A stretch of 64,000 bases of DNA, taken from assembly GCF_000003815.2 (NCBI RefSeq), contig NC_049983.1, positions 22,717,552 to 22,781,551 on the forward strand. The letters are read 5' to 3'. The notes beneath the pieces are model-generated. The model was not told the origin of the DNA, did no database searches, and saw only the letters and a list, made by a program, of their open reading frames with translations. A program made the translations under genes and the position numbers. How positions within the stretch are numbered: the stretch's first letter is position 1; the number at the start of each line of letters is the position of its first letter. Shown here one piece after another: positions 1 through 64,000 of the stretch. This stretch comes from Branchiostoma floridae (taxonomy: Eukaryota > Chordata > Leptocardii > Amphioxiformes > Branchiostomatidae).

Positions 1-423
1 GTACTTGCTAAGAGGCATTGCAGGAATGTTAGGAATGTCAATACATTGTGCATAAAATTACGTAATAAAATACGTCGCAGGTTCTAGCTAATCATAAAGC
101 AAATTAATGAACGTTCTTAGCGTTATTCAAAAACACCCACCAGTGATTCCACTCCTCACACTGGATGCATTTAATACTGCATTCGGAATCGTCCACTTCC
201 TTGCGGCACCGTCCGCAAGGAAACTCCATGTTGGCTAACGGTCCTTACTACGGTATTCGGTTGCTAGGCCCTGGTTGCTACGTGCACTGTCCGGTTCCGA
301 GGGGGGCAGGGTATCAGGTTACCAGGTTTCCCGCGTAAAAGATTATGACAGAAAAACAGCCCCTCGCACATGTATATGTGACGCCCACAGTGTGCATTGC
401 AATGTACACGTGCACATATACCT

Positions 424-1352
424 CGAATCTTGCATTAGGCCATGTTGATTTGATTATATGGATGACATCCTCTGGGAACTCCATAACTGATGCGAGCGAG
501 CGAATAAAAAAAAAGTTTGGCAAAAAAAAAAAGTTGCCTCCAGTATGAAATCAAAGTGGCCAGGAAGGTTGAACATAGGACTACAACTACACATAGTATG
601 GTATACCAACAGTTAGGTGTAGGGACCAGTACATCATACGGGTGCAAGACATTTTTTTTCTTCTTGGACCAATCCGAGAAAAAACAGACCTGGAAAAAAA
701 TCAGTGGAACAGGTTTTGCCAATTACAAAATGGACACACTATGTCGGCAGGTATTTGGGGTCTTACCGGGGGCCAAGAAGACAACAAGAGGAAGTCAAGT
801 AGAGTTTATAGTCAATTGTAAGTTTCTACAGTCAAAGGTACAGAGACAGTTAGCCTTTATTACTTGGAGATGGGATTTTAAAATGCAGTGGGAGTCCAAT
901 AATCCACCAAACAGATTCCTTTGTAGCAAAACTGACCAATTACCATTGTTTTGAGTATTGCCAGTTCTCAAGTTTCCACAGACAATCAGGTCCAGGTTCA
1001 GATCCGGACCTGAAAATGATCCTCTGGACCTGAACGGGACCTGAATTTTCTTTACTGGTACCTCCTCCTACCAACAGTAGATTTTTTTCTTTCTGTCCTT
1101 TCACATCATATTCTTTGACTTTAGATTTATTTGGCATTCTATGGCATTAGCTATGATTAGTTATCTGTTTTCTGATACTTTTTTTTTCAATCTACAGAAT
1201 ATTTGTGCTCATTTTACAGCTGCTTTGCACAATTTATTGTGTGGTCGAAAACTTTTTTTTTTTTTGGAAACGGCCGAAAATTGGTGCGAGCGTGGATGTC
1301 ATCCATATAATCAAATCAACATGGCCTTACGCACGTTGCATTATTCGAACAC
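424..1352. mobile_element. Candidate TIR element (inverted-repeat ends)
   Basis: The segment starting near 438 (GGCCATGTTGATTTGATTAT followed by ATGGATGACATCC) recurs in inverted orientation near 1293-1325. Both inner ends continue into GCGAGCG and then A/T homopolymer runs. The arms also share a CGAATNNTGCA-like stretch further out. No convincing open reading frame lies between them. This suggests a non-autonomous DNA element about 0.9 kb long. I could not fix its exact ends or a target-site duplication. Confidence 0.4.
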
Positions 1353-1617
1353 TTGATGAAGGTCCGGACCCCCGGGCCGGGATTGTCCAGTATTTTTGTG
1401 TGATTTGCGCTGGAAAATTTGCGTCATGGTCAACTACTTTACCCGGAGTGATGCTTGCAAGAAATATGATCAAAATACATTCTGTACAGGACGTGGCTTG
1501 GCGCCTGTATCCGCCTGGGATTATATTTTCACAAGCGTTTTTGTTTGCGCGCGTGTGTATGTTTGTCTGCCAACAAGATTAGCGCCCTTTCCATATTGGT
1601 TTGGGTCAGGAATTTTA

Positions 1618-1812
1618 TAGTTCCCCGTCATACCTTTTCCCTGTCAGTGTTGACGGGGAAACATCCACACTGACGGGGAAAAGACGTGACCCTTTTCCCC
1701 GTCATACCTTTTCCCCGTCATACCTTTTCCCCGTCAGTGTTGACGGGGAAACATCCACACTGACGGGGAAAAGGTATGACGGGGAAAAGACGTGACGGGG
1801 AAACATCCTGTC
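1618..1812. repeat. Palindromic minisatellite built from TTCCCCGTCA/TGACGGGGAA
   Basis: About a dozen copies of the 10-mer TTCCCCGTCA or its complement alternate in direct and inverted orientation, joined by short spacers (TACCTT, GTGT, AAACATCCACAC). The longer unit CCCGTCAGTGTTGACGGGG is itself a palindrome and occurs twice. The region can fold into several nested hairpins. No gene is visible in it. Confidence 0.8.
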
Positions 1813-1814
1813 AT

Positions 1815-2530
1815 GTCATCATATTAGTATCTAGCACTTTCACTTTGTTAAGATTGAGAATGACACTGTCTGGGTTAACTTTTTGCTTTTAGGAGAATGA
1901 AACTTTGATTAAAATTTCAATTTTGTATGAATTCATTAGAAAGTTAATCATAGAGCTTGGAATCAAAACCATACATGGGTATCATATAACAAGCCGTTTA
2001 TTATAGAAATACTAAACATACTAAAAACCTCATGTGCGTTTTACTGGTTTCGTTAAGCTAATCAATTGTCTTTTTTCTGACAGGTGCATTTTTTATAGCC
2101 GATCTTTAGCTTTCTGATTAATGTTGCCGTGCCTGAGATAGGTAATTGAGTATCACGACGTAAAATTCCAACGCAAATTGACCAACATTCCATATTATTG
2201 CCAGCAGATCTGATATGTGTTATTTTTGTACTGCAGAATTATAATTGCTGTTTTAAGTGTCTGTAAGTAATCTTGTATTTTTCTATCACTATCGGCACCT
2301 GGTCTCATTAAAAATACTTGTCGGTTATATCATCTTATTGGTATTTATGACTTACATTTAATTCACGAGGAAATCTAAAAAAACAGCTATCCGAAGAAAG
2401 ATAGAGCTTTGGGCTTGAGACCTTGACCCCTGAAACTCCTTCAACACTATATACACTATACACTACACACACTCAAAATTAGTATACACATTGCAGCCAA
2501 AGCACATAAGTTGCCCAGTCATAGACTTTA
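1815..2530. repeat. Duplicated flank of the LRR-Ig unit, 3' side of gene A
   Basis: Bases 1815-2185 match blocks at about 7126-7480, 8090-8340 and 13575-13930. Bases 2198-2500 match 8727-9010, including CTATCGGCACCTGGTCTCAT. They mark the edges of a tandemly duplicated receptor-gene unit. A minus-strand AATAAA at about 2527-2533 is the likely poly(A) signal of gene A; gene B has the matching signal near 9066. I see no other gene here. Confidence 0.7.
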
Positions 2531-2776
2531 TTAGATAGAAACAAACATTCGGGTTATCAGATTAATTCTTGATTCACAGCTTGTAAAAAAAAGGTCAAGA
2601 CTTCAGACATGCATTGACAACTCTTGTGTACACGTACATCTAAAACTTGGCAAGTTAACAATCATAATGAGTAAACAAACATACTCTGTTGGTTACGTTT
2701 AATTAGGATAAACATTTAGGTAAACAATATCTAAAGAACATTCGATCTCGACGGCTGGATAACATTCGAAAGAGTT

Positions 2777-5269
2777 TCAGGCATCTTTCGAGGATTCACT
2801 TGCGGCCTGGGCCCCACCCTGCCCTGTCTGATCATGCCCACGGATCGTGACACTTACTGATGAGGCGTTACTGAAACCGACTGGAGGGGTTGGGCCTAAG
2901 GCAGGGTTCTGGGTTTTGCTCTTGAACCAGATTGTAAGAATGATGGTGCTGACAAGGAGAGTGACTGCTACCGGGCCGCACACAGAGCCAATGAGCACAG
3001 GTATGGACAGAGTGGGAGCAGATTCATGGGAACTCCTGCTGTCTGGTTTGTTTGCGGGGCCAGCCATGGGAAGGAGTGAAGTCGTTCTTGCCATTGTACC
3101 AGTTGTGGTCACTTCGTGGACATGGATAATCTGTGAGGCAAACGTTGAGCCAACAGGACCTGTTGCAATGCGGACATACAGACCAGCATCTGCTGCAGTG
3201 ACATTGGTTATGGTGAAGGTACCATTCACATCCACAGTCACCCTCCCACCTGACTCAACAGTTGCATTCAGTCCAGATGGGAGGGTAACTGTGATGTCTG
3301 GTGTGGGGATGCCTGAAGTTTTGCAAACCAAACGGAGTGTCTGCCCATCTACCACTGTGTTATTGTCACTGTTCCCAAACCTCACTATTGCTGGCTCTTC
3401 ACAGATCAGATCTTCAATACGCATATCTTTAAGCTTTGGTCCGCGTAAGTTTCTGCTGATTGGTCCGTCACATGTGATTTGGTTTTCGAATGAATCAGAC
3501 CACCAAGGAGTCGACCCACTCATCAGTTGCCTGAAGGGAACCATTCTACAGTCACACTGCCAGGGGTTGTTGTTGATATTTACATCAGAGATTGATGACA
3601 GTACTGCAAACATATCTGCGTTAAGGACTTCAATTCTATTCTGATCCAGCCTTAAAATGCGCAGTTGTTGCGTTGGACTAAAAGTTCCAACCTGAATATC
3701 ACTTATCCCATTATCAAACAGCCAAAGCTCCTGCAAGTTTCCCAGCCCTGTAAACATGCCGGACCTGAGGTGTGTTAACTTGTTCCCATTCAAGTACAAG
3801 TATCTAAGGCGTAGTGTTGAAATGAAAGTCCCTGCTTGGATATCATTAATCTCATTACTATGCAGCTCAAGATGTTGCAAGTTTCCCAGCCCTGTAAACA
3901 TGCCAGATCTAAGGCTTGTTAAGTTGTTGTTATCCAGGTACAATGTTTCGAGTTGTAATGTTGAATTGAAAGTCCCAGCCTGAATCTCATTAATCTCATT
4001 ATTTTTCAGCTCAAGTGTCTGCAAGTTTCCCAATCCTGTAAACATGCCAGATTTAAGGTTTGTTAAATTGTTGTTTTTCATGTACAAGCTTCTCGTTTCC
4101 AGTTGTGGTGTTGAAGGGAATGTTCCAGCCTGAATATCACTGATCTCATTATGGCCCACGAATATCGTTATTGCCTGCAAGTTTCCCAGCCCTGTAAACA
4201 TGCCAGATCTGAGGTGTGCTAACTTGTTCCCACTCAAGTACAAGATTCTAAGGCGTAGTGTTGAAATGAAAGTCCCTCCCTGGATATCTTTGATCTCATT
4301 ACTTTGCAGATCAAGATGCTGCAAGTTTCTTAGCCCTGTAAACATGCCAGATCTAAGGCTTGTTAAGTTGTTGTTATCCAGGTACAATGTTTCCAGTTGT
4401 GGTGTTGAAGTGAAAGTTCCAGCCTGAATATCACTGATCTCATTATTGTTCACTTTAATGGTCTGCAGATTTTCAGGTCCTGTAAACATGTCAGATCTGA
4501 GGTTTGTTAACTTGTTACGATCCAGGGTCAAATGTATCAATTGTGTTGTTGAATTGAAAGTTCCAGCCTGGATATCATTAATATCATTATTGTACAATGT
4601 AAGTACCTGCAAGTTTTCCAGCCCCGTGAACATGTCAGGACTGAGGTCTGTTAATTTGTTACCATCCAGCCAAAGTTTTTGCAAGTTTTTCAGCCGTGTG
4701 AATATGTCAGGACTGAGGTATGTTAATTTGTTGTCATCCAGCCCAAGTTTTTGCAAGTTTCCCAGCCATGTAAACATGTCAGAACTGAGGTTTGTTAATT
4801 TGTTATTACCCAGGTATAAGTCTCTAAGTTGCGGCGTTGAATCGAAAGTTCCAGCCTGAATATCACTGATCTCATTATCGTATAAGCTAAGGTACTCCAG
4901 GTTCCCCAGCCCTGTAAACATGTCAGCACTTACGTTGGATAGGCGGTTCTCTTCAAGATCCAAATTGATCAAATCTGACAAGTAATAGAATGCTTGGCCA
5001 TTGATTGTGTCGATACGGTTTTGACTTAAGTCTAGGTGTGTCAAGCTCCCATACGATTGGAAATCAGACTGACTTAATGTTGTGATTAGATTAATCTTCA
5101 CATCAAGGGTAGTGATGTTTGCCGGCAGGTTCTGAGGAACGCTGGTCAGGTCCAGGTAGTAGCAGTCAGCATAGGAACCAGAAATGCTGCAGGAAGCTTC
5201 TGTTGATCCAAACACCTTCAGGATGATCAGAAGGGATAACAGCATCTTTGGCAGCATCTCATCGCCCAT
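2777..5269 (-). CDS. LRR-Ig transmembrane receptor A (830 aa, single coding exon)
   Basis: Predicted type I membrane protein. It has a signal peptide (1-25, hydrophobic [12 protein letters not shown]), an LRRNT-like cap with two Cys, about 21 typical 24-residue LRRs (41-558), and an LRRCT starting NNPWQCDC and ending at Cys623. One Ig-like domain follows (624-719), then a stalk, a transmembrane helix (755-782) and a 48-residue tail with no tyrosine. Family knowledge: extracellular LRR-Ig proteins are adhesion or recognition receptors and are expanded in amphioxus; the ligand is unknown. Oddity: the F-strand Cys of the Ig fold (YVCIA in paralogues) is Arg700 here (codon CGC, 3170-3172), so the domain cannot form its usual disulfide with Cys649. 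The start is the ATG just inside an acceptor (CTGCATTAG at about 5285), giving an untranslated 5' exon upstream. The exact product is inferred by homology. Confidence 0.9.
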   Translation of the reverse strand: MGDEMLPKMLLSLLIILKVFGSTEASCSISGSYADCYYLDLTSVPQNLPANITTLDVKINLITTLSQSDFQSYGSLTHLDLSQNRIDTINGQAFYYLSDLINLDLEENRLSNVSADMFTGLGNLEYLSLYDNEISDIQAGTFDSTPQLRDLYLGNNKLTNLSSDMFTWLGNLQKLGLDDNKLTYLSPDIFTRLKNLQKLWLDGNKLTDLSPDMFTGLENLQVLTLYNNDINDIQAGTFNSTTQLIHLTLDRNKLTNLRSDMFTGPENLQTIKVNNNEISDIQAGTFTSTPQLETLYLDNNNLTSLRSGMFTGLRNLQHLDLQSNEIKDIQGGTFISTLRLRILYLSGNKLAHLRSGMFTGLGNLQAITIFVGHNEISDIQAGTFPSTPQLETRSLYMKNNNLTNLKSGMFTGLGNLQTLELKNNEINEIQAGTFNSTLQLETLYLDNNNLTSLRSGMFTGLGNLQHLELHSNEINDIQAGTFISTLRLRYLYLNGNKLTHLRSGMFTGLGNLQELWLFDNGISDIQVGTFSPTQQLRILRLDQNRIEVLNADMFAVLSSISDVNINNNPWQCDCRMVPFRQLMSGSTPWWSDSFENQITCDGPISRNLRGPKLKDMRIEDLICEEPAIVRFGNSDNNTVVDGQTLRLVCKTSGIPTPDITVTLPSGLNATVESGGRVTVDVNGTFTITNVTAADAGLYVRIATGPVGSTFASQIIHVHEVTTTGTMARTTSLLPMAGPANKPDSRSSHESAPTLSIPVLIGSVCGPVAVTLLVSTIILTIWFKSKTQNPALGPTPPVGFSNASSVSVTIRGHDQTGQGGAQAASESSKDA

Positions 5270-5283
5270 TCTGTTCTATGTGC

Positions 5284-6764
5284 CCTAATGCAGGAAGAAG
5301 GTCAAAAGTACAACATAGGAGCACTATAAGTTCTTCACTATTAGACTCTTGAAACAAAAATGTATTTTACAAAATAAAGCTTTGTGTAGCAATATGTCCT
5401 GATATCGAGAGAGAATTTTTTATTAAAAGCCTGGAACATAAAACAGGTACAATGTATGGCAATCTGAATATACATGGGAGTTGAACTATATACTATTGTA
5501 AATATCTAACAAATAATCTAATCTAATGTAACAGTTTAAACAATGTAGTTAATATCATAAAAGCCAATACTTCAGATAATTTGGTCAATATAGCATTGTC
5601 TCGTTTTTGCAAGGAGTTGTAAATGAATTGGCCTAAGTAGGCAGATATATGAACAGGACATGATAGTATCACATTGAATATCTCTCTCTTAAAATTTGGT
5701 AGTACAAGATCGGACTTATATACAATAGATTGTAATAACTTTTAGCGGTCTTCTTCGTAGGTCGGACAATCTATTATGAAGCGGAATTCGTTCCCTATGT
5801 CATTATGATAGAAAATGAAAACATATTTGCAGTGGATGTCACTTGAAGACAGAAGGCAAATGTCCAGACTTTCCATGATGTACAAAATGACCAATAAACT
5901 GACTGACGTGCTGACTGATAAGTATCTAATACCAGCTCAAAAAAGAACAAGAAACAGCCATGCCTTCAAATACCAGAGTTACCAACCTAGGATTGATGTG
6001 TGCAAAAATTCGTACTTTCCCAAAACTATCGTAGAGTGGAATTTGTTATCACCAAGTACAGCAGGGGCATCTTCTCTGGGTAGTTTTAAAGAACGCTAGC
6101 AGATAGATGTGCGAAAGTTAGGTGTGACGGGTCGTTCGGTGTAATATAACCAGCTTCCGCGCCGCGTGCCTGCGAAGCTGGTGTGTTACGCCGAACGGCG
6201 GTTATACCGGCTATATAGATAAAGATACAGGCACAGATAGACCTTTCTTGCCATTGCGCCAAGGAGTCGGAAATTGATATCGTACTTCTTGCGACTGTAG
6301 TGGAAGACACCAGGCTGCGCTCTGGGTAGCTGTTTCTTGCAACACACTGAGATTTGAGTTAATCTACATTGCTACTCAAAAATGTAACTTGTATCTTGTT
6401 TTCGTTGTTTGAATATTATACAGCTTAGTTGGTCCTTGTTGCTAGCGTTACCCAAACTATGTTCAGGTCTTCCTAACGAGGGATTGAGTATAAAAATAAC
6501 ATCAAAATATATCATCTGGTTTCAACTTGTTGTATGAGTTAATAAATAATTCCAGTCAGCAGAATGGTATCATTGGTAAAGTACACAATAGGTCATAAGT
6601 TCTCACTTGGAAGTGCTGATTTACGACAGAATGTCACAGAAATCTCCAATTCGAATTCCCAATAGGGGTCACTGTACAATTCATTTGGATCATGGAAAGG
6701 GGAGGGGGGGAGCTTTTTCTTACAAGATGAAGAATCCCAAACGTAGACAATGATAAAACTTACC
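5284..6764 (-). other. 5'-UTR intron of receptor A, containing a LINE fragment
   Basis: On the minus strand a donor (CACTGG|GTAAGT, exon edge 6764) and an acceptor (TTCCTGCATTAG|GGCAC, exon edge 5284) bracket this stretch. The same donor sequence precedes gene B. The intron contains the LINE 3' fragment at 5815-6200; otherwise it is AT-rich and I see no gene in it. Confidence 0.5.
5815..6250 (+). mobile_element. 5'-truncated non-LTR retrotransposon (LINE) 3' end
   Basis: The 94-residue reading frame at 5815-6099 has the signature of the C-terminal end of a non-LTR reverse transcriptase polyprotein: DRRQMSRLSMMYKMTN, a YLIPAQKRTRNSHAFKYQ-type stretch, then YFPKTIVEWNLL and a final LGSFKE. Upstream RT domains are absent, so this is a dead 5'-truncated insertion. 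The following ~120 bases (GATGTGCGAAAGTTAGGTGT and a GC-rich hairpin) are the element's 3' UTR; a related piece occurs at 19428-19500. The clade (CR1- or Jockey-like) is not resolved. Confidence 0.75.
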
Positions 6765-8340
6765 CAGTGTCGTGGAGAACTATACAGCCAGAGTCACTCA
6801 AATGCGCAAATAGAAGAACGGAGATCTTCTCTTCTCTGTAGTTGATGTAGCTAGCAAAAAAAAACCCTCAATGACTTCAAGTGGGATTCACTGGCTTGAT
6901 CCAGTTAGTCAATGGCCGTTTTCTGGCAGGTGATCTTTTTATATCCTTTCCTTTCAGATTTATTATTGTCGTATTTTATTACGTAACTGAATATCAGTCC
7001 GTAAATTTGGAGCGTTAATTGGTTTGGGCGGCTCCCAGTACCGAGGAAATCCGGGTGAGATCTGGATGGGGCGGCTACCAGTATGCCATTTATATGACGA
7101 GAGAGTGGTCCCCACCCCTATCATATTAGTATCTGGCAGTTTTGCTTTGTTAAGATTGAGAATGACATTGTCTGGGTAAACTTTTTGCTTTTAAGAGAAT
7201 GAGACTTAAGATTAAAATTTCAATTTTGTATGAATTCATTAGAAAGTTAATCATAGAGCCTGAAATTAAAACCATACATGAGTTTTACGTAACAAGCCGG
7301 TAATTATAGAAATACTAAACATACATGTACTAAAAGCTTCACTGGCAGCAGGTGCGTTTTACTGGATTCGTTAAGCTAATCAATTTTTTTTCTGACAGGT
7401 GCCCTTTTTATAGCCGATCTTCCTGATTAATGTCGCCGTGCGATAGATAGATAAATAAGTATCACGACGTTAACGTCTTTTTACTGAATAAGAATTTTCA
7501 GTTTTAGTTTCATCGGTAAAGGACACAAAAGGTGCCACTCGGAAGTGTTGATTTCTGCCAGACCTTCACAGAAATTCATAATTGAAATTCTCAAAGGGGT
7601 CACTTGCTCACTTCATCTGTATCATAGATAATAAGCTTTCTTTACGAGGAAAAGAGTGCCAAACATAAGGCGATGATAAGAGCTTACCCAGTGTCCTGAA
7701 GAAATGTACTTCCAGAGACACTCATGTGCGCAAATGTGTCCTGAAGAAATGCACAGCCAGCGACACTCAAATGCGCAAATAGAAGAAAGGAGATCTTCTG
7801 ATGAGCTTGAATGTAGCTAGAAAAAAACCTCACTGGCTTCAAGTGGGGATCACCGGCTTGATCCAGCTAATCAAAGGCTTTTTTTCCGGCAGGTGATCTT
7901 TTTGTACCCTTTTTTTCAGACGTATTGTTGCCGTGATAGGTAACTGAAGATTAGTCCGTAAAATTTAGAGCGTTAATTGGTTTGGGGGGACTGGGCGGCT
8001 CCTAGTACCGAGGAAGTCCCAGAGAGCTCCGGATGGGACGGCTATCAGAATGCCATACATTTAACGAGACAGTGGTCCCCACCCCTACCAAAGTAGTATC
8101 TGGCAGTTTTTGCTTTCTTGAGATTAAGAGTAACGTTCTTTTTTTTTACTTTTAAGAGAATGAGACTTAAGATAACTCAATTTTGTATGAATTTATTAAT
8201 CATAGAGCTCGGAATTAAAACCATACATAGGTTTCATGTAACAAGCCGGATATTATAGAAATTCTAAACACACTAAAAAAACTCACTTGCAGCAGGTGCG
8301 TTTTACTGGCTTCGTTAAGCTTATCAATTGTTATTTATCA
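6570..8340 (-). promoter_or_regulatory. Duplicated promoter / 5'-noncoding-exon block of receptor A
   Basis: Two tandem copies (about 6570-7490 and 7515-8340) of a ~0.85 kb unit that also lies upstream of gene B (13050-13930). Each contains the minus-strand donor of a noncoding exon (exon edges at 6764 and 7688, and 13233 for B) and the shared sequence GAGTGTCTCTGGCTGTACAT, with small changes. Gene A therefore has two candidate upstream exons/promoters and B has one. The transcription start is not visible. Confidence 0.55.
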
Positions 8341-8726
8341 ATTGTATAAATCAATTGTAGATCTGAGTGTACGTGTATATTCGTTAGCTGTACCCTGTCC
8401 AACATGCACGGTAAAGTCACCATATTTTTCAATCACAAAGGATCTTGAGCCCGAACCAAATTCAATGAGTTTACATACATTCATCAAACATACATTTTTA
8501 TGTACTTTTAATGTTGACGTTTAATCAAAATAAGCACTGGTACGGACAACATTTAGGACAGAATTCTTAGGAAGGAGTCTTTTTTTAAACTGATGGTACT
8601 ACTGCAAGTGTTCGTTCTCTAAAAGAACTTCAACCAGTTTGTTTCTTATATGTTCTGTCATCAATAGTTGCTTCCTGGATCATTTCTTTAACTTTATAAG
8701 TCTTTTTAATCCTTATTCTAAGGGAT

Positions 8727-10078
8727 GTTGCCAGCAGATCTGATGCGTGTTATTTTTGTACTGCAGAATTGTAATGGTGGTTTTAAGTGTATGTAAGCAA
8801 TATTGATGTATTTGTTTATCACTATCGGCACCTGGTCTCATTAAAGATACTTGTCGGTTTTATCATGTTATTGGTATTTATGACTTATGAATTTTTTTTC
8901 AAAGAACAGCTCTCTGACGAAAGATTGAGCTTTGGGCTTGAGGCTTTGACCCCTGAAGCACCCTCAACGCTATATAAACTATACACTATACACTATACAC
9001 TCTCAAAATAACTATACAGAGTCACACATTGCAGCCAATGCAGATAAATTGCCCAGTCATAGACTTTATTAGATGAAAACAAACTTATCGAGGTTGTAAT
9101 ATTAATTCTTGGTTCATAATATCAAGGACGTTATATCAGTTGATAATATGTACAAAAAGTCAAGATTTCAGACATGCTTTGACAACTCTTGTGTACACAT
9201 ACATCTTTAACATTGGCAAGTTAACAATAATAATGAGTAAACAATAATCTCTTCTTGTTTACGTTGACAGAGGCTAGACATCCAGGTAAATGATATTCAG
9301 ATACAATTCAATCTCCAAGACTGGATACTATTCAGGGATTACTTCCGGACGTTTCCAGTGACATCCATCACTTTTCTTCAGCATCACTAGTATGAACTGG
9401 CAGAACAATCTCATACTAAATTTAGAACGTCTAAAGATCATATAGTGTTGTCTTACCGTAGAAACTATCCAAACATAAGTTACTTCTGAGTGACATTCGC
9501 ATACGATCCTTCTGAGTTAGTTACTTTGACACATTGGAAAAAATCTTGTCCATCAAATAAAGCGAGTGGTGCTTAGGGAAACATGAAAGGACAGTGAACA
9601 AATGCAAGTATTATGCTGAATATGACAAAAATACCTCAGAAAGCACAAAGCCTTTTTGGAATAATGAAATTCAACACCACAACTGATAAGGACAAACGAA
9701 TGAAATTATTTTCATCTTTGCATTAGATTATATTGTATTGTTCAAAATTTAAGACTTATGTTATCATTTGAAGTATGATTTAAATATCTAATCAATTATG
9801 TTTTATTTTGGTCCCATTTGCTATCATCATTATTCACTGATTTGTAATCACATTATCATTTACTATCATTACTATTGTCTGACTTTTCACATCTACAATG
9901 TTATTTGTTAACTTTGATGGGGGTACTAGAACAGGCCTCATTGCTTTCGTGTCCCGAAACGGGTTCTAGTTTTGCTCTTTGTATGCTTTGTAAGTTGATT
10001 TTAAAACGTGTAAATGAATAAAACCAAGTATCAAAATGCCCGGGTACATGTTTTTGAGTTTCATGCATCTTTCAAGAA
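8727..10078. repeat. Gene B 3' flank: duplicated block plus LINE-like 3' tail
   Basis: Bases 8727-9100 repeat the flank of gene A (2198-2560). The stretch at about 9770-10025 ends GTGTAAATGAATAAA after CGTGTCCCGAAACGGGTTC, which resembles the 3' end of a CR1-type LINE, but no coding part remains. I see no gene in this interval. Confidence 0.4.
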
Positions 10079-12556
10079 TCAACTTGCGGCCTGGGGCCCA
10101 CCCTGCCCTGTCTGATCATGACCAGTGATCGTGACACTAGCTGCTGCGCTACTGAAAACAACTGGATTGGGTGGGCCTGAGGGAGGGTTCTGGGTCTTCA
10201 TCTTGAACCAGATTGTGAGAATGATGGTGCCAACAAGGAGAGTAACTGCTACCGGGCCGCACACAGAGCCAATGAGCACAGGTATGGACAGAATGGACAG
10301 AGAGGGAGTGGATTCACGGTAACCACTGGTAGCACTACTCTCTGGTTTGTTAGAGGGGTCAGCCATAGCAATAGGTGAAGTCACTGGTGCCACTGAGCTA
10401 GTTGTGGTCACTTTCATCTGGATATTCAGTGCCGCAAATATTGAGCCAACAGGGCTTGTTGCAATGCAGACATACAGACCAGCATCCGCTGCTGCAGTAG
10501 CATTGGTTATGGTGATGGTACCATTCATATCCACAGTCACCCTCCCACCTGACTCAACAGTTACATTCTGTCCAGATGGGAGGGTAACTGTGATGTCTGG
10601 TGTGGGGATGCCTGAAGTTTTGCAAACCAAACGGAGTGTCTGCCCCTCTACCACTGTGTTATTGTCACTCTTCCCAAACCTCAAAATTGCTGGCTCTTCA
10701 CAGATTAGATCTTCAATACGCATATCTTTAAGCTTTGGTCCGCGTAAGTTTCTGCTGATAGGTCCGTCACATGTGATTTGATTTTCGAATGAATCAGACC
10801 ACCAAGGAGTCGACCCACTCATCAGTTGCCTGAATGGAACTATCCTACAGTCACACTGCCAGGGGTTGTTGTTGATATCTACATCAGAGATTGATGACAG
10901 TACTGCAAACATCTCTGCGTTAAGGACTTCAAGTCTATTCTGATCCAGCCTTAAAATGCGCAGTTGTTTCGTTGGACTGAAAGTTCCAGTCTGAATATCA
11001 CTGATTTCATTACTGTTCAGCGAAAGTTCTTCCAAGTTTCCCAGCCCTGTAAACATGCCGGATCTGAGGCTTGTCAACTTATTTTCATGTAGGACCAAGC
11101 TTCTTAGTTGTGACGTGGAAGTGAATGTTCTAGCTTGAATATCGTTAATCTTATTTCTTTGCAGCTCAAGATGCTGCAAGTTTTCCAGCCCTGTAAACAT
11201 GCCAGATCTGAGGCTTGTCAACTTATTCTCATACAGGAACAAGATTTTTAGTTGTGATGTGGGGGTGAAAGTTCCAGTCTGAATACCACTGATCTTGTTA
11301 TTGCCCAGGCTAAGGGCCTGCAAGTTTCCCAAGCCTGTGAAAGCCCCAGTGTGGACATCACTGATCTCATTATTGTGCAGCTCAAGTTCCTGCAAGTTCC
11401 CCAGCCCTGTAAACATGTCTGAGCTGAGGTGTCGTAACATGTTCTGATAGAGGCGTAAGTTTGTCAGTTGTGGTGTAGAAATAAAAGTTCCAGGCCGAAT
11501 GCCATTGATCTTATTGTTATCCAAGAAAAGCTCCTGCAAGTTTTCCAGACCTCTAAACAAGTCAGATCTGATGTTTCGTATCTTGTTATAATGCAAGGAC
11601 AAGGTTGTCAGTTGTGGAGTTGAATCGAAAGTTCCAGTCTGAATATCACTGATCTCATTAACGCTTACGTAAAGGGCCTGCAAGTTTCCCAGTCCTGTGA
11701 ACATGTCAGATCGGAGGTTTGTTAAGTTGTTGCTACCAAGGTGCAATGTTATCAGTTGTGATGTTGAACTGAAAGTTTCAGCTTGAATATCATGTATCTC
11801 ATTCTTGTACAGAGTAACTTCCTGCAAATTACTTAACGCCGCAAAAACGTCAACGGTGATGGTTTTTAACTTGTTATATTGCAGGTTCAAGATTGTCAAT
11901 TTTGGTGTTGAAGTGAAAGTTGTAGCCTGTATATCATTGATCTCATTTTTGTTGATTTGAAGTTCCTGCAAGTTTTCGAGGCCTTTGAACATGTCAGATC
12001 TGAGATTTGTTATTTTGTTATTATCTAGCCAAAGTTCCTGCAAGTTTCCCAGTCCTGCAAAGGTGCCAGATCTGAGGAAAGCTAACTTGTTAAAACTCAA
12101 GGACAATATTCTCAGTCCTGGTGTTGAATTGAACGTTCCAACCTCAACACCATTGATCCCATTACCGTCAAGCCAGATACTCTCCAACTTTCCCAGCCCT
12201 GTAAGCATGCCAGCGTAAAGGTGCGACAGTCGGTTCTCAGCAAGACCCAAATAGATCAAGGCTGACAAATTATAGAATGCGTCTCTATTGATAGTGGTGA
12301 TACGATTGTACTGTAGCTCAAGATGTGTCAAGCTCTCAAGCTGTGAGAAATCAGACTGATCTAATGTTGTGATAAGATTATACCGCAAGTCCACGTCGGT
12401 GATGCCTGCTGGCAGCTTCTGAGGAACACTGGTGAGGTCCTGGTTCCAGCAGTAATATGCTGTATAACCAGGAATACCGCAGGTGGCTTCTGTTGATCCA
12501 AACACGTTCAGGATGATCAAAAAGGATAGCAGCATCGCCGGTAGCTTTCCACCCAT
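10079..12556 (-). CDS. LRR-Ig transmembrane receptor B (825 aa, single coding exon)
   Basis: Tandem paralogue of gene A. It has a signal peptide (LLSFLIILNVFG), an LRRNT-like cap, about 21 LRRs, an LRRCT ([13 protein letters not shown]), one Ig-like domain with both cysteines (CKTSG and YVCIATSP), a stalk, a transmembrane helix ([15 protein letters not shown]) and a short tail ending in GGPQAAS without tyrosines. The frame is open for 35 codons upstream to 12661. I start at the Met of MGGKLPAML at 12556 because an acceptor (TTCCTGCATCAG|GCC, exon edge 12571) lies between, exactly as in the four paralogues. The LRRCT and the Ig region are almost identical to gene A, pointing to a recent duplication or gene conversion; the LRR arrays differ more. 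The ligand is unknown. Confidence 0.9.
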   Translation of the reverse strand: MGGKLPAMLLSFLIILNVFGSTEATCGIPGYTAYYCWNQDLTSVPQKLPAGITDVDLRYNLITTLDQSDFSQLESLTHLELQYNRITTINRDAFYNLSALIYLGLAENRLSHLYAGMLTGLGKLESIWLDGNGINGVEVGTFNSTPGLRILSLSFNKLAFLRSGTFAGLGNLQELWLDNNKITNLRSDMFKGLENLQELQINKNEINDIQATTFTSTPKLTILNLQYNKLKTITVDVFAALSNLQEVTLYKNEIHDIQAETFSSTSQLITLHLGSNNLTNLRSDMFTGLGNLQALYVSVNEISDIQTGTFDSTPQLTTLSLHYNKIRNIRSDLFRGLENLQELFLDNNKINGIRPGTFISTPQLTNLRLYQNMLRHLSSDMFTGLGNLQELELHNNEISDVHTGAFTGLGNLQALSLGNNKISGIQTGTFTPTSQLKILFLYENKLTSLRSGMFTGLENLQHLELQRNKINDIQARTFTSTSQLRSLVLHENKLTSLRSGMFTGLGNLEELSLNSNEISDIQTGTFSPTKQLRILRLDQNRLEVLNAEMFAVLSSISDVDINNNPWQCDCRIVPFRQLMSGSTPWWSDSFENQITCDGPISRNLRGPKLKDMRIEDLICEEPAILRFGKSDNNTVVEGQTLRLVCKTSGIPTPDITVTLPSGQNVTVESGGRVTVDMNGTITITNATAAADAGLYVCIATSPVGSIFAALNIQMKVTTTSSVAPVTSPIAMADPSNKPESSATSGYRESTPSLSILSIPVLIGSVCGPVAVTLLVGTIILTIWFKMKTQNPPSGPPNPVVFSSAAASVTITGHDQTGQGGPQAAS

Positions 12557-12570
12557 GCTGTTCTCTGTGG

Positions 12571-13930
12571 CCTGATGCAGGAAGAAGGGCAAAAATGCAA
12601 CGTATGACCACGGTGATTGTTTTACACACTTTAAACAAAACGTCTTTTTACAGAATAACAATTTTCAGTTTTAGTTTCATCAGGTTTGGTTGATAATTCA
12701 ACATAGCAATATGTTCTAATAACGAGAGAAAATGTAATATGACCTTTCTTGGCAATGAGTCGTTAATGATTATTTAGTTTGCCGCAACAGCAGTGGAAGA
12801 CAACAGTTTGTTCTGGGGAGCTGTCCATTATAAAACACTGAGATTGCTCCTATAACTTATGTCTTGTTTTTTGTAATTAAAAATGATATGGCTTAGTTGG
12901 CATCAACTTTTAGCATTCTTTTCGCTTGCCTGTCATAAATATAATACTACATTGCGTTCAGGTCTTACTTATAAGAGATTGTGTGTAAATATAAATGTCA
13001 AAATGTGACGTCTGGCTTCAATTTCCTAAATGTTTTTAGTCATCAGACGTAATTGGTCAAGTACACAACAGGTGTCCCTTGGAAGTGTTGATTTATGCCA
13101 GACCTTCACAGAGATCCATAATTGAAGTTCCCGTTCCCAAAGGGGTCACTTGCTAAATTTGTCTGTATCACAGATAATAAGTTTTCTTTACAAGCAGAAG
13201 AGTACCAAACACAGACAATGATGAAAACTTACCCAGTGTCGTGAAGAAATGTACAGCCAGAGACACTCATGTGCGCAAATTGAAGAAATGAGATCTTCTG
13301 ATGAGCTTGAATGTAGCTAGAAAAAAACCTAACTGGCTTCAAGTGAGGATCACCGGCTTGATCCAGCTGATCAAAGGCTTTTTTTCCGGCAGGTGATCTT
13401 TTTATATCCTTTTCTTTCAGATTTATTATCGCCGTCATACGTAACTGAATATCAGTCCGTAAAATTTGATCAGAGCGTTCATTGGTTTGGGCGGCTCCCA
13501 GTACCGAGGACGTCCCGGTGACGTCAGGATGGGACGGCTACCAGAATGCCATTCATATGACAAGACTATCAAAGTAGTATCTGGCAGTTTTTGCTGTCTT
13601 GTGATTAAGAATTAAGAATAACATTGCTTTTCATAGAATGAGACTTCAGATTAAAATTTCAATTTTGCATGAATTCGTTAGAAAGTTAATCATAGAGCCT
13701 GGAATTAAACCATACAGGGATATTATGTAACACGCCGTTTCTTAGAAATACTAAACATACTAAAAACCTCATGACTGGCAGCAGGTGCGTTTTACTGGCT
13801 TCGTTAAGCTAATCAATTGTCTTTTTTTCTGACAGGTGCACATTTTATAGCCGATCTTTCTGATTAATGTAATGTTGCCGTGCCTGAGATAGGTAATTGA
13901 GTATCACGACGCAAAAACTCGAGCGCTAAT
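12571..13930 (-). promoter_or_regulatory. 5'-UTR intron and upstream exon/promoter block of receptor B
   Basis: The acceptor edge at 12571 and a donor edge at 13233 (CACTGG|GTAAGT on minus) define a 5'-UTR intron. Bases 13050-13930 are the third copy of the promoter block described at 6570-8340. The stretch from 13930 to 14560 shows only AT-rich unique sequence without a supported gene. Confidence 0.5.
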
Positions 13931-15179
13931 TGTCCTGGGTGGGCTAACATTGCTCCTAGTAGCTTTCATTAACGGGAGGTGCCCCAACACGGTACGCTTT
14001 TTCTTGCGCTCAAACTCATGGCGCTCCATCGCTAGTTGCCTGAGAGTGGTCAAATTTTGATGACTGAATTTTTTACACATAGATTTGAACAGCATACTTG
14101 AATAAGAAATGCATTCATGTGGTTCATGAACCTTTCGCGCTGCATGTTACAAGTGGCAAACACTGTGAGACAATTTCGTGTATGTAACCTTCCAATTTTG
14201 TGCTACGCTGGACAGTGTGCCTAACTCGGTACGCTTTTTTTACATTTTGCTCTCTTCAGAAGTAAGTGGTAAATTTAAGTACACAGAAAAAAAATTAATA
14301 ATATGATATTTTAGCTTTCTTTTGACGGTAAATTCGTGACTGTATATACTTCTTGTCTCACATGAGGAAGGCTGTACCTAGAACAATCCAGCTCATGTTT
14401 TTACGGGCAATGGGCTGAATGCACTGATTGTGAATGCCCGACTAAAAAAAACATTACGAAAAAAAGACGCCGCTAACATCAACAAAACTCGGTCTGATTA
14501 TATGAAAATATCATCTACATCCCTCTATCAAGTCTTATTTTCATAGACAGCGCGAATCATTTGTTACAGTCAAATAAATCTTTGGAGCGTACTCTAGTCT
14601 GTCACCTTCACGGCCACACTCCCTTGGGAGTACAAGCGTGGCAATGTTTATGTCGCTTCCTTTTGGTTGCTTTTCTACTCAACAGACATTTGAAGAGCCA
14701 TATTCATAGTGTTTTATGGAGCTTTATTTATGTGTATCATGGCAGTTGTGTGACTGCTTGAAAGAGTTCGTATAGATAGCGACACGAGCCGCCAATACGC
14801 AGAGGCCGGTGACCGCAGTGATTCAGCACTGTCAACATTACTGTTAGAATTCTGTTTTTCAAAAAACATGAAGTAAATATGTTAAGTATACTTGGAATGC
14901 AAATTAAAGCTGTGTGCATGGACTTGGTTTATTTACCTTTGTAATCAGCATAGTCAGTGGCAACAGACACGGTGTACTTATGGATAATAAGATCAGCAAA
15001 AAATCCGTTCCGTCTTACGACGGGGACCGTCTTAGGGCGGCCCCCGTTAACCTTTATTCGACGGGTTACATAATTCCGTCACATTCAGAAACAGTGTGGT
15101 TGAGATATCTCTATAGTGCATCACTCCAATATAGACATACCGAAGTGCATTGGAGATGTCTTTAGACGCGCTCTTCACT

Positions 15180-15480
15180 TGGGGGAGGGACATATCTATC
15201 TATCTATCTATCTCTCTCTATATATATCTATATCTATCTATCTATCTATCTATATCTGTCTACATCTATACATACATATATATATATACACGATCCAGTA
15301 GATCCAGTAGGGATCTCTCCTAGGATAAACTCCGATCGCGATCTCTCCTAGGAGAATCGGCGATTCTACTGGATCGCGATCTCTACTGTGACATATATTT
15401 AGAGAGAGAGGGAGAGAGAGGGAGATAGATAAATAGATATATGAAGCACTGATGTAAAACACAGACATAAGCTACCATTT
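15180..15480. repeat. TATC microsatellite, palindromic GATC-rich stretch and GA-rich run
   Basis: The interval opens with (TATC)n/(TCTA)n at about 15192-15262. Next come interleaved inverted copies of GGATCTCTCCTAGGA and CCAGTAGATCC at 15293-15392, and a GA-rich run at 15400-15435. Short reading frames here are made of the repeat and are not genes. The flanks 14560-15180 and 15480-16060 hold nothing I recognise, apart from a possible minus-strand AATAAA at about 15495 for PNPLA8. Confidence 0.8.
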
Positions 15481-16059
15481 TGACATCATACTTTTATTGT
15501 TGGATGGAATTTGCCTTTGCTGTGACAGCAGGCACTAGTAAGGAATTTTCAACCGACTGAAGCCCCCCTTAAACTTACTAGTATATGCAGTGATTAAAAG
15601 CACACGCAGTGATTAAAAGCACACCTCTTTTGCTTACCACAAAATGGTATTCTGACTTGTCAAGATGCTGCCCCTCATATAATACGTTGCATATGGGCAG
15701 GGACGGTGGGGATTGACTTGCTTCAATTTGTTATTTCATAATTATAACATTATGAACATAAAAAATCAACTCAAAACAGAATTGGAACATACCCGTATAG
15801 ATAATACGTACATATAGCATTAGTCTTCTAAAACACTTCATTACGGCAAAAAAATGTATCTCTTAATAGTTTCATCAAGTTCGTACATCACTGAATGAAG
15901 TTCTTTTTTTTAACAATTGAGCATTTTGGTGGGCAATCATGACAGGTTCCCATAGCTGCAGTACAATGTGAATCAGCCAGAATTGCCCAGAGGAAGGTGA
16001 CAGACGGTCACCAAAACGTCAGTGGAAATAAAAGAAAGTGTTGTGAAAACAGAGTCTTT

Positions 16060-17399
16060 TCTTACAATCATCAATGGTATGTCTTTTTCGGTGGAAATCT
16101 CTGTACATGTCCATCTTCAGTTTTTACTGTTTTACACCGCCCTTTGCAGGGTGCCCTTTTCGAAGGTCAGGACCCTGAGCTTCTTTCTATTCGTAATCTT
16201 AAAACACCTCTAGTTACATCGACACGACATTGTCTCATCTAGAAATGTCAGCACATGTCCATCTTCAGTTTTACCCCGTCCAGCGGTCAGGACGTCTGGC
16301 CCTACCATGAGCTTGTACTGATTGTAAAACATACAATAGTATGTCTCATCTACGGTAAAAATCTCTGTACATCTTCAGTTTTACACCGTCCTTCACTCTT
16401 TGCAGAGTACCCTTTTCTGCAGTCAGGACGTCTGCCGCCACCCTGAGCTTGTGCTCATTCTTTAAACACTTCACAAGAGACAATGGTATGTCTCATCTTC
16501 GGTAGAGGTCTCTGTAAATGTCCATATTCAGTTTTACACCTGTCGATTTTCAACCCTTTGCAGGGGGCCCTTTTTCGGCGGTCAGGGCGTTCGCCACTAC
16601 CCCAAGCTTCTACTGGTTGTTAAAACACTTCACAAGATACAATAGTATGCCTCATCAACGATTACCATAGAAATCTCTGTACATGTCCATCTTCAGTTTT
16701 AAACTGTCTTTCACTCTTTGCAGGGCGCCCTTTTCTGCGGTCAGAACGTCAGCCGCCACTCTGAGCTTGTACTGGTTCTAAAACATTTCACTAGATACAG
16801 TATCATGTCTCATCTTCTGTAGAAATCCTTGTACATCTCCATCTTCAGTTTAACACCATCTCTAACCCTTTGCAGGGTGCCCTTTTCTGCAGTCAGGACG
16901 TCTGCCGCCACTCTGAGCTTGTACTGGTTCTAAACATAACATTTCTGAATCACTAGATACAGTATCGTGTCTCATCTTCTGTAGAAATCCTTGTACATCT
17001 CCATCTTCAGTTTTACCCCATCTTTCACCCTTTGCAGTGCGCCCTTTTCTGCAGTCAGGACGTCTGCCGCCACTCTGAGCTTGTACTGGTTCTAAACATA
17101 ACATTTCTGAATCACTAGATACAGTATCGTGTCTCATCTTCTGTAGAAATCCTTGTACATCTCCATCTTCAGTTTTACCCCATCTTTCACCCTTTGCAGT
17201 GCGCCCTTTTCTGCAGTCAGGACGTCTGCCGCCACTCTGAGCTTGTACTGGTTCTAAAACATTTCACTAGATACAGTATCATGTCTCATCTTCTGTAGAA
17301 ATCCTTGTACATCTCCATCTTCAGTTTTACCCCATCTTTAACCCTTTGCAGTGCGCCCTTTTCTGCAGTGAGGACGTCTGCCGCCACTCTGATCTGTAC
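16060..17399 (-). repeat. PNPLA8: Tandem array of PNPLA8 terminal-exon copies
   Basis: About nine copies of a 150-162 bp unit read on the minus strand. Each good copy has an acceptor-like TTTTAG or ACCAG and then a frame coding [20 protein letters not shown], continuing [16 protein letters not shown], and a stop. Human PNPLA8 ends with a matching stretch (KILSQEKTTLQKINDWIKLK and then TDMYEGL), so the unit is the gene's last exon plus intron flank. The best copies are those with anchor CTGCAGTCAGG near 16887, 17049, 17211 and 17363 (spacing 162, 162, 152). Older copies near 16140, 16290, 16410, 16590 and 16735 are more diverged. The 100-N gap interrupts the array, so the copy number is a minimum. 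Confidence 0.85.
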
Positions 17400-20300
17400 N
17401 NNNNNNNNNNNNNNNNNNNNNNNNNNNNNNNNNNNNNNNNNNNNNNNNNNNNNNNNNNNNNNNNNNNNNNNNNNNNNNNNNNNNNNNNNNNNNNNNNNNG
17501 TTACAACATTCATCACAACTTTATGGTGCTTATTTTTGAAATGTAGCCATCTTTTTTTTCACCCATCTTGTTTTTTTTCCGCCCTATCGCACTATTTTTG
17601 CAGTCTGCAGAGGATGTCATCCATAAAATTTACTTGCTGTGTCACACACCAGGGGGCCCCAAATCAACTTTCACGACCTTCATCTTTCCATCTCCTATCC
17701 TGCAGTATCCACAAAACAAATACAATCCATCCAGAGGTTCTAAAGTTATACTGACCATAAACATACAGAAACACAGACAGACACACAGACACAACCAATA
17801 CAATATCTCAATTTTTCATAATCTCAAGGCAGATTTGTCAGTGGCATAAGATAGTATCAAAGCTTGCCAAAAAGTACAGCTGGCCAAAGGGAGTCATCAG
17901 CCTCCGGTAGCCAAACACACTCCTAGGTCAGATTCACTCCTCTCGCAGCTTTTGATACTATCTTATGCTACCATAGGATCTGCTTGGAGATTACATTTTT
18001 AGGGAGGTACCAAACCGCTGACCTTCAGTGTTGGTGGCGCTCTCCACCACCTTGCTGAGCTTGGTGCGGAGGTTGAGGCTGGAGGAGCTGGTGACGTTGT
18101 CCGGCTCGTACCGCCCCATCCCCACTGAGACCACACACTGCAGGGGCGTGTCTGGCCACAGCAGCTTACTCTCATGGATCGCCACGGCACAGGGGTTGTT
18201 CACTAACACTCCTCCATCCTGGGGGGATAGACAATTGTTATAATAGTTAACACGGCACAGGGGTTGTTCACTAACATTCGTACCGCCCCATCCCCACAGA
18301 GACCACGCACTGTAGGGGCGTGTCCGGCCACAGCAGCTTACTCTCGTGGATCGCCACTGCGCAGGGGTTGTTCACTAACACGCCTCCGTCCTTGGAGAAA
18401 ATTTGGTTCAGGTAAAAGTGTGAGGGGAAGTAGTTGTATTTTACTTAATGCTCTGATATAACTTGCAGTCATCTATTAGCCTGCTGAAAAGACCTTCATG
18501 GGGTGATGCATGGTAATTGCACAATGCAATCACAATTCAAGTTCTGCTGCAGTACCAAGGTCACATGCCAGGGGATCCAAAATCAATCTTGACCTTTGTT
18601 TGCATTGTGGAATCACCTTACATCACTCCATAAAGGTCTCATCAGCAGCCTAAGTGTACCGTTGTTACAGTCCTTTCATGTCATTATAAGGTGCCCAGGC
18701 TACCATAACTAATATTATTTTGTAGCCACCTGTAATTGTGTTAACTACATGTAAACTTCCTGGTCTTAAATGTAGCAGTAAATGACACCCTAGCTCCTGC
18801 GATTGGATTAAGTGTCCCTGGTGAATTCCCTGTCCCCGTCTGAACTCCTCAAAGTACCCCAGAGCTGCTGATGAGTACCAAGAACCAAACCCGTGACCTC
18901 TCGATCTCACTTCCACTAGTTTTAAGCCACTCGGCCAGTCCATTATAAACTATATTATAACCTTAGTACAGTAGAAGCCATTAATTGCACAACGGATTAA
19001 CGCAAACTTCTGTTAACTGCACGGAATCCCCAAATCCTGATAACTTTGCATTATTGCACCAGCCAGATAATTGCACAAAATTCACTGGCAAATAGGTCGT
19101 GCAATTAAGCAGTTTCTACTGTACACATAAGTAGGCAATCCCTACCTGGTGAATTCCCTGTCCCAGTTTGAACTCCTCGAAGTAACCAGGCGCGGCTGAC
19201 GACGCCCTGACGGCCTCCCAGACGCGGGTGCAGCAGTCGCCGTGGTAGTGTGAGGGTGCGCCCGCCGGCAGGTTGTAGTTCCGGAACAGGTACGCCCGCA
19301 GGGACGGGTGGTTCGCCAGGGTCGACACCACTGAGATCTGGGCGGGGACACAGGTAACCATGGCGATTAATGGTCTGACTGACAACAGATGTACATATAG
19401 AGGAAGGTGATCACTGATCATATTTGCAGATAGATGTGCAAAAGCTAGGTGTGACAGGTTGTTCAGTGTAATATAACCAGCTACTGCCACACTACATGAC
19501 CGGGAAGCTGTCAAGCTGGCCTGTTTTATGCTACAGTAAGATTTCCAAAGCAGTGCCCATGTTTGCAGAAATGAAAAATAACAGTGGTTGCCGAGGAATA
19601 TACATGTACACCAAACATGCCCATGGCTATGCTATGTGGTCACTTGTGCAGTTGTTTTCTGAAATGATGACATTGCTAGTCTAAATGCTACTGGGTAAAA
19701 CAAAATTAAGTGTATGTTAACAAGTGTATGCTGAAAATCTTAGCAGAAATAGAAAAACAGTGTAAAAAGTGTTCATATTAAACTTGTCAAGTGAAAAAAA
19801 AGCAACATTACAAACACAGCCGTTGCAAGTAATTGATATGCAACTTTTGATTTTATTACATGTAAACAAAGCCACAAAGGTGTGTCATATTGATTATTGA
19901 TGATATATATACACAGTCTCAAAATTGCAGCCATGCAATAACAACTCCGAGCACATCATTCTTCAACATTGGCAATGGTATTTCACAGAGTTAAAAGTAA
20001 CCTTGCCGACTAATTTTCTTTAATGACATACAATAAACAATTGTTAGATCTGCTAGATTAGGGGAATAATTTGAGACTACAAATCAAATCCTGACAGCAA
20101 CTTTCCAAATATTCATACACAGTTATCTAATAGACTCTCGTAACTTAAAAGATGGGTTATATTTATCTAGGATTTCTACCTATCCAATATCTTGACACAA
20201 TTAGTAGCTAAAATACATATGCATGGTACTACAGACTTGTACATGTTATACATTGTACATACATTATGGAACAAATTTTTCACATTATGAATCATTGTCA

Positions 20301-23300
20301 TTTCCATACAAGATAACCTGTAGTGTAGCTAAAGCATCCCTAGCAACTCTGCTATCTGGTTACTATTCAGATATTTGATGGGCTGGGGGTTGTCATTTTC
20401 CAGTGACAAAAAAAAACAAAAAAACAATCCTCATCCTCATGCCTATGATAACCTTTAAAAAAGTTATTGTTTCAGCATTTTGATCAGGTGCTGTTTCATA
20501 CGTGAGGATCATCTTTTCCAGTTACTGTCTCATCATCGTTCTCATACAAGATAACTTGAGGAACTACCAAAGCATCTTTAGCAGCTGCTATCACATCGCT
20601 GTTTTCGTACTTGCGGCACTGAAGATCATCTTTTACTGATACTGAATCATCGTCATTTTTGTACAAGACAACTGGAGAAACTGCCAAAGCATCTTCAGCA
20701 TCTGCTGTCACCTGGCCGATTGCGTACTTGTGAGACTGAGGATCTTCTTTTCCTGTGACTGGCTCATCATCATTCTCATAGCTTATAACCTGTGGTACAG
20801 CTACAGCATCTTTAGCAGCTGCTATCATCTGGCTGTTCTGATATCTGTTGGGCCGTGGTCTGTCATACAAGATAACTGGAGGAACTACTAAAGTATCTTC
20901 AGCATCTGTTACTACCTGGCTGTTTTTATATTTGTGGGACCGAGGATCAACTGTTACTGACTGATATCCATCCTCATCCATGGCTACCTGTGGATTATCA
21001 GCACCATGGACAGCTGCTGATACAGTCTGGTTATCAGCCAGGGGACCTGAATTGTTTCTAGGGGGAAGGGAAGGAGGTACTACCTCATATTCATGTTCTG
21101 ATCTGCCAAAATGCGGTCTTTGTGGTGGAGTAAGTACATCGACATATTCCTCTTCATTTTGATCTGCCCTCAAGTCAGTTTGCCGTTCATGGCCTATGCC
21201 TGACAGTGGTCTTTGTGAGGGAGTGTCTACATCAACATATTCATCTTCATCTTCCACTACATTATCATACCCTGTCTGGCCCGTACCTGTATAAGGTCTT
21301 CGGGAGGGTGTGTCTACATCAGTGTACTCTTCGTCTTCCACTATATCATCATGCCTTGCCAGGTCATGGGCACTGACAGTAACTGTGTTTGGTTTGTAGA
21401 AAACAACTCTTGAATTTGAGCCTGAGTAAGAACTTTTAGATCTCTTCTTTTGCCAGAGTATGATGCTGATGGTAACAAGTAGGACAGTGCCTACTGCTGC
21501 ACCACTGACAGAGCCAACAAGAACAGGCAGGGAGAATTCGGAGGTGTTAGCAGCCTCAGAATCTGCTGAAGGTTTGTTTGAAGCATTTGTCATAGCAAGA
21601 GCTGTTACAGTAGTTACTGGTGACACTGCGCTAGTTGTGGTGTCTTTCAGTTGGACATTTACAACCAGAGTTGCAAACGTTGAGCCAACAGAGCTTGATA
21701 CAGTACAGACATACAGACCAGCATCTTCTGCAGTGACATTGGTTATGGTGATGGTACCATTCACATCCACAGTCACCCTCCCACCTGACTCAACAGTTAC
21801 ATTCAGTCCAGATGGGAGGGTGACTGTGATGTCTGGTGTGGGGATTCCTGAAGCTTCACAGACCAAATAGAGTGTCTGCCCTTCTATGACTGTGTTATTG
21901 TCTCCCCTCCCAAACCTCAGTATTGTTGGCTCTTCACAGATCAGATCTATAGGATTGACAAATCTAAGATGTCGCCTACGGACTTTGCTTGGTCCTTCAC
22001 ATGTGATTTGGTATTCAAAGTCAGGAGACCCAGTCATCCTTTGCCTGAAGGGAAGCATCCTACAGTCACACTGCCAGGGGTTGTTGTCAATGTTTACAGT
22101 AGAAAGTGACGACAGTCTGTTGTAGGCTGTTGAGGTAAGAGTCTCCATTTGGTTGTCCTGAAGCTGAAGCTCAGAGAGTGATGGAAGCTTTGACAAAGCC
22201 TCCGTTGGAAAAGTTTCTATGTTGTTGCTAAACAATCTGAGATTTCTAAGTAGTGGCAGATTTGCAAATGCCTCTGCTTTGAAGAGCGTTAGCCTATTTT
22301 GCTCTAGGTACAAGTTTCTCAGTTGTGGCATTGAACTGAAAGTTCCAGTCTGAATGTCATTGATTTCATTATCACTAAGGTGAAGGGTCTCCAAATTTTG
22401 CAGCCCTGTGAACATGTCAGATCTGAGGGTTGCTAACTTGTTCTGATCCAAGTGCAATGTTGTAAGTTGTGGTGTTGAATTGAAAGTTCCTGTCTGAATA
22501 TTGTTAATCTCATTATTGACAAGGTGAAGGATCTCCAAGTTTCCCAGCCCTGTAAACATGTCTGATCTGGGGTTTGTTAACTTGTTATTACTCAGGGTTA
22601 AGGATATTAATTGCAGTGTTGAACTGAAAGTTCCAATTTGAATATCACTTATCTCATTATTGTACAAGTAAAGTTCTTGCAAATTTCCCAGCCCTGAAAA
22701 CATGTCAGATCTGAGGTTTGTTAAATTGTTCTCATATAGGTATAATTTCATTAGATGTGGTGTTGAATTGAAAGTTCCAGCCTGAATATCACTGATCTCA
22801 TTATGATACAGCTGAAAGTCTTGCAAGTTTCCCAGTCCTGTGAAAATGTCAGTAGTAAGGCTTATTAATTTGTTCTGATACAGGTATAAGGTTCTCACTT
22901 GTGGTGTTGAATTGAAAGTTCCATCCTGAATATCACTTATCTCATTATTGTACAGGTAAAGTTCTTCCAAATTTCCCAGCCCTATAAACATGTCAGATCT
23001 GAGATTTGTTAACTTGTTCCTATTCAGGTACAATTTTATCAATTGTGGTGTTGAATTGAAAGTTCCATCCTGAATGTCACTGATTTCATTATTGCTAAGG
23101 TAAAGTTGCTGTAAGTTTCCCAGCCCTGTAAACATGTCAGATCTGAGTTCTGTTAACTCATTACCAATGTGCAAGTTTCTCAGTTGTGGTGTTGAATTGA
23201 AAGTTCCAGCCTGAATATCACTGATCTCATTACTGGACATTGAAAGACGCTGCAAGTTTCCCAGCCCCGTGAACATGTCAGATCTGAGGCTTGTTAACTT

Positions 23301-26300
23301 GTTAGAACTCATGTACAAGTTTCTCAGTTGTGGTGTTGAACTGAATGTTCCAGCCTGAATATCATTGATTTCATTGCTGTGTAAGCTAAGGGTTTCCAAG
23401 TTCCCCAGCCCTGTGAACATGTCAGATCTGAGGTGTGGTAACTTGTTATTATACAGCCACAAGTCTGTCAGTTGTGGCGTTGAATTGAAGGTTCCTGCTT
23501 GAATATCACTGATCTCATTACTGTATAAGCTAAGGTCCTCCAAACTTCCCAGCCCTGTGAACATGTCAGATCTGAGGCTTGACAGTCGGTTTGTTCCAAG
23601 ACCCAAATCGACCAAATCGATCAAGTTATAGAAAGCATGGCTATTAATTGTGGCAATACGATTGTTCCTCAGATCTAGCCTTGTCAAGCTCCAAGACTGT
23701 GAGAAATCAGACTGACTTAATGTTGTGATGAGATTGTCATGCAAATCAAGGTGAGGAATGTCTGTCGGTATGTCCAGGTTTGGAGGAACACTGGTGAGGC
23801 CCTGGTTGCTGCAGTCAGTGTATCGATGAGTCCAACCAACTATCGAAGGATAATAATCTACGTGACATGGATCCTGTGCTATACTTGTGCTTCTTGATCC
23901 AAACACCATCAGGATAATCAGAAGGGATAACAGCATCCCTGGCAGCTTTTCACCCATAACGTTGTTGGTGGTCTAAGACAAGAATAAGGGAAAATTCATT
24001 ATGACATCTTTTAAGACATTTGAAACAAAAAATCTGACTCAATATTTTTTAGAAAACTAAAATCTATCATCATTTATCAGTACAGTACTGCTGCAGCAGT
24101 ATGTCCTCATTCATCATTCATAAATCCGCTTAATTTGCATACAATACTATTCTTATCCACTATGGTTCACAATACTTCATTCTGAGATTCCTAGTAAATT
24201 TTTATTTCAATTATTAAATGTAATATTCTGCATGGATTTTTAAAGTAACTGTCTACCAATTTTGATACCTTCCAAGTTGCATGATTGTGAAATCATCATT
24301 ATCCTTGTTTAATACAAAGACTTTTAGAAAAAATTAAACCACCCCTTGACCAGTACTGTAATGGTACAACCCGCATGCCAACCAACCACCCAAGTATGGA
24401 AGAACAAGCAACATCAGACAGAATTTGGCTCAATGAATTGTGGACACAGAAAGCCAGTTACGGTGAAAGCAATATGGTTCCTACTTCTAATATTTTTACT
24501 TTTTGTCAACAAATGAAAAAAAACACATATTATTTTCCCCATCATACAAAACCTCATTAGCTTATGAGGAAGTGAATGTTTTTGACATTCAAAAAGAGCT
24601 GTAAGTTCTGCAGCAACTTTGATCATAACAGATCTGATAACATGACCTTGTCGACATGAAAAACAACAACTCACCTTTGAAGTTCCAGCTTGACAGAAAA
24701 TCTTTTGTCTTTCTTGCCAAGAAGTGATGAAGGACATTACTTCTCCTAGTAAGGACTTTTGTGCCTGTAATGTAAGACACAAGAATGAGCTTTGGATATC
24801 TGTTCCTTCTTTGTACTTATATGTAAAACAACAAAAACATCTTGATTGCCCCTTGACAATCTATTACATGCATCTTGCTTTTCTTTCTCATTATTTTTAT
24901 CATTAAATAGGGCTTAGTTGGCATCAACTTTAATTTTGCAGCCATACCCCCTTGGTACCCCCTGTAATGTAAATCTATTTACGTCTTCCTGACAAGGAAA
25001 TGACCAGAAAAATAGCATTTTTTGCATCATTTTGTTGCATTTCCTGAACATTTTCACTCATCAGATTGATGCAACACTCATCAAGTAGTAAGTTGTCAAT
25101 TAAAAGTGCTAATTTATGGCAGAAACGACACAGGCTTTGACAGAAATCCACAATGAACAATCACAAAAAGAGTTGTTGGTGCACAATTCTTCTATATGAT
25201 TTTCTTTCTTTTCAAGCAAAAGAGTCCTATACATAAAACAAATATCAGGAAGACTTACCAGAGACAGTGTCTTAAAAAATTGTGCAAGTCGATGTCGATC
25301 CTACAAGGGCGCACCTGGTCAGAAGACTTACAAAACAGACAAGAAATCACACCTGTGGGGTACCTGCCGTGGAAAACCCAATTGCTGTAACTGCGCAGGT
25401 TGTTTTCCCTTGTAACACAATACTATTCACAAGGATGCATATCTCAAATGACCTGTTGACATGGGTTAGACAATGTAAAAGGGGAAGAGCTGAAAGCCAT
25501 ACCTCTGGTTTTGACAGTTTGGGGAACTGCTAAAAAAGTCACCTGCTGATTGAGAAGTAGATCTAGGCTTTACATAAAATATGGAAATAGCAGTCAAAGT
25601 TTTGTTTGATGTACAAATGATGGTAGAGCAACAGGCTGCACCCTACTATCAAACCATAGGAAGCATCATGGTAATCAATAAGGAAATGAGTGCTATGACT
25701 TGTAAACACACAACTTATGGAAAACCATGATGTGGGTGTGCTTGTTTATGAATGAATGAATGAATGAATGAACTTTATTGCAGGACATTTGTGCATGGTA
25801 CAATGTTTATGTGTGTGTGTGTGTGTGCAGCTTACACTAAATCAATGGAACCACTTGCTTAAAAATAAGAAATACAATAATTTTGATCATAACGTGTCAG
25901 ATTTAACACTTACATGTAGTAACACACACAGTCTGTGCAGGTTATGGTGCACTTTTATTTCAATACTGAATAGAAGAAATATTTAAGTCATACAAGGTGC
26001 TAAGCATCGGTGACACAGTCTCAAATCTCATTAACATTTGGCGGTAATTGAAATTATATCACAATCATTGTATATCATCTTGAACTAAAATTACAGTGTT
26101 TTAGGATCCAGATATATTGGACTCCAACCTTCTCTATGTATACCTGGTGACCATTATACATTTGTATGTAGATGATTGTTGAACATCAGTTCCAAACTTT
26201 CCTGTCAAATATTATATCATACATATAAAATAAGGTAAAATACAATCAGCTACATTTTGTGCATACATTGTGTACATTGTACAACTCTACCTGATGCTTC

Positions 26301-29300
26301 CATCCACTGTAGGATATACATCACCAGCTGAATCAGTATAACGGATAGATAGTTGTTATATCTGCTGTAGTACATTAAGATTGTGAAAATCTCTAATTAC
26401 ATTGTAATTACTAAATACAATGTTGACGCCATTGAAAATGCACCACACTTTAAACTTGATTATACTGGGATAGCGGTCTATGATAATTCCAATGGCTTGG
26501 CATTTCCACCTTGCATGGACATATGCATCAATATCTATAATGTTATTACTACATGTAGGTTGTACAATCAAAGAAGATATTGGGCATTTCAAATCTTGGA
26601 TATGTATTGACTACCACTCTATACATGTGTCCCAACTTTTGATACATACTCTTAATCTAAAATCCCTTGTTGATGATACTACGCTACTTCATCATTGATC
26701 ACCTGTTTAGAATACATACTTAGAATAAACGACTTACTTCAGTGAGACTGTTGAAAGAAATGGACAATATGTATCAACATCTTTCCTTCTTTTCATCACC
26801 TGCCTTTGGTAGGTTAAGGCAGGAAATGCAAGTATTGGTTTGCCTGGAGCAACACGATATGACAAGTAAGAATCTGTCAGCAACTTAAAAATGCCAAGTT
26901 TGTTCGACATTGAATGTACAGTCAAACCTGCCCGAGCGACCACCTCTTCTCAGCGACCACCTGGCCATTTCGACCGCTTTTTCTCGGTCCCGATTTTTTT
27001 TCCTATTGACGTAAGCATTAAGCGACCTTTTCTCAACGACCACCTGGCCAACGCGACCGCGACCGGCCCAAATTGGGCCCCTTAACGACCGCATCATTTT
27101 CAAAATTGAGGTTTTCATCGATTTTTGATGATAACTAGCGCGATTTTGTGCCGAAATCGACCAGTTTGCGTCGAATTTTGACTGCCATTATGATGTTATG
27201 TTTAGAATAAAGATTGCGGCGGTCAGTGGGTGGGTCAATGGGGCAGTCTACTATAATATGGGAGGACATTTCTAAGAAAGATCTGTGTAGCTCATACCTT
27301 TTAAAGAAAGATCTGTGTGAGTGCTTTTGTCCAACTGTACTGTACATTCATCCTTGGGTAAGTACGCTATTGGGACGTACCGGGCATAGAATTCGAAAGG
27401 TGCACCGTAGTTATTTCAGATACGGCGATCAAGAACACAGCGACGCATAAAGTCTTGTATGGTAACTGACAGCATCAAAGTCCCCTTACTGTCTAAAACG
27501 TTAGCGTACAAATATTCTACTGTATCGTATAAAAGCTGGGGTTAAATTTGCAATTTTACAGTGTGCGTGTTGCATTTGACATTAAATACCCTGCTTCTTT
27601 GCGTGCGTGCAGTGTGCTTGCTATTTGCCATTAAACACAACGGAAACCGTTATACTTTGCATAGGGCATGTTTTGAGTCGATACTCTTCTCAGCGACCAC
27701 CTGTCCAAATCGACCGTTTTTGTCCGGTCCCCCGGGTGGTCGTCTTGGGCAGGTTTGACTGTATATAGTACATGTATATGTAAGCACAAATCTCTTTTTG
27801 AATAATTGTTATTTTTAATTCTACATCCACAATATTCAAAATTTCTGCCAAGCATTATGCAGTTGTCCCGGCTAGTACTTGGATGTCAGCTGTTTAGGAT
27901 ATGACTTTGGGGGAAAAGTTTTAATACTTTTATGGAATCATGAATCATGAGTCAGAAGGGATGTGTAGGTATTCTCCTGCTCAAGTTTTTCTTTCCTCAG
28001 TTGTTGATAATGGTTTGTAGTATCAGTACCATGGACAGCCGCTGGATCATTCTGGTTATCAGCCTGTGTCTGGCTATCAGCTGTCTCATCGTCATTCTCA
28101 TATGAGATAACATGTGGGACAGCTACAGCATCTTTAGCAGCTGAGATCATCTGGCTGTTTTTGTACTTGTGGGACTGAGGGTCATCTTTTCCAGTTACTG
28201 ACTCATCATCATTCTCATATGAGATACCGGTAGGAACTGCCAAAGCATCTTTAGCATCTGCTATCACCTGGCTGTTTTCATATTTGTGGGACTGAGCATC
28301 ATCTTTTCCAGTTAGTGACTCATCTTCGTTCTCATATGAGATACCAGAAGGAACTGACAAAGCATCTTTTGCAGCTGCAATGATCTGGCTATTCTGATAT
28401 TTGTTGGGCTGTGGCTGGTCTTTTTCAGTAACTACAAAAGCCAGGTAATCATCTGGATCCATCATCACCTGTACAACTGTTTCAGCATCTTTGGAAGCTG
28501 CTGTCACCTGGCTATTCTCATTCTTGTGAGACTGAGGATCATCTTTTACTGACTCATACCCATCCTCATACATGACTACCTGTGGATTATCAGCACCATG
28601 GACAGCTGCTGATACAGTCTGGTGGGCCTGTGGACCTGACATGTTTCTAAGGGGAAGCGAAGCAGGTATAACCTCATATACATGCTCAAAACTGCCAAGA
28701 TGCTCTCTGTGCTCTGCAACATGATCTGTATGTGGTCTTTGTGATGGAGTAGTTACATGTACATCATCAAACTCGTCTTTTTCTGAGCCTGAATGAGAAT
28801 TTTCGGATCTCTTTTTGTACCATATTCTGAGAATGATGGCAACAAGTAGGGCAGAGCCTACTACTGCACCACAGACAGAGCCAATAAGAACAGGCAGGGA
28901 AAAGGAGTCAGTAGACTGTTGTTCTGGAGATGCAGTGGTTGTGTTAGCAACAACAGCTAGGGAGGTGGTGTAAGTAGACTTGGGTTGTACTGAAGACGTA
29001 GAGCCAAAAACAGGCAGGGATGAAGTGTCAACAGAATTGGGCTGTTTGGAAGATGTAGAGCTAACAAAAGTAGGAAAAGAAAAGTTGGAAGTAGATTCTG
29101 AAGGTGCTTGGTTAGTAGAGCTGATTTCTGGTTGGTTTGAGGCACTAGTAAGAGCTGAAGTTACTGGTGCCATGGTAACAGTTGACGGAATGTTCGGTGA
29201 GACAACTACAGACAGATTGGCAGAGGTAGAGCCAACAAAGCTTGCTGCAGTGCAGACATACAGACCAGCATCTGCTGCTGAAGTGAAATTGGTTATGACC

Positions 29301-32300
29301 ATGGTACCATTCACATCCACAGTCACCCTCCCAACTGATTCAACAGTTACATTCAGTCCAGATGGGAGGATGACTGTGATGTCTGGTGTGGGGATACCTG
29401 AAGCTTCACAGACCAAATGGAGTGTCTCTCCCTCTATTGCTCTGTTATTGTGTTCAAACCTTACTATGGCTGGTTGTTCACAGTCTGACATCAGATCTTC
29501 AGTGCTTATATCGCTAAGCTTTTGCCCATGAAAGTTTACCGGTCCTTCGCATGTGACTCGGCTTTCAAAAAACTGGGACCTACCCATCTCTTGCCTAAAG
29601 GGAACCATCAGACAGTCACACTGCCAGGGGTTGTTGTCAAGACGCAGTTCTGAATAGGTCTGTGAGAAATCATACTGTGAGAAGTCATACCGATCTAATG
29701 TTCTGATCAGATTATTCTGCAACCACAGGTTGTTGACTCCTGATGGTAGGTCCTGGGGAACACTGGTGAGGCCCTGGTTGCGGCAGTCAGCAATAAAAGC
29801 ACGTTCAAATATCGAAAGGCTGCATGATTCTGTTGATCCAAACACCTTCAGAATGATCAGAAGGGACAACAGCATCCCTGGCAGCTTCTTATCCATGATG
29901 TTCTCTGTGCCCTGGTACAGGAATAAGGGGAAAATTGTTACTCCCCCATTACAATATTATATAGTATTTTTTGTCTCCTAACAAGACACTTCTAACAACT
30001 AAAAGATATAATTCCAAAACAAATTTACATAATGTATGTAATTCTCATCATTTATCATTAGTGTGTCCTTGTAAATGCACATGTCATCATAATTAGCACA
30101 ATGTGTGTGTAACACATGTACCACCCCTTGACCTGTTGTAATGGTACAGCCCACATACTAAACAATTGTCCAAATAACTTAGTAAGGAAGAAGGTATAAA
30201 ATAGGAACATTGAATTGGCCTCCATGCATTGCAGTCACAAAAAATTAATCCAAACAAAACAGTATTTACATGATTGTATACTTTAATCTTTGCATTCTAT
30301 TAATACACAAACATTTTTCTCATCATAATAATTGTAAACAAAGGCTACTACATAATTTCGATATTGGAAAAATGTATGTTTTGACAGTAACTCAGTATGA
30401 GGAAGTAATTTTTTTTTTTGAAAATCAAAAAAGGTGTTATCGTTATTTCTGATACCGTGCAACAATTTTTGTTCATATTCTAGAAAATCCCAACCCAGGA
30501 TCTGACAACATCATTCAAAACGGAAAAAAAGTGTTTCTGCAACTTCAAACACAAACCAACTTTTGAAGTTATTAGACTTCTACACAACATACATTTGGAT
30601 ATGATACACGTAGACCCATGTTTTCTGCAGAGCCAAAACAACTTACCAGACAGGTGAAGTTTCACTCCACAGAAAATCTTTTCTTGTCAAGAAGTCATGA
30701 AAGACTCCTTATAAGAACTGCCCTGCCTGTGATATAAGACAGAAGTATGTGCTCTGAGTCTCTGTTTCTTTGTTTTGTGTTACACACACACATGGCTTTG
30801 AATTTATCTTATTAAACTGTTTCTAAACAATCTTTATTTTTTATTACTTAAAATGACGTCTTACTTGAACTTTTAGCAGTCATACACTAATTCATGCCTG
30901 TCATGAATATACTTGATACTTACATATAATTCTATTATGGTCTACCTGACAAGGAAATGAACTGAAAAATCATTTGGCTTCTTTTTGTATTTCCTTAAGA
31001 TTTTCAATCATAAGAAATATACTGTCTATTGGTCAAGTTCACATTCAATAACAAGTCTCTTAAAGTGTAAATGAAGGACAGCCCACAAACTTTCAACTTC
31101 AAAAGTGAAAGTTAGACTTAAATCATTCTGTACAATGCCAAAAGAGATTGTTGTTGCACAATTCACGTGAATGACAAGCTTTCTTTAGTTTGCAAACATA
31201 AGACAAAGACTTACCAAGAGATAAATGTAGAAGTCAATCCTACAGGCAAAAAAGGCCTCAAGTTGGAAGTGTGCAGCTGGTCAGAGGACTTGTAAAACAG
31301 TCAAGGAGGTTGCAACTGTGGCAGTGGAACCTGGCGTGTAAAACTCTGTTCGCAGGTTGTTTTCCCTTGTAATATAATACTACTCAATGACGCATATCTT
31401 AAATGACCTGTACACATGGGTCAGACTGTGCATGAAAACAGCTGAAAGTCCTTTGTATCTATGCAAACATCATTTGCATAGATACAAGGGAACATTACCT
31501 TGACCCCTCTGTCCACATGGGTACAAGGTATGCTGGGAAGAGCTCAAAGTAATATCCATGATGTTGACATGTGCCTGGGGTGATACTGTAAGAGGTGAAG
31601 TGTTAGCAGGGATTCATTTTGCGTCGGGGAGAAAAGGGAGCATTCGCAGTGGTTTAAGTTCATGATTGTTTTAAGTTAGCTGTGAAGAGGTTACTGTGAA
31701 ACATAAACCCAATGCAAACATTTTCTCTTTTACAGTAGCTTGTACTAAAATAGTTAGTACTTACTTACTTAGTTTTACTTTATCTTAGCATTAGCAAGAA
31801 ATCATGAGAGTTTGTTTAGCCCACTTCTTGGCTTTTTTTAACAGGATCGGATACTGGCTTTTAAAGTAGAGGCATTAAGACCACTTTTCTTTTCATTTGG
31901 AGCCTAGTCCATTATGCTGCATGCCACATCTGCTGCCATTTGTGACCAGCATAAACACAGAGATGTTTATAGGGAAGAAAAAGCCAGACATTCTTCTGGG
32001 CTTACACATAGGCTTGCTTGGTAAAAAAATCCCAGGGGCCCAGTATAGGGTGTTGTACCGTGGTCTTGTATATAAATCTAGCCGTATGTGCCCAACATAG
32101 GTAGCTGAGTAAAAATGGCGAATGCTAATTGTCCACATTTGCTTTTACAAAAATGAGATTTTACCATGTCAAAAAACTTTAATACTGTCAATACATTAGA
32201 AACTTTAAGTTAATTACACAGCTTGGAAAAATGAAGTACCAGTAATGCAGGATTATCACTAAAACCTGCTTAATGCATATGCACATACATGTAGCTACAT

Positions 32301-35300
32301 GTAGCTGCTGTTGTGTGTCTGTAAGGCTAGTATGGTACATGAACAAGTCATGTACATCATACATTGTATAACAGCTGGACAATGTGTTTTGTCAATGCGA
32401 TACTTGTATCCAACCTCCTTGTTGTATCCCTGTGGCACAAGCCTTAATGCAACCTCACTTATCATATGAATAAAATGCTGTGGATACAGAGGGCAGGGGT
32501 TCCTACCCAGGCTTGGGCATATTGGGAGGGATTACAGTTTGTTATAATTTTGGATGGTGACACGAAGGCATCCAAACCTTTGTGCTGGCTGGATTTCAGC
32601 AAAATGAAAGGAAATTATTCAATACTCAATACAAATGTGGAAGAAATACAGTACACAAAGTCTGTGCAGGTTGTACTGCAATTTTATTTTAATATTACAT
32701 ACAGAATAGAGCATTACAGGTGTGTCACAATGTCAATAAGTGAGACATCTTGGTTTCTCACAGTGCAAACCAAACCAATCCAAACCTTTCTCTTTGCATA
32801 ATGACTAACATTGTACATTTTGTGCCAAATTTCTTAGCAGAGAGAGAAAAATCTCATATTTAGTCTAATAGTAATACTAAATAGCTGTAGACAAGCTTAT
32901 CGCAAACTCACTCATCCTTTAATCCCTTTACTAACATCATTAATATTTACAAGAAAGCTGTAAATTTTTTCAAACTGTTGTGAATGCCATAAAATTCAAA
33001 ATCAACAGCTCACCTTAACACTATGATAATATGTATAATTGCTCACAAACCCAGAGTCCAGTACCAAAATACATTGGGACCACGACAATCTATACAGTAG
33101 AGAGGAAATGACAGCTACATTTTGTACACACAACTCTGCTATTAATGTATGATATAAAATCAGCTGAATCAGCAGAACAAAAAAAGATACATATAAAAGA
33201 TCTGGACTAAATATTTCACATCTTGTACAATTATTAGATACATCATTGACTACATGTACTATGGCATGTTATGTATCTTAACATTTATATTGTAATGCAA
33301 AATCCTATATTGATGATGTAAACAACTAAATACATTTTGTGTAGAACATCCAGAATACTAGCCCAAGCATGTTATTTCAGTGAGACTGATGACTGAAATG
33401 AACAAGTAAAATATTAACATTCTTAAGCTTTTTCTTTAAATCATTTCTCTTTCTTTGTTTGGCTGGGATAATATGATACAACACTAAAAACCTGTCAGTT
33501 GCTCTTTTTTATCATAATAGCAAAACTTTTTTTGGAATAATGCCGTTCAAAATTCAACACCACAAGAGATGAGTACAAACTAAGACATTGCTATCAACTC
33601 TTCCTTTCCAGCAGTATGTCATATTGGTCACACTGGAATAACTTTTATCTAGTGCACATCACAGGACATTTAATTCCAATGTATGATGCTGATGATTGTA
33701 GATTATTGTTTTTGTTCAAAAGCTCTTGAATCCATATTCATAGTATTTACATAGATTTAAATTTTGGCAGGTAACTGTTGTTAGTTGTTTAATGCCTGTT
33801 GCAATAGTTTAGTGTAGTAGTAGAGAGTTCACTTTGCATTCAGGATAAATGGGACACATGATGCTACCAGTGGCAGTATATGCCCCTGATGTTGTGGGTC
33901 GGATGGGTAGAAGTAAACAAAAACAATTGAAATGTGTGGGAAGGATTTTAGAGAGAAAAAACAAACATTTTTCTGGGATGGGCATTACCGGTAGTGCACA
34001 TGTAGGCTAGGGTAGTTGACCCACCGTTGGTCAAGTTCACGGAGAGGGGAGTGGGGGGAGGTCATCACTGGGAGCTCTGTTTCGACTGAGTCCAAATGAT
34101 TGGTATTCAGCAGGTTGTTTCCTGGGTCCCAGTGACTGATATTCAGCAGGTGGTTGGCTGGGCCTGAGGGTCTGATATTCACCATTAGGTGCTGTGTTCC
34201 TTGATGGCAGTCGAACATCTTCGTACTCAGAAACCTGAGATGCAGGACGCCCCGGGAAATGTTGTGAATTCCTGGCATTCAAGGATTCACTCCTGGCCTG
34301 TGCCCCACCCTGCCCTATCTGATCATGACCACTGATCGTGACCTTTGCTGAGGCATTACTGAAAAGAACTGCAGGGGTTGAGTCTGAGGGAGGATTCTGG
34401 GTCTTTGTCTTGCACCAGATTATGAGAATGATGGTACCAACAAAGACAGTACCTGCTACTGAGCCACACACTGAGGCAATCAGAACTGTGAGGGAGAAGC
34501 TGAGAGCAGGTTCAGGTTGTTTCAAAGAATCAGAGGGGAAGAGAAAGGGTGTGGAGAAAGTGGGAGTAGATTCATAGTACCTAGGACTGCTTTCTGGTTT
34601 GCTAAAGGTGCCAGTCAAAGCAAGAGGTGAAGTTACTGGTGACATTGGAACTATTGTGGTCACTTTCACTTTGACATTTACAACCAAAGTGGCAAATGTG
34701 GAGCCAACAAGACTTGATGCAACACAGACATACAGACCAGAATCTCCTGCTGTGACACCAGTAATGGTGATGGTACCATTCACATCCACAGTCACTCTTC
34801 CACCTGACTCAACAGTTACATTCAGTCCAGATGGGAGAATTACTGTGATGTCTGGTGTGGGGATTCCTAAAGCTTTGCAGACCAAATGGAGTGTATCACC
34901 CTCTACCACTGTGTTATTGTGAACCCTTTCAAACCTCACAACAACAGGAGGTGAAGTTGCTGGTACCATTTCAGCAGTTGTGGGTTCTTTAAGGCCTACA
35001 ACCAGTGTGGCAAATGTTGAGCCAAGTTCAGGACTTGATGCAATACAGACATACAGACCAGTATCTGCTGCAGTAACATTGGCTATGGTGATGGTATACT
35101 TCTCATCGACACTGACTCTTCCAACTGACTCAACAGTTACATTCAGTCCAGATGGGAGAATGATCGTAATGTCTGGTGTGGGGATTCCTGAAGCTTCACA
35201 GACCAAATACATTGTCTCTCCCTCTACCACTGTGTCATTGTGAACCCAGTCAAACCTTCCAATAGAAGGAGGTGAAGTTACTGGTACCATAATTGTTGTA

Positions 35301-38300
35301 GTTGTGGGTTCTAGAAGGCCGACATTTACAATCAGAGTGACAAATGTTAAACCAACAGGACTTGCTGCAATACAGACGTACAGACCAGCATCTTCTGCTG
35401 TAACATTGGTTATAGTGATGGCACCACCCACATCCACAGTCACCCTCTCACCTGACTCTACTGTAGCATTCAGTCCAGATGGGAGAATGACTGTGATGTC
35501 TGGTGTGGGGATTCCTGAAGCTTCACAGGCCAGATATAGTGTCTCTCCCTCTATCAATGTGTTATTTTGAACCCTGTCAAACTTCGCAATAACAGGAGGT
35601 GAAGTTGTTGGTACCATTTCAGCAGTTGTGGGTTCTTTGGGGCCTATAACCAGTGTGGCAAATGTTGAGCCAAGTTCAGCACTTGCTGCAATGCAGACAT
35701 ACAGACCAGTATCTGCTGCAGTGACATTGGTTATGGTGATGGCACCATTCACATCCACAGTCACCCTCCCACCTGACTCAACAGTTACATTCAGTCCAGA
35801 TGGGAGAATGACAGTGATGTCTGGTGTGGGGATTCCTGAAGCTTCACAGACTAAATGTAATGTCCCACCCTCTACCACTGTGTTATCGTCAGCCCTCCCA
35901 AAGCTCAGTATTGTTGGCTCTTCGCAGGTCAGATCTTCAGGACTAATATTTTTAAGCCTTTGTCCTTGGAAGTTGCTGGGTCCTTCACATCTGATTTGGT
36001 ATTCAAAGTAATGAGATCCAGTCATCTTTTGCCTGAAGGGAAGCATCCTACAGTCACACTGCCAGGGGTTGTTGTCAATGTCTACAGACCTGATTGATAC
36101 CAGCCTGTTGTAGGCTGCTGATGGCAGGGTCACAATTTTGTTATCACCAAGCTGAAGCTCATAAAGTGATGGAAGCTTTGACAAAGCCTCCATAGGAAAA
36201 GTTTCTATGTTGTTGCTATCCAATTCGAGGATGGTAAGTAGTGTTAGCTGTGCAAATGTGTCTGCTTTAAAGAGTGTTATCGTATTCTGATGCAAGTTCA
36301 AGTCTGTCAGTTGTGGTGTTGAATTGAAAGTTCCAGGCTGAATATCACTGATCTCATTATTGTACAGCCAAAGGTTCTGCAAGTTTCCCAGCCCTGTAAA
36401 CATGCCAGATCTGAGGTTTGTTAACTTGTTATTATACAGCCTCAAGTCTGTCAGTTGTGGTGTTGAATTGAAAGTTCCAGCCTGAATATCACTGATGTCA
36501 TTATTTTGCAGCCAAAGGTACCGCAGGCTTGCCAGCCCTGTAAACATGTCACATCTGAGGCTTGTTAACTTGTTCTGACCCAAATACAATGTTGTTAGTT
36601 GCAATGTTGAATTAAAAGTTCCATCCTTGATGTCATTGATCTCATTGTTGCTGAGGTAGAGGGTTTCCAAGTGTCCCAGCCCTGTAAACATGTCAGATCT
36701 GAGGTTTGTTAACTTATTCTGATGCAGGCGCAAGGTTGTCAGTTGGGGTGTTGAACTAAAAGTTCCAGCTGGAATATCACTGATCTCATTACTGTACATT
36801 TGAAGATCCTCTAAGTTTCCCAGCTCTTTGAACATATCAGCACTGAGGTTTCTTAATTTGTTACCTAGGGACAAGATTCTCAGTTGTGGTGTTAAACTGA
36901 AAGTTCCAACCTGAATATCACTGATGTCATTATTGCTAAGGTGAAGGGTCTCCAAGTTTCCCAACCCCAGAATCATGTCAGATATAGAGTTTGTTAACAT
37001 GTTATTACCTAGGTCCAAGGTTTTCAGTTCTGATATGAAACTGAAAGTTCCAGCCTGAATGTAAATGATCTTATTATTGTATAAGTTAAGGTACTCCAGG
37101 TTCCCCAGCCCTGTAAACATGTCTGATGTAGGGTTTGCTAACTTGTTACTACCCAGGCGCAAGCTTTTCAGTTGTGGTGTTGAATTAAAAGTTCCAGCCT
37201 GAATATCACTGATCTCATTATTGTCCAACCGAAGAGTCTCCAAGTTTACCAGCCCTATGAACATGTCAGCACTGAGGTTGGACAGGCGGTTCCTGTTAAG
37301 TTTTAAATCAACCAAATCTGGCAAGTCATAGAATGCTTTGTTATTAATTGTGGTAATATGATTGTTGTGTAGGTCTAGCTCTGTCAAGCTTGCATACCGT
37401 GAGAAGTTAGACTGACTTAACGTTGTGATTTGATTCCACCACAACGCAAGGTGAGTAATGCTTGTCGGGAAGTTTTGAGGAACACTGGTGAGACCCTCAG
37501 CGACGCAGACAGCAGAAGAAGCTGGTGTGATACAGGTAGCTTCTGTTGATCCAAACACCTTCAGGGTAATCAAAAAGGATAACAGCATCCCTGGCAGCTT
37601 CTCACCCATGCTGGTCTCTGTGCCCTGATAGAAGAATGTAATGGACTTCTCATAATTGAAGTTACTGTCAAGATCTCTATGCTGAGTAGGCAAATACATT
37701 TTGTAACATCCTAATTAACATAATATGCAAATAAAAATTCACAATGAATCCATACATTTACATCTTGTATGGATCAATAGACTGAATATTTCATGAAATT
37801 ACAAATTTCATTTCCTAGTATACACAATTCTTATCTAACAATGTTGATAACGAATATATTATTTGCATAATTATAGAATACTAAGAAATTTGTCTCAAAC
37901 CACCCCTTTTTCTTCCGCAATGGTACAGCCCACATACCAACAACCCAAGTGAGTACGAAGGTAAATTTTGGGAAATCATTTCTTTCTCATACATCTGATA
38001 TATTGTTTCTGCATGAGAAAATTCAAACCTTTTCTTAATGATCCTAGTACATAAGAAATAGAAAAATACTCTTGTTCTTGGTCTTTCAAAGACAATTGTT
38101 GTTTTGAAGATTAGATTTCTACAATAGTCTTCATACATTTTCGAAGGATATGATAGACCTATGCTGTTTTCAAAACAACTTACCTGACGTGTTATGTTTA
38201 AGCTGGATAAGTTGTTTGACTTTTTGTCAAGAAGTTTTCAATGACTTTTCTTCTGAACCGTTGCCCCTGTTGTGTAAAATACAAGTTTGTGTTCTGGATT

Positions 38301-41300
38301 AGATTTCTTTAATTTATATAACACCAGGATTTTGTTAACCGTAATTGCTCCTCAACAATCTTACTTGAATCTTGTTTTCAATTGTTTCATAGACTTTCAG
38401 CATTCTTGCCCCTTGCCTGTCATACAAAGGTACTAGTAATTCTGTTCACTGCAGGTGTTCCAGCTGACAAGGAAATGGACAGAAAAAATAACATACAGCT
38501 CAATTTTGTTGTATTTTCCTGAATATTTTCAGTCATAGGATTTCAAATTAATTTAGTACTCATTAGCTAATTATAGCTGACACTTACAACAAATAATTTG
38601 CAGCAGAAATGTTATAGTTTGTCACAGAAACCTACATCTAACCATACAATCCCAAAAGGGGTAACCGTTGTTGTTGCACAATTCATCTGGATAGTATTTA
38701 GCTTTCTTCACAAGCAGAAAAGTCCTAAACACAAGAGAAAGATGAAGACTTACCAAGATACAGTATCGTGAAATGTCCTTAAGTTGGAAGTGCGCAGCTG
38801 GTAGGAAAACTTGTCAGTCAAGGAAGTCGCGCCCGTGACAGTGGTACCTGGCGTGGCAAACCCTGTAACTGCGCAGTTTGCTTCCCCTTCCCCAAAATGC
38901 CATTAAATTTTAAATCTTTTCATTAGGTACAAGGGTGCATATGTCAACCCTTCTGTTTATTGGGACGAGACATTTGTAAGGATGATTTGCTGCTAACAGT
39001 TGACTTGGGGAAAATATTCCAAAATAGATATTATTTAGTAATTTTCTTCATCTTAGAAAGTTAGTCATGAGATTGAAGTTGTTAGGAACATATATATGGT
39101 CTGAGTAACTTTAAGTTAACATTTTTTTTGTGGTGCTGATACTCAATTCGCTGGGAGCTTAGTTCATTATGCCACATGCAACATCTGCTGCCATTTGTGA
39201 CCAGTATATTAAACATTCATGCGTGTTTACAGAACATAGAAGACATTCTTTTGGTCTCTGACGTTACTACCAAATGATACTACATGCCCAGCATATGTGC
39301 ACTCTACTGCCACATATACTGTCATTAGTGACCAACATATCATTAAACAGACATTGCTTTGTCAAGATTATGAATTACATTGTTTCACTTCTAAATTTGC
39401 TTTAGCAAGAATGAATCTAAGTACTTCGAATTAAATATGATATGCACATAACTAGCTGCTGTTGCGTGTCATTTAAGGTAGTACGGTATGTTGTCAACAC
39501 TTAAAAATTCATAGTGACTTAATTTCGATGTTCATGTAGGGAAAGAATGGAGTGTTTGCGGTGGCTATACGTTCAGGGTAGCACTATAGCCACATACTGT
39601 ACAATAATGGAAACATTGGTTTGACATTCGCACTGTCAAAATTGCAGATATAAAACCACAGCGAAAATGTCAACTACAATATGTCCATAACACAACCAAC
39701 AGGACCTGGTGCTCATATCCAAGGTTGCGCATGTTGTGTGGGGTTGCATTTGCCTTTTTGATGGAGACATAAAACAATTGTCCCAGTGTATGAGGGAGGC
39801 TTGGTCGTAGAACCTCTGAGATAACTCAACATGCTTATTGAGAAGGGTAGCTTCCAGTTACTTGATGTGCTAAGCTATGAAACGCATTGCGCAAGCAGAT
39901 ATGGAAAAAGCATTCGCTTTGTCGCAAGCATTACGCTTCCAGTTCCACCCACCTTCATCGTTATTCTACATTGCATAATAGTGAGGATCTAAGGGGAGCC
40001 AGCATCACGTGGGGACAGGCAGAGATGGCTGCGTCTGACAGAGGACGATGGAAATTACTTGCTGCCCAATGTGCCTCATGGCACAGGAGGACCTAAGGTC
40101 TAAGGTAAGGTAATACTGATCGCACATATAGCCTGAGCACATAGACACTAGCAGCATTAGTTGTGTGTGTGAAGCAATGTTGCCAGCTCTCAACACCCAA
40201 AATTGCTTCAATTCTAGTGATGTACTGAGAAAGTCTCTGTACAACCCTGAAGCAATTTCATCAGGTTGGTACAACATATAAGAGGTTTGATTTGTTTTGC
40301 ATAGTAATGTCTCTCACCTGCTTACGTAAGAAGGTAAGAGACATTACTGGTTGTGCAAAAGAAAACTCCATATCCCTCTGTACAATCATGTTGATATCAA
40401 CACAATTCATGTTACTCAATGTTGATAAAAACAACTATCCCTACCTTTGGGCAGGCTGGATCCCGGACTGTTTCTATCATCAGCCTGTCTCCAACCTCTG
40501 TCCTGGGAACAAACAAAGACATGCACATTAACAACCAGGACCCACTTTTCTTAAAATAACAAGAACTTGGATGCACTAGATGCCCTTATACTGGGGATCC
40601 TCTGACAAGCATGGAATTCTCATTGACCAGGGATGCCTAGGTCATTTACAGTCTTCTACAGTGACCTCTCCCCTCAGGATACCTGAAAATACACCATTTC
40701 AGCTTCAATTCTCGAAAACTCTGCACCATGGAAGGTGGATGCCCCTCAGGCTGAAGGGGCAGTGAGTCATTATATCCACTGTATGGCACGGTATTGAAAG
40801 GTGGAGCCCATCCCTTTCCGACCACTGCCATGTACATGTACCTCCCTATTAACAAAGTCAGATACTATTTCTAATTTTACACCAGAGTGGAGTGAGGGAT
40901 TTCATGTCAAGCGTCTATCCCAAGGACACCGTGACCTCTAGATCTCAATTCTGCTTGGCTTGCCACTCGACCATTTGAAGCCACAGCAATAATCTAAATG
41001 CATTTTAAAACCAAAATTGCAGATAAACGTCATGTATTGAATTTCTAAACTCACTTCAGCATTTTCTCCCAGGCTGCTGTATCGTAGAAAGCGTGGGACA
41101 GGAAGAGTTTGCCGACTCCAACGTACGTGCTCCGCTTGAAAATCTCTTCGCTGAACCTCCTGTAGAGCTCCTCACACTCATCTAGTGAGACCTGGTTGGA
41201 GCAAAACAAAATCAAAAGTAGTAAATGTTCAGCATCAGACACTGGTCATGGATTTAGCGCACGATTGACAAGCTGCAGTCACAAGATGGTTGAAAAGATA

Positions 41301-43792
41301 ACATGAGTCAATGCATGCAAAAGATGCTGATAATGTGATACTAGGACAAAGGCCTTGGATGGTTATACATAATTATACATGAGCCTATCTTGTAAGTTGT
41401 ACACCCCCAGCAGTATAGTCAAGCCAATATAGCTCCAGACCTGACATGTTCCCACCCTCACCTCCTTGTGCAGGTTTAACTGTAAATGCATTAAACTTTA
41501 AGTCTGCCAGGATTTGACTTCACGTTATATATATGTAGCGGAGTGTTCACGGTGGTTTTGTGTTCGCGGTAGCACCATATACAAGTACTGTAGTCACATA
41601 CTGCAATATGAAAAAATCAGTTTTCAGTTCATGGTGAAGCAGCCACCACAAAAACGAGAACATAAAACCACTGCGACATTTCTGCACATACAGTATACTG
41701 TAAATGCAGATACAGCATACTGTAAATGCAGAAACTTTCCTGGTAGTTTAATGTTCGCAGTTTTTGCGGAGGCTACCGCGAACTTAAAACCACCGCAATG
41801 TTTTTCCATGGCAGTATGAGACTACAGTGCATGGCATTACCACAAAGTTAAAACCACTGCGAACACTCCACCTTTCCGCTACTGCGAAGTTAAAACCCCA
41901 CAAAATTGAATGCATTTACAGTATATTATACGTACCTTATAAACTCCCAGCAGTATAGCCAGTATAGCCCCAGAGCTGACACCACTGATGTAGTCAAACA
42001 TCTGGTAGATGGACTTCCCACTCATTTCCTCCAGCTGGCGTAGAGTCTCCACGGCAACTACACCCCTGCAAAGTTCAAAGTTGAGCTGGAATAAGTGACT
42101 TTGCCAAGGCAACATAGGGACTTGTTAGGGAGTCCTGGCATTACTACACCATTATCAATGATTATGGAAATCTGTGTAAAGTACATATACTATATAGTAA
42201 GGTTCTTTAAGCAAAACCAATGGGTACTTACATTCATTACTTTATGACAAATTGCCAACCTGATAAAGTTATTTATGGATGTGTAAAGTACACTTCCTAA
42301 GGCACAATGTCAGGGCATGGACCCACTGGGTATCGAACCCGCTACCACTTGATTCCGAGCACTTTTCTGTCACAAACAAACAAACAAACAAACAACACAA
42401 ATTCATTTCTAGCCTGTCCGAGTAAACTCCAAGTCATCCTGACCTTGTCCCTCCCCCATCGATGGACAGGATCCGAACTCCTCTGCCCTTCACTGGGTCC
42501 TCGTATCCCAGCAGGCTTAGCGTCTCCCTCACCTCCTCCACGAGTGGCTGGTACGGGTTGTCACGGTAACGCAGCAGCACAGGAATCGCATTCTCCTGGA
42601 GTCATGGAGGTCAAAGGGTTTAGATTTGAGAATTACTAGAAAGTACCAAGATACGCCAAATAGCAATTGATTCTTCCCTAGAATGTTTTCATAGACTCCT
42701 ACTTGGAACACTAGTACTAGTACTAGAACAGAGAAAGCCTTGACTTCTACTAGTTCTAGTTCTACCAATAGGTGACACAGTTTCTCTTGTTGAAATTAAT
42801 AGACTGAGGCTGAAAACAAAACAACAGTTTGTTTCTTCTCTATATCAAGAATCTTCCAAAGGAGAACTTAAAGCATTCATAACTAAGAAAACCCTCACCT
42901 TGACAGCTACCACCCTACGTAAGAAAGCCCTCACCTTGACAGCTACCACACGAGCCTCCGGGAAGCTGATGAGATGCTTGGTGAGTTCCTCCACGCGGAG
43001 TAGCCGCGCCATGCCCGACCCAGCCTGCCTTGTCGCCCGCACCAGCTGTCGCGTCCTCACATATACGCTCGTCTTCGAGACAAAATCCTTCTTCGCCCTG
43101 CTCATACTGTCCTGTGGCTTCCTCGTGGACCGTTCCAAAGTTTTCAACGTCCTCTCGTCAACCGTTACCAGCTGTTTCTCTCCCTCCATCTCTTTGCTAA
43201 CTTTTATAAACTCTTCCACAGTGGCGGCTGCACTATAGTGGTCTGTCTTCATATCCTTTGCACTGTCTTCTGAGCGAGGTTTTGAATATGTCGGTGACGA
43301 ACTTTCAGCTGACTTTCTGTTTACCAGCCTACTTACTCTTACAGCGTCCTTCAAGTTGTTTAGTTTCACGTCTGGCAACTTGATAGTTGGCATGTTAATC
43401 TGGTCTCTCAGTCCGAGTGCTTTTCTCTGCAAGTCGCTCGTGACGCTGAGAACACTACTGGAGGCTGAATCGTACATTTCCTTCACCCTCGTTAATTTCT
43501 TACCCTTCGCGTCGCTACCCGTTTCGTCCGAGGAAGACTTGGACATGCGTCCTGTATAAAATGGCAGCTGGTACACTCTGAACAGGTACCTTCCCAAGAA
43601 CAGCTTGGTGGACTGCTTTCCACTGTGTAGAAACCTATAGCTACAGGGGGTTGCACTTCTACTACTAGTATTTGAAGGCAACCCTCTATTTTGTCCGTGC
43701 ACGCCGATCCTATTGCCATTGCAACAGCAACATGACAGAAAACATGGCGTTCTGCAGTTCCGACTCATAAACGATACCAATGGTAGAGACAT
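17286..43792 (-). CDS. PNPLA8: Calcium-independent phospholipase A2 gamma (patatin family), split over 8+ exons
   Basis: Exons on minus, highest coordinate first: E1 43792-42935 (or 42899), E2 42595-42444, E3 42065-41936, E4 41191-41055, E5 40502-40445, E6 19337-19146, E7 18218-18023, a missing exon, then a terminal exon (17397-17286 or another array copy). Phases join cleanly. E2 carries the glycine-rich SIDGGGTR loop, E3 the nucleophile elbow GVSSG, E4 [10 protein letters not shown] and SHAFYD, E5 [14 protein letters not shown]6 [12 protein letters not shown] and E7 DGGVLVNNP, whose DGG holds the catalytic Asp. Family role: Ser-Asp dyad hydrolysis of phospholipid acyl chains at mitochondrial and peroxisomal membranes. 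The N-terminal ~280 residues are poorly conserved, basic and Ser-rich, consistent with targeting. The exon homologous to human VHIMLDGLLPPDTYFRF is not found and probably lies in the N gap. Confidence 0.9.
17400..17499. other. Assembly gap (100 N)
   Basis: A run of exactly 100 N, the usual placeholder for a gap of unknown size. It falls between PNPLA8 exon 7 and the last-exon array, just where the penultimate exon is expected. Confidence 0.95.
18252..18390 (-). pseudogene. PNPLA8: Partial, chimeric copy of PNPLA8 exon 7
   Basis: On minus, an acceptor (CTCCAAG|GACGG, edge 18390) is followed by [20 protein letters not shown] and on to VGMGRY, nearly identical to the true exon at 18218-18023. 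At about 18277 the sequence jumps back to a second copy of the exon's beginning (ATGTTAGTGAACAACCCC) and then into unrelated DNA with no donor. It cannot encode the exon's second half. It could be a real local duplication or an assembly/haplotype artefact next to the gap. Confidence 0.75.
18785..18945 (-). repeat. Copy of PNPLA8 exon 6 end, and tRNA-like SINE remnant
   Basis: Minus-strand bases 18890-18820 read [19 protein letters not shown], a diverged copy of the end of exon 6 ([19 protein letters not shown]), but the donor GTAGGG has become GGACAC. Immediately upstream on minus (18945-18895) TGGCCGAGTGG and GGTCACGGGTTTGGTTC resemble the A and B boxes of a tRNA-derived SINE. A very similar SINE piece lies at 40920-40985. 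Both are non-coding remnants. Confidence 0.6.
18969..19121. mobile_element. 153-bp pogo/Tigger-like MITE
   Basis: Terminal inverted repeats CAGTAGAAGCCATTAATTGC at the left and CAATTAAGCAGTTTCTACTG at the right match with small differences, flanked by TA on both sides (TA target-site duplication). There is no coding capacity. It sits in the PNPLA8 intron 18219-19145. Confidence 0.7.
19350..20495. other. 3' flank/UTR of receptor C
   Basis: A LINE 3'-UTR fragment (19428-19500) resembles 6090-6170. The rest is AT-rich; a minus-strand AATAAAA near 19850 could serve receptor C. Remnants such as GATAACCTGTAGTGTAGCTAA at 20304-20330 look like degraded copies of the YxN-tail repeat of gene C. No separate gene is seen. 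Confidence 0.4.
20496..23957 (-). CDS. LRR-Ig transmembrane receptor C with long YxN-rich tail (1153 aa)
   Basis: Single coding exon in the PNPLA8 intron. It has a signal peptide, an LRRNT-like cap, about 23 LRRs, an LRRCT ([13 protein letters not shown]), one Ig-like domain with both Cys (CEASG, YVCTV), a transmembrane helix at about 808-834 and a 319-residue tail. The LRRs alternate [20 protein letters not shown] and QLxxLxLxxNKLTxLRSDMF, a 48-residue, 144-bp unit. The tail has three EYxDV-TP-RP repeats ([30 protein letters not shown]), a PxxPxR stretch (PSLPPRN), and at least six YxN motifs in ~38-residue repeats (SYENDDE, KYKNSQ, RYQNSQ). YxN fits the Grb2-SH2 consensus, so a signalling role is inferred. 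The start follows an acceptor (GTCTTAG, edge 23972). Confidence 0.9.
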   Translation of the reverse strand: MGEKLPGMLLSLLIILMVFGSRSTSIAQDPCHVDYYPSIVGWTHRYTDCSNQGLTSVPPNLDIPTDIPHLDLHDNLITTLSQSDFSQSWSLTRLDLRNNRIATINSHAFYNLIDLVDLGLGTNRLSSLRSDMFTGLGSLEDLSLYSNEISDIQAGTFNSTPQLTDLWLYNNKLPHLRSDMFTGLGNLETLSLHSNEINDIQAGTFSSTPQLRNLYMSSNKLTSLRSDMFTGLGNLQRLSMSSNEISDIQAGTFNSTPQLRNLHIGNELTELRSDMFTGLGNLQQLYLSNNEISDIQDGTFNSTPQLIKLYLNRNKLTNLRSDMFIGLGNLEELYLYNNEISDIQDGTFNSTPQVRTLYLYQNKLISLTTDIFTGLGNLQDFQLYHNEISDIQAGTFNSTPHLMKLYLYENNLTNLRSDMFSGLGNLQELYLYNNEISDIQIGTFSSTLQLISLTLSNNKLTNPRSDMFTGLGNLEILHLVNNEINNIQTGTFNSTPQLTTLHLDQNKLATLRSDMFTGLQNLETLHLSDNEINDIQTGTFSSMPQLRNLYLEQNRLTLFKAEAFANLPLLRNLRLFSNNIETFPTEALSKLPSLSELQLQDNQMETLTSTAYNRLSSLSTVNIDNNPWQCDCRMLPFRQRMTGSPDFEYQITCEGPSKVRRRHLRFVNPIDLICEEPTILRFGRGDNNTVIEGQTLYLVCEASGIPTPDITVTLPSGLNVTVESGGRVTVDVNGTITITNVTAEDAGLYVCTVSSSVGSTFATLVVNVQLKDTTTSAVSPVTTVTALAMTNASNKPSADSEAANTSEFSLPVLVGSVSGAAVGTVLLVTISIILWQKKRSKSSYSGSNSRVVFYKPNTVTVSAHDLARHDDIVEDEEYTDVDTPSRRPYTGTGQTGYDNVVEDEDEYVDVDTPSQRPLSGIGHERQTDLRADQNEEEYVDVLTPPQRPHFGRSEHEYEVVPPSLPPRNNSGPLADNQTVSAAVHGADNPQVAMDEDGYQSVTVDPRSHKYKNSQVVTDAEDTLVVPPVILYDRPRPNRYQNSQMIAAAKDAVAVPQVISYENDDEPVTGKEDPQSHKYAIGQVTADAEDALAVSPVVLYKNDDDSVSVKDDLQCRKYENSDVIAAAKDALVVPQVILYENDDETVTGKDDPHV
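23972..25600 (-). promoter_or_regulatory. 5'-UTR intron, noncoding exon and promoter of receptor C
   Basis: Acceptor edge 23972 and donor edge 25259 (CTCTG|GTAAGT on minus) define a 5'-UTR intron. Upstream bases 25300-25450 share a ~110-bp block with the same position of genes D (31260-31420) and E (38780-38900), including GGTTGTTTTCCCTTGTAA in C and D. This is the likely promoter/first exon. Confidence 0.5.
25749..26900. other. LINE-type 3' tail and receptor D 3'-UTR region
   Basis: At 25749-25795 the minus strand reads a CAATAAAGTTCATTCATTCA-type repeat tail typical of CR1/L2-like LINE ends. At 25895-25980 a minus-strand AATAAAAG and its flank (AGTCTGTGCAGGTTATGGTG) match the region near 32660-32710 downstream of receptor E, so this is probably receptor D's 3' end. 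The rest shows nothing identifiable. Confidence 0.45.
26919..27761. mobile_element. 843-bp TIR element with CAGTCAAACCTGCCC ends
   Basis: The left end CAGTCAAACCTGCCCGAGCG and the right end TTGGGCAGGTTTGACTG are inverted repeats flanked by TA. Inside each end the motif CTCAGCGACCACCTG recurs. No transposase reading frame is seen, so it is non-autonomous. TA target sites and CAGT termini suggest a Tc1/mariner-pogo relative. It lies just downstream of receptor D. Confidence 0.8.
27938..29896 (-). CDS. LRR-depleted LRR-Ig receptor D with YxN-repeat tail (652 aa)
   Basis: Same architecture as gene C but the LRR array is almost gone. Signal peptide ([12 protein letters not shown]), cap region, LRR1 ([20 protein letters not shown]) and a short duplicated DFSQYDFSQ stretch run straight into the LRRCT ([17 protein letters not shown]). 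Next come an Ig-like domain (CEASG ... YVCTAASF), a Ser/Thr-rich stalk with repeated SSxxPxS segments, a transmembrane helix ([15 protein letters not shown]) and a ~270-residue tail. The tail carries six YxN motifs (KYQNSQ, SYENEDE, KYENSQ, SYENDDE, KYKNSQ, SYENDDE) in ~38-residue repeats, and YEVIPAS. The frame stays open, so the LRR loss is an in-frame deletion and the gene may make a signalling protein without the recognition array. The start follows an acceptor at 29911. Confidence 0.88.
   Translation of the reverse strand: MDKKLPGMLLSLLIILKVFGSTESCSLSIFERAFIADCRNQGLTSVPQDLPSGVNNLWLQNNLIRTLDRYDFSQYDFSQTYSELRLDNNPWQCDCLMVPFRQEMGRSQFFESRVTCEGPVNFHGQKLSDISTEDLMSDCEQPAIVRFEHNNRAIEGETLHLVCEASGIPTPDITVILPSGLNVTVESVGRVTVDVNGTMVITNFTSAADAGLYVCTAASFVGSTSANLSVVVSPNIPSTVTMAPVTSALTSASNQPEISSTNQAPSESTSNFSFPTFVSSTSSKQPNSVDTSSLPVFGSTSSVQPKSTYTTSLAVVANTTTASPEQQSTDSFSLPVLIGSVCGAVVGSALLVAIILRIWYKKRSENSHSGSEKDEFDDVHVTTPSQRPHTDHVAEHREHLGSFEHVYEVIPASLPLRNMSGPQAHQTVSAAVHGADNPQVVMYEDGYESVKDDPQSHKNENSQVTAASKDAETVVQVMMDPDDYLAFVVTEKDQPQPNKYQNSQIIAAAKDALSVPSGISYENEDESLTGKDDAQSHKYENSQVIADAKDALAVPTGISYENDDESVTGKDDPQSHKYKNSQMISAAKDAVAVPHVISYENDDETADSQTQADNQNDPAAVHGTDTTNHYQQLRKEKLEQENTYTSLLTHDS
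29911..31590 (-). promoter_or_regulatory. 5'-UTR intron, noncoding exon and promoter of receptor D
   Basis: Acceptor edge 29911 and donor edge 31215 (TTG|GTAAGT on minus) frame the intron. Bases 31260-31420 are the promoter block shared with C and E. A 15-bp perfect inverted repeat with octamer motifs lies just upstream (31453-31487). Confidence 0.5.
31453..31487. promoter_or_regulatory. 15-bp-arm hairpin with octamer motif upstream of receptor D
   Basis: The arms TTGTATCTATGCAAA and TTTGCATAGATACAA are perfect complements around a 5-base loop. The right arm contains the exact octamer ATTTGCAT (31472-31479). It lies ~240 bases upstream of the noncoding exon's donor. A POU-factor site is an inference. 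Confidence 0.5.
31586..34036. other. Intergenic stretch and receptor E 3' UTR
   Basis: A diverged TACTGTAAA-type MITE copy lies at about 31586-31736. Bases 31890-32000 match 39165-39260, part of the duplicated D/E unit. The sequence at 32650-32710 matches the poly(A) region of receptor D and contains a minus-strand AATAAAAT. Nothing else is recognised. Confidence 0.4.
34037..37609 (-). CDS. LRR-Ig transmembrane receptor E with four Ig domains (1190 aa)
   Basis: Largest member of the cluster: signal peptide ([12 protein letters not shown]), LRRNT-like cap, about 19 LRRs, LRRCT ([13 protein letters not shown]), and four tandem Ig-like domains, each with [12 protein letters not shown]-type B/C strands and DxGLYVCxA F strands. 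A stalk, a transmembrane helix ([14 protein letters not shown]) and a ~120-residue tail follow. The tail has [10 protein letters not shown] and a triplicated EYQTL/EYQSL/EYQSF unit with PxxP stretches. The Ig repeats are also near-identical at DNA level (34620-35930), pointing to recent internal duplication. The frame opens at 37699, but I start at the Met of MGEKLPGML (37609) because an acceptor (TTCTATCAG, edge 37624) lies between. It lies in the PNPLA8 intron, same strand. The ligand is unknown. Confidence 0.9.
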   Translation of the reverse strand: MGEKLPGMLLSFLITLKVFGSTEATCITPASSAVCVAEGLTSVPQNFPTSITHLALWWNQITTLSQSNFSRYASLTELDLHNNHITTINNKAFYDLPDLVDLKLNRNRLSNLSADMFIGLVNLETLRLDNNEISDIQAGTFNSTPQLKSLRLGSNKLANPTSDMFTGLGNLEYLNLYNNKIIYIQAGTFSFISELKTLDLGNNMLTNSISDMILGLGNLETLHLSNNDISDIQVGTFSLTPQLRILSLGNKLRNLSADMFKELGNLEDLQMYSNEISDIPAGTFSSTPQLTTLRLHQNKLTNLRSDMFTGLGHLETLYLSNNEINDIKDGTFNSTLQLTTLYLGQNKLTSLRCDMFTGLASLRYLWLQNNDISDIQAGTFNSTPQLTDLRLYNNKLTNLRSGMFTGLGNLQNLWLYNNEISDIQPGTFNSTPQLTDLNLHQNTITLFKADTFAQLTLLTILELDSNNIETFPMEALSKLPSLYELQLGDNKIVTLPSAAYNRLVSIRSVDIDNNPWQCDCRMLPFRQKMTGSHYFEYQIRCEGPSNFQGQRLKNISPEDLTCEEPTILSFGRADDNTVVEGGTLHLVCEASGIPTPDITVILPSGLNVTVESGGRVTVDVNGAITITNVTAADTGLYVCIAASAELGSTFATLVIGPKEPTTAEMVPTTSPPVIAKFDRVQNNTLIEGETLYLACEASGIPTPDITVILPSGLNATVESGERVTVDVGGAITITNVTAEDAGLYVCIAASPVGLTFVTLIVNVGLLEPTTTTIMVPVTSPPSIGRFDWVHNDTVVEGETMYLVCEASGIPTPDITIILPSGLNVTVESVGRVSVDEKYTITIANVTAADTGLYVCIASSPELGSTFATLVVGLKEPTTAEMVPATSPPVVVRFERVHNNTVVEGDTLHLVCKALGIPTPDITVILPSGLNVTVESGGRVTVDVNGTITITGVTAGDSGLYVCVASSLVGSTFATLVVNVKVKVTTIVPMSPVTSPLALTGTFSKPESSPRYYESTPTFSTPFLFPSDSLKQPEPALSFSLTVLIASVCGSVAGTVFVGTIILIIWCKTKTQNPPSDSTPAVLFSNASAKVTISGHDQIGQGGAQARSESLNARNSQHFPGRPASQVSEYEDVRLPSRNTAPNGEYQTLRPSQPPAEYQSLGPRKQPAEYQSFGLSRNRAPSDDLPPLPSP
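37624..38960 (-). promoter_or_regulatory. 5'-UTR intron, noncoding exon and promoter of receptor E
   Basis: Acceptor edge 37624 and donor edge 38754 (TTG|GTAAGT on minus) frame a 5'-UTR intron like those of C and D. Bases 38780-38900 contain the shared block (GCGCAGCTGGT ... ACCTGGCGTGGCAAAC). There is no other gene here. Confidence 0.5.
39540..40444. other. PNPLA8 intron sequence with MITE remnant
   Basis: Bases 39540-39680 contain GGAGTGTTTGCGGTGG and AACCACAGCGAAAATG, a diverged copy of the TACTGTAAATGCA element family. From 39900 to 40440 the sequence is unremarkable, except a tandem-inverted GGTAAGAGACATTACTGG / ATAGTAATGTCTCTCACC pair near 40295-40350. No gene is seen. Confidence 0.4.
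41480..41921. mobile_element. MITE(s) with CTGTAAATGCA ends, probably two in tandem
   Basis: Outer ends CTGTAAATGCATTAAACTT (left) and GAATGCATTTACAG (right) are inverted. Two more CTGTAAATGCAGA ends at about 41698-41735 suggest two adjoining insertions. The interior has inverted GGTGGTTTT / AAAACCACYGCGAA motifs. Related copies are at 46479-46655 and 62793-62989, with degraded ones near 31586 and 39540. Confidence 0.65.
42300..42365 (-). repeat. tRNA-like SINE remnant
   Basis: Minus strand contains GTGGTAGCGGGTTCGATACCC, an excellent Pol III B-box (GGTTCGATACC) of a tRNA-derived SINE. It lies in a PNPLA8 intron. No intact tRNA cloverleaf is seen. Confidence 0.5.
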
Positions 43793-43884
43793 CTTGGAAC
43801 GTGTGATGGCTAGTTCACTGTTTATTTCCTTCTGAATCTATTTCTAAAGATTTCTATTTAGTGTCCTGATGAAGGCGAACGTTA

Positions 43885-44540
43885 CCTGTAAGGGAAATAC
43901 AAATTAATAACAATGAATGTATTAAAACATAGATTTTTGATTTAAATAATTTGAGCAACAGTACATGCATATAGTTCAGTAGTCACTGTAAATGCGATTT
44001 TATGATGGACGTGTAACAAACGTACGTAGAGTAAGAGTAAATAATGAGTGGTGTGTTGAAAAGCACAACATAATAGGCAGTAGACTAGCGTGCGGGTTGA
44101 ATGTTTAAACCACATGTCATCCTGGCTTGCCATAACAATCAACGGTTAGTTGGGGAACCCTGTCTTTGCTGGGTGCCAAGCACAACAACAACAAGATTGA
44201 CCTATGACCTGATGAACTGGATGACGTGACATCACGCCACACGCCACATGAATCATCATGTTCTTCTTCCTCCCTAAATCGCCAAATTATGACAGTCTGA
44301 TAATCTATTACACAACCTTACCCACCAGAAAGTCAAATTTGATTGTATTTTGATCAATTTAAGATGTAGAAGCGAGAAGAACTCGCAATTTGTCATTTGT
44401 TTACCTTCCAAGATGAAGGAACAAAAACAACTGACGAAAACAACAACACACACGGAACGAAAGGTAGAAAACTTACCGAGATAATTCGACAAAGACCGGC
44501 ATCCTAGTAGACCGTTATGACTACCACAAAGTGCCCCGGG
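43885..44540 (-). other. PNPLA8: PNPLA8 5'-UTR exon and first intron
   Basis: On minus, a noncoding exon ends at 44477 with TCTCG|GTAAGTTTTC. The coding exon begins at 43885 after a good pyrimidine tract (TATTTCCCTTACAG). ATG 43792 is the first in-frame Met, giving [12 protein letters not shown], consistent with an organellar targeting start. Confidence 0.5.
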
Positions 44541-44855
44541 ACTGATCAGTCGAAAGTAGAAGCTTTGTATGTAGTTTAAAAGCTTGAAAAGCGACGAAAT
44601 CTCCGCCTGTTTTGGTCAGGCTGGGGTCAAGGTAGCGGGATCAAACCGGAAGTGGTACTGTATACCCAGGGAACGAGGGGAGTCCCTGAGTACACTGGGT
44701 TGTAAATTTCCTCCCGTTGATTGGTCGATAGTAATCATGTGATTTAAAATCCAACATGGCCGCTTCCTGTTGGTAGATTTTGTAACTTTTTGCACGTGTT
44801 TTGCTCCAAATTTCGCATTTTCTCACCACAGGGACAACGCCTCTTCGAGAAAGTC
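44541..44855. promoter_or_regulatory. Divergent PNPLA8 / SHQ1 promoter region
   Basis: Fewer than ~350 bases separate the inferred PNPLA8 5' exon (minus) from the SHQ1 start (plus). An inverted CCAAT box (GATTGG, about 44719) and GATTTAAAATCC are visible, with no TATA at a fixed place. A shared bidirectional promoter is inferred from the head-to-head layout. Confidence 0.45.
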
Positions 44856-47800
44856 ATGCTGACGCCAAGATTTGATATTTCGCAAGACCGAAACAGCCTC
44901 AAGATTGTCATCAGGGCCCCATGCGCCCGAGTTTCGGACACAGAAGTTTACATCGAAGACACGGAGTTCAAATTCTACTCCAAACCTTACTACCTGAGAC
45001 TGAACCTCCCCGGCAAGGTGGTCGAAGACGGGCGGGAGAAAGCCACGTATGACGCCGATAGAGGAACGTTCACGGTCCTGGTGCCCAAGGAATGTCCTGG
45101 TGAGCACTTTGAAGGACTGGATCTACTCACAAAGCTGTTGGCGCCTAAAGGAACCAGGTCGGCTGCTGGTGCAGGTGTGGAGGTTTTGGGAACAGGTTCG
45201 CTATTATTGTTGTTTTTCTGCGTCTTATACCTTGCATTGGTGTGTATCTCGGTGTTGCAATGAATTGTTTTCACAACGAGTGCTACCTCACATTTATCTG
45301 GCCATTTCTTTACTCCTCCATGTGTCACATAGATTTGCATGTGTATGGAACCAGTTCACAAGTGATTGAACGATTGAAAACTAAACAGTTCACAAGTATG
45401 TGTAAACTATTGGAATCCTACCAATTTTCAGTTAAGTGTATTGGGGAACATAATGATTCACAATTATATGTATTGGGCACCTAACAATACACAATTATGT
45501 GTAAACCTGCCGGTTTACAAGTATGTGTTTTAGAATCCTACCAACTTCTGTTTGTTTGTTTGAAAACATAACAGTTCACAAGTTTGTGTAACTCTACCAC
45601 TCACTATCCATTGTTTGATTATACTGCTGGTGGGTCCCTGATGCCTTTCAAGACCTCAAGTCTTTCAGGGATAAATATGTTGTCACTGTTCATGTTGCAT
45701 CTGTTCTCTCCCCAGGTGCAGATGATGCAAAAGATGAGGAGGAGGAGGAGGAGATTGACTGGCAGGTGGAACAGGTACCATGGTGGGAGAACCAACCACA
45801 AGCTGAGGTGCAGCCTGGGATGAAATATGGGTTTGCCAACAGAAGAAGTGGTGTCTTCAGTAAGCTACAGGTAAACTATTCAATGCCATATCAATATTGA
45901 GTCTATATAATCAAGGTGTGCGGTCTAACAGAGGTGAACTCACTAGACAGAGCCGCATGGAAGCACAGTGTGAAGACTATCCGACTGCTGCCTACCCCTG
46001 TGTCAGGGATCCCAGCAGCAGTGTAATCAAATACTGAATACTACCACTACTACATGTACATATGTATCATCAGTCACCCTAGGGCATCAAGTGCTGATGC
46101 ATGGTTGGCTTTTTTTGTGGCACCACGAGACAAAGGACAACAACAACTCTCTTTGGAAACTAGCTGATCAGTACTAAGTCGGTTTTATCAAAGAGGTTGA
46201 CAAACACAAATATACTAATAAAGATACAACCTGTGCCCTGCCCCAGGAGGAGCTACAGGATGTGGTGGATGTGAGAGAACCAGACAGACTGACTCATGCG
46301 GAGTGTCGGGAGGCTCGGCTGGCAGCAGAGCTGGAACAGTTTGATCCTGATCACTACCTGTAGGTGTTGTATCCTTGTGGTCTGTTACAAAGAGCTTGTA
46401 TGTAGAAATGAGAAAAATATCAGACCTTTTATCAATGGCAAAGATGAAAGTCATAAAATATGAATGTAAATTTCATTACTGTAAATCTTTAAATTTCTGC
46501 GGCAGTTTCATTGAATGCATGACACCATGAATATGTCTCCCTTTCTTGTGAGTACTAGTACAGAATTATTTCAGCCGTGAACCTCAAATGCCACAAAACC
46601 TAATTCCCCCTGCTACTGCACATTAAAGCCATGGCATAAGCAGATGAGTTTACAGTATCTTGGAAGATACTGTCTTTGTGATCTATCACTCACACACACA
46701 CACTATGTCAAAGTAAATCCTGATTTTGTTCCTCATATAATTTTTGCAGTGCTGATCTTTATGAGGATGATGCCATCCAAGAACTACTAGGATACAAGCC
46801 TCCTTGGACAGAGGAACTCCATAAGCTAAAGACGAAAGTCTTGGGTACTGACTGCAGTACAGACCAGCCTGGGGAAGAAGCTGTGGTGTTCAGTGAAGAA
46901 GAGAAGGAACAGCTGTTAAGTCTGCCCAAGAGAGAGTACTTACTGGATGGAAAGACATTGCCAGTGGTGTGCTTCAGTCTGGTGGACATTTTGTTTGCCT
47001 ATGCCTACAACTACAGGACTACAGAAGGAGAGGGCAATGTGGAGTCTGCATGGACAATCTGCAAACTCAGCGCAACACTGTCCTGGCTGGAGGTGGGTGG
47101 ATGGTTGATTTGGTTTGTTTGACATGTATGAAAGAAGTGTGCAAGAACACATAATTATTTACTCACAACTGTCAAATTTTCTTAGCAATCCTAACAAAAT
47201 CAGAACAGCTGCTCATCAATGGTCATTGGAAATCCATAACTGTTACTTCACAAGCTCGTTAATCAACTAAATGTTTTAATTACAAAAATGTTTTAAATGT
47301 TTAAATTGTTTTAATTTTAGGTTCTTTTCTTATAAGAGGAAATATTGTATAACAGTTATATACACAGACATGTACACTGTACTTCAATTATCTAAAATGT
47401 CTGATGTGTTACTCATGGAAATGTATGACAAAAGATTTGAGGTATACAAATAGATATAGGGTGATGCAGTTTTGACCTTAATGTTGTGCATTGTATTGTA
47501 ATATACCGGTAAGCATGTTGATAATAGGCTATTAATAGCTAAGACTTTGGGAATCATGTTCAGTTATTTTCCCTCCCCAGAGCTTCTCCAGCCTGCGTGA
47601 GGCTGTCCTGTCCTCGTGTCGGCGTTCCCTCGGCTTCCCCCTCTACCGAAGCTGGGACCTGACCAGGGCTGTGTTACAGGACACCATGGATATCATCACT
47701 TCAGGTCTGATATGTTCTACTCTTGTTTATTTACTTTCCTTGAGTAGGAAAAACACTTTCAGATGAAAAACCTTAGGGTGACAAACTTGTTATTGTGTAC

Positions 47801-49518
47801 TCATTTAACGGGGCTGGTGTAATGGCCGAGTGGGCAGAGTGTTTGCATTGTATTTGGTAGGTCATGAGTTCAACCCCTGGCCTGACTCTGTAACCAAAAT
47901 GCAAACTTTTTTCTGTGCTTTTGAGTCTATTCAGAGCATGCTTCAAATTGTAGTAGACCATTGTCTTACAACCATTACTCTGACTATCCCTCCATGTTTC
48001 TTGGCTAAATGATCTACAATTCTCTTACAAAATGCATGCTTTTTCCTATGCACTTTTTTAATCCCCCCTCCCCAGGTAGAAGACGTATCCTGCGCTGCCT
48101 TCTCCACATCCACAGCCTGCTGTCTGCAGACGACAATAAGTACCTCCTGAACGACCTGTATATCACAGACTACTGTGTGTGGGTGCAGACTGCTGGGGAC
48201 AAGGTCTTCTGCTCCATGGCTCTGGCACTGACAGAGGTATTTACTTTTGCAAAAATTAATGATACACAATTAAAGTATGCTTAGTGGTGCAAATGGCATG
48301 GCCACAAGATTTTCTTCTCCATTTATCAGGCTTTGGCTAATGTAAGTTTCTTAAGGATTGCTCATGAATACAGTAGGATTAGGGTATAACCCTGCTGTAT
48401 GTGATTGTTTGTCTTCTGTAGGAAATATTAACTTTAAAAAGTGTTCTTGGTCATGTTACAGGCAAGTCATCTTTATTTTTTTATTGATCTTCTCCCTGAC
48501 ACCTAATGCAGTGAACAATGCCAATTTGGTGCCAAATGGCTACCTTAGCAGGCTGAAGATAAAAACTACTCTAGTTAAGAAACTTGTTGCTGTTCTGAAG
48601 CATGATTTACAAGCTAATGTTTATGGAAAATGCCATAGCCATAGCAATTAATTGTTGATTAAGCATTTAACCTCTTGATTGCAGATCCACTTGTCTAAAT
48701 CAGAGATGAACCTTGACCTGGAGGAGCTGGAGCATGCAGCCAGACTGGTACAGGAGGAGGAGGTCGTTGACCCCATGGCAACCCTCAGTCTGCAGGAGGC
48801 TGGAGCACAGGACAGGTGTGGTACAACAACAGGTGTGCTGGAACCACCTGTGGCTGAGATGGGGAAACTGTCTCTGTCTGGCAAGGTGGAGAACAGTGCA
48901 GAGAAACTTGGACAGGAAAACCTTTTGTCTGACTCTGATGACAGTGACGCTACCAGTAGTACAGAAACTGATTCCTCTTCAGAGAGTGAAAGTGATGCTG
49001 AAGAAGAAGAAACAAAAGGAGGTGACAATCTTAAGGCCATCACCCAGAAACCTGACCAAACAACATCTGATCATGAAACCATTATTGACAATGAGAGTGG
49101 AAGTAATGCTGGTGAAGAGGAAAGAAATGCAGATGACAGGACCATCACCCAGAAACCTACACCCCAAACAACATCAGAAACAATTATTGACAATGAGAGT
49201 ATAAGTAATGCTGATAAAGAGTTAACAAAAGTAGGTGACAAGGCTGACACCCGGAAACCTGATGTGCAAGCAATATCTGTGACCGTTGTTGACAATGGCC
49301 TACAAACTAATCATCCTTGTGGGACTGTGGGTGATCAGAAAGAAGAGAAAGATCTAGAACGTACGTGGTTGGAAGTCCCAGATGTGAATGACAGGTACAG
49401 GATAGTGGAGGAGGGAAGATGCTGTGATACAACAGATGGGTGTCTTACTTTCAGTCAGAACTCGTCAAGTAAAAAGCAGCTTATAACAGAACTGGAGAAA
49501 CATAGTGAGTTGAACTAG
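44856..49518 (+). CDS. SHQ1: SHQ1 homologue, H/ACA ribonucleoprotein assembly factor (682 aa, 7 exons)
   Basis: Exons 44856-45174, 45716-45870, 46247-46359, 46750-47092, 47581-47704, 48076-48236 and 48685-49518 join with matching phases. The N-terminus [20 protein letters not shown] is the CS-like (Hsp20/p23) domain that chaperones dyskerin/NAP57 before H/ACA snoRNP assembly. [19 protein letters not shown] closes it. Exons 4-6 form the helical SHQ1 domain: [54 protein letters not shown]. The last exon starts [20 protein letters not shown] as in human SHQ1. It then runs into a long acidic Ser-rich tail with three ~35-residue repeats around TIIDNES and TQKP. Human SHQ1 has 577 residues, so the tail is expanded here. 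The chosen ATG matches the human N-terminus; the longer upstream frame lacks homology. Confidence 0.95.
45345..45600. repeat. Degenerate short tandem repeat in SHQ1 intron 1
   Basis: Several imperfect repeats of CAGTTCACAAGTATGTGTAA and GAATCCTACCAA-type words occur between 45350 and 45600. They lie inside SHQ1 intron 1 and have no coding potential. Confidence 0.4.
46479..46655. mobile_element. 177-bp MITE of the CTGTAAAT family in SHQ1 intron 3
   Basis: Left end CTGTAAATCTTTAAATTTC and right end GATGAGTTTACAG are inverted, flanked by TA. The interior shows the family's TTTCTGCGGCAG-like words. Diverged, non-coding. Confidence 0.5.
47808..47900 (+). repeat. tRNA-derived SINE head in SHQ1 intron 5
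   Basis: GGGGCTGGTGTAATGGCCGA begins a tRNA-like head with A box (TGGCCGAGTGG) and B-box-like GGTCATGAGTTCAACCC. The remainder lacks a foldable tRNA, so this is a SINE piece. Confidence 0.6.
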
Positions 49519-51492
49519 AAGCATAAACATTGCTAACTACATGTATGTTAATGTTTATTTGTTCAGCTTAGCCTTGTTAGTTTACGGAGGCTCCCATACT
49601 CATCCCTTGGTGAGGGTATGGGAGCCCCGGTAAACTAACAAGGCTGATACTCGGGCTAGAGAATATGTGGGATATTCTCAAAGACCAAGTATCTATTGTA
49701 TCATATTCCTTGCCCATTACCAGTTGCTGAAAATTGGTACTTGTTTAAAGACTATGACACTTTTCAATAAAAGCTGACAGTTTTCAAATGTTCCTGTGTG
49801 AGTTTGCAGACATAAACCCTCAAATTACACTAGCCACACCTGAACTACTTGACAAGTACATGAAACACAAAACAGTGCTTGGGACAAATCAAACTTTATT
49901 CCACATTACAACCTTAAAAGTGTGAAGCAAGAAAGTTTCACAAAGATAATACACAAGTGTTCTTAGTACTGGTAATAAACTGCTGCATCTTTAATTCATA
50001 ATTAACTGTACCTCAAGCAGACATACAATGTATTCAGCAACGATTCTACTGTGATTGTAGAAAGGTCAGGGATAAAGTTCAGTTTGAACACTTCAAAGCT
50101 TATACGATACAATGTGCCTAGTCCTTTGACATCCAGGTCGTTGGGAGACAAAGTAGAAATGAAGATGGGGAGCTGTATTCAGGTTCACTTCGAAGACAAA
50201 CAAATTTATACAATTCAATTGACAGAAGAGCCAAAACCTCTTCACTCTCAAGTAAGCAGACAGAAATACTGTATGTTTTAAATTCGTAATGTTTGACATA
50301 CCACCAGCATTGCAATAAAATTTTATATACACCTTGCAGCACAATACTATTTTCATAATACATATGATACAATAAATATTCGGTGATTTCAATTTCCATG
50401 AATTAATGTCATACCACAGCTGTAGTTAACATAGTCAAGTTCAAGTACAAGCAACTTTGGAACGGAAACTACAATGACCAATTACTCTTAGCCTTTTTCA
50501 AGGACACAAAGACATTAATACTTAAAAAGTACTTTAGACTATACCTTCACCTCTTTTATAACATTCTTACACTGGAAGAACATTATGAAATATCACATTG
50601 CACAAAGTTTCTTATTACCATACTTAAACCATTTGGATTCTGCAGTTTAATATCATTTTGAATCTTTGATAAAGGCAAAATATTCTTAGCCCAGCAGCGT
50701 TTCACACTGTACATAATTGGAAAGTGTGGGCAACTTACAACTGTGCTGAGCAACACACAAAACGTACAATTCAAAGGCTGTTTAATACATTACTACATGG
50801 CTTTACGTCAGAACTAGAATCAGGTCATTTTGGGGACATGTCTTAGTTTTGAGGTTAAAAATTGTAATCTTAAAACTTGGGGATGCAAAGTGACAAGGAT
50901 TTGCGAGCATGGCAACAAAAAGAATCAGAATTGAATGTTGAAAACTGTTGCCAATCTCAGTTGTTCTTCAAAATAAGCAGATCATCCGATATGAGATTGT
51001 CATTTAAATCTTACATGTCTCCATTTCCCCTTCACATTTCTATGTGTTACTGTTAGTGGGATGTAGTATCAGTCTTTTTCCCAACTTTGTTTCATAAGGA
51101 TCACCCCAATGCAATAAGGGCTTTTCCAGATCCACCTTCTCATGTACAGGTCAAGGGTTAAGTCTACATTCAACACAAGCAGATTGCTCCCCCTCGAATT
51201 TTCAGTCGCACACCCGTCAACATTTTTCAAGAGTAGTGATTCAATTACTCTGAGCACATGACTTGACACGAGCAATCTGCTTGTGTTAAACAAATTCCAA
51301 AATGAATCACACGAACATTTTATGCTAATGTATATAGCATGGTCAAGACAAAACTTGTTCAGAAGTCAGGGGCCTTCACCTTCGACTTGTGCATGTGCAG
51401 TTGAATCTGTGAAAGTGCCTATACTTGAAAGCAAAGCTAACATATTGATGCTGTCATGCTCCACACGTTTTTCCAATCCTCCAAGACGTCCC
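49519..51492. other. Convergent 3' UTRs of SHQ1 and TMBIM4, with hairpin
   Basis: SHQ1's 3' UTR has a large hairpin at 49570-49645 and a plus-strand AATAAA near 49765. A minus-strand AATAAAG near 49890 is a likely poly(A) site for TMBIM4, implying a ~1.6 kb TMBIM4 3' UTR (49885-51492). The two ends face each other with ~100 bases between. No further gene is seen. Confidence 0.5.
49570..49645. repeat. Long hairpin in SHQ1 3' UTR
   Basis: The left arm AGCCTTGTTAGTTTAC ... GGCTCCCATAC and the right arm GTATGGGAGCC ... GTAAACTAACAAGGCT pair over ~29 bases, with a 3-base internal mismatch and an ~18-base loop. It is probably a small MITE or RNA structural element. Confidence 0.7.
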
Positions 51493-54400
51493 CTACTTCT
51501 TGTTGGCCTCGCTGAGGATCCTGAGGATGTGCAGGAAGAGGTTGATCATGTCCAGGTACAGGTTGATGGAGGCCAGGATGTACTCCTCGGGGGACAGCTT
51601 GTGCATCAGCATGGACGTGTCAAACACGATGAACAGGCAGAACAGGATGGCCCCTCCCACCGCCAGACCCATCTCCATGATGTCATTACGGGGGAAGAAC
51701 AGCTGTGAAAAATATAACATGAGCTTTACTGCTGTCCTAAACTGAAGTGGTATCATTAGTGATGAACAGGCAGAACAGGATGGCCCCTCCCACCGCCAGA
51801 CCCATCTCCATTAGGTCTTTATGGGGGAAAAACAGCTGTGAAGATATAACAGCACCAGAGTTTCACACTGTGTCATTACTGTAATACACAAACCCATCTC
51901 CATTAGGTCGTCAGGGGGAAGAACAGCTGTGAAAAATACAACATGAGCTTTACTGCTGTCCTAAACTGAAGTGGTATCATTAGTGATGAACAGACAGAAC
52001 AGGATGGCCCCTCCCACTGCTAGGCCCATCTCCATGATGTCATTACGGGGGAAGAACATCTGTGAAGAACAACATAAGCTTGTTATACTCTGGTACTTTG
52101 TAGGATAGACCTACAGGCAGAACAGGATGGCCCCTCCCACCGCCAGACCCATCTCCATTATGTCATTACGTGGGAAGAACAGCTGTGAAGAACAACATGA
52201 CCTTGTTATACTCAGGTACTTTGTAGGATAGACCTACAGACAGAACAGGATGGCCCCTCCCACCGCCAGTCCCATCTCCATTATGTCATTACGGGGGAAG
52301 AACAGCTGTGAAATATACAACACGAGCTTTACTGCTGTCCTAAACTGAAGTGGTATCATTAGTGATGAACAGGCAGAACAGGATGGCCCCTCCCACCGCC
52401 AGACCCATCTCATTATGTCATTACGGGGGAAAAACAGCTGTGAAGATCAACATGAGCTTGTTATACTCAGGTACTTTGTAGGATAGACCTACAGACAGAA
52501 CAGGATGGCCCCTCCCACCGCCAGGCCCATCTCCATTAGGTCATTACGGGGGAAGAACATCTGTGACGAACAATATCAGGCTTGTTATACTCTGGTACTT
52601 TGTGGAATAGACCTACAGGCAGAACAGGATGGCCCCTCCCACCGCCAGACCCATCTCCATGATGTCATTACGTGGGAAGAACAGCTGCGAAGAGAACAAT
52701 ATGAGCTTGTTATACTCTGGTACTTTGTAGGATAGACCTACAGGCAGAACAGGATGGCCCCTCCCACTGCTAGGCCCATCTCCATTAGGTCATTACGGGG
52801 GAAGAACAACTGTGGAGAGAACATGAGCTTGTTATACTCAGGTACTTTGTAGGATAGACCTACAGACAGAACAGGATGGCCCCTCCCACCGCCAGAGCCA
52901 TCTCCATTATGTCATTACGTGGGAAGAACAGCTGTGAAAAATATAACATGAGCTTTACTGCTGTCCTAAACTGAAGTGGTATCATTAGTGATGAACAGGC
53001 AGAACGGGATGGCCCCTCCCACCGCCAGACCCATCTCCATTAGGTCATTACGGGGGAAGAACAGCTGTGAAAAACAGAACACAAGCTTTACTGCTGTCCT
53101 AAACTGAAGTGGTATCATTAGTGATGAACAGGCAGAACGGGATGGCCCCTCCCACCGCCAGACCCATCTCCATTATGTCATTACGGGGGAAGAACAGCTG
53201 TGAAAAATATAACACAAGCTTTACTGCTGTCCTAAACTGAAGTGGTATCAGTAGTGATGAACAGACAGAACAGGATGGCCCCTCCCACCGCCAGACCCAT
53301 CTCCATTATGTCATTACGGGGGAAGAACAGCTGTGAAAAATACAACATGAGCTTTACTGCTGTCCTAAACTGAAGTGGTATCATTAGTGATGAACAGGCA
53401 GAACAGGATGGCCACTCCCACGGCCAGGCCCATCTCCATTAGGTCATTACGGGGGAAGAACAGCTGTGAAAAACAGAACACAAGCTTTACTGCTGTCCTA
53501 AACTGAAGTGGTATCATTAGTGATGAACAGGCAGAACAGGATGGCCACTCCAACTGCCAGGCCCATCTCCATTATGTCATTACGGGGGAAGAAAAGCTGT
53601 GAAAAATAAAACATGAGCTTTACTGCTGTCTTAAACTGAAGTGGTATCATTAGTGATGAACAGGCAGAACAGGATGGCCCCTCCCACTGCCAGACCCATC
53701 TCCATTAGGTCATTACGGGGGAAGAAAAGCTGTGAAAAATATAACATGAGCTTTACTGCTGTCTTAAACTGAAGTGGTATCATTAGTGATGAACAGGCAG
53801 AACAGGATGGCCCCTCCCACTGCCAGACCCATCTCCATTAGGTCATTACGGGGGAAGAACAGCTGTGAAAAATAAAACATGAGCTTTACTGCTGTCTTAA
53901 ACTGAAGTGGTATCATTAGTGATGAACAGGCAGAACAGGATGGCCCCTCCCACTGCCAGACCCATCTCCATTAGGTCATTACGCGGGAAGAACAGCTGTG
54001 AAAAATATAACATGAGCTTGTTATACTCTGGTACTTTGTAGGATAGACCTACAGACAGAACAGGATGGCCCCTCCCACTGCCAGACCCATCTCCATTAGG
54101 TCATTACGCGGGAAGAACAGCTGTGAAAAATATAACATGAGCTTGTTATACTCTGGTACTTTGTAGGATAGACCTACAGGCAGAACAGGATGGCCCCTCC
54201 CACCGCCAGGCCCATCTCCATAATGTCATTACGGGGGAAGAAAAGCTGTGAAAAAAAAACCATAAGCTTTACTGCTGTCCTAAAGTGAAGTGGTATCATT
54301 AGTGATGAACAGGCAGAACAGGATGGCCCCCAGCTGTGAAGAGAACAAGATGAGCTTGTTATACTCGGGCACTTTATAGATTAATAAAACATTAACGTTA

Positions 54401-57160
54401 CTGTTTTAGTGTTGTCATTATGACATTTCATAGCATCCTTTTAGCTTGTGTTCAAATCATCAAATAACAAACAGCCATACTTACATGTAGGAAACCTGCA
54501 ATGACGAGGATCCAGAGAGCAGAGAACAATCTGGAAAAAAAATTAAGTTGCTTATTGACAGGACATAAAGAGACTCAAGTATGCCCATAATTAATGATCA
54601 CATCAATGATGTTAGTGATTTTATGCCATGGGCATCTTTTCTAAGTTATCTAACATAGACTCATCTAACTGTTGTTTGTTTCGGTCTTCATCGTGCACTT
54701 GTAAGTAAATAAACTTCAAATAAATATCTAGTGTACTTCAGAAGGTAGGAGAGCTGAAAAACTTACTGCACAAAAAGCATGCACATGTGTATTGCTATGG
54801 CTGGCCTAAACCTCTGTCACATCTATGGTTGATAACCAAAATGTGTAGACTCCTTACCCTGCCCCCCATGAGCTGTAGTCCTTCTTGCTCTGCAGGGTGT
54901 AGAGTGTCAGACCCACACACACCGACAGGGTCAGGGCAAACGCCTGAAGCACGATCGCTTGGTCATAGAACGTCACTGAGGAAGAGCAGATAGAAGATAG
55001 AGAACTTGTAATCAATTCAAGCACATTTGGGACTTTTCTGTGAAGGTTGGTAAGAGTACAAGACTACAATTGGCACAGTCAGAGGTTCAGCTCAAGAAAA
55101 AATGAAATCTTACAATCTTTTTTTTTATGGATAGCAAAGGCCAGGAGGACCACAGGAAGAATAGCTATATGTAATAGAAATGTCAATGTCAAAGTCTTGC
55201 AAAGAAGACAACACACAAACATCATAATAATCATAACTCACCTACAGTCCCAATAGAGTATGCTTCCACAAATGTCTGTGAGAATGAGACAAACCAACAT
55301 GATATGTTAAAGTGGACAAAACAAACATTTTTCAAGCATAGGTTATGTTTGTAAACAATCTAATGATAGACATGTTGTCCTCTTGACATGTGCCTATGGG
55401 GACTGAAAATTTTTGGGCAGACTGGAAGTGGTCGTCTTGAGACCAAGTTTGACTGGAACTTTGGTAGAAATTACATGTATAAACTCTACACTACTTCACT
55501 CTTGCAGCAACAGTATTTTCATGAGGATTGCCTACAGATGTAAGAAGTAACTTACAAAAGCTGCCAGTAGGTACATGTTGGTGGGGTACTCTGTACGCTT
55601 GATGTGTAGAGCCACCAGGATACCCAGGGAAAGGAACAGGGCAAGCATCAACAGGTTGGGACTGAAACAACAGAGTTTGGACATGTGTCAAACAGTACAA
55701 TATATTTCTTTATAACTGCTAACACCAGCAGGCACATGCTGACCTAATACAGCAATAGTGCCTCTAAAGATTACATTCAACTTCCAGTGTCCGAAGTGAT
55801 CACATCACTAGAAAAAGTTTGATGATGCTTATAGACTGTCAGAGAGGTGTGCCAAAGCACTACTGTGACAGAATGTAATGTAATGTAATCAGGAATGTAA
55901 TGGTTTATTCAGTAAGGAACTCGAAGGCGACAAAAGTACACTCTAGTTTCGTTCTTATTACAAGGCTTGACATACAAATAACCACATGATTACTTTTTAC
56001 GCCATGCTTGTAGACAGAGAGAAACTGAGGACCAGCAAATCATTTGTAGCTTTGACACTATGGGTACTGTGAACAGACTTGTACATACTACATAGTAAAC
56101 AAAGGTACTGGGGATAGTTAGGATGTAGTATTTACCTTCCTTGTACAAAAGTCTTGATAGCCGGTGTGTAGATGAAGAGCGCCCCCATGATGGTGGTGAG
56201 GGCCAGCTGCATGGACAGGATGCCATACACCTTCCTCAGGAAGGCTGCAGGGCAAGGAAAGATGTCAATATGTGTATCTACATCAGATCAAATCATTGTG
56301 TGAGTCTAAACTGTTACATGGTATATTATAAAACTAGCAATCAGGTAGCAATCTAGGTATCTAGCAGTATTGTAGCTCTTCAAATACGTATTTGTAGAGA
56401 GGACAAAAACCAAGGCAGTTCTTTCCCAACGTCATCTAACTTCTAACCAATCCAAGGCCGGCAGCATGATCTGCGTTGTCTGCCAAACAGATTCTCAGCC
56501 CAGCCTGGCTATAGTGGTTCACTTGGTATCTTGTTTAGGAAATTCATAATGAAAGGCCTACAGTATTTTTTCATTGATATGCAAAACAATGTATCATATA
56601 CTTTTATGAGAAGATTATTTGCAATGATATTTGAATCTTTCAGAATTTCTCCTTGTACTTTTGGACATACGTTTTGCGTTATAACCCCTGAATTATGATG
56701 TCAATCTCATAAATCAGGAAAAGAGGATGTGAAACCAAACTACCCACAAACATGAAAGGGGGAGGGGGGCATGAAACTACATGATTTTCCCACCTGCACT
56801 TGACAGTTAAGGCTGCATAAAACTCGGATGAAAGGAATATCAACGTTACGTCTGAAACAGATTTTTTAGGCCCTGTGGTAACTGTAAACACCTGAGCTGA
56901 AGAAGTTTCATAAATGTGTCGTATAATCATTTTTCCCAAGAACTCTACTCTACTCTGTGGCCCAGACAACTTAGGTGTTAAATCCAAACATATGCAGCCC
57001 TTGCATCCAATACCTGATTATAAAACTTACCCATTCTGATGTAGACATGTGAGGAGGCCACGTTGGTACCGTACATGAAATCGTCCATGATGGAACTCTG
57101 TCCCTTTCCGCTCGGCTCGGGGTTCGCTACAAACGTGGGCAGTGGCACTGAGGTCGCCAT
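51493..57160 (-). CDS. TMBIM4: Transmembrane BAX inhibitor motif protein 4 / lifeguard 4 (250 aa, 7 exons)
   Basis: Exons on minus: 57160-57031, 56244-56136, 55661-55556, 55275-55242 (a 34-nt micro-exon), 54975-54858, 54530-54485 and 51702-51493; all phases join. The protein matches the human Golgi anti-apoptotic protein: [20 protein letters not shown] at the start, [51 protein letters not shown], then the diagnostic [19 protein letters not shown] and an [12 protein letters not shown]-type end. It is a seven-helix protein; the family acts at Golgi/ER membranes in calcium release and apoptosis control. Human length is 238. The first part of the last exon and its acceptor are amplified ~20-fold in the last intron, so mutually exclusive or decoy terminal exons are possible. 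Confidence 0.96.
51750..54345 (-). repeat. TMBIM4: Tandem array of TMBIM4 last-exon 5' parts (about 20 copies)
   Basis: Anchor GGATGGCCCCTCCCA occurs near 51779, 52001, 52125, 52249, 52380, 52503, 52628, 52750, 52876, 53009, 53142, 53275, 53408, 53541, 53676, 53809, 53941, 54064, 54187 and 54323, with a partial copy near 51900. Two unit types alternate in blocks: ~133 bp (with CTGAAGTGGTATCATTAGTG) and ~123 bp (with TTTGTAGGATAGACCTACAG). On minus each copy has the acceptor (TTCACAG|CTG) and the coding start [20 protein letters not shown]. In the long type [12 protein letters not shown] and a stop follow; in the short type FCL and a stop. The array lies wholly in the last intron. Confidence 0.92.
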
Positions 57161-58202
57161 CTTTTCTTCGTCTCAGATCTGAAGTGTGAAACTATCGAGA
57201 ATATTCTGGTCCCTTTCCTTCTCTAAAAACCTCGGATATCACTTCTGAACACTTGAACAACGACTTGAATATTTGGTGAACCCTACAAAATGTTCACTGG
57301 AGGTAAGTGTTCGGAAATAAGGATTACAAACGCTCCCAAAACACTGCCCAACACTTGGAACACGTCGTCTTTCCCGATCACAACAGTTTGACGTCAGGCG
57401 TCCAATCACACAACGAGATCCTTCCGCCGCAGAAAATAAATCGTACAATAAAGCGTAAATTTCTTAAACCCTTGGTGGAATGCGGAAAGGTATACTAATT
57501 ATTATTCCGTACCATTGAATCTGCTAAGTAGATACTCCAGCTGTTTGTTTTATCAATAAACTATTCTTTTTATTATGGGCGAGTAGCATACTACTGAAGT
57601 GAAAGATATCCTTCCGCTAATACATTACGTAATGGAAATGGGCGGACCCACTTTCGGCAGCGCCTTCAGTCTGGCGAGCAATTAAGATACTGCAAAATCA
57701 CATTAATCCTGAAATTCTTGTAATTTGCATCATATTCCACTCGACGTGTTATGTGCAAGATCTAAATGTAGCATGTATGATATGATGTCATGAAATTTAA
57801 AAAAAAAGACCCACAACAAGTGAAACAGAAATAATTTTATTGCATGATTGATGCATGGAACTGTATCATTTAATGGACTATTCTTTTGTAAGATATTCAC
57901 TAATAGGGCCGAGAAGTTGAAAAACAATGCATGGAAGAAGCGGATTGTAGAAAATACAAAAAGCACAACAATTATGCCAAATAATAGCAACAATTTGCTT
58001 CAAATAATAGCAACTGTAGCCTGATTTAATATCGCTTATAGCAGCCCGCCCAGCCTCCTCTGTGGGGAGGGCCAGTTATTGCCATGGAGAGCGGAGTTTG
58101 TGCTACACAGACTTAAGCAACTGGATATGATTTTGGAAACGACTAGACATTTTAGACAGCATCCACTGTCTCTTCACTGTCAAAAACTGTTTAGAACGTC
58201 TG
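57161..58202. other. TMBIM4 upstream region
   Basis: This is the promoter side of TMBIM4. There is no clear TATA; GC-richer sequence with TTTCGGCAGCG lies near 57653. No gene is supported in 57161-58200. Confidence 0.35.
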
Positions 58203-58210
58203 ACCGTTTC

Positions 58211-58783
58211 GGGTTGGGGTTTTGTGCGCGTTAAAATTTGCGCGTTAAAACTTGCGCTTTAAAAACCTGCGCGTTAAAATATGCAAATTAGCTGATTCCC
58301 TGGGGATTTGAAAACTTTTTTGCAGTTTTAAACTTAAAAGCTTGAAGAAGATAAGACAAAATGAAATTAAGTATCATATTGTTGCATTCTAGAGGACAAA
58401 TATCCCTTTCCAGGAGTTTTAAAGTGGTTTTTAAACATTAAGTTTTAACGCGCACCAAAGGTTGATATTTGCATGTGAAACAATCTGCTTGAGAAAAGAT
58501 GAAATGAAGCTTGTAGAATGGAAAAAAGCCTCAAGCAGTTATATCTTATGATATAAAGCCTCACACTAGTAATTTTTCCATGTATTTGTGTCTAATTCAA
58601 GTGATTTTGAAATCTTCTGGATATGCAAATTAGCCTATTCCCAAGGGACCTCAAAATTAGGGGCTTTTCAAACCAAAAATTCAGGTAACAGATGTAAAAT
58701 CACATTTTTCTGCCTAAGAATTTCTCAATGCACAACTTAATTTTTTAACGCGCAGATTTTTAACGCACAGAAAACCCGTTCCC
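58211..58783. mobile_element. 573-bp hAT-like MITE with 8-bp target-site duplication
   Basis: The 8-mer ACCGTTTC flanks it on both sides (58203-58210 and 58784-58791). Its ends GGGTTGGGGTTTTGTGCGCG and the inverse of CGCACAGAAAACCCGTTCCC form imperfect TIRs, continuing into repeated GCGCGTTAAAA on the left and TTTTAACGCGC on the right. Internally TATGCAAATTAGC occurs twice. There is no transposase. The 8-bp TSD fits hAT-type transposition. Confidence 0.8.
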
Positions 58784-58791
58784 ACCGTTTC

Positions 58792-59891
58792 TAAAATAAT
58801 ATACAGTTGCTTGAGTAACTTATTTGGCGTACCTTATTACCTGCATGTCTAACTTTCATCAAAGCTCAAAAGTTTATCCGATTTTTGGTAATTTACTAAA
58901 CTACCACAGCCAGCACCTTGAGTTCCAGTGATACACGACCACTTTAATGTGCTACAGAAAATCAAGTAAGATCACATGTCTATAACTCTCGTGAGTTTAC
59001 GTTCTGAAGTGGTTGGTCATCAGTATTGATCCTGAAGAAGGCGACTGTGGTCATTGAAAATTTGATCCATGTATACTTTTGTCTTGAAAGAAAGTTTAGC
59101 ATTGAACATGTACTATGATAACTACCAACACAGATAATTGCAGAATATATTCTTTCCTAATCATATTAACAGGTTACATTTGTAAAAAAAAAAAAAAGAT
59201 TTAGCTTCACATGGCAACTGTAGATCAAGGCATGCCACGCTTCAATTTAGAAAGTAAATATCACATCTAGTTCCCCTGGGAAGTTCATAGCTGGTGCTGA
59301 ATGTAATTGCAGAACCCACAAATTCTAGAAAATGTGGGGCTTTTCGTCTCCCTCTGCTTCCAAAAAAGAAGTCAAACCCAACCTGTTTAGAAATAGCCAA
59401 CACTAGTATTAGAGTAGAAAATTGTTCATGACTGTCCATTGACACTATGTTTATACCATGTAACGTTACTTGCAATTAGCCCTTGGGCATGAACTTGCAA
59501 ATAAACTTTATTATTAATGATGACAGACACATAGTAAAACCTGTCCAATGTGACATGTCAAGGGACTTCAGTAAAGTGTTCACACAAGCAAATGGACCAC
59601 CAATACAATAGCCAGCAGGCCCTTATGCAGAGAATGTCACTATTAAAGACCATTTCATAGCAGTGTGTAATGTTTTATAACATAACATAGAAGAATGTGT
59701 CACAACGTGTAGATAAAAATGAGCCATGTGTCTCATAAAATAGCGACTGAATCTTTCTTCAGTCTTTTCCAAATGTCACACCAAGGAGCTCACAGATGTT
59801 CAATGCTCCATCATTTGTGTGTTTCAGTTGCTGTTGTCACTGGTGCAGGCTCAGCTCCTTCGATAAAGAGTCTCAAGTCTTGAAAAAAATT
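58792..59891. other. Region between MITE and MANBAL
   Basis: Unremarkable AT-rich sequence. A minus-strand AATAAAG near 59505 may be the MANBAL poly(A) signal. Bases 59537-59560 (AAACCTGTCCAATGTGACAT) recall the ends of the CAGTCAAACCTG element family. No gene is seen. Confidence 0.35.
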
Positions 59892-60524
59892 TTATCTCCT
59901 CTTCTTGGACTCCTTCCCCTTGCCCTTCCGACCGCTGCTCGCTGCTGGTGGGGCTACACTTTCGTGTCTCCCTCCTCCTGGTTTGGACCCGTTCTGGAGC
60001 TCTTCTACTGGCTCCTGTCAGGAAATTTGCACATGTTATTGTAACACTAATCAGTGATATGATATTATGCCAATAATTTCTGATCATGATGATGGTGATG
60101 GTTTGGCTATCCTCTTCTTCTTCTTCTTTGGGGGTCACAATCATGCTCTCTTTATGAGTGACCCGTTGTACATTTCTGTACACTACGGAAATTTTCACCT
60201 CAAACAAATTTGTATGGGAGTGTAATAACTGTGTATGATTATTATGTATTTATGTATTTATTGTAATTCGATGACACCAGTTGACTCTTTCTGCATACAT
60301 AATTTACCCCCCCCCCCTCCCAGCTAGACTGTAAACAAACAATTTGGGTGTCGCCAACTGAAAACAGACGAAGTTACCGAAATATTTACCTGTTCTTCTG
60401 CCTTCCTTGGGAGTAACACAACTGCCGCTATGGCCACCATCTGGAAAATTGCCCCAAGAAACAGCCCCCAGTGCAAAATCTTGTCAAAAAGTGTTTCTGG
60501 CGGAATTTCGACTCCGTCCGCCAT
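59892..60524 (-). CDS. MANBAL: MANBAL / UPF0239 family small membrane protein (85 aa, 2 exons)
   Basis: Exon 1 60524-60390 and exon 2 60014-59892 join in phase 0 at CAG|GTAAAT and TGACAG|GAGCC to give 85 residues, the length of human MANBAL. The sequence has ETLFDKILHWGLFLGAIFQM, one transmembrane helix (about 18-40) ending VVLLPRKAEEQ, and a hydrophilic tail ending GRKGKGKESKKRR. Human MANBAL shares LENLLRYGLFLGAIFQL and the basic KKETKKKR end. It is a single-pass membrane protein whose molecular function is unknown. The start is the ATG in AAGATGGCGGACGG, a strong Kozak context. It is divergent from the gene beginning near 60620. Confidence 0.93.
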
Positions 60525-60660
60525 CTTGGCAAAGTGGACTCTTCCATCCGTAATGCGCATGCGTAATGATAGCCAATTAGAGGTTCGATTGTTGGTCACG
60601 TGACAATTTTTAAATCGCAGTGGGAAAGCTGGAGTCAGTCGTGTTGTTGTTTCCGCATTT
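60525..60660. promoter_or_regulatory. Bidirectional promoter: NRF1, CCAAT and CLEAR-type E-box sites
   Basis: TGCGCATGCG (60554-60563) is a palindromic NRF1 motif, CCAAT lies at 60573-60577, and GTCACGTGAC (60595-60604) is the exact CLEAR/TFE-USF E-box. They sit between MANBAL (minus) and the plus-strand exon ending at 60788. Family knowledge: these motifs mark CpG-type promoters of housekeeping or lysosome-linked genes. Confidence 0.65.
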
Positions 60661-61186
60661 TGGTGAGGGTTTGTTCGCCGATTTTTACGAATTTTTGGTC
60701 AGAAATATCACTTGTAGGTTGACATTATAATCCCGAAAATAACTGTGAGGTGGCAGGAAGCCTGGAGTTGAAATTCGAGGAAAGACAGGTGAGTAAAAAG
60801 AAGATCAGACGCGAGCTTGGGCTTAGATGGCAAGAAATTTAAATTTTCACATGATTTGTTTTGCATGATGATGATTCATTGTTGTACATGTACAGAACAA
60901 TGCATACCTGCATACAATGGAAAACAAAACTCTAGGTGTCAAACCTAATCAAATATAACAGAGGTATGAAGTCGTCAACTGGTGCACTTTGTAGGTAACA
61001 GATCTAAACATCTCGCGGACTATGATACTGCATCCAGTGAGACAAGGCTTCCAGCCTGTTGTGTCCTGATCTTCTACAAAAAGTACAAGTACTGAAGTAG
61101 TGTTGTTGTTATACAACTAATTCATGTTGTTCCTCTTTTCCCCTTGTAGGACGTCAACTTTTCCCAACCATCATACCAACAGGGCC

Positions 61187-61960
61187 ATGGAGAAAAACAA
61201 GGAAGGTAAGAAGGAAAACATTGTACTTCAGATGGAGTTGTTATATAATATATGTATTTTAGCATATTATATTGATTCTTTTGCTAAAATGTGCAGAATT
61301 AATATAACTTCAAATATCAATGTTCCATTATATGAATAAAATTTGAAATATGTAACGTTAACATGTAACGTTATTACCATCTTGAAAAAAGGTTCCATAT
61401 TGGTATCTTTACATACATGAAGCTACAAAAATATTCGGGTGCCACAGACAAAAATTACATACTAGCACCAATTTTGGGTGCGCCAAGATGCACATGCACC
61501 CAGTATTTCGAGCCCTGGATACTCTCCAAGCAGAGGTAAGGCTCCGGCTGTTTTTTTTAACGTTTTTAGTCGTTTTTATCGGGCTTTCTATTTTGTCATT
61601 TTTCTTGAATTACGCCAGCCAAACTTAGGTTAGGTTTAGGTTAGGCTGTTAGGTTTTGACACAGCAAGATATAAAAAAAAAATAGAAAGCCCGATAAAAA
61701 CGACTAAAAAATCGTTTAAAAAAACAGCTGGAGCCTAACCTCTGCTTGGAGAGTAGCCCTGGACACATATGTTCTATATGGTACCACTTCAGGTTGCCAG
61801 GTGGCGATGCTGATTGACCTGGGCAGCCCAGCGATGACTGGGCCTGTGGTGACTGGGAAGGAGAACATCACAAGTACCAGCAGTGCTAAGAGCACGCCCA
61901 GCAAGAGCCCCCCTCGCAAGAGGAGCGCCCTGCAACCAGTCAATGGGGACAGGACAGAGG
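61187..61960 (+). CDS. Unidentified protein, N-terminal coding exons (gene continues past window)
   Basis: A noncoding exon ends at 60788 (AAGACAG|GTGAGT). Exon 2 starts at 61150 (CTTGTAG|GACG), carries ATG 61187 and ends 61205 (GAAG|GTAAG). Exon 3 runs 61793-61960 (CTTCAG|GTTGCC to GAGG|GTAAG). Joined in phase they read MEKNKEGCQVAMLIDLGSPA and continue to STPSKSPPRKRSALQPVNGD. This is a disordered, basic, Ser/Pro-rich N-terminus with SPPRKR, which resembles a phosphorylation or nuclear-type signal. I do not recognise the family. It shares a promoter with MANBAL. A 236-bp MITE ends 37 bases before the exon 3 acceptor. Confidence 0.5.
61520..61755. mobile_element. 236-bp MITE with 8-bp target-site duplication
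   Basis: GCCCTGGA occurs directly on both sides (61512-61519 and 61756-61763). Ends TACTCTCCAAGCAGAGGTAA and ACCTCTGCTTGGAGAGTA are inverted. The TIRs continue for ~80 bases through AGCCTGGAGC-like, AACGTTTTTAGTCGTTTTTA and GGGCTTTCTATTTT. The centre has TTAGGTTAGGTTTAGGTTAG. It is non-coding; the 8-bp TSD is hAT-like. Confidence 0.85.
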
Positions 61961-63819
61961 GTAAGTTGAATTGTTTACAGTCTGAAGCAGGGCTGTCTCC
62001 TGGACAGGACCCATCCGTCTGTCCTGGGACAGAAATTTGCTTGTTGGGCAAAAATGATTTTACCCAGTCCAATCCATCCAAAACAGGACTTGAAACTGCT
62101 GAAAATGTACTTTTATTATAGAACCATGAAAATCAACAACATATGTTCTTCCAAATAATGAATGGGATTATGGGACAGAAAATTTACTTCCCAGGAAGGA
62201 GTTTTACCTCTGGCATTGCTATTGTTTTTGATTGCGTATATGTGAGTTTGCACCAATACAAAATTCTTTTGATGGACTTGAGGTCTGGAACTAGAAGAAA
62301 CATTGCAATTTTGGACCCCCTAACAGTATTTTCAGGTACTACAGCAGTATGAAAAAATTAGTTGTCACCACCCCCTTCTTGTGGGTAATATGGACAGCTG
62401 GTTTGCCCTACAAGGTCAATGACCTCAATAATAGGCTAATTGGGACTTAAAACATTTTCTGGCAAATCTTACCTCACAGTTTTACACTTAACTTGAATGA
62501 TGAATACACTTGTTACACAATTTTTTGTTCTATAGGTGTTGTTGTTAGTCCTTCATTCAAAAACTTCAAAGATCAATGAGTCATGCTGTCGTCAGGTGGC
62601 AGTTACTAACTGAGTTAGATAGAATTTTTTTAGAAAGATAACTGCAGGCAAGTGGCATACATGAAAGGTTTCACAGTGTACATGTACAGTGGATGCTTGT
62701 CCTTCATTCTAAAAGAAGATCATTGATTGGTTAGTAGGGAACTGCAGTTTATCTGGTTGGGTAGGTCTGAAGATGGTTGTTAGATAAAATTACTGTAAAA
62801 GCATTCAAGTTTGTGGTAGAGGGATAATGAACAGTAGTGTTTGCCGTGGTTTTAAGTTCACGATAGTGCCATCAACTGTTGTCACTTACTGAAATGGGAA
62901 AATGTTTGGGGTGGTTTTGAATTTGCAGTGAAGCAGCCACTGCGAAAACCACTAACATAAAACCACAGCAAACATTTCTGCCTTTACAGTACATCATATA
63001 GTGGCAGAATATCTGCAGCCTGCAGGCAAATGTCATAAACGGTGAGAGGGGTGGCCTATAATTTACACACTTCTAATGTGCTACACAGTCTTTGGTAAAT
63101 TCAGAAGCGTGACAAACGTCTGTAATGTCTTGCGTTAATTTCAAGCACTTACTTTAATTTGGTGATGTTGAATAAGAATGGTCAAGTTACAAATTGCATG
63201 GAATTAAAACACCTGATTACACCTTACAGGAAAATGACGGTTTACTTTAAAATTAAATGTGCCTCTGTAGAGATCTACCCAAGCTTGAAATGTAGGTCCT
63301 AGAGTGAATTGAAGGTAGTTACTGAACCACTCTGTGATCATTAACTCCCTTGGGAAACTGTACTGTAGTCACTGGAGGACTAGGAGAATTCAGTATTGAA
63401 TGCCAAGTATTGTACCGTTCCACCAAACCATCAAAGAGTTGACTTTATTAAGGTTAAAAGGCATCATTGATATGGCTATTTCATTGAATAAATATGAGAA
63501 AACGAGTACAGTCTGTACATTAGTACTAGATAGCCCATGGTGGTACAGTCCACTGCCACCCCTTGATGATGTTCAGTGAATGGAACGGTCCAGGATAATT
63601 GGGGGAGCATCTCGCCTTGCATGACCAATGAGAGGCTAGACAATCCTTTCAAAACTGATCACCTTTGGGCATTCCAACCGATGGCTTTGTTGGCTGAAGC
63701 CTGTGCCATGTTGGAACACTGGGAGATGTCAGTTCATTAGGGAAGAAAAACCCGGTGCTTGGCCATGCTTCTCTGGAGTGTAGTTGGAAACCAGACCATC
63801 TTAGACATAAGGCACAGCC
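61961..63819. other. Intron or intergenic region, with CTGTAAA-family MITE
   Basis: A MITE copy lies at 62793-62989 (CTGTAAAAGCATTCAAG ... CTGCCTTTACAG, TA flanks). Otherwise I see no exon with convincing splice sites between 61961 and 63819. Confidence 0.4.
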
Positions 63820-64000
63820 ATGGAGGAGATGCTGAGCGTCTTGAAGACACACTGGGAGGATTTCAAGAGGATTGCCGGGCTGGAAGTCCTGGTCACCGAG
63901 GGGGTTGACCTGGTCCTGACCTGTATACTGGTGCTGTTTGTTTTGGGAATCGTTATAAAATCATGCGTCCTTCTTGTAAAGGGATGTGTGGTCGGAGTTC
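63820..64000 (+). CDS. Partial exon: start of a membrane protein, or alternative first exon
   Basis: The frame opens with ATG at 63820 (GCCATGGAGG, good Kozak) and stays open to the window end, 60 codons. It reads MEEMLSVLKTHWEDFKRIAG, then a strongly hydrophobic segment (VDLVLTCILVLFVLGIVI, residues 33-50), then KSCVLLVKGCVVGV. No acceptor directly precedes the ATG, so it may be an alternative first exon of the gene starting near 60620, or a separate gene. I do not recognise it. Confidence 0.45.
   Translation, partial: MEEMLSVLKTHWEDFKRIAGLEVLVTEGVDLVLTCILVLFVLGIVIKSCVLLVKGCVVGV

Follow-up and report, generated by a model that had tools for sequence, protein, structure and literature searches.

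A splice-boundary tandem array in the last intron of a TMBIM4-like gene of Branchiostoma floridae as a likely lancelet mirage

In lancelets, tandem repeats that span exon-intron boundaries were named "mirages" in Adh3 and have been described in globin genes (PMC3087553), and PGBD5 and troponin C provide further cases (PMC3902484). The Adh3 data together with globin RT-PCR suggested that normal splicing is undisturbed by mirages (PMC3087553), and the tandem repeats in lancelet PGBD5 were upheld by resequencing (PMC3902484). Here, we analysed a window of 64,000 nucleotides of the B. floridae genome (NC_049983.1, positions 22,717,552 to 22,781,551) in which the last intron of a TMBIM4-like gene holds such an array. 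It shares with mirages a boundary-spanning unit in imperfect copies, a conserved AG, apparent exchange among copies and the setting in a lancelet genome. We suggest that it is very probably a lancelet mirage that is normally spliced past and that grows and is shuffled by exchange with the real exon. No description of this array was found among the matches listed in the literature on lancelet minisatellites, mirages and TMBIM, a scope that takes in few subscription papers.

The TMBIM4-like gene lies on the minus strand (57160-51493) and, by its splice sites and open frame, has seven exons and encodes an intact product of 250 aa. The protein is matched by Pfam Bax1-I (E 1.7e-51) and by bacterial YetJ structures (E 4.1e-13), and an NCBIfam search gave no match. 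The name TMBIM4 is taken over from the preliminary description of this DNA and agrees with the features of the family. In a genome search with the protein, 23 of 25 scored matches are the gene's own locus, and the other two, on C16, are weak, one with 52% identity over 48 residues and one with 43% over 44; by this search the gene is single-copy. A separate genome search has no second copy of the locus among its listed matches. The exons below were delimited by splice sites and open frame, exon 6 also by donor score.

57031..57160, minus strand: exon 1, coding part
56136..56244, minus strand: exon 2
55556..55661, minus strand: exon 3
55242..55275, minus strand: exon 4
54858..54975, minus strand: exon 5
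54485..54530, minus strand: exon 6, donor CAT/GTAAGT (the slash marks the exon end)
51493..51702, minus strand: exon 7, the real last exon, coding part including the stop

Exon 6 thus ends at 54485, where its donor had been placed before, and the last intron (2782 nt) consists almost entirely of the tandem array. The preliminary description had counted about 20 copies of the acceptor and of the first ~25 codons of the last exon in this intron, with two types of tail; this count is borne out by tiling, which gives 21 units of 88-133 bp on the minus strand from 54333 to 51703, ahead of the real acceptor at 51702, each repeating the acceptor and the first ~23-25 codons. Tandem Repeats Finder covers 51892-54330 of the array (scores 2262 and 2874), and the remainder comes from the unit tiling. 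The units are listed in the order of transcription as delimited by tiling, with translation or comparison where a sequence feature is named; the region before the array rests on the alignment of one B tail, and the array as a whole on Tandem Repeats Finder and tiling.

54334..54379, minus strand: end of the intron stretch that precedes the array, aligns with a B tail, likely original acceptor region
51703..54333, minus strand: probable mirage array, 21 units
54246..54333, minus strand: unit 1, A tail, 45-nt exon deletion (translation)
54121..54245, minus strand: unit 2, B
53996..54120, minus strand: unit 3, B
53863..53995, minus strand: unit 4, A
53730..53862, minus strand: unit 5, A
53597..53729, minus strand: unit 6, A
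53464..53596, minus strand: unit 7, A
53331..53463, minus strand: unit 8, A
53198..53330, minus strand: unit 9, A, tail FITTDTTSV (translation)
53065..53197, minus strand: unit 10, A
52932..53064, minus strand: unit 11, A
52810..52931, minus strand: unit 12, B, acceptor context equal to the real one over 74 nt upstream and 11 nt downstream (comparison)
52685..52809, minus strand: unit 13, B
52561..52684, minus strand: unit 14, B, GCAG acceptor
52438..52560, minus strand: unit 15, B
52306..52437, minus strand: unit 16, A tail, 1-nt deletion causing a frameshift (translation)
52183..52305, minus strand: unit 17, B
52060..52182, minus strand: unit 18, B
51927..52059, minus strand: unit 19, A
51836..51926, minus strand: unit 20, irregular, frameshifted (translation)
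51703..51835, minus strand: unit 21, A, tail serving as the intron end of the real acceptor

The exon copy measures 69 nt per unit, or 75 nt in A units, and 19 of the 21 units hold essentially all of the 69 nt with which the last exon begins (1 nt short in one of them), the exceptions being the units that begin at 54333 and 51926. Twelve units carry the A tail (TTCATCACTAATG...), which where intact reads FITNDTTSV and then a stop, eight carry the B tail (TAGGTCTATCC...) with a stop directly after FCL, and the unit at 51926 is irregular. Spliced from exon 6, ten copies would give a protein of 213 aa ending in FITNDTTSV (FITTDTTSV in one) and eight a protein of 204 aa ending in FCL. The other three are the copy at 52437, in which a frameshift carries the reading into the following unit, the copy at 54333, which lacks 45 nt of the exon and ends in ...FITNDTTSL, and the copy at 51926, which is frameshifted and ends in LFFPLTT. 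Translation of the units agrees with the anatomy, the frame, the point of truncation and the loss of the HKLSPEEY segment given in the preliminary description. No rival gene was seen on the plus strand of the array, where open frames have at most 82 codons.

The B tail, as judged from one aligned example, is similar to the intron sequence directly preceding the array, and for this reason the B unit, an intron end joined to an exon start, is probably the older form. For the first 44 nt of the A tail, neither the rest of the window (score 27, with 20 shuffled sequences scoring 20-32) nor the remainder of the real exon offers a convincing match; the tail's reading FITNDTTSV resembles, over few residues, the TMBIM stretch "FI..DT.S". 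The two unit types had also been held to occur in blocks as a result of unequal exchange. Runs of like units exist, but the departure from a random order is slight (7 runs, p = 0.067; longest run 8, p = 0.034), and the exon parts of neighbouring units are no more alike than those of distant units (p = 0.35).

The array was seen in one assembly, and an assembly gap at 17400-17499 adjoins another array in the window, so that stuttered or merged haplotypes could be suspected as its source. Yet no two of the units are identical, which disfavours simple assembly stutter; A units share 90-98.5% identity (11 of 12 compared) and B units 88-96% (all eight compared), the A and B units follow each other in mixed order, and the array contains no N. 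Given also that the PGBD5 repeats were upheld by resequencing (PMC3902484), we regard an assembly artefact as very improbable, while the copy number of the array may still be wrong.

The AG is kept at all 22 positions, i.e. at 21 of 21 decoys and at the real acceptor. The decoy acceptors have 11-14 pyrimidines in 16 positions (real, 12) and an AG-free stretch of 16-30 nt (real, 19), and the real acceptor is identical to decoy 52931 from 74 nt upstream to 11 nt downstream. Because the local context of the two is the same, on sequence grounds the real acceptor is not chosen by a local signal, and wider context must choose it. Neither AATAAA nor ATTAAA occurs in the array; AGTAAA is found in 12 of 12 A tails and in no B tail, and CATAAA at 51823, both of which are possible weak variants of the poly(A) signal. 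After the real stop, candidate poly(A) signals are CATAAA at 51324, ATTAAA at 50786 and AATAAA at 49900. Scored with crude consensus frequencies, the best donor in the array reaches 1.08 and the gene's six donors 1.47-6.88, five of them at least 4.66; on this scale the weakest of the gene's own donors (1.47) is barely above the best of the array.

The preliminary description had proposed that the copies are alternative terminal exons from which truncated, dominant-negative or null forms of TMBIM4 are made. The invariant AG in all 21 decoys, the clean truncations at 204 or 213 aa in 18 of them, the loss of a C-terminal stretch alignable to the C-terminal part of YetJ and the AGTAAA of the A tails are all as this proposal would have it. 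Lacking AATAAA, ATTAAA and any strong donor, the array would most likely provide, if a decoy acceptor were ever used, an alternative 3' splice site followed by the remaining array as a long 3' end. A stop codon in the last exon escapes exon-junction NMD, and since a decoy-spliced mRNA would have its stop there, a truncated protein might be made. Nevertheless, the same want of a canonical poly(A) signal, the frameshifts or deletion in three decoys and the published mirages, which were found or argued not to disturb splicing (PMC3087553, PMC3902484), speak against alternative terminal exons. Dominant-negative or null forms are thus possible in principle but find no support, the array having no AATAAA/ATTAAA and no strong donor and RT-PCR on a mirage having suggested undisturbed splicing (PMC3087553), and we consider this use of the copies unlikely by a wide margin.

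Alternatively, the array acceptors could be splicing decoys that stall the intron, by retention or detention, and so tune the level of TMBIM4. Decoy exons reported to act on intron retention are a described class (PMC12017769), and the many acceptors closely resemble the real one. Against such a role, the array is without strong donors and its copies resemble those that a shuffling minisatellite would be expected to produce. Described decoy exons usually carry both splice sites. We therefore give this alternative very little credence.

Returning to a mirage that exchanges with its exon, the codon changes in the copies are informative. With two incomplete units of 22 dropped, 19 decoys and the real exon, 20 copies in all, show 21 distinct changes, of which 14 are synonymous, against 25-30% expected under free drift, and seven non-synonymous; third positions are in excess (p = 0.0018 when changes are counted, 0.016 when variable sites are). 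Of the 91 character pairs formed from 12 exon sites and the types of the two adjoining tails, 39 have all four combinations. Although recurrent mutation may account for some of these pairs, they point to exchange of tracts smaller than a unit. The real acceptor is served by an ordinary A tail, so that the intron-exon boundary itself seems to have been exchanged. On the basis of the synonymous bias and the four-combination pairs, we conclude that the real exon and its copies appear to trade sequence, possibly also from allele to allele, and that the decoys probably bear the imprint of selection acting on the working copy. Translation of the decoys as alternative terminal exons would also yield a synonymous bias, but is made less likely by the frameshifted or deleted units and by the seven non-synonymous changes. 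Variation per site is higher at third positions than in the intron tails (0.48 against 0.19 in A units, 0.435 against 0.26 in B units), which is not predicted by a simple filter unless alleles supply the variants. Changes shared among copies did not differ significantly from rare ones in their ratio of synonymous to non-synonymous (6:1 v. 8:6, p = 0.34).

Further tandem arrays and duplications occur in the window. A second splice-boundary array, with a period of ~162 bp, covers the last coding exon of an iPLA2-like gene (16090-17399, minus strand), and an assembly gap of 100 N lies at its edge (17400-17499). Two joined exons of this gene match Patatin with E 2.2e-8 and one exon alone falls under the cut-off (E 0.0017); the remaining gene sequence gave no patatin match, and nothing in Pfam rose above the cut-off for the repeated unit peptide, which we take to resemble the C-terminus of PNPLA8. 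Four of five units translated end in YRR and a stop, and such units could each act as a last exon. Over 36 codons of five of the nine units (the ninth near 16609; four incomplete or degenerate units were left uncounted), 16 of 24 changes are synonymous (p = 8e-5). In the same gene, the middle exon with the DGG motif (18108-18218, minus strand) has an upstream copy of its first 37 codons at 18280-18390 in which nine of nine differences are synonymous, and the sequences just upstream of the exon and of its copy look unlike each other. The 3' end of another exon is copied once downstream in the intron (18818-18874 v. 19146-19202, minus strand); no GT follows the copy, and six of nine differences are synonymous. 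Arrays with a 72/144-bp period at 3663-4926, 10978-11803, 22306-23581 and 36275-37279 are probably leucine-rich-repeat coding sequence.

A globin search of the genome gave nine matches at nine loci. At locus L017, a 158-bp array of 4.2 copies lies over an exon acceptor (954-1601), with 9 of 11 changes synonymous in three copies, two of which are identical there; at locus L013, the 3' boundary of an exon is copied at an offset of 157 bp (1642-1747, 1799-1904), with 9 of 12 changes synonymous. In unit length these two fit as counterparts of two mirages described before, that of BflGb6, with 6 and 3 units of 150-160 bp, and that of BflGb9, with 157 bp. Self-similar DNA is also present at L009, L012 and L016; the codon counts covered L017 and L013.

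In total, differences are mostly synonymous in six of six exon-boundary duplications counted, and the pooled figure is 63 of 86 where ~30% is expected. Taking changes as independent, this gives p = 2e-16 against 0.30 and p = 3e-7 against 0.46, the value for a drifting decoy compared with a real exon that changes only synonymously; against the latter the small cases are weak (9/11, p = 0.01; 9/12, p = 0.04). Only the two globin duplications were picked by DNA comparison, at loci from a protein-family search, and the other four were noticed in the preliminary description or via reading frames, so that the sample favours conserved ones. The synonymous bias in mirages is a new observation of the present analysis.

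Combining the anatomy of the array with its signals and codon changes, we suggest how a mirage in TMBIM4 would arise and persist: (i) the 3' end of the last intron, together with the 5' part of the last exon, would be duplicated in tandem again and again to form the minisatellite, (ii) the spliceosome would normally use the 3'-most acceptor because only there do a complete terminal exon and the gene's poly(A) site follow, the terminal exon presumably being defined by the poly(A) site and the downstream sequence that belong to it, (iii) the upstream copies, which lack both a strong donor and a canonical poly(A) signal, would for that reason not be defined as exons and would be removed with the intron, and (iv) unequal exchange and gene conversion, with the real exon included and probably between alleles too, would enlarge and shuffle the array, so that the copies would carry mainly synonymous variants tolerated in the working exon. 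A more far-reaching version, to which we lean slightly less than to its negation, is that array and real exon trade sequence so frequently, between alleles as well, that the decoys, rather than drifting freely, store allelic variants of the working exon; selection on whichever copy stands last would keep them readable, and the real exon could be overwritten from this store. If so, splicing would pick the last of ~22 near-identical acceptors by context alone, in each individual.

The TMBIM4 array adds an unusually large case of 21 units, ordinary in kind for lancelets, to a little-studied phenomenon, and could serve as a natural experiment on the choice of a terminal acceptor from locally identical copies. 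The synonymous bias in all six duplications suggests that mirages evolve jointly with the copied exon, and such co-evolution bears on the origin of new introns and exons by tandem duplication.

Among known systems outside lancelets, the tandem genomic duplication in a potato RdRp gene lies within a gene and is tied to splicing, as in TMBIM4, but is reported as an intron gain (PMC4974935), whereas the TMBIM4 copies stay intronic as far as visible. Similarly, the decoy exons in intron retention of OGT are, like the TMBIM4 copies, intronic splice sites that may lack productive use, but they are reported as regulated elements (PMC12017769), whereas the TMBIM4 copies are one-sided acceptors in a minisatellite. 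Closer are the mirages of Adh3, troponin C, PGBD5 and BflGb9, which are splice-site-spanning repeats reported or argued to be harmless to splicing (PMC3087553, PMC3902484); they differ in gene, in unit length (Adh3 10-72, PGBD5 60 and 108, BflGb9 157 bp) and partly in the boundary concerned. The closest counterpart is the BflGb6 mirage, in which the 3' end of an intron and the 5' part of an exon are likewise repeated in tandem with decoy acceptors, in units of 150-160 bp with 81-100% identity and with concerted evolution inside the cluster (PMC3087553). That mirage lies at exon 2 with 6 and 3 units (PMC3087553), whereas the TMBIM4 array has 21 units before the last exon and two tail types, each of which adds stops.
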